From: Diphasiastrum complanatum
Lineage: Eukaryota; Streptophyta; Lycopodiopsida; Lycopodiales; Lycopodiaceae
Direction: 5' to 3'
DNA length: 64,000 nucleotides
Assembly: GCA_029204225.1 (NCBI GenBank)
Contig: CM055098.1
Span: forward strand, 6,421,746-6,485,745
The notes below the pieces were generated by a model that was given only the letters and a program-made list of their open reading frames with translations, was not told where the DNA came from and did not search any database. This document shows, one piece after another, positions 1 to 64,000 of this stretch (within the stretch, counting starts at the first letter, position 1; the number at the start of each line of letters is the position of its first letter). A program made the position numbers and the translations under genes.

Positions 1-3000
1 ATAAAAGATGGTGAAATAGTCCAAGTTATGTTGTGAATGGTTTGCTAAATGAACATGCTAACCTTGTGCAAAGTTTTGCCATTCAAAGAGTCTTGCCAAG
101 TGTGGTTGACTTGCAAGAAATCTTATTGGCTGAAGAACATAGGTTGCAATCAAAGCTTGATGGTGCATCCTTGCAAGGTGGAGGTGAAGAGGCTTTCTTC
201 ACAAAAGGCAAATTCAAGGGCAAAGGTAAAGGCAAAGGGAAATGGTCCAAAGGTGGTAACTTTGATCATGATGATCACTCTTCCTCTTCCTCTTCTACTA
301 AGAACAATAAGTCAAAGTTCAAGTGCTTTTATTGTGGGATAAAAGGTCATTTTGCAAATGAATGTTATAAGAAGAAAAGAGAGCAAGGAGAGAGGCAAGG
401 AAATCTTACAATAGATGAGGAAGAACATAACACATGTGAATCACTTGTTATGACTTCAAGTTTGTTAGCCAACATAGATGATAATGATCCTTGGTGGATT
501 GATAGTGGAGCCTCATCTCACATGACAAGACATAAGGAATACTTTACATCCTTATTGTCTTATGAGGGAGAAGGTAACATCATCTACACTGCAAATGATG
601 GTCAATGTGACATCAAAGGCATAGGCACTATTCCTATTTCCCTTTCAACAAATAGGAAAGCAAATCTTGAAAATGTTTTGTACATTCCTTCAATCACTAA
701 GAATTTGCTTAGTGTAAGTCAAATGATTGACAAAGGACTTGATGTGGAGTTCATTGGAGATGCATGTTTGATAAGTAAATGTGGATCCTTGATTGCTCAA
801 GGTAGGAGGCATGGTAAACTTTTCAAGCTTGATGCATGTGTGATCTCTAATCATGAAGGATGTATGGCTAGGGAGCAATTGACAAACCAAGAAGTTTGGC
901 ACAAGAGGTTGGGCCATCCCAACTTCAAATCTTTGGAGGTAATGGCAAAGAAAGAGCTTGTTCTTGGTCTCCCTAAAAGTCTTGTTGCAAACAATAGTGT
1001 TTGTGAACATTGTGCCTTGTCCAAATCTCATAGACTTGCTTATTCTAGATCTACTTCTAGATCTAAAGAAGCTTTTCAACTTGTGCATTCTGATATTCAT
1101 TCTTCTAGTACAACTAGCAATGGTGGGGCAAAGATGTATGCAACTTTCATTGATGACTTTAGTAGGTATACTTGGATCTATCTTCTTAAAAGTAAGGATG
1201 AAGTGTTTGCTGCATTTGTCAAGTTCAAGAATAAATGGAAAACCAATTCAATACAAAGATCAAATGCTTAAGATCTGATAATGGAGGGGAATACACCTCA
1301 AATAGGTTCAAAGACTTTTGTATAGCACATGGGATTAAGAGGGAGATGTCTAGTCCTAGGACTCCACAACAGAATGGAGTGGCCGAGAGGAAGAATAGAA
1401 CCCTTTGTGAATGTGCCAAGGCAATGAGACTACATGCTAATCTTGCTAAGTCTTTTTGGGGGGAAGCTTTAGCATGTGCTAACTATCTATGTAATAGATG
1501 GACAAGTGCTTCCTTGGATGGTAAAACTCCTCATGAGGTTCTTTATGGTAGAAGGCCGAGTGTCAAGCATTGTAGGATCTTTGGATGTACATGTTTTGTC
1601 AATATCACACTTGATGATAGAACTAAAAAAGATCCTTCATCAAAGAAGGGTGTGTTTGTTGGCTATAGTGAAGTAAGCAAGGCTTACAAAGTGTACATTC
1701 CTTCTACAAAGAAAGTTGTCATAAGTAGGGATGTCATCTTTCATGAAGAGAATGTTTCCAATGTTGTTGATGTTGATGTTGATGTGCCTACTAATCATCA
1801 TGATGTGCAAGATGTCTTGGATGAAGATGGAGATGCCACTCCAAAGCAAACTTCAAGGAAGACTCAAAGGCAAAGGGCTAAGCCATCAAGGCTAACCTAT
1901 GATGAAAAAGGAAAGCAAGTGGTGGACAACTCTAACCTTGCTTTTCTTACCTCTTTTGATAAACCAACTTGTGTAGGTGAAGCAATTCAAAAGAAGGAAT
2001 GGATCCAAGCCATGGATCATGAGCATCAAGCACTCATCAAAAGCAACACATGGAGGTTGGTAAAGCTTCCAAAGGACAAGAAGGCAATTGGTTGTAAGTG
2101 GATCTTCAAGATCAAGACAAATCAAGATGGATCAATCAACAAGTACAAGGCAAGGTTGGTGGCAAAGGGGTATGCTCAAGAATATGGTATTGACTATGAT
2201 GAGACCTTTGCACCCGTGGCAAAGATGGTAACTATTCGAATCCTAATCTCTCTTGCAACTCTTTATGATTGGGATATGTGGCAAATGGATGTTACTAATG
2301 CCTTCTTGAATGGTGATCTTGAAGAAGATATTTACATGGAGCAACCCGAGGGCTATGTTTCACATGATGAGCCTAATCATGTGTGCTATCTCCAAAAGAG
2401 TTTGTATGGGCTAAAGCAAGCACCAAGGAGTTGGTATGCTAAGCTCAATTCCTTCTTACTTTCTCAAAACTTTGTTATGAGTGAGTATGATCATTCTCTC
2501 TACTTTAGATTGAATGAAAATGATATCACTTTACTTTTGATCTATGTTGATGACATTATCTTAAGTGGTGGTAACAATCTAGATATAGATGAAATCAAGA
2601 TGGCACTCAAAAGAGAGTTTGAAATTCAAGATCTTGGTAAACTTCATTATATCTTAGGAATAGAGATTATTAGAACTTCTAAATCTACATTCATATGTCA
2701 AGAAAAGTATGTTAACTCTATTCTAAAAAGGTTTCATATGGAAGATTGTAAAGTTGTTTCTACTCCTATGGAATCAAATGTAAAGCTAACTACAAGAAGT
2801 AATGAAAGATCCTTCAAGGACATTACTCTCTATAGAAAGCTAATAGGATCTCTTATATGGTTAACCATCACAAGACCTGATCTAAGCTTTGTGGTTGGTA
2901 AACTAAGTCAATTTATGCAAGATCCTAGTGAGGCTCATTGGAAGCTAGGAAAGAGAGTACTTAGATACATCTCGGGATCTAGAGATTTTGGCATCTTGTA

Positions 3001-4179
3001 TGGAGGTACTACACCTAACCTTTGTGGATTTTCAGATTCAGATTTTGCAGGTGATCAAATGGATAGGAAGTCAACAAGTGCCTTTGCAATCTATCTTGGA
3101 GATGGAGTGGTCTCATGGCTATCAAAGAAGCAACCAACTATCTCTCTATCTTCCACCGAAGCCCAGTACAAGGCATTAACAACATGCACCAAGGAGATTC
3201 TTTGGATCAAGAGGATGTTATTGGATCTTCAATTGCTGGAACCAGAGAAGACTCCAATCATACTTTGTGATAACCTTTCAGCCCAAAGCTTGGCAAGCAA
3301 TCCTGTTTTTCATGCAAGGAGCAAGCACATTGAGATTGCTCACCATTTTGTGAGAGATCAAGTCATTGCCAAAGAGGTGGAGCTTCAACATGTCTCTTCA
3401 AAGGAGTGTGTGGCTGATATCTTCACCAAACCATTGGGAAAGGACCTATATTTAATGCATAGATCTAATCTTGGAATGTGCTCAAAGACTATGCTGAAAC
3501 TAGCATCCAATGTTGAAGAGGGAGTGTGAAAATTGTCAACATTTCCTAGCTAGTTTGAGGCCTAAATTGGCTAAAATTGTAAATAGTTTTGGTTCTGGAG
3601 TTTCACACGTGTGAACCAGGCCACAATGTTTTTATTTACTGTATTTTTTCAGTATGATGAAGTGTCAAACTTCATACCCTTCAAAATGAGACCATTTTGA
3701 TGTATTTTGGTCATATAAGCCATTTTTAGCTATTTTTCCTATATAGGGAATATCTAGGGTCAAGTACCTTCTAGAGAGAGGAGAGAGAGTCATCTTCCTC
3801 ATCCATAAATAGTAGGGAAGTCATGGAGAACAGGTTGGAGAAACCTTTTGTATGCTTCATTGAGATCAATAGATCATTGTCATTGTTTCTTCCTCCATTG
3901 AGAGCATTGTTGTGTGTATTGTCTTCAAGCTATTGTGTATGATCTTAGGTGCTTTCCAAAAGTGGTAGGCTGATGTATTATGGACTGTATAATGCTATTT
4001 TGGGCCGCACTTGATGTTTATGGAAGTTTTCATTTGTGATAAATGCTTTTTGATCAAGTTCTTTGCATTCTAGGTAGCATAGAATGTGTTGCCAATTCCT
4101 AGCTTATGTAGTTTGGAGTGCAAGCATTCAAGCCAATGATCTTGGAGTTTAGATCCACTTAGGATCTGTATTTTTCACA
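1..4179 (+). mobile_element. Ty1/copia LTR retrotransposon, 5' end outside window
   Basis: A copia element enters from the left edge. Parts in order on the + strand: end of gag with a lysine/glycine-rich tract and a CCHC zinc knuckle (CFYCGIKGHFANEC, about 324-371), protease (DSGASSHM, about 500), GAG-pre-integrase (WHKRLGHPN, about 898), integrase core (about 1080-1570), reverse transcriptase (about 2060-2790, with YVDD near 2543) and RNase H (about 2990-3480), then a purine tract and the 3' LTR. The order protease-integrase-RT-RNase H defines Ty1/copia. Coding capacity is well kept: the visible part shows about one break. It therefore looks young compared with every other copia piece here. 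The 5' LTR and primer site lie outside the window, so insertion age cannot be read from an LTR pair. Confidence 0.95.
3525..4179 (+). repeat. 3' LTR of the copia element (655 bp)
   Basis: The LTR starts directly after the purine-rich tract at 3511-3524 and runs from TGTGAAAATTG to ATTTTTCACA, so its ends are the inverted repeat TGTGAAAA/TTTTCACA. The end at 4179 coincides with a change of sequence character. The boundaries are read directly; the 5' partner is not in the window. Confidence 0.85.
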
Positions 4180-5155
4180 AACACCTCCAATAAAAACCTA
4201 TGGGCGCAAAGCAAGAATCGATTTAATGCATAAACACGAATTAGAGAGCAAATCATACTTGACCAACACTAAGTACTGCTCTAATGGCATGTACCTATGA
4301 AAGTCAGGAGATCGCTCTGCGCCACCACGAAACACTAAATTATCAAGTTGTGAGATGGTTCCGGAGTTAGTTCCATTACCCAATTGTCTATGTGGTGAAA
4401 TGCCTTTCCACATACACGCTTTCTGGCTCTTCGATCGTAAGTTGGGATGGCAACGCCTGTGCGATGATATAGTGACATCTACAAACAAGTAACCTATGCA
4501 TAGACACTTGTTAATCATGAGAGATACTATTGTCAACACTAACAGAATCCCCAAAAAAATTTGATGTATTACCTCTTCATAAGGGTCAACTCTAACATAT
4601 CCATGTTCCATCATCACATTCCATGAATGATACAGCGAAAAATGGTGTGCCTCGACGATTAAGTGGACAATTGGGAAGTGCTTAGAAATACAGATACAAA
4701 TCATCCATCCTTGGTCCGCAAGGTACTACCTGGAAACCTAGAATGCTACCTCTATTGTCCTCACATCGAAGTTGTTCCATTGGGGCGTGGTCCTCTCATC
4801 TTCGTGGCCCTTCACCCCAAGAGAGGTGGGGAAGTGGGCACAAATAAAACTTGTCACTGCTCTATCGTGCTACCTACTATCGTATTTACAGGATTGTGAT
4901 GCTCGACACAAAACAACTTGAGCTTCTTGGAGGCCTTGCATTTTGTTTTCCTTGCAATCTTTCGGATGTCGGCCATTATAATACAAACCTTTGTACATGT
5001 ATCTACATACATTTGCAAACAAACAAAAGAAAATATAAACAACAAATGAAATACATAATCGGATGGGGCAAAAACATAAGTGGACCTATCATTATTACCT
5101 AACTGTGTGTCGATGGGTGCATGGCTAGGCCTATGTCTCAGCTCATCAGACGGGG
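4180..5155. other. Unassigned segment between copia LTR and decayed gypsy
   Basis: No recognisable gene. A 168-codon open frame on the - strand (4198-4704) has a GT...AG pair inside it (GAG|GTAATACATC to TTTGTAG|ATGTC), which suggests it is an exon-intron remnant rather than one protein. A further - strand frame (4854-5045) is rich in lysine and cysteine. I recognise no domain in either. Composition is less AT-rich than the gypsy remnant that follows. It could be debris of a host gene or DNA transposon cut by the neighbouring insertions. Confidence 0.3.
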
Positions 5156-8100
5156 TATCACTTCTAAATCTGATATGTGGATTACATTGGATATGTTAGT
5201 GTCAGAAGCTTGTCCCTAAATTTGATGCATCAGTAGGGGATTCGAAGCTTGTCAATAACCAGAAAGATTCAGAATGCAATAGTGAACCATGTTAATTCTT
5301 CGGCTTAGATCATAGGGTCAAATGTGGATTTGAGGTATCCATCTAATAGGCATGCCAGTCATCCAAATAAATGGATTCTCCAGTGTTTGGGAACAAGAGA
5401 TAATTTCCTATAGTGATTGTAGGACAACTAGATGATCAATAGATCTCTAGAATATCAGATGAGGTGGTTAAGGGTTTTTTGGAAGGAAAAGCTGATGGTA
5501 TGGGACGTCAGTAATTTTGGAAAGAAAATTCTAGGACTGTAAACATCTGATGATCAATGGTGTGTTTTAGTACCTAGTCGCGATATGGGAAAAAATAAAA
5601 CCGTTTCATCAAATGTGGTATCTCATTATTTACAAAATCAGAGGCCCTTAAATCTATTTCTCGCTTTTTAATTAATCCTTTACTTCTTAATAATTTCTTT
5701 AATATAAGACATTGGACTAGTTTTATGAATTCTTTCCAGCATGAAGTTATTCTTCTGAAAGACTATTATGTCATATAAACTACTACTTGTGTGAACAGAC
5801 TTGGAATTCAGATAAATTCTAAGGTTAAAATGTTTCAATTTTTTAAACCTAGAATATCTCTGTTTCATAAATGGATTTCGATAGAATAGTAGCTTCTATC
5901 ACTCAGATAGGAAATATTTGAAGGAGAAGTCATGTTTGTAATAGAGTGAATCCTTTAGTGGAAGCACTTATTACTGACTTTTCTAAGATTTGGATATTTT
6001 AATATATCATCTTTCTAGTTAACTTTTATTGAAATTTATAATTTCTTTAAAAGGAGGGGTGAAGTGGTGGGATAAAATTCTATTTATGAATCTATGAATT
6101 GCATAGTCTTCGAAAAAAAAACCAGCTGTGGTATAGAAATGAGATTTGATATGGAAGTAATTTCTGATAGATTCAGAGTAAGATATCTAATTGGAACTTT
6201 TTGAATAAGAGGAATTCTCTAGGGATTGTGTGGACAATCTGGAACTAGAACAGGTTTGATATTTGAATCATTATCTATAAGTAGTGCAATAAAAGGTCAA
6301 AGGTTGCTAGTTTTATTTTGATTGGAATAGAAGTAAGTTTGATTAGAATTTAAGTCTGAGATTTCTGTATTGGATCAACCTAATCTTATTTTTAGTACTA
6401 GGATCAGAGAGGGGTTGATTGAGTGGAAGGAGGAAATTGGATTGAAAAACTGCTGAGAGTGAATTTTATGCATCTCAGAGATTTTTTGGATATGTTATTT
6501 ACTCATGAGAAATAGAAATTCTTTTGTAGCTAAGTTACAAGATCTCAGTGAGATATGTGAGTAACATATGTGGGTTTTGAAGGAATCTGCCAAACAAGAG
6601 TGTGTTTATGTACTGGGTCATAGTGAGATTATTCACATATGCGAACGATTAATCTTGTATGAATCTACTGTGTATTCCTGGTTACTAGGGTTATTTGGTA
6701 CACTTAACCTAGTCGGTAAACATAGACATATGATCAAGTATTGTTTTGACAGATACTTGCAGAGTTGACAAATCTTTGTATAGAAGATTTATGGATTAAC
6801 TTATAAATGATTTGGATAAGGATCTGAATGTGGTGTTATACTAGTATAATTGAACTCTTCACCTAGACATTTGAGACTTCTGAATCATTGACAATTAACT
6901 TGACTAGTTGATTACTCCAAGATGAAGTTAATTGGTAAAACTATCAATGTGATGTGAATTCACTAGGAACTAATGGTTTTTGGATTATATTGCTTGTAAG
7001 ACGCATGATTAGTGAATCATTTGGTTCATCAGCTAAAATTATGTGCATCAAATATATAGTATTCTTGGGATAGAGTATCTCTTATTTTAAGGAATAGACT
7101 CAGCTCATTAGTGATTATATCCCTAAGCACTCAATTCGATAACGAATCTTAATGAATCCAAGAATAATATCTGAATTGATATTCAGCAGGACTTTGGATA
7201 TCTAGATTTGATTCTAGATTGTAATCTAAAGTTTTTGTAGTTGAAGATGATTGTCATTTTGGTATGCGTTCAGTCTTTAATTACCAATAGTTTATAGAAC
7301 TTGAATCTTGCACTTTAGTTAAAAAATCTTATCGGAAGAATATTCCTAAATCCAGTATTTTCTTAGTGAAAGATTTTGGAATGATTCTTACTTTTCCTGA
7401 GTTATGTTGGAAATATACTCCAGTATCCTCTAAAAATTAAGTATGGCTTTGGATTCTAGAATGATTCTTACTTTTCCTAAGTTACGTGGAACATATACTC
7501 TACTATCATGTAAATGATTATGATTTTGATTCCAGAAAATTGTGATTGACGAATCATATGAATCTGAATATTTATGGTTGATGAATCATAAATAGATACT
7601 TAATTATTGTCATTGGATTATAAGGAATTGTAATGATTCTTAAGTGTGATGATTAATTCTTGATCTATTATTTGAGCAAGAATTCAGATCAGTGTTTTGC
7701 ATCTCTCTACTCCAGTATTCTATTTGAGAGCCTATGGATCTCACAGATATTCTCACAAGATAAGTATTTTATTTGTGGAGAATTGAATTTATCTAGTGGA
7801 TGCTATTCTACTACAGTTTATGGTCTGTAGTTGCTTGAGTATAGTTCTTCATCCGATTGGATCTCCAGTTATCATAGGAGACAGACAAGTCTATTAAGAT
7901 GAATGAATGCTATTTTCTTGCATTTGGTGCCAGAAATAGGAGCATTTAACTCAAAAGAGTATCTAGGATACTCAGAGTCGAGTTTTAATCATTTCATATC
8001 TTAATGTTTCTCCTAGAGATTCTAATTGAATGAATTTTCATATCTTAGAATTTGGATTTTAAGGATATTTGTACTTATAAGCTTATGAATTATTTGTCAG

Positions 8101-8998
8101 AGTTGTGGATAATTTCATACTATAATTATAATTATTTTATTATTTCTTTAACTTTAATCTCTTAGGTTAGGTTATTTCATCCAGTGTTTCATGTAAATGC
8201 TTTATATGAGGGTGATGTTACTAACTTATCGTGAATATAACCTAGATGGGAAATTTATCGCTTAGTGTGCTTTTTCAAACCTGAGTTGTACTCCAGTACA
8301 GAGATTATCACTTGGAAAATAGGATTATCTCTAAGTACTTGTTTGATATGAAAGTTAGACTACGGATAATGATTTTCTAGGTTGATATTTAAAGTTAAAA
8401 GAACCGTTCCTATTATTCTTTCCTTTTTAGAGAGCTTCTAAGGATAGAACCAGTTTAAGAGGGAAGAATCATTATGTCCATGACTAGTAATTAGGATTCA
8501 GTATACTCCTAGTCTTGGATACACGGTACTCCAAAAAATCAAGTTGTTAGTTATGCCACATCATACTGGATGTGACCCGAAAGTAACTAATATCCTTGTG
8601 AGGCCCAGAACACACTAAACGGAGTTTAGACAAGGCTTGGGACAATTAAGGCATGTGTAGAGTTATCAATAGCAATTCTATGAATAGAGGATCTATGCAT
8701 AGAAACTCTATTATGGAGGAATCCATGTATAGGAGAGTTAGGGCCTTGCATGTCTATGTGCACAGGTGGCTCATGGCTCTATAAGAAGAGGCCAAACTCG
8801 CCCTACTCCTCATTGTGATCATGAATTCATTGCCAGGGTTTCACTCTACCTTCAGGCTTTTTGTTCCTTGGCTTGGGGGTGAAGCTTCTAGAGTTGATTG
8901 GTTGCTTCTACTTGGTTGGGTGGTTGCTCCATAGTGTGTTTTCCATTGTGTTTTGTCTTGTAAGCAGGATCTTAGGGAGCTTCCCTTATAGCTGGTGT
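5156..8998 (+). mobile_element. Decayed Ty3/gypsy-type LTR element, 5'-truncated
   Basis: This AT-rich segment aligns over almost its whole length with 49367-52001, the interior of the bounded gypsy element further right, at roughly 90 percent identity by eye. It ends in an LTR whose last third matches the LTR at 55484-55835 (shared CTTGGGGG, GGTTGGG and GCTCCATAGT stretches). Near 8177 a short stretch reads FHPVFHVNALYEGDV, like the conserved HPVFHVSLLK segment after Ty3/gypsy integrase. The element is heavily broken (many breaks) and its 5' LTR, gag and early pol are absent. Two blocks, about 5790-6040 and 7950-8310, are missing from the second copy. Confidence 0.65.
8471..8998 (+). repeat. 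3' LTR of the decayed gypsy copy
   Basis: It begins after the purine tract AAGAGGGAAGAA and starts ATTATGTCCAT, a decayed form of the TGTTATGGCCAT start seen at 52002. A TATA-like CTCTATAAGAAG lies in the middle and the end is near CTGGTGTGA. The right boundary is approximate. Confidence 0.5.
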
Positions 8999-9262
8999 GA
9001 AAAATACATAGTCCAGACTACAAACATGTTGTCGTTTGGTGATTGACAAAATACGAGCATTTGGAATAGCTCAATATCGATCAGATATTCTAATATGGAT
9101 AACATTTTTTATGGTCAGATTTTAAAAACAAATGATTTACTTGTGTGATTTAAGATCCATCAATCACTCTAATGTTCACATGCCCTTGTTTCTATCTATG
9201 GCTTTGGCAATAGAATTCAACTTGTATAAAGACCTGTGCTACCAAGTATTATATCTTGACCC

Positions 9263-9748
9263 TTGACCAATGGAAGCGGTGGTAATGTTCGATGTGGAAG
9301 GGTTGTGGTGCCCTTTGTTGACGGAAAAATAATCATCAGTCGAAATTATTTCGAAAAGGCCCTAGGTGATTATCGTGCACTAACGACATTGAGTGCAGTG
9401 ATTGGGTATGATTCAGAAATGCCAACTATGATTGACTTGGTTACTCAAAAGGATATAGAGGGTGTGGACCTCTATATATTGCAAGACTCGCTCTCGCTGA
9501 AGTACTTGGCATCTACAACGACTGTTGCCAGCCTGGAATCCAGTGAATCCCTACAAGTAGAGGGAGACGATGACTTGGTGGAAATCACACATGCCACAAT
9601 AGGAAAATCTTACAATGCACCGGTCAAAATCAATGATCACCCAATGCAAACACAACATGCATTGCCACTGATGGAGAACAATCTGGTCACAGTATCATAC
9701 AACACATCCTCTCTAGACAGGGGAACAACATCCTTAAAAAACTCATAA
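9263..9748 (+). CDS. Hypothetical 161-residue open frame
   Basis: An uninterrupted frame with a balanced, protein-like composition: an N-terminal half with alternating hydrophobic residues (GRVVVPFVDGKIIISRNYF) and a serine/acidic-rich C-terminal half. No domain, signal peptide or membrane segment is recognised. It converges on the 3' end of the MULE transposase pseudogene that starts at 10029 on the other strand, so it may be a second or captured ORF of the same DNA transposon. It may equally be a chance frame or a fragment of a host exon; no splice partner is evident. Confidence 0.25.
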   Translation: MTNGSGGNVRCGRVVVPFVDGKIIISRNYFEKALGDYRALTTLSAVIGYDSEMPTMIDLVTQKDIEGVDLYILQDSLSLKYLASTTTVASLESSESLQVEGDDDLVEITHATIGKSYNAPVKINDHPMQTQHALPLMENNLVTVSYNTSSLDRGTTSLKNS

Positions 9749-10028
9749 CTAGAAACATGACACACCAACAGACACATGACCTTCCAAGGCACTATGGCGG
9801 CGATTTGATCTTCAAATTTCCACCTAAATTTGCAAAATGCACATGAATGAACGCAATGGAACATAGGTATGATGGGCATATATGGACAAAGCCAGTGACA
9901 ACCAATGTAGCATTTGATGGAGTTGTTAGGACCAGCTACTGTGTGGGCCAGCTCAAGTGTCCAAGGATGACATGCCCATAGTATGTTAACACCAACAAGC
10001 GAAACCAATCTTACTTTAAAGGACATCA

Positions 10029-12577
10029 TCAAAAAAAATGTGAATATGGGCTGATGGCGTGAGGGTCGGCTGGGGAACCAGTCATCAAAGAAAAAAATTC
10101 ATGTTTTAGAGCTCTCACAACCTTCACATTTACCACTTTTCCATCAATGGTAAGTGCTCTCTGTATCCGTAGCAACGTTGTGGCTGATATGTCAGTTCTG
10201 TATTTAAAATGTCGGCCATCTCGGCTTGTTGAGGGATAAGATGGCATGTTCTTTGGCTCTTCGACATGGTGGGCAGCTTCTGATTTTTCTGCAGTTTGAG
10301 TCAAATGACACACATTTGCAAGCATTGATTCAAGTTGAAAACCTACAGTTGTGAGCAAATCAACCTCTTGTTGTATAAGTTTTGCTCCCTTAGCTACTGA
10401 CCATACATTGGGGGTCTTCACTGGCTTTTGGAATATGCTTTTGTCCAGATCCCATGCAGGTGTGCAGTTATCATTACAAAACCACATCATCTGTTGTGTG
10501 ATGTCATTCGGATGTCTTCTCGCCTCGAAAAAGTAGGGGGCAGGAGTTCTTTTTGAAGCGTTCGGTATCATATGTCCACATTTTCCTTGGCTTTGTATCC
10601 AAGCAAGGCACTTCACACGATTGTTTAAAGGGGTTCTTCGGATCGCCCAAAAGGCATTGTGAATTTGATGCTCCACCAAAACTTTGTCGTTGGCTAGGTA
10701 AATCATGTCAGCGTGGTGCTTATCAAGGTCTTGGGCGGGAGGTGGGGTGGAACCAAAATGAATTTTCCTAAGGTGCCCCTTGTTTCGGCGATCCACATTG
10801 TGTACATTGAATTCCAGCTTGTGGATGCCTTCTTCGCCATCTTCAACATTAACCGAAGGAGTTCTCTTCTTGCAAACAGTCTCTCTGTCTCCTTCCAAGA
10901 TTGGTGGCTACCGATGCATTGGTGTGCCACTCACTGCCTCATTCACAGTTCTGACGACAACTGTGGGTTTGTTTGGCTTTCTGGAGGTACTTCTGTTTAT
11001 TTAATTTCGAGGCTTGGGCCATGTCCAATATGTCAGCCAAGCAGATATGCATGTTGTTTTGCGCTTTGCAACACAATGTTGGCCATGTCGGACACACACA
11101 CATCATACAAAGAAATCGTCTTTCTACTTCCCTCACCATCCAACCAACTACCATGTTTGGATTCTAATAGATTTGTGCGTGGTGTGTTTGCTCCTTCTAC
11201 AACATCCAGAACCTGCACATGACAGTTGTTTAAGGTTATAATATTTTTCCTCTACATGAGCAATGTGCAACTTTCAACCCAAGAGTCATATCACTTATTC
11301 CCAATGGGGGATGTCGTTATTCCACCAGCTCATCCAGCTGTCCATTGATGGAAGATCGTAATCTTTGACATTCCCAGTGCACCACCACTGATGAATTGTT
11401 CTACATTCAGCTAGAGCCTCTTCTCTAGATCCAGCCACTCTCCATTTTTTGCACATCTCTTTATGTTGTTTTTGGGAGTTTCGATGCATGAACTTTGTTG
11501 TGTGGATGTGTAGGCTTTGTTCCCAATGGAACAAGAAAGATCTTTCGCAACCGACCATTTCATTGTTTGGACCCTCATTGAAGACTGTGCGCATGGCCCT
11601 CCAATTGGCTTGTGCTTCATCAGCCATGAAATCACAAAAATTTGCCTTGGGATTCCCAAACCGTTCCATTTGTGAGCTCAATTGGTTCCAAAACAACACT
11701 TGAGAAACAATATCCTCCTCTTTCATCTCGCAAATGACAATTGTGAGCAGTTCTTGTATGCTGCAATAACAAATATTCGTGAATGTATGACAACACGGTG
11801 AAAGTTACAAGGATAATTAGAAAACATGTTTCAATGGGTAGTACCCAGGGTCATAGACATGACAGGCCAATATAGTCCATCCACTAACCCTCCTTGTGTG
11901 GTCAAACTGCACCCAAGTGTTCTTCAGGTCTCCGTTGCCGACTCTCCTCATTCTATTCACAATATCAACACTGGAAGCAGGACCTTGCGCTGACATCTTG
12001 AATATGTAACATCGATCTTCTGGCTAACCTTGCCCTGGGAATCTACTTCCTTGGAAGAAGTTGTACATCGAATTTTTTTCCAGCAACAAGATGTTGTCTA
12101 GTGAGTCCCCTCGGGGATCATTACTCTTCGCGTTGATGATCATTCTGCGCAATCTGTAGCAGAGAACAACAAACAATTACGAACTGGATACAATTGCTTG
12201 GTGAGTACATCTTACACTTGAGCTATGGCTTACCTTTGAGTTTTCACAAGAGCTGTTAGTTTCTCAAGAATGTTGGTGAGCTCAACATCGCCAACAAGTT
12301 CGATGTGGCATCTGTCGGGCTTGAGCATTGAGGAAGCTATCAGTTCCTTTGCGATGTTCATTTGAATCTTCCTGGGGTTTGTTGACCTATCGATAGCTAC
12401 AACTTTTTCCACCACATCTCTCACTTTCTCGATTCTCTCCTTTGAGGTGCTAGGTTGCACACTATGCAGGTGTCTACCCGTGTGGATCATTAACCTGCTA
12501 AAACTAGTGTCTCTAGGCATCACGTAGTACACAATGCAAGAACATGTGCACAAAAGGAACCTTCCAAAAAGATACTT
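10029..12577 (-). pseudogene. MULE-family transposase, multi-exon, inactivated
   Basis: Read on the - strand, the exons are about 12577-12234 (start FGRFLLCTC, then YYVMPRDTSFSRLMIHTGRH), 12153-11845 (ending WTILACHVYDPG), 11760 to about 11295 (DFMADEAQANWRAMR then ERSFLFHWEQSL) and 11212 to about 10935, then an open 289-codon stretch 10898-10029 containing MMWFCNDN and AKLIQQEVDLLTTVGFQL. Introns 12233-12154 and 11844-11761 are GT-AG, 80-84 bp, and keep frame. From memory of plant MULE transposase families this set of motifs and their order is characteristic. Three in-frame stops are seen, at 12024-12026, 11295-11297 and 11033-11035; the second could be hidden by a different splice. In RSFLFHW the usual Cys before FHW is replaced. 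Terminal inverted repeats were not found. Confidence 0.7.
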
Positions 12578-12763
12578 TTTATTTTTTTTCTCAAAAGGTT
12601 TTCACATGGACCAATCAAAACACTCACATTTGAAATCTACGTAATGTAGCTCCTTCAAATTGATTTTTTTTTAATCTTTTAGAAAAACTGTAATTTTGTG
12701 TCAGAGGCAGCCCACAAATAAGCATTTTATCTATAGTATAGTATGCAACACAACAAGACATGA

Positions 12764-13139
12764 TGTAACTTTTGAGCTACATCTCATTTTGAGACAATTA
12801 CAATGCCTTTAGAAAGTGCTCGACGAGAGCTTTCCAACGACATCTAACAGACCCAATTCCAACCTACGATCATTAGAAAGATATTGTCAGTAGGTGGTTA
12901 GGAGCTGTTGGTCAACCTAGCATTGCTTTCGGACTTAGTTGATCATTACCAGTTTGATAGTCAAACAGGTCAACTACGTCCAAAAGTGATATCAGATTGA
13001 CCAACAACTTTGACTAACAATATCTTTTTAACCGTAGCTCAGTTTTTAAGTGTTCTTGGATGTCATTGGAAAGCTCTTGTTGAGGGCTTTCTAATGGCAT
13101 TATAATAGTCTCAATCTGAGCTATGGTTCCAAAGTTACA
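12764..13139. repeat. Foldback (hairpin) inverted-repeat element, about 376 bp
   Basis: The left arm runs from TGTAACTTTTGAGC to about 12950 and the right arm from about 12965 to 13139. The reverse complement of the right arm follows the left arm through the same landmarks in the same order: TGTAACTTT, GAGCT, TTGAGAC, AATGCC, TTAGAAAG, AGAGCTTTCCAA, GACATC, AAAGATATTGT, TTGTTGGTCAA and GACGTAGTTGA-like. Arms are roughly 70-75 percent identical by eye with almost no loop. That is the form of a foldback or MITE-type non-autonomous DNA element. No coding sequence. Confidence 0.7.
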
Positions 13140-13955
13140 AATTTTTTAATAGCCACAAATTGTACTATACACGAAATAGTTAACCATCGAATACTATGCA
13201 GGCAGGACTGCGAGCAGGAAAAGATCTTATTTTTTGCATTTTAGATTGCCAAAAAATTTTCATCCACATGGCAATCCTTATAGGGCCCTTTTCAAGGCCA
13301 AATTTTCTCTAATGGTTTTTCTATGTCTATCCGTGATCTTGTGTGACACGAATTTTAACTAATTTTGCAATCATCGAGCTTGTCTCTAACCAAGCTTTTG
13401 ATTGTATCTCTCCTCTGCCAGACATTCGCAAGAATAATGAGCTACTTGACTATTTAACAACTTGTATAAAGATGTTGGTCTTAAGTTGATCTTTTAACTA
13501 TCACTTATCTACTCCCATTAGATAGATAGAGGTGTAAGTCACACATGCCCATGTCACCTCTACTCTTTGTTATTACAATTATCCTCCTTATTACGACAAT
13601 TAATAAGAGAAAAATATGAAGCTTTTTGTTGCCCCTTTTAAGTAACTTGTAGAATTAAAAAGTAATCTAACTTATCATATATCATTTCAAAGTTTTTGGC
13701 CAAAATGGTTGACACTCTGATGAACTAAGATTAGTTTACAAAACATTATTTTGAAACATTTGGATGCAACTTTGGGATTATACCCATGAAAGGATCTCAT
13801 AGAAAAACTAAAGACATTAGCCCTTGAAACTATAGGTAGATAAAAAGTGGGTTCTCATAATTATAGATATTCTTTTGCTTATGTTGATTTACTAACTTTT
13901 ATTCAAAAGGAAGTTTAAGAGTGGAAACAAAAAGATCAAATTATGCATCTCTCTC
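13140..13955. other. Intergenic, nothing recognised
   Basis: AT-rich sequence without a convincing open frame, splice structure or repeat. It separates the foldback element from a copia fragment. Confidence 0.5.
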
Positions 13956-15215
13956 ATGTCCAGACAATCCCTAGCACTTGATCTCGACTATCCAACCGAC
14001 AAAGTCGACCTCCATGTCTGTCATAGCTACATCCATGAAAAGCAAATTAGGATTCCATGAAGACCAAGTCATAGGCACGTGTCTATTAGACGTTGTCCAT
14101 TCAGATATATGTGGACCTATGCAAACTCCATCATTGCTAGATGCAAAGTATTTCATTACTTTTATTGATGAATTTTCTAGAAGAATAGTTGTTTACTCTC
14201 ATTAAGCAGAAATCGGAGGCTTTCAACAACTTTTGACAACTCAAAGAGCATGTAGAAAATCAAACTGGTAAAAGAATCAAAGCACTGAGGTCCGACAACG
14301 GGGGAGAATACATCTCCACCGAATTCAAGGAGTACTGCCTCAACATTGACATTGAGCAACAATACATTACCTCCTCTTCATCTCAGTCGAATGGTCTTGT
14401 TGAAAGAAAAAACATAACCTTAGTCGAATCGGCAAAGTGTACGCTTGCACATGCGACACTTCCGAAGTCCTTCTGGGTTGAAGATATTTCAACAACAACC
14501 TATATTTAAAACAGATGTCTTACTAAAGGTCTTCCAGCCAAAGCACCATACGACAGGTACCAAACCTTCTTTATCGAACTTACGAGTTTTTGGATGTACA
14601 ACTTATGAGCAGATTCCTCATGATCTCAGGAAGAAGCTCGACTTCCAGAGTATCAAATGTATTTTCATCAACTACACTTCTTCAGATCAAGCTTACAAGT
14701 TGTTTGATCTTGTCGAATCGAAGATATTCACTAGCTGGGATGTCATCTTCATCGAAGATTAGTTTATTGACCTCATGGGAAAAGGCAAAGCCCATATAAC
14801 CGAATTGTCCAACTCTTTTGACATATTGAACTTTCCAGTTCCTCAGTTGATTATTCCTATCAAAGGTCCAAGCTCATCTACTCACAATGAACAACCTATC
14901 AATAGCTAATTCGAAGATGAGGATGTTGCCGTTCAACAACTACAACATGATGAAAATGATCAACTTTCTTTATTACCCAAAAGATCACTGAGAACTAGTA
15001 GAACACCTAATAAGTATATCGATAATTCTATAGCTTACCTTGTACAGGAGCCAGCGACTATCAAAGAGGCACTCAGTCAGTCCGATTCTAATCTCTGGAA
15101 AGAAGCGATGGATAAAGAGTATTCATCTCTTATCAAGAACCAGACATGGACGATTGTCGAATTACCTACCAACAGAAACGTAGTTGATTGCAAATGGATT
15201 TTCAAAATCAGTAGT
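13956..15215 (+). mobile_element. Ty1/copia fragment (pre-integrase to start of RT)
   Basis: Parts in order: end of GAG-pre-integrase, integrase core (DICGPMQ near 14106, then SDNGGEY near 14293), the post-integrase linker, and the first residues of reverse transcriptase (near 15120-15210). It stops abruptly inside the RT start. It is closest to the - strand copia pieces at 36720-40415, sharing the TEFKEYC and QSNGL-type integrase segments. No LTRs are visible. It is an old fossil with several breaks. Confidence 0.85.
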
Positions 15216-15229
15216 ACAACTTTTATCTT

Positions 15230-15510
15230 GAATTTTCAGAGATGGTAGTTCTCTCCATCAAGTTTGTCGATCAAAGATGAACTAGAAGATGGATCCATTA
15301 TGGTATAGAGAGCGAGATCGTTGGTAGAAACAATGATGTCAAAATATTGCTAGTTGTGCTCAATGGCTTGAAGGATGAATATGAGAACCTTGTCCAATCC
15401 TATGCTATCAAGGAGGAACTACCCACCTTCAAGGTTTTGCAATTAGTGCTAATAGCTGAAGAATCAAGGCATGAGAACAAGATATTAAGGATGGACGGTT
15501 TGGTTGAATT
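15230..15510 (+). mobile_element. Ty1/copia gag fragment
   Basis: The segment LNGLKDEYENLVQSYA followed by EELPTFKVLQ and LIAEESR matches the gag segment at 50-160 of the first copia element (VQSFAIQ, LPSVVDLQEILLAEEHR). It directly follows the break-off of the previous fragment but comes from an earlier part of a copia element, so it is a separate piece. It is an old fragment without LTRs. Confidence 0.65.
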
Positions 15511-17065
15511 CGAATTTGTGTTGAAGAACACTATAGAATTGGGGAGATTCGAGCAAGTCCAAGATTATGAAGTCTGGTACAAATCAAATTCTTGCTACTT
15601 TGGTGTGCACTTCCTTGGCTATGCCTAGTGGTTTCACACTAGATTGATCAACTAGTCGAATCATAAAAGGGGTGCTCACCATACAAGTAAGTCCCTATGT
15701 GTCGTATAACTGGAGGAGATGGTGTTAACTTTGGATCCTCCATCGACTATGGCTAACTCTTGTGGTAACCCTTGATGAGTTATCAAGATTGTTACATGTT
15801 TTGCATCTTTTTCCATCCTCCTCCTACTTGGTGAATGGGATGTGATTACTCAACTCCTTCTTTCGACTTGGGCTCAATGGATTTTGGCGTGGATTTGGTA
15901 TGCTTGTTTCATCTGTGTAAGATTTCAATCTTTCCCAAAGGGTCATTTTCAGTAAGGTGCCCAATTACAATCGGACATCTTCTCTCAATAGATCGACTAA
16001 GGCAACTATATGGTGTTTTTCCATCTCCTTGCTCTAGAAAGGAATCTCCATACCAGAATGATCTTGTGCATTCTATTTAGTCTCGTGGATGAACTACAAC
16101 AATCTTGGATTCACTGGGGAGTGGGAAGAAGCATTGGACCTTCGACCGTTTTCACCGTTGATCTTTGTTATGCTATGGGGCTGCCTCCTTGGATTGATTA
16201 ATGGCTTGTGCTTTTTTTTACCCATTCCCTTATGCGTGTAAAATTAACTTGCTCAACCGTTGGATTGGGATGTTCACCAATATATAAAAAACCTGATGAG
16301 CCACTAGCAAGTCCTACAATAGCGGATTTGGTTGGTTTCTTTTCTAGGCATTTTTGTGCTCTCATCTGGATGAGCACCGACATTGTAGATGTTTTTTTTT
16401 TTCTGAAAATGTCAACTAGTTATGCTGAGTTTATTTGGCAATTTTGAGGCCAATATGCATATTTGTCTTAGAGATAGACTTTCTAAAGCTAATAAGGCCT
16501 AAGAATAGTGGATTTACTATTTTGACAACTTAGGCAGGTTGATACGGTCGCATATAGACCTCTTGATATTGGTTCAAATACATGCATTGAATCTAGTCAT
16601 GTTAGATCTTATATCATTCTTCAAAATTCTATATCAAGTTTCTAGCTTTTGCATGTAGAATTTATGTGATTCAATATATGCATTTTTGTGAGAACTCTAA
16701 AATTGATGGGATCTCTTGATTTTGAAGTTGCTGGACTTTCCAAGGGTGTGTTTCAATCTTAGAGAGTGAAAAAGTTCATGATATTGTAGGTTGATCATGT
16801 GTTGATCAAGTGTCATCAATTCCATGTGTTGAACTTGCTAGTTTTGTGCAAGAAAGAGATTTGAGAGGTTCCATATCTTTGTGAGTTCTTCTTGGATTCA
16901 TTTGTTGACTTTCAATAGAGTGCATAGCTTTGATTTTGTTGACAAGCATGTCTGTTAGAGACTTGTAGCAGTCAAGATGCAGCTCATTAAATACCTCTTC
17001 CTTTGAAGCTGCAATTGAGGACTTTCCAACTCGCTCGTAAGTTAGTCTAATCAAGGAAGCTTAGC
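15511..17065. other. Intergenic, no gene recognised
   Basis: Open frames here are short and without recognisable domains. The stretch AACTCGCTCGTAAGT near 17030 followed by TAATCAAGGAAGCTT recurs in nearly the same form near 56268, hinting at a shared unnamed repeat. Otherwise nothing is seen. Confidence 0.45.
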
Positions 17066-20000
17066 ACAACTAGCAGCAGTAGGAGTGGAACACAGAATAC
17101 CACATGCACAACAGTTTATGTTTTTGATCATATCACTTCCACAGGCCTACCAGTCATTAAGAACAATCTTAATGCGATATCCTGATACTACCTCTGACGA
17201 TGCAGCAAAGGTTGTCGCAGAGGAAAAGATGATATGACATTAAGCTGAAAAAAGGAAGACGATGAGAAGGCCCTATTTGTAAAAGCAAAAGGGAAGAATG
17301 CTCAATGAGGAGTTTTCTCTAGAGGCAAGAACCAACCAGAAGCAAAGAATACAGGCAGTTATAAGAAGAGGACAATAAGGATGTTGCCTACTTTCACTGT
17401 CAGAAGACAAGACACTATTCAAATGAGTGTTGGTACAATCCTAAGTCAAAGTCTTTCAGAGGAAAGTATCTTAGAAAGGACAGTGTGCATGCAGTAGAAT
17501 CGTCCCACAACAAGAGGAAGTAGACGACAACACATTTGTGATTACAGAGGGAGAAGGAAACACTACATATCTCACACAAAAGAATCCAGTATAATAATAG
17601 ATTCTGGAGCTACTGTCTATGTTATGTGCATGAAGGAACTCCTACAAAAGTTTCAACCAAGTTGCACATCTAGATCAGTCACCCTTGGTGAAAATAGCCA
17701 ACATAGAGTGGAAGGAGCTGGAATAATCCAAATGATGACGCCTAATGGACGCAGAGATCTAGAGAGGGCAATTTGTACTAGGTCACAATTTCATAGGGAG
17801 TGGATAATGCATTGGCTACCACCTCTTATGACAATGAATCAGAACTGTGGCACAAAAGAATGGGGCATATCAACATGAGAATGCTCTATCAGATGACAAA
17901 GGAAGGACTGGCAATGAGGGTTAATGTTACTCAACCACATCCAGATTTCTGTCAGATTTGTGCTTTAGGAAAATAGAGCCAAGAATCTTTCTCGGGGCAG
18001 GCAACCAGAGCAAAGGCGCCACTTGACCTGGTACACTCAGATCTGTGTGGACCAATGGCGGTTACCTCAATATCAGGATCAAGATATTTTGTCACATTTA
18101 TTGATGATTACAATCATATGACTATGATTTATTTTCTGAAATTAAAATCAGAAGTCATTGAAAAGTTTAAGTGCTTTCAAGCCTATGCAGAACGATAGCT
18201 ACAAAGCAAAATAAAGGCATTACGATCTGAAAATGGAGGAGAACACACTAGCAACTAGTTCAAAGAGCACTACAGAAAGGAAGACATTTTCAAGCAGTAC
18301 ACCATTCCCTATACCCCACAACATAACGATGTGGCGGAAAGGAAGAACAGAACGCTAATGGATGATTTTGGTCAGGATTGCCTAAGGAATTCTGGAAAGC
18401 CGCAGTAGCAGCTTCAACTTACATGCAGAATCGAACATTGACAACAACTGTCAAGGGTAAGACCCCATTTGAGATATGGTTCGACAAAAGGCCAGACCTC
18501 TCATATGTCAAGATCTTTGGATGTGATGCCTATATGCACACACCAGACCAAAAGAGAAAGAAATTGGACGAAAAGTCTTGCAAGACCATCTTTATTGGCT
18601 ACCCGTTTGAGACAATGTACAATCCATTGACCAAGAAAATACTTGTCAGTAGAGATGTCAAGTATGACGAAGGACAGTTCTCAGGATCTGATCGAGAATC
18701 TGGTACTGATTTTCACCAGTATCCATATATTCCCAGAACAGACACAAGTGAAGCTGAGGAGGCATTCACTTGAGGGGCAGAGACAAAATGTACAAGTGCA
18801 AGTACAAGCAAGACAATCTGGAGTTGCAGAAGCAGCACCAGTGGAAGGACGTCAGATGATAGTGACCTGACTAGTGAGGTCGCGAACACCTTCACTGAAG
18901 GTGATTGAGAATGCTGAGATGAGTCATGTATATACAGACTTTTGTGGGATCATAGAAGAGCCAAAAACTTTTCAAGAAACGGACGAGAGCAGTGAAAGTA
19001 AGCAATGGCATCAAGCTATGCAGGAAGAACTACAATCCATGGAAAGGAATAGAGCATGAGAATTGACAACGTTACATGTTGCTATAAACAACAAATGGGT
19101 TTTCGAAAGGAAAACAAATGCAGCAGGTGCAATGGTCCGCTACAAGGCCAGATTAATGGCAAGAGGTTTCTCACAAAAGGAAGGGATCGATTATTTTGAA
19201 ACCTTCTCTCCCACAGTGAAAATGGCCAGCATAAGAACACTCTTAGCATATGCTATGAGGTACAATATGGAAATTCACCAGATTGATGTCAAAGCAACAT
19301 TCCTATATGGGAACATTGACGAAGAAATATATATGACACAGCCAGAAGGTTTTGTGGACGAGACTCATCCAAAATTTGTATGCAGACTGACAAAATGCAT
19401 TTATGGATTGAAACAGGTTGCAAGAGCATGGCACAGTAGAATTGATCTTTATCTTAAGTCAATCAGAATGCATGCCTTGTTATCTGACTATAATATATAT
19501 ACAATCAGAGATGGTGACAATTTTGTATTCATGACACTATTTGTTGTTGATTCTCTAATGATAGGGAATTGCCTGAAATTAATCCAAAAAATAAAAACTC
19601 AGATATCTGATGAGTTTGAGATCTCAGATCTTGGAGAAGCGTAGATATGTGTGGGACTACAGATAGATAGAGACAGGTGCAGAAGGACTCTCCACCTAAC
19701 ACAAGAGAAATATGCGCTGAAGATTCTGAAAGATTACAAGATGACAGAGTGCAAAGAGAAATGCACTCCTATGGAAGTAGCAGATTGACCAAGGATGACT
19801 GCCCAAAAGATGATGCAGAAAAGGGGAGAATGGCAATAGTGCCATACCGGAACCTTATTGGCAGCCTCATGTACCTGGCAGTCTGCACCAGACCTGACAT
19901 TGCTATGGCGGTATACTCACTTAGCCAGTTCGCTGATAATCCAGGCGAGAAGCATTGGAGAATGGCCAAGAGAGTCGTTCAGTACATTAAAAGTACAACA

Positions 20001-21219
20001 ATGTATGGAATAACCTTTAACAGTAATTCTGATTTTGAATTACTTGCATACAGTGATGCCACTTGGGCTAGCAACAGAGATGACAGTAAGTTTGTGTCTG
20101 GTGGATGTTTTGTGTTATGCGGATCAGTAGTAAACTGGGTATGCACGAAGCAGACCTTGGTTGCTCAGTCCTCGTGTGAAGTGGAATATGTTGCTGCATC
20201 TAAAAACACAAATGAAATAGTGTGGCTTCGAATGTTGTTGAACGAGTTGAGTGAACCGCAGGTTCAGCCCACTATAATGAATATGGATAGCCAAAGTGCA
20301 ATCCACCTCACCGAGGATCCTGTTTTTCACTCCAAAACCAAGCACATTCCACTGAAGTACCACCACATTAGAGATCTGATCCAGAAAAAGAAGTTGATGA
20401 TTCAATATGTTAAATCATCCGACATGATGGCAGATGTACTGACAAAGCCTCTGAACAAGACTCTGTTTGAAATGCACAGAATGACAATGGGAATGAGATG
20501 AAGGTATCCTCAGTTCAAGAGGGAGCTGTTGGAAATTTGTGAACTTCGGAAACCTTCGGCATTTTCGGCCTTCAAGATTTTCTCTCACTTCACCATCTTC
20601 TCTCACTTTGGGATTTTCGCTTTCTTCGCTTCGGGATTTTCTCTCACTTCGGGATTTTCAAATAAGCCAATTTTGTGAGATAGACGTTTTGGGCACTTGT
20701 CGCACTTTTCCCATATTTTGCACTTTCGCAAAAAACAGAATCAGAGCGTGAATAGACAGTGCGAATAACGGAATGCAAGGAAAGCAAAAGTGGACAATGA
20801 CAGCCAACTAAAATTAGTTAGAGTTAAGATTTGTTCTTTTAATTACTAGAGATTAGATCAATCGTCTCTCCATTCTATATATATATAGGATTAACGAGAG
20901 ACAGATTGCAGAAGTTAGTATACGATACTAGCTATTCGTAAGAAAGAGTAACTCTCTTGCGGTGATGCATTGTTTGAGATCAAACAACGCACAAGTTTTT
21001 GTTGTAAATCTGTAATTCAGACGATATAAAATGCAAGAGTGCACTAGACCCAGTAGTCTGCAAGTGTTTTATGTCTGATTGATTCATTTTCTCTTTCGCC
21101 CATTATTTCCATTGTCATGCTGGAAATCTGTAATGGTTGTCTGGTACGTATTGCAGAAGTAGACACTAGATAATTCTTGTCTCTACATTTTCGTTTCCGC
21201 ATTTGTTCGATTTTTATCA
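17066..21219 (+). mobile_element. Decayed Ty1/copia element with 3' LTR
   Basis: Parts in order: a gag segment (17066-17230), a degenerate zinc knuckle near 17396, protease (IIDSGAT near 17596), GAG-pre-integrase (LWHKRMGH near 17845), integrase (LVHSDLCGPM near 18027 and ENGGEH near 18230), RT (about 19080-19640) and RNase H (to about 20495), then a purine tract and the LTR. The 5' LTR and early gag are not found. It carries on the order of ten breaks, so it is an old insertion, distinct in lineage from the first copia element. It lies about 1 kb upstream of FOLD in the same direction. Confidence 0.9.
20527..21219 (+). repeat. 3' LTR of the decayed copia element
   Basis: It starts TGTTGGAAATTTGTG after the purine tract AAGAGGGAG. 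Early in the LTR the phrase TCTCACTTCGGGATTTTC is repeated with variation about four times. A TATA-like run TATATATATATAGG lies near 20875. The right end is uncertain; a CA-ending position at 21219 is the best guess, with others near 21167 or 21186. Confidence 0.65.
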
Positions 21220-22058
21220 AAAGTCCAGTTTAAAAAGTTTTGAGATATGCATGGGTCATGTGGCCAAGCAAAGAGGACTACAAAAACCCACTTTCTCATA
21301 CAAAACAAGCATGCTATTTGGCTTCTCACAAAGGTGCAAAACACTTAAAGACCAACCTTTTAGCCTTTAAGACTTTTTTTTCAAACTCCATTGACCGACC
21401 TCAACACATAGTATTGACTTTGCAAGTCAAGGTCAAAAGATTTTGCTCTTGACATATGTCTGAATCGTAAACAAGTACAAGTTCATACGCATATTTGGGG
21501 TGTGAAATTGTTTTTTCCTCAACAACTCCAAGGAGAGAAATTGCCCCAATGTGGATGCCAAATGGGTTGGCTACATCCTTGGATGAAAATTCGCCACAAA
21601 GTGGGTCTAAAACTGCAATTTTGAAATTGGTACTTAACTCACACCTCATCTAAAACCACCATAAGATAAAGAGGCTACGATGGGGGCAAATATGCTTGGA
21701 GACGCACATAGATGGCAAAAGGAATATATTCCTATGACACATGGACAAACTAACGAATGCACCTTTGGATCTGAGACAATGGCTGGTCTGAGGCTGCCCA
21801 AGCCTAGGTTTCGCCTTAGCTTGGGCACAGCCCACTAAAATATCGCCCCAAGTGTATTCCATCACCTACTCAAAGGCTTGAGCAAAGGAAGCTGGAATAT
21901 TTGTGGACCACAAAGTGCATGTTTCTATGGGAGGGGGTCTATGAATCCACTGGGCCTCTCTGTGCAGCCTTTCTATCCCATGTTATCCACCAATTAGAAT
22001 CTGCCACTTGGACGATTTTGAATGGTGAGTGATGGAGACGTGGCAAAATCTGAATGTT

Positions 22059-22178
22059 TATAAAAAGAAAATCCAACGGTGGTGCCATGCACATTTGGGG
22101 CTTCTCTCCTCCAAACCCTAATCTGTAGCGAGGGATAAGGGTTTGATCCGTCCAGCGATGGCGAGCACATGCGCGTGA
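22059..22178 (+). promoter_or_regulatory. Putative FOLD core promoter and 5' leader
   Basis: A TATA-like TATAAAAAG stands at 22059-22067, about 160 bp before the FOLD start. A plant telo-box AAACCCTA follows at 22113-22120 in a CT-rich stretch typical of transcription starts. A short upstream open frame (six codons plus stop) sits at 22158-22178, and a GATCGATC run follows it. Telo-boxes are known in promoters of genes of the translation machinery and growth; their role here is inference. Confidence 0.45.
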
Positions 22179-22227
22179 TCGATCGATCGATCGCCAGGAG
22201 GGAGGTGTTCGGACAAGCATCTACATC

Positions 22228-25200
22228 ATGGGAGCATGCATGCCGGGAGCCGCCGTGAGCCAGTTAGTCATGGGCAGGGCCAATTCTCAAAGGTTTTTGG
22301 TGATAAGCCCTCGTATTAGGGTCCAGATTTCGGACTCCAAAGCTGTGTCTGCTGCGGGATTGAAGAGGAAGTTCTGTACAGCGGGATCAATTGGTGGAGG
22401 CGCATTTTGGTCGGAGCTTAGTGGCCTTGATAATTGGGCTGCTCGCCGTGATTTACATCCCTGCCAAGCCATTATTGAGGAAGATTGTAAGTAGAAATCA
22501 TAAATGGCTGCCTTCTAAGATCACTGTTGACGTGATACATTATCAGAGCTCTAGCTAGTACATTATTAGCTCTAGTTAGTACATTATCAGCTCTAATTGA
22601 AACGTTATCAGGTCTAATAAGTACAAACGTTTCAGGTCTATTAAGTACATTCTCTAATCAATATATTATTAGCGCTGATTAGACATTATCAGCTTGGTGC
22701 ATTATCAGTTCGAAGTAACAAAAAATGTGCTCCATACATTACCAGTTCTAGTTATTACATTACTAGTGTTTATTGATAAATTTAATCAGCTCTAATCAGC
22801 AAAAAATATTGTATGGAACATATTTTACCAAAAACTTATACATAAATAATATATTTGACCTGACACACTATCAGCTCTGAGTAATACATTATATAGAACG
22901 TAATAGTGTATAATCAAGTTACTGTGAAACATGGAATTATAAAATAGAACATATTCATGATGAAGTTCTTAGCTGCAAAGATGAAGTTCTTAGCTGCAAT
23001 GATGAAGGTCTTAGTTGCAAAGATTCAGAAGGCTGGCAGTGGCACTGAAATTAGTGCTGGTAGAATATTATCAAACCAAGCTTGTAAATAACATTCTGAA
23101 ATCCTATACATTTCAAATTTATAACTGAAACTAGCGAAGTCGTACAGGTATATATCCTACCAACTTTGAAAGCCCACGGTGAAATGCTAAATTGAATGAT
23201 TGGCCGATCCTGTGCATTTCAAAATTTATAACTAAAACTAGTGCAGTCTTTCAGGTATATATCCCGCCAACTTTGAAATCCATCGGTGAACTGCCAAAGT
23301 GAATGATTGGCCTGTAAGACGACTTTGGTTTTTGCGAGCACTGATTGAAATTATACTTGATGTAAATCATTCTGTTGTTAACATGCTTGAAAGCCTCGTA
23401 ACAGGGGGTTCTTGATATTTGTGGTGGGAAGGACTACAGACAATTCTCAACTGTTGATTTCGAATGCCCATGCAATGCATAGTCTCCTGAAGCATGCAAT
23501 GTTCTCGTTCCCATACAAAATGCAGGAAAAGATGCCAAGTTTTGTTAGGAGTGCTCTTTTTATTGATTATTTTTGAACTCCAAACAATACAAAGTAATAA
23601 ATTTCTACTGACATGTTCAGTCTCTTGGATGTATCTAACTTTGAATGCAACAAAAAAAAAACCAATCTTATAATCATGTTTCGTACATATAGAATGAAAT
23701 GAATGTTTAAAAAAGGTAAAAAATGGGTATCTTTGATATTACAATGTCTACATTGCATGTTTTTTGGCCTTCAACATGTGCCTATCTGCAAATGGTGTCA
23801 CCTTCATTATTCTAAGAATCTGGTTCTACTTTCAGCTGCAGTAGTCGAACCTACTGCTTCTGTTATTGACGGGAAAGCAATAGCCCAACAAATAAAAGGA
23901 GAAATTGCAGAAGAAGTTGCTAGGATGAAAGAAGCGGTTGGAAAGGTTCCTGGTTTGGCTGTGCTCCTAGTTGGAAGTCGTAAAGATTCTGAAACCTATG
24001 TTCGTAGTAAGAAAAAAGCTTGTGAGGAGGTGGGAATCAAGTCGTTCAGCATCGATTTGCCTGAGGATGCAAGTCAGAATGAAATTTTGAAGCATGTTTA
24101 TGAGTTCAATGATAATCCTGGTGTACATGGAATACTTGTTCAACTCCCCCTTCCTCGTGTGAGCATCTGATCAATGTTTGTGAGTGCACTGTGCATTTGT
24201 TTTCTAAGTTTCACATACGAACTTATTTGAATTTTGTGAATGGGTCTTCAATCTGCAAGTGTTGTTGATTTAGGCTCAAGGTTTACATGTCCAGTTACTT
24301 CTTATAATTCCACAAAATTTTCAGAATCTACTAGCCAATCATTTCCTCTTGCTGTAATGGAGGGTGTCCTACACCATTTACATAGTCTTGTCGATCTTTG
24401 TATGCTTTGCAGCAAGCAATGCATACAAAGAGTTACATTTCAAACCAAAAGCAATGACGACCATAGCTTATAAGCTGCTAGTTTGCAATGAGAATGTCCA
24501 GTTGGTCTTTTGCCCATTTATCACTTCACTTCCTGCTTCTTTTGTATTCTTTGTCCTTCTTCATAACTCATAACAATGGTTGAAATACAGTTCAAAGTGC
24601 ATACACAAGTTATTTCTCTAGAAAAGGACGACTGCAGTCTTGTAACTCCCAAAGTGTTGTATGAAGATTCAAGATCCCATGCAATCAAATTAAGGCACTC
24701 TTGAACCCAAGCAATACGTTAGCTTCAAGACTGAGAATGATGAACTTATAATAGGCTACGTGCTAGAGCCACTATAACATTGAGATATATAAGAGCTTCT
24801 TTGACTGTGATGCTCCACTCCTGTCTACAAAAAGAGAACTCAGCCCCCCCCCTCCCAAAACCTCTAGGTCTCCCCCTAGGCCTACGTGCAGGAATGGCTG
24901 GCATCTCCATCTGTGGGTGCCTGAGCCATGGTGTGTAGCCACATCCCCATCGGTAAGCTCAACCTCGGCCCAAAGGCCTCGGCCTCGCACCGGCATTGTA
25001 TCAACACGAGATCAAACCTGCAAAAAATAATCAAGCAAATGTTCAGTAGAAAAAATTACATTGCATTGAACAACATTACCGAGCTCAAGTAGAGCTCAAA
25101 ATATCAGAGCATATATCACAATGATTCCAATTCACACATCATAGCAAGTGCCAAAAAACACATGAGATTAGGGCGTGGGATAGAATTATTTGAGTATGAG

Positions 25201-28200
25201 CAATAACAGGTGACTAACGTTCGCGAGGGAGTCCGTGCAGACGAAAAGGAGTGCAGTGTGGGCCTAAACCACACCCTTGGCAGATGCTTGCACGATGGTC
25301 CACGCCTAAACCCTAAAAAACATGGAATTAGGGCATAAAAATTGAAATTTGTGATACGGACGTAGACGGGCGGAACGGAGGTCACAAGAGTCTTTGCAGG
25401 CATGTGGAAATGCATTCTAAGCTCAGACATCACCTGAATCGGTTGCCCACAAGTCATTTTGTGAAAATGGCAAAAATACACAAGCAGTTGGAATGTGGTG
25501 GTCAAATCTCGCTAGGCGTGCCGTAACGGCTGAAACTGATGCGTAGGAATCACCGTGGGCATGAAGAAAGGTGGTCTAGAGCCAAACTACGCTCGACTTG
25601 GTTGCCTATTGCTCAATGTCAACACTTGCAAAATCAAGCCTACACTTACCAAATATCAAAAACTGATCGATTCGCTCTCCAAGAAGCTCAGATCCCCCTG
25701 GTACCGTGCACACCACCTCCGTATCGCCAAGTAGATGCCTGCCGACTATTCACTCGCGAAGATCAGACGCCTACAGCTCATAAAAAAAAAATTTGCCTCC
25801 TCCACGGCTGGCGCAATTCGGTCCGCAAGGAGGCGGCCCGAAAATGATCTATTTTGAGTAAAAGCTACTTAATGAATACAAATTTCCATTAGACTTTAAG
25901 TCTATTTTGAGGTCTAATTTAGTACTTCTTGATAAATAACATAGCACTTGATGGCCTTCATGAGATAGATCTCTTTTTACAGTCTACATTAGGGGGGAAT
26001 TTGAATGCATAATATTTAATACATTTAGGGTTCATTGATAGACTGGTCACTGGAATGGAATTCAATGGATATTAAGTCTCAAAAGAATAAAAAAAATCTG
26101 GGCTTACATATGAAAGCTAGACTTGCCAAAATACTTGAATCGCAAAACCCATATGATTCAAAACACTTAGTTATGATGGTACAATGTTTTATCATGTCCT
26201 GCACATAGTTGCAGCGAATCGCGATTCGCTGCACCGAATCGTTCAAAAAAAAAAACAGATTTATCCCTAAGATTTGCATAATATCTCTCTCAATCCTACA
26301 AGATTGGATATTTTTAATTGGTACAAATCAGGGCCAAAGACTCATTTCTTAGATTGTTGAGTTTGATGTCTTGAGCTCTTTGTAAGGGAGTTCTATTTTT
26401 TGGAGATCTTGAGCTATCGGTAGCTATTGTTTTTCATTAAGTCTTCTTAGTTGGAGAGTTCTTTGTGAAAGATATTTGTTGCTTTTATGCTTCATTTGAT
26501 CCCAAAATTTCTAATTATGCTCATAACTATATCTGGATTCTGAACCCATCTACCCATAAGTGCAAAAAGGTACTTAGTTTGGTTCAACGAACTAGTTCAA
26601 CATGTAATTCCACGTCAAATGTGCACAACATGATTTACAAAAAGAGAGTTCTCATTTTAGTGATTTCTGAATCCCAACCATAAAGTATCACTCTCTGACA
26701 TTGTCTTAATTTATCTTGCTTTATAGGGAAGATTTTGTTTTGTATAGTCCTTGAAATTGATATTAGCTGAGCAAATGTTTGTTTTGTTCAAGTTATTTTA
26801 GGAAGTGAAATTGTTTCAAGCAAGTTTGTTTAATTTCAACCTGGTATTGACAGCATATTGATGAAGAGAAGGTTGTAGGAGCAATAAATATTGCAAAAGA
26901 TGTGGATGGATTTCATCCTTTGAACATTGGAAGATTAGCAATGCAAGGAAGGAAGCCCTTGTTTATCCCATGTACTCCAAGGGGGTGCATTGAACTCTTG
27001 ATTCGTTCGGGTGTTGAGATAAAAGGCAAGCATGCAGTAGTGATTGGACGTAGTAATGTGGTTGGCATGCCTGCTGCATTGCTTCTCCAGGTATGTATAG
27101 TTTGTTTCATAAAGTTATTTCTCCTTGAAGTTTTGAAGTTCAGCTGCATAGCTTGTTTGTGATGGGCTATAACCGCAACGTGCGAAGTTATTGTAGCACA
27201 TGACCTGGTTGATTAGCAGAAGAGAGAGTTCTCATATCAGACATGATTAAACTTTTCTTTTATCGACTCTCAATTTTCCCAATCGCTTTTGGTCATGACT
27301 GACATTATTTATACACCACAAATAAAGTACTGTAATGATTTGTGCAGCAGATAAAAGCCATCAACTTATAGTCAAAAGGTATAATGTTATAACTTATATC
27401 ATGGAGATCTTGTTTTAGAATAATTCTTATATGCTTAACAGTCCACAGTCACAATAATTTGAAGAGCATAAATCTTTGATAATTGGACCTAGTCATGCAT
27501 ATGATAATGTACCACTGTCACAACCCTTTTTCTCTCCCGTGCCATAGGCATCCTGCAGGTCACTATCCACAGTCTTCGTAGTTTCTTAATTTCTCAAAAT
27601 ATCATCCTCCAAGTCAAGATTTAGTATAGCAGAAGTTCAATTGTTGACCTAAGCTGCAGTGGGTCTCGGAACAACCATACCCTATTATAATTGACAATGA
27701 TTTGACCTGCCTCTTGCCATTGAGGGTTCTTAACTTCAACAAATTTGACTGCTCTTATGTGTTACAAAGTTTCACATTTATATTGTTGATTTATGTGTCA
27801 CAAGGTTTCAAACCTATCTGGAAAAAACAGTCTTTTGGTCATATACTATGTACAGTGAACTGCAGAGTTTGTTTGGGGTTTAGTTGGAGCAAATTTGATA
27901 GCCTCCAAGCGTCTAAATCAGTGTTCAGAAATATTTGACAAGCTTCAGAAATTGCATGTATTTTCCTTAATGCAATAATGGGTTCAATTCAAGCTATCAA
28001 TATTCAATCATGGCTCCTATACATAGATGATCAATCATTGGGAGTTAAAATCTCATTCCACTTTCAGAAAATAATGATGTCCAATGACTTACATGCCAAC
28101 ACTGCACACCACAGGATTCTGGGTACATGCACAAGCATACACATGAACTTTGGAGAAGGGTGGCTGGCTTCCCTAGTCTAGCAGTACTGCTGGGCTGCAG

Positions 28201-28911
28201 CGAGCACGAGCGAGGGGGAGATGGACGGGGAATAATGAGAGATAGAGAAAAAAGAAAGATTTTATTAATGTCCTTGAACTACCCTAAGGTATATAGGACT
28301 AAGAAAAGGTACATGTCAAGTGTGCACATATAGGAGCTTAAAAGCTCAACTAGATAAAAAGAAACAATAGTTGCAATCTCACAACAAATATAATGAGATG
28401 GCTGACACAGTCAAAGTCCATCAGCCAGGTATAATAAGTTTTTCTCAGCCTGGAAAGAATGGTGTATAGTATGCTGTGAAACTATCGCTGAATGTGCTGC
28501 GGTCCTGTGTCTCCGAGTGGACTATCGGTGTCGTCTCATCTGTTGTGGAGCTGTAGATTGTGGTCTGTGAACTAGCTATCTCTCTGGGCGTCAACACTGT
28601 CTCTACCATCTGTGTCTGGAAGCATTTGGAATCTCAGCCTCTCCATCAGAGTCACTACTCATCTCCCGAATTCAAATTTGTAGGTTTATGAATTTGGCTA
28701 TATTTAAGGTCAATAATTTGTTTGAGTGTTGACAAATCAATCCAACACATCTAGGGTCCTCATATGATATCAAGGTAGAAAGTGTGGCTGGGTGCTCTCT
28801 GAACAAGCAGTATATCAGCCGGTCTGAATGGCTAGCTGATGTGACGAAACCCAAAATTGACCCATCACTCTAGTACTATAGGACATCCAGCTGGATGTAG
28901 AGATAGAAAAT

Positions 28912-28995
<84 letters not shown>

Positions 28996-31900
28996 TTCTC
29001 CATAAATCCCATCATCCAACTTTAGAAAGATGATCTAGAAAGGTATCTTTCTTGGTAACTTCCTTCTTGAGAAAAATGATAACTTCAATAATAATCAACT
29101 TAACAATATATGGGCCCCTTGGGTCTGAGTTGAAAAAACAAAGCTACTTACTATCTCTCAAATTTCCCCCTTAATGACTTCGTTTCCTTTATTGCCCATT
29201 AATGCTTGCCCATGAAACTGCACTTGAACCAAAAGAGAAAACATAACCTGAAATAAATCTCCGATCACCAATTTGTATCACAATGGCCTTAAAGTTTGAT
29301 AGCTGGATTTTACAAGGGAAAGCACACTGGAGTAATTGGGTGTTGTACAACTCCCACACTACGGCCTTAGGGGTGGAAAAAACAAATTTACCCACCGCCC
29401 AGACTAATTTGGATAGCTAAGGTAAAGCACACCAAAATAACTGGATGTTGTACGACTCCCACACTAGGCTTAGGGTTGAAAAAGCAAATTTATCTGCCCA
29501 GCAGACTGACTTGGATATGGGGTAGACCACATCGGAATAACTGGGTGTTGTATGACTTCCACACGACTTGGCAAACTCCTCCCCTGTCTCTTATCATCTT
29601 GTTGATAAATTGGGGTTAAGCCAAACGATCTTTTTGGCTATAGTCACAAGCTACAGTTTTTTGATTGGCAATTCAATAACTAGGCCAATTTTAACGTACA
29701 CACAAAGGAACAAGTAAGCAAAGCCTTTAAAAACTTTGCCTTGCTGAAAATCATCAAGCCACTTCGCAGCTTGGTGATTTCACTTTGTGCCTTCATAATG
29801 CTCTTCATATTCAAAACCGTAATTGTAAGTGCCTTGTAGATATTAAAACATTCTCTTTGTAGCATGCCAATGTGATTCTCTTGGATTAGCCATAAATTGA
29901 CTTACCATGCCAACAACAAAAGAAATGTCTGGTTTAGTGATGGAGATATAGATGATAGATTAGACTGCCAACCAAACGTCTAAGAGTAGTCTTTAGGTTC
30001 AGCATCAAAAGCTGCCAATTCTTGTTTTGATGTAACTGAAGTATCTGCTGGGTTTATAGTCAAGCATATTGCCTTTTGAAGTAGTTCGTATATGTGCTTT
30101 GATTGAGGAAGATACTAAACCCTTGCCTCATATTAGATACCTAAGCAACAATGGAGCTATCCCAAATCCTTTATCTCGAACTCCTTTGACAAGTTTTTTT
30201 TTTTTAAAAACTTTGCCAATCATGTTGCTATTGCTCCAGTTAGTATTAGATCATCAAGATTGAGCACACATATAAGTTCACGTTCTTGATTTAAAATATA
30301 AGTTTTGATCAACTTTACTTCTTATATGTTTTTAATAATTAAGTATTAATTGATCCTTGAATACCATGCACGAGAAGCTTACTTCAAACCAGTACATACA
30401 AAGGATTCTTTATCTTTGACTTCAAAGCTATATGACATATACCTCTTCCGAGCATTCAGTCAAGAATCCCAATTTCACATCCATTTGTGCTAGATGCCAT
30501 CCATGATGTGGATATAGTGCTAAAATAGCTCTTATAGTGTGCATTTTAGCTACTGGAGAAAAAGTTTTCTCATAGTCAATTCCTTCTTTGTAAACATACC
30601 CTTTGCAACCGACCTTATTTTGTGCTTGTCAACACCTCCATTGGCATTGTAGACTGCAGTCAACCCAGCATATCCACTTGGTTTCAATTCACATCTTTTC
30701 TGCTTGTGGCTCCAATTCCCAGGTACGATTTGCGATTGTAGAATCTTCTTTTCTTGCATAGCTTTTCTCCATTCTTGTTGTTGAGAGTTTCATCAGTAGT
30801 AGTGATTCAAAGTAGCTTTGGTGAATCACATAACGCAAAATACATGTTTGCCTGTTGCTTTTTTCTCTCTCTTAAAGTTCTGTACCAGTCACGTTGCTGT
30901 AACATTTGTCCTCCTCCTGTGGTCTTCACACACCAGTAGGGGAGGCTCTTTTGATGCTTTGGTGGTGATCGTTGTTGAGCTTCTTTACCTTGTATTAGGG
31001 CTGGAGTTTGTTCACTGTTGGCATTTCATCTCCATTAATTGTATCTTTATTAAGATCAAACAATTGCATTCAAGTTGAAATAGGAGACACCTTCTAGCTA
31101 GGAAGGATGTAGTTTTTCATTTGGAGGTATACGAATATAAAATTCTTGCCTGTCATTGAATTTTTGTTTTGTATGGATCGATCCTGGACTAGATCGGGAC
31201 AGGGATTGATGGATCTAAATTGGATGGATTCTTTCCACTCCTATTTTGCCAAGAAACACTGCTTAAATAGTAGAATGGTGAGAAGAGGTTGCAAAGGTTT
31301 ATTGTTTGGATTGTATGGTACCTTCCACTAAACATTATAATGAATGCCAACTATAGTTCTATGACGTTATGTTAGGACTTAAAGTCAACCAAAATTCTGG
31401 TTTGAACAACTAACATTTGCACGACCTGGGCTGGAAGAAGAATCCACAGATTTGGAGTGAAATCATTTTCTGATTCTGGTGCTGTGTAAATTGGATTTGA
31501 CCAGTACAGTATAAGAAAACTTTGGTTCCATGAAAGCTGCCAGAAACTAGGTTGGAACTAGACTTGGAAAGGTAGATCTGAAGGGAGAAAATTAGTGCAA
31601 CAATCTGGTGTATGCGAGATGCTAATCAAAGCGAAAGATATTGTGTCCATTTGATTTTAAATCTCCTCCCAAATGAAGATGGCCATTTGGAATGGAATTC
31701 AATCCCTTCATGAAAGTTTGCATATGACCTAGATAAGGTGTACCAGTGTCTTAGTCACACTTTGGTCATGTGTGACATGACTAACTGGCCATTAACCCGA
31801 ACTGGAGTATTGACGTGCCTAAATGAGGTAAATTGGAGGGCAGTAAATTCTAGTGACTTTGTCTGAAGCTCTTATATTGGTTAGCATAACCTCAAATGTG

Positions 31901-32988
31901 AAGAATACTTAACATCACATATCATTTACTTGTATCAGTACCCATTTGGTAGTCCAAGTTTTACCACCTCTCTTACATGTAATAAATATATTAAAACGTT
32001 GGTGAAAGTATTAAAAATATTAACTATATTGGGCAAATCTGGCAGAGGATTTTCAAAACTTTTGGGAATTTTCCAGAATAGTTTTTCAATATATCAGATC
32101 TAGGGAGAAGGTACTGTAAATGTCAAAGCAATCTGAATGAATATCGATCTAATCCAAGCTGAATGTAATCTGAGCTTATAACAACGAGACTATGTCAAAC
32201 CAATCCTTACTCTTTGATATCCCTATTCATTCTATCTAAGCACAAACGAGTTAGGCCAGTTCTCTGCATACTAATAGGGACCCCATAACAGCCTGATAAC
32301 CTATAATTTCAAAAGTTAATCCCAGTAAGAAATGGAGCATCTCAAGGACCCAAACCATATGGGTTTAATGTCTTGTAGTGATATATAACATGTGTGTAAC
32401 TAATTGTATTTGGGTATATTTTGGCATTATGAAGTCACAGTCAGTTCTTTCAATTTTGTTTTTTTATTTTTTCTAATCTGAATGTGCAAACAGCGCCACA
32501 ATGCAACTGTTACTGTAGTTCATTCATATACTCCAAATCCAGCAGAAGTGACACGAAATGCGGATATCATTATTGCCGCCGCAGGTGTAGCACACATGGT
32601 CAGAACAGACTGGCTGAAGCCCGGAGCTGTTGTCATCGACGTTGGCATCAACCCAGTTGAGGTATGCTATTTTTAGAGTATGGCCTTGAGCTCATGGGCA
32701 TGTTTTGTTGCTTGTGGCACTGCTATGTATTTGTGCTAATATGATGTGCCTAGTACTGTGCCTCACAAGGGATTAATATACAATTTTTTTGTCTCATTGT
32801 TCTGAATGCAGGATCCCTCTGCCAAAAGGGGCTATCGGCTGGTTGGAGACGTGTGTTATCGTGAAGCCTGCACAATAGCATCGGCTATCACTCCAGTTCC
32901 CGGAGGGGTGGGTCCTATGACCATTGCCATGCTTATGCAGAACACCTTGGAAGCTGCCAAGCGTGCTTATGACCAGACTGAGGGATGA
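22228..32988 (+). CDS. FOLD: Bifunctional methylenetetrahydrofolate dehydrogenase / cyclohydrolase (FolD), organelle-type
   Basis: Five exons: 22228-22486, 23836-24158, 26854-27090, 32494-32661 and 32812-32988. All introns (1349, 2695, 5403 and 150 bp) are GT-AG and frame is kept throughout, giving 387 residues. The enzyme oxidises 5,10-methylene-THF with NADP and hydrolyses 5,10-methenyl-THF to 10-formyl-THF. Residues 1-86 are Ser/Arg/Ala-rich and unlike FolD, consistent with a plastid or mitochondrial transit peptide. The catalytic segment [11 protein letters not shown] places Tyr141 and Lys145 at the positions of E. coli Tyr50 and Lys54. VQLPLP (188-193), [10 protein letters not shown] (209-218), the NADP-binding GRSNVVGMP (259-267) and PGGVGPMT near the C-terminus are all present. 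The match to plant FOLD4-type plastid proteins is strong from memory. No breaks seen; the gene looks functional. Met15 is an alternative start. Confidence 0.96.
22534..22920. repeat. Degenerate 21-23 bp repeats in FOLD intron 1
   Basis: About a dozen diverged copies of a unit like ACATTATCAGCTCTAGTTAGT lie in a row, starting 50 bp after the exon 1 donor. The first three are closest to each other; later ones are broken up. No function is evident. Confidence 0.75.
22959..23021 (+). repeat. 21-bp tandem repeat, three copies, FOLD intron 1
   Basis: Three adjacent units of GATGAAGTTCTTAGCTGCAAA (one base over a 20-mer), starting at 22959, 22980 and 23001, with a few substitutions in the third. 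Unit length is a multiple of three but it lies in an intron with no supporting coding context. Confidence 0.8.
23101..23312 (+). repeat. 106-bp tandem duplication in FOLD intron 1
   Basis: The block starting ATCCTATACATTTCAAA at 23101 repeats at 23207 as ATCCTGTGCATTTCAAA and runs to about 23312, sharing GGTATATATCC, CAACTTTGAAA and TGAATGATTGGCC. About 85-90 percent identity by eye. Confidence 0.8.
24840..25850. other. GC-richer island inside FOLD intron 2
   Basis: This part of intron 2 is clearly richer in G and C than the rest of the intron. It holds open frames on both strands (24772-24996 -, 25116-25505 -, 25539-25847 +) with no recognised domain. It may be a decayed inserted gene fragment or DNA transposon. 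I could not identify it. Confidence 0.3.
26210..26233. repeat. Perfect 24-bp palindrome in FOLD intron 2
   Basis: The half-site TGCAGCGAATCG is followed at once by its exact reverse complement CGATTCGCTGCA. GAATCG-type motifs flank it on both sides (near 26138 and 26236), and an A-run follows. A similar cluster of GAATC motifs occurs near 57010-57060. Confidence 0.85.
28911..28990. repeat. Compound microsatellite (TG)13(AG)27 in FOLD intron 3
   Basis: Uninterrupted TG repeats 28911-28936 pass directly into AG repeats 28937-28990. The 33686-33756 microsatellite is the same compound array in reverse orientation. Leucine/serine open frames across it are artefacts of the repeat. Confidence 0.97.
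29180..30790 (-). mobile_element. Ty1/copia RT-RNase H fragment inside FOLD intron 3
   Basis: Read on the - strand from 30790: start of RT (EWRKAMQE near 30780), the RT segment with [12 protein letters not shown] (near 30610), a remnant of the KQAPRAW region (near 30375), a DDLILTG-like segment (near 30250), a [10 protein letters not shown]-like segment (near 29905) and the RNase H segment SGYVFSFGS (near 29240). It is antisense to FOLD, without LTRs, and has many breaks; it is an old fragment. Its RNase H end merges into the three-copy repeat at 29280-29580. Confidence 0.8.
29280..29580. repeat. About 100-bp repeat, three copies, FOLD intron 3
   Basis: Three diverged tandem copies share the phrases AATAACTGGGTGTTGTA, GACTCCCACAC and AGCAAATTTA. 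The common phrase starts near 29321, 29426 and 29524, so the period is about 98-105 bp. The array lies at the end of the antisense copia fragment. Confidence 0.7.
30800..32490. other. Remainder of FOLD intron 3
   Basis: No coding or repeat signal recognised. A T-rich tract immediately precedes the exon 4 acceptor at 32493. Confidence 0.5.
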
Positions 32989-32994
32989 GAAATG

Positions 32995-33000
32995 AATAAA
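32995..33000 (+). promoter_or_regulatory. AATAAA poly(A) signal candidate after FOLD
   Basis: A canonical AATAAA stands seven bases after the FOLD stop codon. It is very close to the stop, so other near-upstream elements further on may be the ones used. Confidence 0.35.
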
Positions 33001-33165
33001 AGATGCAGATCAATAGAAACATTGGAATTCGAATGGTTTCCTTTCCCAACCCATGTTCTGAAAGCTGCGCATAAAAACTTGACAGCCAAAATTGTGCTTG
33101 GCAACGTCAATTGGTTATTTAGGTACCTTATTGATGGATATCACACAGATTTCATAGAAGACCAA

Positions 33166-33182
33166 GGGTTTAGGGTTTAGGG
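33166..33182 (+). repeat. Telomere-like motif GGGTTTAGGGTTTAGGG
   Basis: Two and a half units of the plant telomere repeat TTTAGGG lie about 180 bp downstream of the FOLD stop. Short interstitial telomere motifs are common in plants. Confidence 0.8.
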
Positions 33183-33680
33183 TATTGTTCCAATTATTAA
33201 GTTTACAAGCCCAATTGCTACCAGAATTTTGTATTGCTGCCAAGGTCAGTTTTGTATGCTCAAAAGGAATCTCCGAAGAGTATGAGGCTCGGACAAAAGT
33301 TTCACCAATTAGGTCTTTGCTTCTATTCATATCTCTGCCGCACTATGCTGCATAAATCATTAACAAGGTGATTATTCCTGGTGGCTGTCCTTGCGCAATT
33401 GCATACTGGAGAGATTTCTCAGGCACAGTTGAGAGGTCGGGGAAGAATGTAGTTTGACTTGCTTTGGACCTTTATGTTTGGGTTTGAAAGGTATTATTTG
33501 CAGGGAAGGTGTTTGGTCCTTATACAGACAGGCTGATTCATGAATCACCTAGCTAGCTGTAAGTATATTATCAGGATTCAGCATCTATAAGGTGGTCAGA
33601 ATCTTGCCCAATGCATTACTGTCATCTTGAAGGGAGCTACTCCCTCATGTATGAGTTTTTTGCTGCTGTCTAGCAAAATT

Positions 33681-33685
<5 letters not shown>

Positions 33686-33755
<70 letters not shown>

Positions 33756-33756
33756 A
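33686..33756. repeat. Compound microsatellite (CT)n(CA)13 downstream of FOLD
   Basis: A TC/CT run from 33686 to 33730 passes directly into CA repeats 33731-33756. This is the inverse of the array in FOLD intron 3. Flanks of the two arrays differ. Confidence 0.97.
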
Positions 33757-33877
33757 CGCGCATGCATGCCGGAGCACATGCACATACACAAACTTATGCA
33801 GACATACAGTTATACATGCACATGCTCGCACACAAAGTGAAATGTCATGAAGTATGTTGTATATATTTTTGGATCAA

Positions 33878-33963
33878 TGCGTCTTGGTTTTAAGGGGAGG
33901 CTCGAACCTAGGATTAAAGATACTTTGGATGTCAAGCTAACCAACCAAGCCAACCCTGTTAGG
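33878..33963 (-). mobile_element. Short tRNA-like SINE, copy 1 (86 bp)
   Basis: On the - strand it reads a Pol III A-box-like TGGCTTGGTTGG and a B box GGTTCGAGCC, and ends in AAAACCAAGACGCA. It is flanked by a perfect 14-bp direct duplication TATTTTTGGATCAA (33864-33877 and 33964-33977). It aligns end to end with the copies at 45977-46070 and 47839-47929. There is no poly(A) tail and no protein; it would depend on a LINE for mobility. Confidence 0.85.
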
Positions 33964-34207
33964 TATTTTTGGATCAAAGATGCATTTCATAGTGAAATGT
34001 TCTGCTGTTTAAGCAGATTGAAACACTTAAATGCAATGAAAAAGAACATGCTCGAATTTCTTCAACCCTTCGAAGAACAAAAGCTTTCACTACCAAAATA
34101 TATAAGCTAATATAGGCACCCATGCCAAGTTAATGAACATAAAACAAACATTGCATTTATTTGTATAGTGCATGAACAATCACCAATCTTTACTTTAAGT
34201 ACCTTAG

Positions 34208-34490
34208 GCTCACATGTGTGCGTGAGCAGGGAATTTTGAAGTTTATGTTGAGAAAGCTAAGCCCCCAAGTCAATAGATGGAGAGAAAGCTTATTCTAGAA
34301 TAAGTGCTACTATAGTCAAGGCTATTGTTCTTCTTGAGAGAGTTAAATAAATTTGAGCAGATTCTTATTATCTCATTGATTTTTTTCAAACCTCACGTGT
34401 GTGCGCAGTGCACACTTTTTTTTCACGTTGAGAAAGTGAAGCCAAAGTGCAAGATAGGGAGAGAAGCTTATTCTAGAAAAAGTCAGTCAA
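34208..34490 (+). repeat. Diverged direct duplication, about 185-bp spacing
   Basis: The phrases GTTGAGAAAG, AAGCC and GAGAGAAGCTTATTCTAGAA occur in the same order near 34240-34300 and 34427-34480, each preceded by CACGTGTGTGCG-like sequence. No gene. Confidence 0.6.
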
Positions 34491-34994
34491 GATGCTAAGG
34501 AGACCCCTTTCCAGAAGAACGTTGATGAAAATAAATTTTATAATGATCAATAACTGGTTGTCCAGTAATATGACTGTGAGGTTGGGATATTCAAAACACA
34601 CTTGTGGCATTCCTATGGCCTCGGTTAAGTGTGCCTCTTATCTTACCACTAGATTGAGAAGAGGAGATCACTTTTTAAGATCGGTATGTTGTAATGTATT
34701 GATGATATTGATGCATCAAGATAGATTTGTTATGTATTAAGTATTTTTATTAGGAGTGGTTTTAAAAAAAAAAGACTACTCAGAATTGTAAGAAGCTTTC
34801 TAAACGATGGTTTTCTAGGGGTGAGTTGCAACAACATCTAGGTATTATTAAATAATTGGTAATTAGTTGATTCATTTGTGCGGCAAACATGACTATGCTA
34901 GGTATGACTATCACACATACGTAGTGTGGTCATCTTGTCTTATGGAATGAATGCTGGAATAAAATACGCACGTGTGCACGCCCACGGGAGCGTG

Positions 34995-35019
34995 CACACA
35001 CACACACACACACACACAT
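34995..35019. repeat. (CA)12 microsatellite
   Basis: A CA run in a broader alternating purine-pyrimidine stretch (34970-35045) that also includes CACACGTGTGTGTG. Confidence 0.95.
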
Positions 35020-35726
35020 GCACACGTGTGTGTGCACGCACACACTCTTATATACATTAATTATATTGTTTTTTTGCTACTTGCTTCAAACATGTCGAAA
35101 AAATATCAATTGCTTGAAAATGCTAATTAATAGACTTTTTCAGGTGACGTTTGAAAAGAAGGAAAAAGAACAATGATTGGGTGTTGATCAATATTTGAGC
35201 AAAGGAGAGGACTTATAGTCACCATGAACTATAAATTTTTGCTTTTGCATACCTATGATACATGTTAGGATTATAGTCGATAGTTTTTTAATCGTTAATT
35301 TGGTTCGGCAGTTATAATACCATGATGTTTACGATTATATATGATGACAAAAACAAACATGTCTATATGATGTTAAGTGATACATACAGCTTAGTCGTTA
35401 TCAAATAAAATTTTTGCGGCTCAACTTCCTTGTATGCTTCTACTTGCTTAATAATATTGGTAAGTTGTTAAATGAAAGTTTTTTATCTAATACTTTTATG
35501 TTGGCAGTTACGGTAAAAAACAAATTTGGAATTTATTTCATTATTAATATCTTTAAGTGTCCTTTATGTCTTTTTGAGCTTAGTCGTCTTTATTTTATAT
35601 GGCTATTCTATCAATTTTCCTACTATCATTTTTTAAGATTGTTGTCTTTTTGCTATAATCTTCATTTGCTAAGAATACGTTGGCATTGACTTTGTTGTCC
35701 AGACTACGTTGCATTTCGTTGCTATA

Positions 35727-36215
35727 GTGTCCCACAGTTTCCTTTTCAGCCCTAGGGGTTGTTTTTCTTTTTTGACCATAGAAATTTGATTCGAGCTTAG
35801 GTCTAAATTTATTTCGACCTTGGATTTTTTACCCGATTCGATTTAACCTTGTAATTTATTTTAATCTTGGTATTATGATCTGATTCGTTTCTTGTTTTTT
35901 GATTAGATCCTTCAATTTTTGTTGTACCCGAGACTGGAATTTAGATCCTTTCTGATTCTTGAATTTCAAGTGTCCCACAATTTGTTTTTAAACCCAAGGA
36001 ATCAATTTTTTTTCCTTCCTTTTCAACTATGTAACTTTGATCTGATTCGATTCAAACCCTAGGTCTAAATTAATTTCGGTTTCGTTCCTTCTTTTTTGAT
36101 CTGACATGATATTGGAATTTTGATTCGATCTGAAATTTCATTTCTACCTAATATTAGAATTTTGATCTTGTTCGATTCTTGAATTTCAAGTGTCCCATAG
36201 TTTGTTTTTTAATCG
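35727..36215 (+). repeat. Degenerate tandem repeat, period about 220-243 bp
   Basis: GTGTCCCACAGTTT recurs at 35727, 35970 (GTGTCCCACAATTTG) and 36190 (GTGTCCCATAGTTTG); the last two are preceded by TTGAATTTCAA. Between them GATTCGATT and TTTTGATCTGA phrases recur. The T-rich bias suggests decay of methylated cytosines. No gene. Confidence 0.65.
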
Positions 36216-36719
36216 GGGGAGTTTTTGATATGGTGATTTCTTGTGTGGGACTACAACCACCCCAAAGTATTGTTAAGAGGACATATTGGAAACATTACAA
36301 ATACAATCTATCATGTGCTCCACCATGGTGGCTTAACACGAGTTATATTTCAAGAGGAGGTGTACCGTCCATCAAAAGTTCTCCCTAGCCTAAATTTGTT
36401 GGCCTTGCCTTGAAAAGGCAATACTATGTGTTGAGGTTGATCAATGGAGTTTGGAGTTTGGAGGAAAACCAACACTAAAGGATAAAGCATGGTGGTGGTC
36501 TCAAGTTTTTAGGCTTGGACCTTGGTTAAAGGTGTAGTCATGCTACAGTTTGCAAAATCACGCATGAAAAAAAAATGGACTTGCATGCTACAGTTTGCTT
36601 TTGATTTTGCTTTGCTTTTGCTTTTTGTGAAGTGGTATGCAATCAATCCATAACAAGCGAAAAAAGAGAGAGTGATTTGCATGCACATCAAAGTTTCCAT
36701 GGAAAAAAAAGCTTCAGTC

Positions 36720-38890
36720 GGCATGCAGGAAAGAGAACTCTGTGTGAGATTTCATGTGCTCATTGTACCACAAGTACTTATAGCCTTTCGTTGTGTCCCT
36801 CAGTCTCGTTCTGTCTCTGTGGATTTGAATATGCCCAGATAGAAGTGAGCTTCACCCAGATTGGTCATGTCGAACTCAGAAAATAGCATCTGTTTAGCAT
36901 CCTTCACCAGATTGGTATTGTTGCTGAAAAGCAATGTATCATCGACATACAAAGTTATAATTATAAAGGATTGTTGCACTGACTTGAAGTATATATTTGA
37001 ATCGGTAGTGCTTGGTTCAAAATTGTGTTGGATGAGGAATGTGTTGATTCTCTAAAACCAAGCTGTGGCTGATTGCTTCAAGCCATAAAGTGTCTTGTGG
37101 AGTTTACAGACATCATGCTTCATACCTTCGTGAATGTATCCTTCAGGTTGTAGCATGTAGATGTCTTGTTCGATGACTCCATTCAGATAAGCTGTCTGTA
37201 CATCAAGCTGATGTACTTCGAGGTCGGCTGCTGCAGCATACGATAGGAGAGCTCGGATCGATGAATGCTTGACTACTGGACTAAAAGTCTCGTTGTAGTC
37301 TATGTTGGGGATCTGAACGAACCCTCGTGGTACTAGTCGTGCCTTCCTTCGATCAATTGTTGCGTTGTACTTGATTTTGAAGACCCATTTGCAATTGATA
37401 AGATTGGAGTCTGGTAGGCTAAGTGCCTCTTCGACAGATGTCGGTTCCTACACTAAAAGATAGGCAGACTCAAGAGTATACCTTGTGGGCTGTGTGTGCA
37501 CTCGACTTGATCTTCTTGGAGGAGCTAATGTCGGCTGATGATCCACTCTTTGGATTTGTCGTTGCTAAGTACTAGCAACTTCTTCGTCTGACTCGCTGTC
37601 GAGTATTTTTGATCGACTATGGGCATGCTTGAGCCAGAGGCTCTGATTGTCGTGTTGATGGTAGGTGTAGAAGATTCACTTGAAATTTTATCCTTGCCTT
37701 TGAATTCGATGAATTTATCCTCGATAAAGACTGTATCCCTGCTAAAACAAATTCTGCTCGTACAACTTGTAGGTGTTGTCAGATGAAGTGTATCCGATAA
37801 GGATGGTCTTGAGACCTTGGAAGTCGAATTTCTTCCTTGTCTCCTTTGGGATCTGCGCGTAGGCGATGCATCCGAATCCTCAAAGGTTCTTCAGTAAAGG
37901 CTTAGAGCCTGTCCAAATTTCGTGTGGTGTTTTGCATGAGAGGGCCTTTGTCGAACATCTGTTCTGGATGTAAGCTGTAGTGGAGACAGCTTCAGCCCAA
38001 AAGCTCTTTGGCAAAGGTGTGTGTGTCAGCATGCATTTGGCTGACTCAACAAGTGTGTGATTCTTTCTCTCGGCTAGGCCATTCGATTGAGGCGAATAAG
38101 GTGTGATAAACTGTTGTTCAATGCCTTGGCTCTAGCAGTACTCCTTGAATTCGGTAGAGATGTACTCTCCATTGTTAGACCTTAGGGCTTTGATTGTCTT
38201 ACCAGCCTCTTTCTCTACACGCTCCTTGAAGATTCTGAAACAGTTGAAAGCTTTTGATTTTTTCTTGATAAAATAAACCATAGTCCTTTTGAAAAATACA
38301 TCAATAAAAGTTATAAAATATTTTGCATTCTTCAGTGAAGAATTTTGCATTGGGCCACATATATCTGTATGTACAACATCTAGTAATCCTCTAGCAGTAT
38401 GTTGATGGCTTGATCTAAATGGTTTTGTGGCATGTTTATCGACTAGACAGTCTTGAAAGATGGGTAATTCGACTTTCCTATCAGGATAGTCGAGATCAAG
38501 AACAATGGATTGCTTAGACATTTGTTGTGTAGAAGCCTGATTCAAATGACCAAGTCTATAATGCCAAAGTAAACTTTTATTGATTTGAATAGAAGTACTA
38601 AGAGCCTGACTAGAGGCAGAAAAACAATGACTTAATCTGTAAGTATCCATGCCTCTTTCTGAGTGCTAGGATCTTGCCTGTCCTATCGACTACTTTACAT
38701 TGATCACATTTGAATTCTACTTTATGTCCTAGATCTGTAGTTCTACTAACAGAGAGCAGATCTGTTGACAGATTCGGTACATGAAGGACATTTGAAAGTA
38801 GCTTACATATATCTTTGGCAAAGCTCAATCTTATTGTACCTTCACCTTTAATAGCTTGTGTGCTATTGTCACCAAGATTGTCGTAAATAG
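36720..38890 (-). mobile_element. Ty1/copia fragment: end of protease, integrase, first part of RT
   Basis: On the - strand from 38890: a post-catalytic protease segment (GDNSTQAIKGEG near 38885), the GAG-pre-integrase segment (LLWHYRLGHL near 38560), integrase (VHTDICGPMQ near 38370, GEYISTEF near 38155), the linker, and RT up to just past the YVDD position (near 36930), fading out by about 36850-36720. The gag and the catalytic part of protease are absent: it joins directly to the LTR at 38890. It has several breaks and is an old copy. Confidence 0.85.
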
Positions 38891-39633
38891 AGAGGACAGG
38901 CAGCGGAAGTTTGAGCGTAGGAACGGAAACACAACAGTTAGCGGCAGAAATATTCAAGATGAATCATTCATACAAAATTGCACAAATGAACAATACAGTC
39001 GTGAGACAAAAATTGCACTCTGAATAATATCAATAGTGAGTACAATGACTTGAAGTAATAACTTCAGCTTGTTGAGCGTGATAACGCTGGCTACAGAAAC
39101 ACTTTGATAATAATAATAATCTTCTTCTTTTGATTCACCTAGTAGTATATGTATTTACAAGTGTCCTAAAAAATATCTTACAAGCATTGAATGCTATTTA
39201 CTCCAGTCTTTGTATATGTACAAAGTAGGTAACCGCCCTTGGGATATTTAGCGGTCCAATTGTTTTTAGGGTTGATGATAAGTTGGCGACATCAGTCTGC
39301 CACTGTTGGAAAAACCCGAAGGTGCCTTTGAACAGGGACGACATGCAAGTCCCGAAGGTGCCCAAAAAGACGAATGCAGATAAATGCAAAAAATCCAAAG
39401 GTAGGCCTGAAATGGATTCCAAGGCATTCTGGCCACTGTGTTGCATTTTTTCCGAAGGTGCAAAAAATGCAAAGAAGACAAAAAAGGCGAAGGTGCCTTA
39501 AAACAATTAGGCACAAAAATCCCTAAGGTGCGGGAAAAATGCGACAGTTTGAAACATGTAGTCGGCCTTTGGCTATTTTCAGGATGCTCATCACTTGAAC
39601 GATTTGTTAAGGCTGAGCATAAGAAATCTAACA
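38890..39633 (-). repeat. LTR of the permuted copia pieces
   Basis: On the - strand it starts TGTTAGATTTCTTATG right after the purine tract AGGGGGGAG. It aligns with the LTR at 52044-53077, including the shared start, the CCGAAGG-type repeat section and the GATAACGCTGGCTAC segment. Its far end (near 38890) is cut: the TTTTGTGACA terminus seen in the other copy is missing where protease sequence begins. Confidence 0.8.
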
Positions 39634-40415
39634 CTCCCCCCTAATGTGGATCCTAAAAAGACCTTGATCTTCAGATTTAACATATCATTAAATCTGAGAT
39701 GTGGCTCCTTTGATAGAGCCTTTGTGAAGTAATCTGGTGCCATGTAGTTTGTTCTGCAGAAAACTAATGCTACTTCCTTGCTATGCACTTTCTCTCCAAG
39801 GTAATGATACCTGATTTCGATATGTTTGCTTTGAGAGTGAAATCTCGGATTGAGAGATAATGGTATTGTGCTTTGATTGTCACAATAGATTGATGTAGGA
39901 AGAGTTTGTGCAAGGTTGATGTCTGCAAGTAGTTGCCTTAGCAAGATCGCCTCTTTGGTTGCATTTGTGGCAGCTATGTATTCAGATTTCGTTGATGATA
40001 ATGCAACTGAGGTTTGCTTCCAGCTGTTTTATGAGATTGGGCCTTGGTTGTATAAAAATACAAATCCAGAAGTATATATTATGGTATGGACATCACCTGC
40101 CCAATCCACGTATGTGTAAGCTTCAAAAATGTTGGCAGTTTGGCTGTCTCCATAGCGAATGCTGAAAGTTTTCGTTGCTTGGATGTACTTCATGACCTTT
40201 GTTAGCGTTTTCCAATGAGTTAAGCCTAGATTTGATAGGAAGTGGCTAAGTGTACTGATTGAATATGCAAAGTCTGGTCGCTTGCAGATCATTGCGTACA
40301 TCAGTGAGCCGATGATGGATTGAAACGGATAGCATCTCATTTCCTCCTTTTTTGCCTCAGTTTGAAGAGACTGTTCCTTTGATAACTTTAGTCCGATCAT
40401 AGATACTTGACATGC
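39634..40415 (-). mobile_element. Ty1/copia fragment: end of RT and RNase H
   Basis: On the - strand from about 40415: IGLKLSKEQS and the IIGSLMYAM segment at the end of RT, then RNase H (VDWAGD near 40110, YCDNQSTIPLSLNP near 39870, HIEIRYHY near 39820, YFTKAL near 39725), and a purine tract leading into the LTR at 39633. It covers just the portion absent from the piece at 36720-38890. It has several breaks. Confidence 0.85.
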
Positions 40416-40612
40416 AATCATGATGGATCTTAGATACTTGACATGCAATCATGATTGATCATTGATACTTGACATGCAATAGTCTAAACTGACATGGATA
40501 GATACTAGGCAATGGAGGGCATGACATGCAAGAGTCTAAACTGACATGCATGGTCATTAGGCAATGGATGACATGACATGCAAGAGTCTAAATTGACATG
40601 CATGGTCATAGG
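40401..40612. repeat. Short tandem repeats built on TTGACATGCAA
   Basis: First a 31-32 bp unit (GATACTTGACATGCAATCAT...) starts near 40402, 40433 and 40464. Then a unit of about 57-60 bp (ACATGCAAGAGTCTAAACTGA...) follows two to three times up to about 40612. The array begins exactly where the copia RT fragment stops. Confidence 0.8.
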
Positions 40613-41348
40613 ATATGGTTTCTTATGACATGCAAATGATTCTCAACAACCATTCATATATATGCATATCAAATTCATGAACATACATACCATGGTTTCA
40701 GAAGATGATGAAAGCGAGAGAGAGTGTGTGTGTATGTTTGTATGTGATAGAGAATGTGAAAGAAAGTGAGAGATCCAAGAGGGTTTGAGCTTCAAAATCC
40801 TCCAATCCACAATTCAGCATAGCCTCCTTGAGCCAATGCTTCAAGCTTCTTTTCCAAAGCACCTATACACAAGAACAAACAATAGGGAAGAGCTTGGATG
40901 CATAATCATGCATCCTCTTGGTAGTGGGGCGCATTTCCACTTATATAGAGAGTGGAGAGTCATTCCAAAGTGAGTGAGGTGTCAAGTTCAAGTGCATGAG
41001 GTGTGTGGAAGACCTTATTTGGACTATAGATGAAGTGGAGTGCATGAATGAGGTGTATTAGTTAGAGGGGGTGAGTGGGTGAGGTGTATTAGCTTGGGAG
41101 GGATATTGTGATGACTTGGCATATGAAGTGAGAGTGTAGGAGGGCGCTCCATTCTAGGTGTCAAATAGCCTAGAATGCATGTAGCAAAGTAGGTGGGAAG
41201 TAGGTGGTACAAGGTTTAATCTTAACTTTTATTTACATAAAGTTTTTCATTGTCACAACTTGGGAATTCACCCAAGTGCAACCTATGAAAAGGCCAAAGT
41301 ATATGCTCATCTTGTTTTGCATAATAGTCATCAATTTCTAAGCCCTTG
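40613..41348. other. Intergenic, nothing recognised
   Basis: Purine-rich on the + strand in part (AGAGAGAGTGTGTGTG near 40712; GAGGTGTATTAG occurs twice near 41042-41092). No coding signal. Confidence 0.45.
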
Positions 41349-41460
41349 TTTCTAGAGGTTGCCCATCCTCAATCATGGTCATTGGCACTCTTTTTCTAGA
41401 GGTTGCCCATCCTCAATCATGGTCATTGGCACTTTTTTTCTAGAGGCTGTCCATCTTCAA
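41349..41460 (+). repeat. 44-bp tandem repeat, about 2.5 copies
   Basis: The unit TTCTAGAGGTTGCCCATCCT followed by CAATCATGGTCATTGGCAC recurs with starts near 41350, 41394 and 41438; the first two are nearly identical. Confidence 0.85.
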
Positions 41461-41592
41461 TCATGGTGGACAAGGGTCAATAGGGTGATCAGACCCTTGG
41501 CCTTGTCCTATTCTTTATAGACTCTTCTGAGCCTTCATTATAAACTTAGAAATAAGCCTTCCTTATAGACTCCTATGAGCCTTCATTATAGA

Positions 41593-42399
41593 TGTTAGCA
41601 ACTGTGCTAACACAGAGAAAATAAAAAAAGAAATAAATAAAACTCCGTGGCATGTGTTTTGTAAGTCCACATATGAGTATTTGTCAATAAATTTCAACCA
41701 TGGCATGTGTTTTGTAAGTCTATGAGTAGAAGCTTAAATAATGATAAAATAGCTTAAACTTAGATTTAGAACTTAGACTTAGGAAACTTAAGATTAGAAA
41801 TATTTTATCTTAAGTTTTCCTAAGCCAAGAAACTTTGAAGTTCTAAATTTTAAGTTAGAAGTTCTATAAAGGCTAGAAACAGATTAGTCCCATAAGTTAG
41901 TAGACACTTATGGAAGACCCTCCTTGCCATAAAAGGAGAGGTATATGCATTGTAAACAACACTTTGTGATTAAGGAAAAATTACTATTGTGATTATCTTG
42001 TATTTCATTGTGTTCCCATTGGAAGGTGCATAGCTTGAGAGAAGGTGCACGAGCCTCCTCTTGCCTCCTTTCATTGGCCTTTAATTGTGGCATGGTTTTA
42101 ATTGTTTATTGCTTAGTTTAGCCGCAATTCTTATTATCTCCCTTTGGGTGTTATGTAGGATTTAGCAATCTTGCTAGTTGGGTTTGCCTTAGAAAGGAAT
42201 TTTATTGTTGTTATTAATTAGCTTTATTTCCGTTTTGGGCACTAGTTGGGTAAGCCTTAGTGCTCTCATTCCTGTTGATTCTTTCCATATTTCCGTTGAA
42301 GCTTGTTGTAGAAATTTAAAAAGTGGACGAATCCCTACATCCCTATACTACACTCGTAAGTAGATCTGGCCACCGCACATGCAAGAAATACTTCCAACA
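41593..42399 (+). repeat. 5' LTR of the gypsy element (807 bp)
   Basis: It starts TGTTAGCAACTG and ends CTTCCAACA, one base before the primer site. Sequence from about 42111 to 42385 matches the - strand of the window's right end (GCTAGTTGGGTAAGCCTT, AGTGGACGA, GTAGATCT), so another copy lies there. The left boundary has no second LTR to confirm it. Confidence 0.65.
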
Positions 42400-42400
42400 T

Positions 42401-42415
42401 TGGCATCGTTGCCGC
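42401..42415 (+). promoter_or_regulatory. Primer-binding site, tRNA-Asp-like
   Basis: TGGCATCGTTGCCGC resembles the TGGCGCCGTTGCCGGGGA site used by Athila/Tat elements, with a few differences. It follows the LTR end by one base. Confidence 0.6.
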
Positions 42416-45379
42416 TTTTTAAGTATTTTTTACCTAGCTTCTTTTCCTTCTTTTTTTTTTTCTTGCTTCCGTGTTGTATGTTTGCTTATTTGTCTGTCTC
42501 TATCTACCAACAAACAGCACGCGCCGTCTCTCCAGGTCCTACATGAGCTGTGGAGCAACTTATCAAACCGGGGAGAAGCAACAAAAGAGTCAACTTGGGC
42601 ATTTTCTTTAAAAAAAAGTGACCCAAGTGACCTTTTTCAAAACCAAATAGGTATATCAAAATTCGCCAGCCTGTCTACAGCCCTAACAGACCCTGATCTT
42701 TCATTTTGTCACCTCCACAAATTCTGACCACGGTCAGATTTTGAAAAAACAGCTTGATATACTGTCAAAATCCCTTATTTCTCACCCAAATCTTTGTTCT
42801 AGAATTCGTCGACTTCACTGAGGCTAGATTTCATCAAGATCAGTCCTCCAGCAGCCCCGCGAATTCTATCTCAGAGGTTTTGCCTGTTTACTGTCGGAAA
42901 ATCACATTTTCCCATATTCTCTATCTACCAGTCAAACCTCTTTATTAGAATTCGACACCAAGCCTCAGAATTCATTCTCAAAGAGTACGATTATCCTGTC
43001 CTACCTGAAATTCTGAAACTACAATTTTTTCCAAAAAATCTAAAAAAATCACTATTCTGACATTCAGAACTTCCTGTCAGAATTCGTGAGTATTACAGTA
43101 CGATTTATCTGCCTCTCCACGATTTCTCAGCTTGTCCGCAAATTCTATCACGACCAGACAGACCAATTTTTTTGTTCTACATTATCAATTCCTCAAGCAA
43201 ACTGCCCTTTTGCCAAGTGCAGTACTAACCTGCTCATCTGTATTCTGCATCATGTCTCGTGACTGTGCTGAATCTTCTAATCCGACTCCTCCACGACTAG
43301 AACGAAGAATTCCACGTATCGATGCACCAAAGTACGATGGCAAATCCGACCCAGTCCGATTTCTCCAAGACTTTGATAATGCATGCCATTTTTATGGAGA
43401 TACCTCTAAAACTAAAAAGCTTCGTCTATTTTCCATGGTACTCTATGGCATCGCCAAGGAGTGGTACTTGAATCTCGAAGCTCCTGATCTTGCTTTTTGG
43501 ACCACCCTCAAAGATGCTCTCATCAAGCATTTCAAACCATCCAAACTGACTCAGAGCCTGTTCATTCAAATTACTCATATCAAGATGCGTCGCGAAGGGT
43601 CTGTCCAAAGCTATATTGAGCGTTTTAAATGTCTCAAAGTAGAATGTGTTGATGAAAATATCACCGAACGAATGGCCATAAAACTATTCTTAGTTGGATT
43701 GCCTAAAAACATCTGTCGTGAACTCAAACCAGTTGACCTTTATGATCAACTTAAAGATGTGATGATCGATGCTATCCGTGAAGAAGACGAAGTTTCCGAC
43801 GATGACTTTGACCATCCTGAGAAGAAATCTAAGAATCCGCACCGTCCTAATCACCCAAAGTCTGATAATATTGCTCAGTCTTCTGAACTTTTACATCAAA
43901 TGGAAACCTGACAAAAAGCTCAACAATCTTATATGGATAAACTCACTGCCGATTTTCAAACCGCCATGAAACAGATTGCTGAGAAATCCTTTCCAACAAG
44001 GGAAAATGTCTGGTATCTAATCTGCTCACAACATCACACTGCTAATGAATGCCCTCAACTGCAAAATCATTTTTCAGCAGCCACCAGACCCACCATCTAT
44101 TGAGCATACCACCTTTACCCGTCACAACAACCTGTGCCACGACCAGGGGTTTACCAACCACGACCACTTGCACCAAATCAATACTCACCCCACGTCAATA
44201 GTTTGTTGTTAACCAACCTCCCCCACAAAACGCTGTCCATTATCTTGATCCGAATACCATCGATCCGGCCACCTACTATGTGGAAGACAATACTCAACCG
44301 CAGTACTCTACTGAAACGGTTGTTTATTATACCTATGATTCTAATGCTCAACCAGTGAATCCCAATACCCAAGCTTACAATCCAAACCAAGCTGTCTTTG
44401 TCGCACATCAACTACCCGCAATACGAGAATGTTTTATCTGTGCAGGTAAACATTCTAGTATTCGTTGTCCAGATAAACTTCATTTTCCTCCAGCTTGTCA
44501 AAACTGTGATATTGAACATCACGTGAAGGACTACCCATCCCGATCTAAGTCAGCTGCTCCCGTCTGTTCAGTGCAAGTAGAAACCTTACCCATCGACACA
44601 CATCCCGCTTGGGTCTTGACTCGGGCACAAACCCAACGCCAGGCCCCTACACTTGCACCCAGCACAACTCAATCGCAGGCTGTTCCTCCAAGTTAAGATT
44701 CTACCCCGATAGTTTACCCTCACCCATCTGAAGAAATTCGGCTGCATCATTAGTATCGCCAGCAAATCCGCAATGCCGACCAACAATCTTCCTCTTCCCA
44801 TAAAGTACCTCACAAGCCCTTGGAAAGCAAAACTCTTAAAGGTACTGAAGTTTGGGGAGATGTACTCCAAGCCAATGTCACTTTGCCTTTCCATGTACTT
44901 TGAAAGCATGCTGGCCAGTGGAAACAACAGATCCAATCCAATACCACCACCACTACTGACGAGTTGCTTGAAATGCCCTTACATCTAACCAATCCACTCA
45001 GCAAACGAGGCAACATCAGAATCCCAGCTACTTATCATCAATCCCGTGAAGTTTTAGCAGTACTCGATGGAGGCTCCGAGGTCAATATCATTTCCACATC
45101 TCTCATATGGAATGGAATCTGAGAGACAAGCTAGCCAAACCCACTTGTCAGCTTCGGATGGCTGATCAAAGTGTGGTCTGACCTACCGGTTTCCTTCCGC
45201 ACGTGTTGATCAAACTAGGAGGTCTCAAGTTTTTTGTTGATCTCGTAGTACTTGATATTCCTAATAATGCCTATTCTTATGAATTACTACTTGGTCGTCC
45301 GTGGCTCACCAATGCACGAGTCGTTCATGACTGGAGCAAAGGCCGAGTCACTTTTGGAAATCGTGACAATTGTTTCATA

Positions 45380-45717
45380 ACCAGGTGGCACTAGGATTTT
45401 TAGTTTGTAGTGCATTCTGTCCGTAGGTGGATTGGTCAGCACAGGTGCATATCGATCTACATAAGCCAAATGCCTTCTGGCTATTTGTAAATTTCTCATC
45501 GGGCAACCTCGACATGGATGATTAACTCCACATTGTGCACAACAGGGTTCAAATGTTGATGGATCCCCTCGATGTGGACATTCGGCTCAATGATATTTTC
45601 CTCCGCATCCATAGCATCTTACCGAGTGCAATACACCATCGTCTCTAAGTTGATAGCTATACACTGGTAATAGATTCCCCTTAGGATCTCCCACAAAATA
45701 GATTGGTAGGCTATTGT
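45380..45717 (-). mobile_element. Gag-like zinc-knuckle remnant, split by the gypsy insertion
   Basis: On the - strand this reads CYGCGGKYH and then CCAQCGVNHPCRGCPMR, two zinc-binding motifs in the spacing seen in the gypsy gag at 44425-44545, but in opposite orientation and from a different family. The same reading continues on the far side of the gypsy element, at 55836 to about 55900. It is therefore the older target into which that element jumped. A fossil with at least one break; a host zinc-knuckle gene is a less likely alternative. Confidence 0.55.
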
Positions 45718-46267
45718 TGTTATGGAATAGTCCTAATATGGTAGACCGGCCCTCCAATACTCGAGATTATTGGTCACGCCTAGATTTACTTCCATGACAA
45801 GGCTTGTTTGTGACTAATTACCTTGAGAGGACCCAGACACTGTAATTGAGACATATGGAGTATTGCATGTACGTGTGACAGATATAGGCAGGAGGGCTGC
45901 ATGAAGAGATGTGATCTATTTATAGTTGACCTGCATGGGAGTTGCATGGTTTCATGCACATGACTCTACTCTCTATGTAATGCTTCTTGGTTTCCAATGG
46001 AAGGCTCGAACTTGAGACCAAAGAAACTTTGGATGTCAAGCGTTAACCAATTGAGCCAACTCCCTTGGGTTACTCTCTATATAATGAGGTGAGGATTCTC
46101 CCGTCGACATATTGGGTTTAGGTTACCAGTTTCTCTCTTCTCCTCTTGCTCACATGGCATGGCTTGGGGGCTAGATCTAGGTTTGGTTGGGCGGTTTGGC
46201 TCCATAGTCTCTCTCTTATGGTGTTCTCCTATCCTCATCTTAGGGATTGTCCTCTAGGATCTTTACA
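45718..46267 (+). repeat. 5' LTR of the nested gypsy element, carrying a SINE
   Basis: TGTTATGGAATAG to GATCTTTACA, ending one base before the primer site. A TATA-like CTATATAATGAGG lies at 46076-46088, directly beside the SINE at 45977-46070, which was inserted just upstream of it. Confidence 0.85.
45977..46070 (-). mobile_element. Short tRNA-like SINE, copy 2 (94 bp), in the gypsy 5' LTR
   Basis: On the - strand: A box TGGCTCAATTGG, B box AGTTCGAGCC, end CCAAGAAGCATTAC. It is flanked by the perfect 10-bp duplication TACTCTCTAT (45967-45976 and 46071-46080). It is absent from the sister 3' LTR, so it inserted after the gypsy element did. Confidence 0.9.
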
Positions 46268-46268
46268 T

Positions 46269-46280
46269 TGGTATCAGAGC
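46269..46280 (+). promoter_or_regulatory. Primer-binding site, initiator tRNA-Met type
   Basis: TGGTATCAGAGC is the standard plant LTR-retrotransposon primer site complementary to the 3' end of initiator tRNA-Met. It stands one base after the 5' LTR. Confidence 0.85.
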
Positions 46281-46636
46281 CCGACTAAGATGCGGTCATG
46301 GATGGGATGGAGACAAGCTCTACATCGATATGGAAGCACATGGATGTATGTCCGGATTGGTGTGCAGAACTCTCAATGGGGAAATCGAGTTTGGATCCTC
46401 TAATTCTGGTATGAAGCATATTGGCAAGAAGAGTCGTAAAGTGCACTTCCACTGGATTATCTTTTTGTTAATATTGCTTCTAATTAGCATGATTCATGTC
46501 TGATTTTTTTGGAACTTTGAGGGAACCCTTTTTGATGTTGTATGATTTGTGTACAAATCCAGCAGCTTGTTTTCCATATCATTGAAGCTTGTTTTCCATA
46601 TCATTGATGATTGATAACACACAATACAGGTTTATG

Positions 46637-46778
46637 TTTTTTGATAGATTGAATATGTTCAGTTTATCCTGGAAAACAAATTATGAGAACCAAGTTTATG
46701 ATTCTACTTTTTTGATAGATTGAATATGTTCAGTTTATCCTGGAAAACAAATTATGAGAACCAAGTTTATGATTCTAC
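46637..46778 (+). repeat. Exact 71-bp tandem duplication
   Basis: The unit from TTTTTTGATAGATTG to TTATGATTCTAC (46637-46707) is repeated at 46708-46778 with no difference that I can see. It is therefore much younger than the gypsy interior that contains it. Confidence 0.9.
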
Positions 46779-46826
46779 GGTTTGCATGTGAGGATTCAGA
46801 TTTGAAAACATAATCCACCGGTATTA

Positions 46827-46928
46827 TAGACCTTAAGTGAACTGCTGTTGTATCTATTCTTCAAGGATGTATTATATGCTAAATTGTAGACCTTAAGTGA
46901 ACTGCTGTTGTATCTATTCTTCAAGGAT
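46827..46928 (+). repeat. 42-bp direct repeat, 60-bp spacing
   Basis: TAGACCTTAAGTGAACTGCT and the following bases to CAAGGAT occur at 46827-46868 and again at 46887-46928 without visible differences. With the 71-bp duplication and a smaller one at 46564-46605, this forms a cluster of recent duplications. Confidence 0.85.
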
Positions 46929-47838
46929 ATGCTGCGGAAACCATAGACTTGTTGAAGTAAATCGTCCTAATTTGTGTGTGCGCTTTTGTATTCCCTGGAA
47001 ATCTTTGACGTGGATACTTCCTATTTGATATGAACTTGCGAGTTATGAAAGGGAAAGTTGATGGAAAGGATTGGAATAAGACATGCAGAACCCTGTAAGA
47101 AGCAGTAGAAGAGTTATAACCTTGTCTGAACTTCGGAGTTTTTTGGTTGTCTGTAGTCTGTGTTTCCTCTAAGAGGAGGAAATTGTGTTCAACCTCTTCT
47201 AAACTTCGAAACGTGTATATTCCAGTTCACAGAAGTGGCAAATCAAGTTGAGAGGATAAAACTTTGATTTCTTGACTACTATTGAATTGGTTGTGGTAGC
47301 CTGCTAACAGACTCGAAGAAATCCTACTGGCTGTAGAAACGAGTAAGAATAAAGTTTTTTTTCCCTTTTGGATGTTTTGCATGAAAAAGCAGGATCCTAT
47401 TACCTTTTTTTCTAGGCATGGAACAACACTGATGGGAAAGATGTGAGTTCATCCAATGAGGCCATCCATTGCTGTCTGGAAAACAGATTGGTTTTCCCAG
47501 TAAAGGGCGCAGTTGGGAGGTACTATTGGATGGAACTTGAGCACACTTATGAAAAATCCCAGTTTGGCCATCGTGACAACGATTGCTGCTTGCTGGTGCT
47601 CTGAGATTGGAGGCTGTTCGTGGGATCAATCATTGCTTGATTAATGAAAGCATTTGCAAATACTCGCTGTCAGATACTCGTTGCTAGCACGCTGAAGGTT
47701 CCTGGTACTGAAAGCTGTTGAAAGCTTTAGGCACCTCATTTCTTCTCTGCAATCACCTGCAAAAAAAAATACCTTGGAAGGCTGCCTGGGAAAATCAATG
47801 CTGATTGGATGATCACTAGCTTCATCTTACCACATTGA

Positions 47839-47929
47839 ACCCAACGGGGTTGGCTCAGTTGGTTGGCTTGGCATCCAAAGTTTCTTTGGTCCCAGGTTGG
47901 AGCCTCCCCTTGGAAACCAAGAAGCATCC
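47839..47929 (+). mobile_element. Short tRNA-like SINE, copy 3 (91 bp)
   Basis: A box TGGCTCAGTTGG, B-box region GGTTGGAGCC (one change from consensus), end CCAAGAAGCATCC. Flanked by the perfect 11-bp duplication TACCACATTGA (47828-47838 and 47930-47940). It sits in the gypsy interior and is closest to the copy at 45977. Confidence 0.9.
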
Positions 47930-50900
47930 TACCACATTGATTTAGCTCATCATGGATTGACCGTGGTTGGTTGTGCGATCCAGTGTGGCGGCTCAGTATT
48001 CCATCGATGGCAAGAATGAGGGATGGCGGATGTGGCTGTGGCGGCTGGAACGAGGTTAAACCCATTCCTGGAGGCTAAAATCCTTTTAGGTTTGCATAAC
48101 CTTCAAGTTGGTTTCTCTTTTGCATGGGCTAAAAGTAAGGGTTATTGGCTTTTTGCTTTTGAACACATACATTGGGGTTTAAATTTGGTTATCCCAATAA
48201 ACCTTTATGGGTTTAAAAATGTATTGAATTGTTTAGCATATGAAGAGAGCGTATGTTTGATAATGGTTATTCCATTATCGGCTACTTTTCCAGTAATGTA
48301 TGGGAAACAATTTGATAGGTAATAATGGATTACCATAAGTAAACCTTATATATGGATATTGAAGGCCATAACCAATGTTGTGGGACAATATAAGTTTTGC
48401 TATCCTAATTTTTGTTTTCATGGGTTACCTTTTTTTAAGACGGTATCCAATACAAGGAAATTCAATTTTTTTGATACTGTGCTTGATGGTGACTAAACTT
48501 TGGAAGCTAACTTCTTCCCAAATCGAAAGAGTAAATTTTAATTTTTCCCTTTCTGATTTTCGAACTTGGTTAAAAGTTTGAAATATATTACTTGTCCGAG
48601 ATATTTCTAATCGGTATTGCTCGTTGGAAATGGATCAAGGGAACGTTTGTGCAATATACTAGTCATAATTAATTTTAAAACCGTCAAACAATGTGAAATG
48701 GCCAGATAAATGAGTGATGATAGACTTTATCCGATCAATGGAATCTTGTTTGGATACAGTTTAAGAGTTTTTGAAATCCTATTGGTAGGATTTCCATTCA
48801 TGTAATTTTATATTTTGAGTTTGAATAGTTTTTGACAATAATAATGGAGTAATGCCAAACCAGTGAATAAAAAGAGAAAACAGTCCAATTTTATTGAAAA
48901 AATTGTAATAATAGGAATTAAAAAGTTGATTTCATTTCCAGTTAAGTCCTGTGGTAAATTATATTCACAGATCATAGTAGTAGTGTTTTTTATACTAGTA
49001 GATGATTTTTGGTATATTGGTTATTCAGCCCAGGTATAGAATAGAAATGAAATTGTTTCATATTTTTTTTACGACAATTAATTTTTAATAGTTACTAATG
49101 TCGTTACGTCTTCTTGATACTTTAGCGAAAAGATATTCAGGGGATTGAAAATTCTAAGGAGGGAAGAAGAGTGGACATCAGTGATAGTAAGTGTGATTGG
49201 GAAATGTATTTCACAATTAGGATTTTGGTAATCTCAATAAATAATTGCTTAATATCGGTTAGTAAATTCCTAGATAGAATTCATTTAGTTGAATTCATAA
49301 CTTATATCTTTGTAACCATTGAGTTATCTGTAGTTTTGGATGTCAATTGTGATGTTCGAAGTAGAATCTGATACATGGATTACAGTGAATCTGTTAATTT
49401 GATAGAAGCTCTTGGATCCAAGGGGATTTGAAGCTTATCATTAACCAGAAAGGATCAGAGAATGTAATATTGAACCATGTTAATTCTTTTGCTTAAGTCA
49501 CAGAATCAGATGTGGATATGTGGTATCCATCTTATAGGCATGCCAGTCATCCAAATGAATGGATTCTCCAGTGTTTTGGGAACAAGAGATAATATTCTAT
49601 ATGAATTATAGGACAACTAGATGATCAATGGATCTCTAGAATATTAGATAAGGCGGTTAAGGGTTTTCTAGAAGGAAAAGTTGATGGTATGGGACATCAT
49701 TAAATTTGGAAAAGAAATTTCAGGACTGTAAAGATATGATGATCAATGGTGTGTTTTAGTACCTAGTCGCGATATGGGAAAAAGAAAACCATTCGGTCAA
49801 ATGTGGGGTATTTTGGGATTTTGAGGCTTAATCTAGATCCCAATGTGGCATCTCACTATTTACAAAATTCAGAGGCCCTCAAATCTATTTCTAGCCTTTC
49901 TAATTAATCCTTTACTTCTTAGTTATTTCTCTAATATAAGACATCAGACTGGTTTATATGATTCTTTCCAGCATGAAGTTATTCTTCTGGAAGACTGTTA
50001 TGTCATATAAATTACTTAATTTCATTAAAAGGAGGGGTGAAGTAGTGGGATAAAATTCTATTTGGGAATCTGTAGGTTGCATAGTTTTCGGAAGAGAACC
50101 AACTGTGGTATAGAAATGAGATTTGGTCTGAAAGTAATTTCGAATAGATTCAGAGTAAGATACCTAATTAGAACTTTTTGAATAAGAGAAATTCTCTAGG
50201 GATTGTAGACAATCTGGATCTAGAACAGGTTTGAAATTTGAATCATTATCTATAAGTAGTATAATAAAATGTCAAAGGTTGCTAATTCCATTTTGATTGG
50301 AATAAAAGTAAGTTTGATTAGAATTTAAGTCTGAGAGTTCTATATTGGATCAACCTAATCTTATTCTTAGTACTAGGATCAGAGAGGGGTTGATTGAGTG
50401 GAAGAAATTATGCTATTGGAGGAAATTGGATTGGAAAACTGTTGAGAGTGAATTTTATGCATCTCAGAGATTTTTTGGATATGTTATTTACTCATGAGAA
50501 ATAGAAAATTTTTTGCAGCTAAGTCACAAGATCTCAGTGAGATATGTGAGTAACATATGTGGGTTCTGAAGGAATCTGCCAAATAAGAGTGTGTTTATGT
50601 ACTGGGCCATAGTGAGATTATTCACATATGCGCACGATTAATCTTGTATGAATCTACTATGTATTCCTGGTTACTAGGGTTATTTGGTACACTTAACCTA
50701 GTCGGTAAACATAGACATATGATCAAGCATTGTTTTGACAGATACTTGCAGAGTTAACAAATTTTTGTATAGAAGATTTATGGATTAACTTATAAATGAT
50801 TTGGATAAGGATTTGAATGTGGTGTTATACTAGTATAATTGAATTCTTCACCTAGACATTTGAGACTTCTGAATCATTGGCAATTAACTTGACTAGTTGA

Positions 50901-52001
50901 TTACTCCAAGATGAAGTTAATTGGTAAAACTATCAATGTGATGTGAATTCACTAGGAACTAATGGTTTTTGGATTATATTGCTTGTAAGACGCATGATTA
51001 GTGAATCATTTGGTTCATCAGTTAAAATTATGTGCATCGGATATAAAGTATTCTTGGGATAGAGTATTTCTTATTTAAGAAATAGACTCAGCTCATTAGT
51101 GATTATATCCCAGAGCGTTCAATTCGATAACGAATCTTAATGAATCCAAGAATAATATATGAATTGATATTCAGCAGGACTTTGGGTATCTAGATTTGAT
51201 TCTAGATTGTAATCTAAAGTGTTTGTAGTTGAAGATGATTGTCATTTTGGTATGCGTTCAGTCTTTAATTACCAGTGGTTTATAGAACTTGAATCTTGCA
51301 CTTCAATTAAAGAATCTTATTGGAAGAATAAATCCAGTATTTTCTTAGTGGAAAGATTTTGGAATGATTCTCATTTTTCTTGAGTTATGTTGGACATATA
51401 CTCCAGTATCCTCTAAATGATTAAGTGTGGCTTTGGATTTCAGAAAATTATGATTGACGAATCATACGAATCTAAATCTTTATGGTTGATGGATCATAAA
51501 CAATTACTTAATTGTTGTTAGTGAATTACAAGGAATTGTGATGATTCTTAAGTGTGATGACTAATTTTTGATCTATTAATTGAGTAAGAATTCGAATCAG
51601 TGTTTTGAATCTCTCTACTCTTTTATTGAGAGGTTGTGGATCTCACAAAAATTCTCACAAGGAAAGTTATTTTACTTGTAAAGAATTTAATTTATTTAGT
51701 GGATGCTAGTCTACTATAGTTTATGGTCTGCAGATGCTTGAGTACAGTTTTTCATTTGATTGGATCTCCAGTTATCATAGGAGACAGACAAGTCTATTAA
51801 GATGAATGAATGCTATTTTCTTGCATTTGGTGCTAGAAATAGGATACAATTGGAAATAGGTTTATTACTGAGTACTTGTTTGATATGAAAGTCAGACTAA
51901 GAATAATGATTTTCATAGTTAATATTGTAAGATAAAGAAACTGTAATTCTTTCCTGTTTTGAGGAGCTTCTAAGGATAGAAGCAGTTTAAGGAGGGAAGA
52001 A

Positions 52002-52043
52002 TGTTATGGCCATATTCGGTTAAGGACCTGGAATAGTCCTAAT
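52002..52043 (+). repeat. 3' LTR of the gypsy element, first piece
   Basis: Starts TGTTATGGCC after the purine tract AAGGAGGGAAGAA, and ends in the 5-bp CTAAT (52039-52043) that was duplicated by the copia insertion. Confidence 0.85.
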
Positions 52044-53077
52044 TGTCACAAAACGGTGGTCGTGAGCGCAGTGGAAGCTCGATTGCTCAGAGCGTAGGCA
52101 TGTAGGAACGGAAACGCAACAGTTAGCAGTAGAATTATTCAAGCAGAAGAATTCATACAGATTTCACAAATGAACGACACGGTAGTGAGACAAAAATTGC
52201 ACTATGATAAAATATGAACAACAAGTACAATGGCTTGAAGTAATAACTTCAGCTTGTTGAGAATGATAACGCTGGCTACAGATAACTCTGATCAAAAGAG
52301 AAATTCAATTAACACTTGCATAGCTTGATTCAGCTAATACATAGATTTACAAGTGTCGAGAAAAAATATCTTACAAGCCTTTAAGGCTATTTACGCCAGT
52401 CTTTGCATATGTACAAAGTTGGTAACTGCTTCACCGCCTTTGGGATATTTGGTTGTCCAGTTGTTTTTAGGGTTGCTAATACGTTTGGCTACGTTGGTTT
52501 GCCAATGTAGAAAAAATGCGAAAAAGCCGAAAACCCCAATGTGCATTTAGACTGAAGGTATGCAACTCTTGAAGGTTCCCTTAGTTTAAAGGTAGCAAAA
52601 AAAGCCGAAAGGCTGAAGGGCAAAAAGTTGAAGGCGAAAAAAATGAAGGCAAAAAAGCCGAAGGCGGTTGAAGCCGAAAAGGCGAAAGTCGAAGGTGGCA
52701 AAAGCCAAAGTTGCTTTAGAAATGGTTTCTAAGGCATCCTGGTGACTTTGTTCACACTGTGAAAAAGGCGGCAAAAGCCGAAGGCGGCGAAAGTCGAAGG
52801 CGACGAAAGCTGAAGGTGCTTTAGAAATGGTTTCTAAGGCATGCTGCTGACTTTTGCCACTTGGCCGCTGTGTCGCATTCTGGCCACTTGGCCAGTGTGT
52901 TGCATTTTCGCGAAGTGTGAAAAAAGGCGAAGGTGCCTAAAGAATGGTTAAGGAAAAAGAAGAAACTTTAAAAAAAAAAAAATGTGAAAGTCTGAAAACA
53001 CATGTAGTTGGCCTTCAGTTTTCAGGATGCTCATTACTTGAACGATTTGTTTAAGGTTGAGCATAAGAAATCTAACA
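52044..53077 (-). repeat. Complete LTR of the nested copia (1034 bp)
   Basis: On the - strand TGTTAGATTTC to CCGTTTTGTGACA. The section 52590-52870 is packed with GCCGAA/GGCGAAA-type repeats and a duplicated block ending GCTTTAGAAATGGTTTCTAA. Open frames there are repeat artefacts. Confidence 0.85.
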
Positions 53078-55346
53078 CTCTCCCTTAATGTAGATCCTGA
53101 AAACATTTGATCTTCAGATTTAACATATCGTTAAATCTGAAATGTTGCTCTTTTGATAGAGCTTTTGTGAAGTAATCTGCGGCATGTAGTTTGTTCTACA
53201 GAAAATTAATTCTACTTCCTTGTTGTGCACTTTCTCTCTAAGGTAATGATACATGATTTCTATATGTTTGCTTCGAGAGTGAAATCTCATATTGAGAGAA
53301 GCCTGAGGAGGATGCTGATCTTCTGATCTCCTCTTGTAGGAGCAATGAAATTACTCTTGATAGAGTGAGGTGCTCCTGAGTAGAAATTGCCATTACCCAA
53401 TTCATATGCAGTAAGCTTCATGTTGACATCCATAGGTGTACTCAAAGGCTTACAATCCTGCATATTGAACTTATGAAGCAAATCTCGTGTATATTTGCTT
53501 TGTGTAAGAAAGACCATGTCTTCCTTTTGCCATACTCCAATGCCAAGACAATAGTGCATCAATCCTAGATTACTCACGTCAAAAGCATTGGAAAGATCTG
53601 ATTTTATTTCATCAATTAAGCTCTCATTACTTCCTGTAATAATCAAATCACCCATGTACAACACAATGAACACTATATCTGAGTCTTGTTTTAGAATGTA
53701 AAGATTAGAATCAGCATCACTCTTTACCATTCCCCTTCGCTTGAAGTGTTCATCAATGCAAGAGTACCACGCCCGTGGTTCTTGCTTTAATCCATAAATG
53801 GCTTTGTTGAGCTTACAAACGAGATGCTCTCTCCCTGGCTCAACAAATCCTTGAGGTTGTACTAAGTACACCTCTTTATCCAGCACTCCATTAAGAAAAG
53901 CAAATTTAACGTCCATTTGCTGAATCTTCCAACCATAGAAAACATAAATAGCAATGATAGAATGTATAGTTACCATCTTAGCTACAGGTGTGAAGGTTTC
54001 CTCAAAATCAATACCTTCCTGCTGCTCAAATCCTCTCGCAACCAACCGTGCTTTGTACTTGTTGAGTTGCCCATCAGCTCCATATTTGATCTTGTATATC
54101 CATTTGTACGTGATAGACGTCTTACCATCAGGTAGCTCAACCAAGTTCCACGTCCTATTTTTCGTTATAGCATCCATTTCTGTTTCCATAGCTTCACGCC
54201 ACTCCTTGTGCTCCTTTGCTTTATCAAAGTTTTTGGTTCTTGAGCCTTGAGCACAGAACCCATTAGGGCTAGATTCATCTCTAATCTTGCAAGAGGTTTT
54301 TGCTTTCTACTTGATTTTCTAAGCTCTCCCTGCTCACTTGATTCGGGAGTACCTCCCTTATTAGCATCACTTGTTACTGACAAGTACCACTTAGGCACTC
54401 TCCTAGGAATCTCATTATTGACCCTATCTTTTTCCATTGGCTCTTCCATATCGACACCAACTTCTTCTTCACTTGCACTTTAGCTTTATCATCAAAGGGA
54501 TCAATTGTCAATTTTATTTGGTCATTTTGACCCATCTCATCAAAAGTAGCATCTCTGAAAATCACGATCTTTTGTGCATCTTTGTCATACATCCTGTATG
54601 CCTTGGCTCTTTCATCACATCTTAGTAATCTGCATTTCTATGGTAAGCATTGTTGATAGTCGAAGTGATCTTTGGCATCAAAGGTTTGGTCATATCAGTG
54701 CTCAAAGCTTGCAAATTCTTAGAAGAGGTAATCTAGTTATTGGATTTCCTGATATCTCTTTTGAAGGAAAAATTTATGAGGGTTGCATTTTGGGAAAACA
54801 ACATAGAGAGAGATTTCCCAAAGATGGAGCAAGAAGAGCCAATGGAATTCTTGATCTTGTTCATAGTGATTTGTGTGGACCAATACAAACTAGGTCCATT
54901 AGTGGTTGTTATTATTTCATCGCATTCATTGATGACTATAGTAGACATATCTGGATTGATTTCATAAGGAAAAAATCTGATGCTTTTGCCAAGTTTAGAA
55001 AGTTCAAGGCTCTAGTTGAAAAACAAACAGGTTGTTATATTAAGACCCTCAGATCAGATGGTGGCGGTGAGTATTTTTCAACAGAGTTTATAAACTTTTG
55101 CAAGGATCAGGGGATCAAGAGACAAACCACTACACCCTATTCACCACAACAGAACATAGCTGCAAAACGAAAAAACAAATCCATTGTGGAGTTGGCTAGG
55201 GCAATGCTTAAGAGCAAGGGTTTGCCAAATAATTTTTGGGCAGAAGCATGTAACACAGCTACTCATATCTTGAATCGGTGTCCTACGAAGTCCGTGGAGG
55301 GTAAGACACCTTACGAAGCTTTTACTGGAAAGAAACCTAATGTTTT

Positions 55347-55481
55347 AATGGTTAAGCAAAAAGAAGAAACTTTAAAAAAATAAAAATGTGAAGGTCCGAA
55401 AACACATGTAGTCGGCCTTCAGTTTTCAGGATGCTCATTACTTGAACGATTTCTTTAAGATTGAACATAAGAAATCTAACA
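55347..55481 (-). repeat. Partial LTR of the nested copia (135 bp)
   Basis: It matches 52945-53077 nearly base for base (AAAGAAGAAACTTT, ACACATGTAGT, GGCCTTCAGTTTTCAGGATG). It keeps only the first part of the LTR and then joins directly to the inverted integrase block. Confidence 0.85.
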
Positions 55482-55486
55482 CTAAT

Positions 55487-55835
55487 ATGGTAGACCGGCC
55501 CTTCGGTACTCGAGATTATTGGTCACGCCTAGATTTAATTCCATGACGAGGCATGTTTGTGACTAATTACCTTGAGAGGACCCAGACACTCTAATTGAGA
55601 CATATGGAGTATTGCATGTACGTGTGACAGCTCTATATAATGAGGTGGAGATTCTTCCGTCGACATATTGGATTTAATTTACCAGTTTCTCTCTTCTCCT
55701 CTTGCTTCACATGGCATGACTTGGGGGCTAGATCTAGGTTTGATCTAGGTTTGGTTGGGCGGTTTGGCTCCATAGTCTCTCTCTTATGATATTCTCCTAT
55801 CCTCATCTTAGGGGTTGTCCTCCAGGATCTTTACG
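55487..55835 (+). repeat. 3' LTR of the gypsy element, second piece
   Basis: It continues the LTR exactly after the CTAAT duplication (ATGGTAGACC) and ends GGATCTTTACG, followed by the ATTGT target duplication. It lacks the 78-bp block and the SINE seen in the 5' LTR. Confidence 0.85.
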
Positions 55836-55900
55836 ATTGTGGTCTACTTTAGAGTTTGGAGACATGCAAGATAATATGACCATTACTTCCACCTTGTCAC

Positions 55901-57069
55901 TAGTTGTAGAAGAAACTCATGATGTTGATGGATCAATCTGACATCCATCCTGCGGATGAGCTCCTTGTCGGCTTAATTTTGCTTCTGAAAAAAGAGAGAG
56001 GAAGGCCCCAACGTTCAACCATTGTTAAGAGATGTTTAGATTGCGTCGATGCCAAGATGGCGTGTTTAGAATCTCAGTTGGTAGAGTATATTTCAAAACA
56101 TGGGTGAATACTTGATGTTCAAATGCTTTCTTATTGTTTGAGAGAGAGTTGATTATATCTTTCTATTATATTATCAATGGGACACTATTTGATATTGGAA
56201 TTGCTTGTCTAATTTAGTATAAGATTATCATATAGGATGGATATAATATAAAAATTGAGAAGAAATAACTCGCTCGTAAGTCAATATAATCAAGAAAGCT
56301 TGTATTCCCATCAAACATTCCATGAACAAATGGAAATTAAAAAACAAGTTGATAAATAGCAAGTTGGTGATGGTCATTACTCCTTGATAATGGAGTTGTG
56401 TCTCCTAGCAAAACATATAACTTTGTGAATGGATCAATAATCATGTTTTCATATAGAATATTGTCAAAGAGAAAATGATCAATAGATTGCAACAAGATGA
56501 AAGCTACATTGTAGTCAAGAAGCATTTCTCTTGTAGATGGTGTAAAAGCATTGGAATATTGGATTTGTTGTAAATTTTGTTTTAGCAGGGACCTTTTTTT
56601 AAACAGCTCACTATTCAACCTTTTTGAATCGGTCCTAGGGTTTTAGAATCAGCAAATCAATTTTAGGATTTCAAAACCCAAATTTTTAGAAAAGCAAAAT
56701 ACATAGTTGCATAATGCATTGATCATAATAGTCTATAATTATCATGATTGAATTATAAGCTTTAGAATTCCAAATTCCATATTTTAACAATTAATCGTTT
56801 ACACCTTACCCGATACATGTTTAATGTTACCTGACACCTGTGACCTGTATTAAGTATAGTTTTTGGGTTTGAACTTTAAAATAGGAAACTTGAAAGTGAT
56901 GTCAAATCAGAGATGAATCATGAAACAAATAAAAAGCATCTTGGGACTCCTAGGGCCTCTGTAGTGGGGTCCCATGTAAAAAAAATTTCGCACCCAGCCG
57001 ATTCGACAATTCAAATAGGCCGATTCTGATTCAAATCAGAATCACGATCCAGTTCGAATCGAACAATAG
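55901..57069. other. Intergenic, no gene recognised
   Basis: A 62-codon + strand frame (55919-56107) has no known domain. AACTCGCTCGTAAGT near 56268 matches 17030. At 56990-57060 GAATC motifs cluster around a hairpin with 9-base arms (GATTCTGAT, 4-base loop, ATCAGAATC). Nothing else is seen. Confidence 0.4.
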
Positions 57070-57930
57070 GAAGGACATGGCATGCACATCATTCAGCTTC
57101 CCAGTGGAAGGGTACCCAACCAGACCTTGCTTATGCAATCGGAACTGTTAGCAAGTTCAGTAGTGATCCTGGGTTAGAGCACTGGACTGCAATAAAGTTA
57201 ATATTCAGATATATGAAAGGCACATTAGGTCAATAAATCTATTATGACGGGGAGCCTAGGATAGGGGGAGTTAATTGGTTACTCTGATGCAGATTCGGAT
57301 AGTAACATAGATCCAAGAAAGTCCATCTCAGGTTACATGTTTCTATGGTGGAGCAAAATGCCACCCTGAACTGTAAGGCAGAGAATGATACAGGCTTACA
57401 AACCCAGCCCTTCACACTCTAACTTAAGTGTGAGGAGTGTGTGTTTGGAAAGTGTTAACATGTGACTTTTGTTTTGAGGCCTGCAAAGCTTCTGGCAATC
57501 AGCTCCAGCACATATAGCTCAACCCGTCTCTACTTCCAGTGCACCTGTGAGTTGGGGAAGCTAGGGACAAAATTGTGTATCCTTGTCTAGTACAGAGGCA
57601 GAATATGTCGCTCTGAGTGAATGTGCAAAAGAAGCAACATTGCTGCTAGAGCTCATGGGTGCACTGGATCCTAAGATTGAAAGGGAAATCATTGCATGTA
57701 CAGACAATCAAGGAAATATTCCGTCAATCACGTAATGCTGTATTTCACAAGAGGATGAAGTATATTTCTATATACCATTTCATAAAATAGGAATGTGAAC
57801 CTTGTGTACTATCCAACAAAGCTGATGTTGGCCGCTATGCTTGCCAGACTATTAACCTGATAAAAGCACCAAAGCTTGTTGCAATACATGGGACCAAGAG
57901 GAGACACACGCAGATGAAGTGTTAAGGGGG
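57070..57930 (+). mobile_element. Ty1/copia RNase H fragment with an internal insertion
   Basis: LAYAIGTVSKFSSDPGLEHW near 57127 is the end of RT; RNase H follows with SSTEAEYVALSECAKEA near 57590 and a remnant of the DNQGNI segment near 57700. A segment of about 190 bp (roughly 57357-57550) without copia similarity interrupts RNase H. A purine tract AAGGGGGAATG near 57925 could mark the start of a 3' LTR that I cannot delimit. Old, with several breaks. Confidence 0.75.
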
Positions 57931-58619
57931 AATGTTTGAAGAATGTGGCACGTCAGCACTCTGTTTCAAGACACCTACCTAACAACGTAGTTGCTAGTGG
58001 CGTAAAAACATGAGATGCAATATCATGCAAAAATTAAGTTTTCAATGTTTCCTTGTTTTTCTCAACCACACTACAATCAGATAGAGCCTAGTCCTTAAAG
58101 CTTGACTTTTTGTCAGCATCAATCAATCATGTAGGCACCTACAAAGCTGTTGACTGTTCGAGCCAAAAGAGATAAATGCTTCTAACGTGAATAATCTGGT
58201 CGCTATCTGCTACCTCTGGACTCCATGCAATGTGAAGAAAAGAACTCACAGATGCTGTAAAACAATTGAAGAAGCACATGACCCTCCAAAAAGTCTGAAT
58301 CCCATAGCAGTATGATTATCACTCAGTGTAAAGTGACAAATTTTGCATCAACCACCAGCAATCTTACTTTCAGATCACAAGTGTAGTCGTAATGTCCTGA
58401 ATTTGATAGCACTATTGCTTCACTTAAAATGAATAGCTTCAGATTTGCTACCTTTGTCCTAATTTTAGCAGTATAAATAAATAGCAGATTTTGTTCGGCC
58501 TTGAATGGCAATGGCCAGTAAAGCTGATCCAAATTCATCAACTATTCCAGTCAAAGAGTTGGTTTATTTGATAAAAGAATCTTCAGTCCTCTTTGGAACG
58601 TAAAGGAGAGAGACTCCTC
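57931..58619. other. Possible LTR remnant and downstream flank of the MCPLR gene
   Basis: The first part may be decayed LTR of the preceding copia fragment (TGTTTGAAGAATGTGGCACG after a purine tract). The remainder would contain the 3' untranslated region of the gene that ends at 58620 on the - strand. No other gene is seen. Confidence 0.35.
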
Positions 58620-59320
58620 CTATCTAGACTTGGCCTGTTGCTCCATACGCTGACTTGAGAAGGTATGCCAAAGGTACCTCCCACTGGCCATATCCACAAG
58701 CATCCAAAAGGCCCCTGAAACCTTTGAACCAACCTAAAAAAGAAAGATTTCATTTGCGTCAGCTTAACCCGTTCGATCATAGATGCCAAATCTTTTCCAC
58801 ATTTCTACATGCATAAGGCATACATTTACATATCCGAGGTAATAGGTACATGTAATCCCTAGTGCTCAACATTTTCCATGCAGGAAATGGCTAATGCTAT
58901 GGGTTTCTTGTATATTGCAAGCCAAGCATTTTCATGCAGGGAATGGCTAACGAATCATATGAGCTTCTTAAAAATTGCAAGCCTCAGATAGCTTGGTTAC
59001 GAGGTTTAGTTATTGTTAAATGATGCCTGTCTGATATTATACCTCTTTGGAAAACCAGATATAACGTACTAGAGCCTATAGCACAAGGGGAAATAATGAT
59101 AACACGGGCTATCAGCTGTGCTTGATAAGAAACAGATCGAAGGGAGGCAGTGATATACCCTTTCATATGAGCGGCAACGGCTAGACATCGGGCTCTTGGA
59201 TTCTTTGTCGTCTTCGGTAAAGTTGATAGACGCGTCATTATCAGCCCATAGAGTCTTCCAAGCGAAATAGCCAGCTACACTTGCGGAAAGAAAAATAAGA
59301 ATCAGCCTTAAAGGACACAT
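58620..59320 (-). CDS. Small single-pass membrane protein of the MCPLR family
   Basis: Two exons on the - strand, 59320-59159 and 58733-58620, with a 425-bp GT-AG intron (donor AAAGG|GTATAT, acceptor TTTTTTAG|GTTGG) in phase 0; 91 residues. Residues 1-22 (MCPLRLILIFLSASVAGYFA) form one hydrophobic segment, a signal anchor. A short acidic/polar linker follows (near 28-45), then a conserved-looking tail with FWMLVDMASGRYLW (residues 63-76). From memory, small plant proteins starting MCPLR and ending near VDMASGKYLWRN form a conserved family, in some annotations called methyltransferase-related, though no methyltransferase fold could fit. Biochemical role unknown. Both family blocks lie on opposite sides of the intron and join in frame, which supports the model. 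No breaks. Confidence 0.85.
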
Positions 59321-59418
59321 TGTCTTCGGATAGATCTGAAATATTCCAGTGGAGCAGGAGTACTTGTTTTCTGTTCAGAACTTCGACCAAAAGGGAACCC
59401 GCCGTTGTCAAATCACCG

Positions 59419-59780
59419 CTCTTTACAAAACCAGGCACTGTCTATGAATGTAGAAGTACTATCCTTGTTTGACGAGTTGCGTTTTGAAGCCTGCTTGTGA
59501 TCCTTAACTGTGGATCTGCACGAGCTTGACTCAAAACACGGAACTCAAAAAGACAGAGCGTCCGGATCCTATAGCCAGATATATCAAATGTTAATAAAAC
59601 CAGGCGCTGATTAACGAGGGAAAAGTATGACGTCTATCGATGATGCTGATTTGAGGACTGTCGTTTTAAAATCTGATTAAGATCCTCAACTGCCGATCTA
59701 CACGACCTTGAATCGAAGACGGAACTCTGACAAAAACCTTCCGGATCCGTTTGCCACCGATTTGAAATGAGATGGAACAA
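59419..59780. repeat. Diverged tandem duplication, about 180-bp unit, upstream of the MCPLR gene
   Basis: AAACCAGGCACTG at 59419 and AAACCAGGCGCTG at 59598 open two copies that then share CGTTTTGAA/CGTTTTAAA, GATCCT.AACTG.GATCT.CACGA and TCCGGATCC. The array starts about 100 bp upstream of the start codon and so covers the likely promoter or 5' leader. Confidence 0.65.
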
Positions 59781-59991
59781 CAGCTGTGCAGCAACGAAAC
59801 AGCAAGATGCACCGTGAATCACTCAAACCCCTTGATGCAAGTCACGGAGAAAAAGCTTCCCACAGATCTCAAATATATCGAATAGAGGCTTTAAAGCACG
59901 TGAACAGTAAATGCAATCACTGAATGAATAACTACACTCTGCAGTCCGGCTCAAACTTTCTTAAGCAAGAAAAACACGGTATTACTATTAT

Positions 59992-60500
59992 GCATTTTTT
60001 TGGGAAATTTAATATGTAGAGATTGTCAAAAGATGCAAGCAAGCATCAACTGCACATACCCGATTATTATGAAAAAGTAAAAACACGGAAATCTGCCGTC
60101 TCTAAGGAAGTGCCCGGCTATTATCAAGAAAGAAAAACACGAAAATATGAGTTTTCTAAGGAAGTTTAAGATGTGGAAAATTCCAAAGATGCAAGCAGGC
60201 ATCACCTGCATACCCGGTTATCATCAAAAAAGTAAAGCACGGAAATATGCGTTTTCTAAGGAAGTTTAAGATGTGGACATTGTCAAAAGATGCAAGCAGG
60301 CATCAAATGCATATACCCGGTAAAAAAGAAAAACGGAAAATATGCGTTTTCGAAGGAAGTTCAAGATGTGGAGATTGTCAAAAGATGCAAGCAAAAACCA
60401 ACTGCATATACCCAGTAAAAAAGAAAAAAACACACGGAAATATGCATTTTCTAAGAAACAAGAACATATGTTACATTGTCAAAAGACACAAAGCTACCAT
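59992..60500. repeat. About 100-bp tandem repeat, five copies, upstream of the MCPLR gene
   Basis: GTTTTCTAAGGAAGTTTAAG followed by ATGTGGA and AAAGATGCAAGCA recurs with anchor positions near 59992, 60098, 60151, 60251, 60345 and 60446. Spacing is about 94-106 bp, with one half-unit. Each copy has TACCCGGTTAT-like and AACACGGAAATATGCG sequence. No coding signal. Confidence 0.8.
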
Positions 60501-63500
60501 ATCCTGCACGTACCGATTCCCAATTCCGATGAGCGTTGAATTCTTTCGCAAAGTGCGTGGATCTAGATAGCACGATCCGAGCAGACGTGATGAAGCTTCT
60601 CTCGCCTTCTTGGCATCGAAACCACAGCTACGAGAGAGAGGGAGCAGCTGAGAAGGTCAGAGACGCGTTTTGCTTATTGAATGGTGGATGAGAAAATTGA
60701 ACCAGAAGGACTACTGCCCTTCGGCACGTCAATATACAACTAAACAGCTGGCAGCAGCCAATGGGAGGGACAAGACCCACCCACCAACCCACCCTAGGGA
60801 TGGATAAGAATAAGTGATGGTCCATTGTTATTAGGAACTTAGAGCACCAGCAACCGACGAGATTGTTGACTTCATCATCGAGTTTGTGGGGTGTTGTGGG
60901 TCAACTTGTAGCTTTCGCATGCTGCTGTCGTTGCCATGGAACAACCCAGGCTTCCCAACTTCTTGCAACGTGTTTCATGTTGGGCCTCATTCAGTGGGTT
61001 CGATCGTAAATCCTTGCTCCTCTGATCAAGTGAATCCTTGGAAGATGAAGGTCCAGCGTAGTGTAGATTTTGTCTACCCATCGTTGTCAAGAGGTGAAGG
61101 GAGTCATAGGAGATAGTGTTGGCTAGTACGGACGTGCAATTGATCAAGGGGCATGGAAATACTAGTGGAAACAAGTGGGTGTGCACACCCAACACTTGTC
61201 CTCCATCCCACGTCATTCGCATGGGATAGGTGCACATGTGAAAGGACTTGGGGGACGGAGGGGGAGCGATTTTCCGCATTGCAAATAAAAGCACATTTTC
61301 TATGTATTTGAAGGGCAAGAGAGTCTCTTGCATATCAACATCAATGGTGGGCAAAACTTGTAAAAGGCATATTACTTTCAACTTCAATTTGCACATCAAC
61401 TTATTCTTAGTGTTTTGATTAATAAAGCTAGGAAAACCATCATGTAAATTGAAATGTTATAATGTAACTATAGCAAAGCACAAAAAATGTAGCTATTGAA
61501 AGCCTGTACCTTGATGCAAATAGTTTGCTAAATTAGTTGCAATTTTAAGTAGTGCAATTTTAACTTTAAATATTGCAAGAAGCACTATGAAGCATTTATT
61601 CCTACAGCATTTATTCCTACCCCACTTATGTGGGAGCATTACAAGTGTTTGAGAGCACAGTGTAAGGTGGTAGAAATATGTTGACATAGCAAGACATTAT
61701 GGTAGATAAATGTGAGGTACCACATTCATGTCCCTAACATTTTACTACTAGTTTGTCATATAAGGTAAGTTTCAAACAAGACAAGAGATAAGTGTTGCCA
61801 CCCATCGCAACCTTTTAAAAAAATATCCTCTCCCCCTTTTAAACTCGGGTTCCTTTTTATGTTGAAAGTATCTTTCGTCTCTCTTCCTCACATTGAGATA
61901 TGCCACAAAGATAATATTGGTGGACAAGAAGAAACAAAATTGATAGATGAAAAAAAAAATAGAGTCCCTTAAAAAGTGGAGATGTCAAACACTCGTACTT
62001 GGCACCTTGTAGGAGATGGACTTCTCACAACATGGCATTTTGTTGGGCCCCGTGTGACTTCCACATAGTGGCAACTTCTTGTGTGTGAAAATGGATAAAG
62101 GCCATTATTATTGCCGCTCAATAGCAATTTAGGATTTTGAAATATGGACTTGTCAAGCATTTGTGTGAGAAACACCGTAAGAAAGTCATAATATTAAGGT
62201 AAGCTACTCACATTTCAAATTGAATCATTATAAATAAACATAAATCTTTCAATAAGTTTATTTTGGAAATTGGAAAAAATAAATTACAAGGCAAATTAGA
62301 GAAAAAAGTGTGGCATATGGTGGCCATCAACTTTACTAAAGACGCTATGTTGCATAGGCATGAGATGCAACCCTATTAATCAAATTTCAACATTGGGGTG
62401 TACCTTGGATGAGAACTTTTTGGGGGAATCTTAAAAAAAGTGGCTTCATGGACTATATGATGGATCAAAAAGTCTCTATGACACTTGATGCATGCCTTAG
62501 TTTGGGCCATCTGATATTGGCTCTTTGCCTTAGTCTACAAAGGCCACCTCATGTTGTGACAAATGGGGTCACAATATTAGTTGCTCTGTTATATTCTAAA
62601 AATGACAATAACAATTTCTTATATGTGATGAGTACACGACATGATGACTAAATAATATGGATGTGTTCACTATGAGAAATAAGAGAAATGGCATGGAATA
62701 CCCGACAATTTTCAACCAATTAGTTTCAACTTCTAGCAGCTCATCTTTGCACTTGTGTTACTTGTCAATGTGAATAATACACACCTTTTCTAGGAGCTTG
62801 TAGCCACTTCGATCTTTGATCTCTAGATATTACTTGATAAATGAGGTCAACTGATTGGATTTAGGTACATTGAGAATGTACTTATACCATCGTTGATGTA
62901 CTTCTTTGGGCCTGCCTGAGGAGTCATCAAGGCATCGAGAAATAGTGGTGGTTGATGGAATATCATCAAGTGTTAGTAGTGGGAGATATGGAGTGGATAC
63001 TTCAACTCATGTATGGAGAGAGATTATTAATGAGGTGTAGTGGTATCTTTGGCTTATTAAATGCATTGAGCCTCCAAAGAGATGGTATGATCATCGTCAA
63101 TTTGAAGATCAAAATGGAGGAAAGTGAGCTGAAGCTACTAGAAGTTGATGGTGGTGGTGAATGGAATGAAAGAAAAATCAGTGATTGTGTAGGGATGTCG
63201 AGATTCAAACAGAGAGATAGGCTCAAGTAGAAGAATCCTCGGTGCATGCAACTACGTCTATCAAATTCAAACCGACTTCGATAGTTGAAGTCTGCCCTAC
63301 TTGATCACAGCTTCAGAGTTGTTGGATCTACGTGATCGATTCCGTAGCCATGTACAAATTGTATTGATTTACAGATTTGGTGCAAAAAAAGTGTAAAGGT
63401 GCGAAACTTTAAAACATAATGATCGACTCAGACTGTCAATCATATAAAGTGATTTAATCTACAAACAATTTATCTGCAAGCAAGAATCAATCAGAACATA

Positions 63501-63760
63501 AACAAAATAAGCATTCAACATGATGTACACGACCTAGATTCACTAAAACATTGATTATTCATTTGTGAATAGATACAATCTAAATGCAAACAGAGTCGCG
63601 TTCTTCCTTAAAAAATACTCTATGATAACAGAGAAAAAGAACAAAATAACTGCACTTTGGATGTTCGATTGATAGCTAGATGAATTATTGAGCTAACCGA
63701 GCAGCTGATAAGTTGCTAAATATATACACATTGCTGACTATCTGATTAGTCTGTACTTTA
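60501..63760. other. Intergenic, no gene recognised
   Basis: The longest frame is 174 codons on the - strand (60875-61399) with no recognised domain and no splice support. Others are shorter. No TE coding sequence is seen. T- and A-rich stretches dominate. Confidence 0.45.
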
Positions 63761-63769
63761 CTGTCAGAA

Positions 63770-64000
63770 GTAAATCCTGATTTGTATATGCTGGCTAGAT
63801 CTACTCACAATGTCGGGTGTAGGACAGAGAGGATCGTCCACTTTCTAAGTTTCTACCAAGCTTCAAACGGGAATGCGGAAGTAGAAATGAAGCTAACTAA
63901 GAAGACAAAAAACAAAACCTTATGAAGGCTTACCCAACTAGCAAGGTGATTAAGCTAAATCCTAAATTAACACTGAAAGGGATTGAAAAGATAGATTGCG
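63770..64000 (-). repeat. Partial gypsy LTR at the right edge
   Basis: The - strand matches 42111-42385 of the gypsy 5' LTR through GGATTTAG, CTTGCTAGTTGGGTAAGCCTT, AGTGGACGA and GTAGATCT. The element would extend beyond the window. No primer site follows its end near 63770, so it may be a 3' LTR or a solo LTR. Confidence 0.65.

What the first reader, a model, noticed from the sequence alone, without database searches (positions are those of the whole stretch)
33878..47929. A very short tRNA-like SINE family, three copies each with its own target duplication
Copies at 33878-33963 (-), 45977-46070 (-) and 47839-47929 (+) align end to end at 86-94 bp and are flanked by perfect but different duplications of 14, 10 and 11 bp. 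All carry an A-box-like TGG(C)T..(A/G)(N)TTGG and a B box (GGTTCGAGCC or one change). They end in AAACCAAGAAGCAT with no poly(A) or poly(T) tail. Most plant SINEs are longer and have a tail, so this looks like a minimal, tRNA-head-only SINE. I cannot tell whether the family is already catalogued.
Basis: partly seen in the sequence, partly recalled or inferred. Interest (0 to 1): 0.75.

Follow-up and report, generated by a model that had tools for sequence, protein, structure and literature searches.

The report
Tiny tailless SINE-like plant mobile element
Three copies of a roughly 90-letter DNA parasite sit in this stretch of plant DNA, each with its own duplicated landing site; they lack the usual tail, and two of the three landed exactly where the target reads CAT.

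Summary
Three copies of one 86-91 bp element (pairwise 81-89% identical, no fourth copy detected) lie at 33878-33963 (-), 45980-46070 (-) and 47839-47927 (+). All three have A- and B-box-like motifs at SINE-like positions, no TTTT, no terminal inverted repeats and no simple-repeat tail. One copy interrupts a Copia-type LTR; a paralogous LTR lacks it, but also lacks 85 bp beside the target.

A new feature: in two copies the target duplication starts with CAT, matching the element's constant 3' end GCAT; in the third a CAT lies nearby but out of register. I read this as a small Pol III-type retroposon copied by target-primed reverse transcription, primed by ATG-3' of the nicked target on the GCAU of its RNA. 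Neither the L1 (TT|AAAA) nor the RTE (upstream T-run) site signature is seen.

Not shown: a parent tRNA (Rfam finds none), a LINE partner, copy number, or whether the family is catalogued; no host genome or plant repeat library was available. It works like a SINE but fails the usual tail criterion: a tailless SINE-like variant. Predicted RNA structure lacks covariation support.

The parts
33878..33963 (-). copy c1 of the element (86 bp), CCTAAC...GACGCA
33964..33977 (-). c1 5' target duplication TTGATCCAAAAATA; a CAT lies at 33980-33982, two bases outside it and out of register
33864..33877 (-). c1 3' target duplication TTGATCCAAAAATA
33941..33952 (-). c1 A-box-like TGGCTTGGTTGG (1 mismatch)
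33898..33908 (-). c1 B-box-like GGTTCGAGCCT (1 mismatch)
45980..46070 (-). copy c2 of the element (91 bp), inserted antisense into a Copia-type LTR
46071..46086 (-). c2 5' target duplication CATTATATAGAGAGTA
45967..45982 (-). c2 3' target duplication CATTACATAGAGAGTA (its CAT overlaps the element's 3' GCAT)
46047..46058 (-). c2 A box TGGCTCAATTGG (0 mismatches)
46002..46012 (-). c2 B-box-like AGTTCGAGCCT (2 mismatches)
47839..47927 (+). copy c3 of the element (89 bp), closest to the majority sequence (86/89)
47823..47838 (+). c3 5' target duplication CATCTTACCACATTGA
47925..47940 (+). c3 3' target duplication CATCCTACCACATTGA (its CAT overlaps the element's 3' GCAT)
47851..47862 (+). c3 A box TGGCTCAGTTGG (0 mismatches)
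47895..47905 (+). c3 B-box-like GGTTGGAGCCT (2 mismatches)
45733..46266 (+). Copia-type LTR (approximate ends) that hosts c2; followed by a primer-binding-site-like TTGGTATCAGAGC at 46268 (meaning of the motif recalled)
55482..55834 (+). paralogous LTR without the element; holds CATTATATAGAG (element strand) once, but lacks the adjacent 85 bp and the last 4 bases of the duplication

Best explanation
A family of very short (86-91 bp) non-coding, Pol III-type retroposons that work like SINEs. Inferred cycle: the internal A and B boxes drive Pol III transcription; the RNA is taken by the reverse transcriptase of an unidentified LINE; the LINE endonuclease nicks the bottom strand so that the primer ends in ...ATG-3'; that end pairs with the constant GCAU end (or internal site) of the RNA, and copying starts there. 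This leaves a fixed 3' end, no tail, and a 14-16 bp target duplication that tends to begin with CAT. Shown here: three separate insertions with individual duplications, constant ends, box-like motifs, absence of a tail, CAT at the first position of the duplication in two of three. Inferred: Pol III transcription, the LINE partner, and priming by pairing.
For: Three end-to-end copies with unrelated flanks. Individual duplications of 14/14, 15/16 and 15/16. A and B boxes start at element positions 13 and 57-59, close to the +14/+54 anchors used for plant SINEs in PMC2774510 (passages seen). No TIR: the inverted ends match at 7-10 of 25 bases. c2 lies inside an LTR whose paralogue lacks it. CAT is at the first position of the target duplication in c2 and c3; in c1 a CAT starts 5 bases before the perfect duplication. 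Two of three in strict register is expected with probability 0.0015; random triples with two exact and a third within +/-5 occur in 116 of 1,000,000. The paralogous LTR has CATTATATAGAG, so at c2 the CAT probably belonged to the target before insertion. Noll et al. 2015 (PMC5322556; abstract and two sections read) report tailless retropseudogenes with target duplications and argue for priming inside the RNA, a precedent in mammals.
Against: Only three copies, and the CAT pattern was noticed after the fact. In c1 the bases in strict register opposite the element's end are TCT, not CAT, so either 3 bases were lost there or the rule is loose or false. The A+B match is imperfect in all three (2 mismatches each). 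No tRNA homology is detectable. The elements have no oligo(T), so the source of a defined RNA 3' end is unexplained. A narrow motif search found no LINE reverse transcriptase in the window, and no second carrier of the 3' end beyond isolated 11-16-mers with mismatches was seen. The paralogous LTR is not a clean empty site. The rod-like fold has no covariation support (the covariation measures were reached by 320 and the paired percentage by 385 of 500 shuffles) and unremarkable energies (z -1.0, -1.9, +0.1 for c3, c2, c1).
Confidence: 0.65

Rival explanations
1. The three are 3'-truncated copies of a longer, tailed SINE: priming occurred repeatedly at an internal GCAU instead of at the tail, so only the head was copied.
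For: Tailless forms truncated at defined positions, explained by internal priming, are documented in mammals (PMC5322556, sections read). The three ends coincide at GCA(T), as a preferred internal site would give.
Against: No longer relative was found in the window, and 3 of 3 copies stop there. If truncated forms were a minority class here, three of three would be unusual (inference).
Confidence: 0.17
2. They are independent tailless retropseudogenes of one host small RNA gene (a tRNA-like RNA), not a self-sustaining SINE family in which copies give rise to copies.
For: No tail; box-like motifs; copies differ from each other by 11-19% and each could be an aged copy of one gene.
Against: No Rfam family matches the window at its gathering score, and only chance-level hits to other families appear for the copies up to E=10. 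A 2-bp insertion in c2 could be a subfamily mark, but three copies cannot decide.
Confidence: 0.12
3. A small DNA transposon (MITE) or Helitron fragment.
For: Short, non-coding, dispersed.
Against: No terminal inverted repeats (7-10 of 25 bases match). Duplications of 14-16 bp are too long and variable for cut-and-paste families, and Helitrons make none (general knowledge).
Confidence: 0.03

Closest known systems
tRNA-derived plant SINEs (for example maize ZmSINE1-3, Au, p-SINE1, TS)
   Same: Short, non-coding, internal A and B boxes at about +13 and +57, individual target duplications.
   Different: No poly(A), poly(T) or simple-repeat tail; 86-91 bp in all; no detectable tRNA match. Ohshima 2013 (PMC3747384, passages seen) says that more than half of the flowering-plant SINEs known then end in poly(A), and p-SINEs and Au-like SINEs in poly(T).
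Tailless retropseudogenes of therian mammals (Noll et al. 2015, PMC5322556)
   Same: No tail, target duplications, fixed 3' ends, priming proposed inside the RNA.
   Different: Those derive from known host RNAs through L1. Here no source RNA is known and the duplications start CATT, CATC and TTGA, not AAAA.
Simple tRNA SINEs such as rodent ID or Vic-1 (recalled, from no call)
   Same: Little more than a tRNA-like head.
   Different: Those keep an A-rich tail and a recognisable tRNA parent (recalled).
RTE-clade LINEs and their SINEs in plants and reptiles (PMC13295347, passages seen)
   Same: The first base of the target duplication agrees with the element's 3' terminal sequence, as in c2 and c3.
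   Different: Those have a T run about 10 bases upstream of the cut and a microsatellite-like 3' end. None of the three sites here has TTTT in the 20-25 bases upstream, and there is no microsatellite.

Membership tests
tRNA-derived SINE | Short non-coding element in several dispersed copies with constant ends | tested here: met
   3 copies, 86-91 bp, unrelated flanks
tRNA-derived SINE | Individual target duplications of roughly 8-20 bp | tested here: met
   14/14, 15/16 and 15/16
tRNA-derived SINE | Internal Pol III promoter (A and B boxes) | tested here: met
   By sequence only: 2 mismatches in total per copy; 12-44 of 20,000 shuffles do as well. Transcription was not tested
tRNA-derived SINE | Head recognisably derived from a tRNA | tested here: inconclusive
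   No Rfam tRNA match up to E=10 in 3 of 3 copies; ARAGORN default 0, relaxed mode inconsistent. The host's tRNA genes were not available
tRNA-derived SINE | 3' tail of A, T or a simple repeat | tested here: not met
   0 of 3 copies have one; the element runs straight into the target duplication
tRNA-derived SINE | Mobilised by a partner LINE | not testable with these tools
   No host genome held; a narrow motif search of the window showed no LINE reverse transcriptase
Element mobilised by an L1-type endonuclease | Cut site TT|AAAA (as given in PMC13295347) | tested here: not met
   0 of 3 sites; the duplications start CATT, CATC and TTGA
Element mobilised by an RTE-type LINE | T run about 10 bases upstream of the cut and a microsatellite-like 3' end | tested here: not met
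   0 of 3 sites have TTTT in the 20-25 bases upstream; no microsatellite
MITE / TIR DNA transposon | Terminal inverted repeats and a fixed short duplication | tested here: not met
   7-10 of 25 bases match between the inverted ends; duplications are 14-16 bp and differ

The most novel reading that the evidence does not exclude
A plant SINE-like family that has dispensed with the tail: about 90 nt of Pol III-type RNA whose fixed GCAU end pairs directly with CAT-bearing targets, served by a LINE whose endonuclease and RNA recognition match neither the L1 nor the RTE signature. Search tools that require a tail would overlook the class.
Probability: 0.3. Interest if true: 0.6.

Novelty: new variant of a known kind. 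Interest (0 to 1): 0.4.

Why it matters
SINE-Finder, as described in PMC8825457 (passages seen), looks for a tail 20-500 nt behind the B box. A ~90 bp family without a tail could be missed by such searches and might be common in large plant genomes. If the CAT rule holds over many copies, it would give a direct readout of how an unknown plant LINE chooses its target and where it starts copying, and bear on the open question of how plant LINEs recognise their RNAs (raised in PMC3747384).

Tried and rejected
Looking for more copies: no host genome is held. Exact-pattern scans of viral contigs (5 of the 8 allowed) and genome contigs (2) gave nothing or loci holding the searched 18-mer (2; 28; 7). 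All 37 loci were rescored with a model of the element without flanks: best 14.5 bits; eight reach E 0.007-0.009, but the loci had been picked for an 18-mer of the element, so these E-values are not independent. With a similar model that includes short flanks the real copies score 96-113 bits. I take all 37 as chance. blastn of c3 against plasmids (50 records, E limit 1, the 5 listed at E 0.7) and phages (3 records, E 0.8) gave only matches over 27-40% of the element, chance.

RNA structure: c3 and c2 share a rod-like minimum-energy fold; c1 keeps only part of it and its centroid differs. Sliding the pairs by 1-3 columns lowers the paired cells from 90% to 31-63%, but the structure was taken from c3, and covariation is at shuffle level, so I make no claim from it. 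A CTTGG-AAA-CCAAG hairpin next to the 3' end is complete in c3 only, shortened in c2 and lost in c1 (read from the sequence); not pursued.

Clean empty site: I hoped the LTR paralogue at 55.48-55.83 kb would be one, but it also lacks 85 bp beside the target and the last 4 bases of the duplication. It only supports the view that the element is foreign to the LTR and that CATTATATAGAG was target sequence. A deletion from an occupied copy is not excluded.

LINE partner: a regular-expression search of six frames for [FY]xDD found two Copia-type matches and one at 41104 in a frame interrupted by stops. This is narrow: other LINE remnants could be missed. Only 8 of the 31 listed ORFs were scanned with Pfam.

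CAT control: first used +/-3 for c1 (17 of 200,000). On checking, c1's CAT starts 5 bases before its perfect duplication, so the control was redone with +/-5: 116 of 1,000,000.

Literature: 9 of 10 searches used. Searches on tailless SINEs (2 papers), plant SINEs and related terms, fern genomes and the literal 3' end (2 papers on other subjects, seen in the listing only) showed no description of this element in the rows listed; several lists were cut to the best 10-20 papers, and one search returned none. The library lacks most subscription papers and no repeat database was searched, so this does not show that the family is uncatalogued.
Full report
What was checked. The window is, by its genes, plant nuclear DNA rich in LTR retrotransposons. 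Eight of 31 listed ORFs were scanned with Pfam: Copia-type reverse transcriptase (RVT_2) and integrase, a retrotransposon gag, and a FolD catalytic domain; three had no match. The FolD (methylenetetrahydrofolate dehydrogenase) gene is spread over 23.86-32.98 kb with introns of several kb. That the host is a plant is my inference from this content. No genome is held for it, so everything below rests on three copies, the window and the literature.

The copies. A model of the three copies finds exactly these three (E 3.4e-34, 2.7e-32, 4.2e-29; next hit E 1.1). They are 71/88, 74/87 and 79/89 identical over aligned columns, and blastn finds no similarity among their flanks. Element coordinates from the duplications: c1 33878-33963 (-), c2 45980-46070 (-), c3 47839-47927 (+). 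In c2 and c3 the three bases CAT at the 3' end can be counted to the element or to the duplication.

c1 is 14/14; c2 is CATTA[T/C]ATAGAGAGTA (15/16); c3 is CATC[T/C]TACCACATTGA (15/16). Random pairs of sites at the same spacing, with slack, reach this in 17 and 35 of 20,000 trials. Lengths of 14-16 bp that differ in sequence at each site are typical of target-primed reverse transcription (general knowledge).

Insertion into an LTR. c2 lies antisense in a Copia-type LTR (about 45.73-46.27 kb) that is followed by a primer-binding-site-like TTGGTATCAGAGC at 46268 (the motif's meaning is recalled). A paralogous LTR at 55.48-55.83 kb, 94% identical in its two ungapped blocks, lacks the element. It is not a clean empty site: it also lacks 85 bp on one side and breaks off inside the duplication. 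It does hold CATTATATAGAG once, in the right place.

Promoter-like motifs. With the patterns TRGYNNANNNGG and GGTTCGANNCC (recalled; the same B box, a similar A box and the positions +14/+54 are given in PMC2774510, passages seen) the A boxes have 1, 0 and 0 mismatches and the B boxes 1, 2 and 2, separated by 32, 34 and 32 bp. Shuffles do as well in 26, 12 and 44 of 20,000. In the whole window only one other pair with a perfect A box and a B box of at most 2 mismatches occurs. The motifs are probably real, but a tRNA parent is not demonstrated: Rfam gives no tRNA in any copy up to E=10, and ARAGORN finds none by default and only poor, inconsistent folds when relaxed.

No tail. None of the copies has an A, T or simple-repeat tail or any TTTT; the sequence AAACCAAGAAGCAT (c1: one change) runs directly into the duplication. 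Published tools expect a tail (PMC8825457, passages seen). The nearest precedent found is the tailless retropseudogenes of mammals (PMC5322556; abstract and two sections read), for which the authors argue for priming inside the RNA.

The CAT pattern. At c2 and c3 the duplicated target starts with CAT, the same letters as the element's end. At c1 a CAT lies two bases outside the perfect duplication (it starts 5 bases before it); in strict register c1 has TCT. Two of three in strict register has probability 0.0015 by chance; random triples with two exact and the third within +/-5 occur in 116 of 1,000,000. This was formulated after seeing the data and rests on three sites. In target-primed reverse transcription the nicked strand would end in ATG-3', able to pair with GCAU of the RNA. 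The alternative is an endonuclease that prefers to cut before CAT; three copies cannot separate the two. The L1 site TT|AAAA is absent (0 of 3), and so is the RTE-type upstream T run described in PMC13295347 (passages seen; 0 of 3).

RNA structure. c3 and c2 are predicted to form a rod in which the strand around the A box pairs with that around the B box; c1 keeps only part of it. Energies are unremarkable (z -1.0, -1.9, +0.1) and the pair counts show no covariation beyond shuffles (320 to 385 of 500 reach the observed values). I draw nothing from it.

Verdict. A real, very short, tailless SINE-like retroposon family (confidence about 0.85 that these are retroposed copies, 0.65 for the full reading). 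It works like a SINE; by the usual definition that includes a tail it fails one tested feature, so it is filed as a variant, not as a plain member. Whether it is already in a repeat library could not be tested. Literature searches showed no description in the rows listed, but the held library is partial.

Noticed in passing
23862-32976 (+): FolD gene (bifunctional methylenetetrahydrofolate dehydrogenase/cyclohydrolase), blocks at 23862-24158, 26851-27087 and within 32434-32976, gaps of about 2.7 and 5.3 kb between them, 65% and 72% identical to a recalled Arabidopsis-like FolD in the first two blocks; copy c1 lies about 0.9 kb behind it.
   Followed up: partly
21382-21443 (+) and 36392-36453 (-): A 62 bp block, 87% alike in opposite orientation (CAAACTCCATTGA..CAACCTCAACACATAGTATTG), possibly another short dispersed repeat.
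   Followed up: partly
5271-8407 and 49459-51944: Two copies of a repeat of about 2.5-3 kb, 81-96% identical in the ungapped blocks listed, nature not determined.
   Followed up: no
59970-60482: Degenerate tandem array of about 95-100 bp units.
   Followed up: no
40470-40625: Three tandem 52 bp units, the second and third 85% and 63% identical to the first, just upstream of the minus-strand Copia-like ORF at 40029-40448.
   Followed up: no
9260-10907: Two open frames of 162 and 292 aa on opposite strands without a Pfam match at E<=0.001.
   Followed up: no
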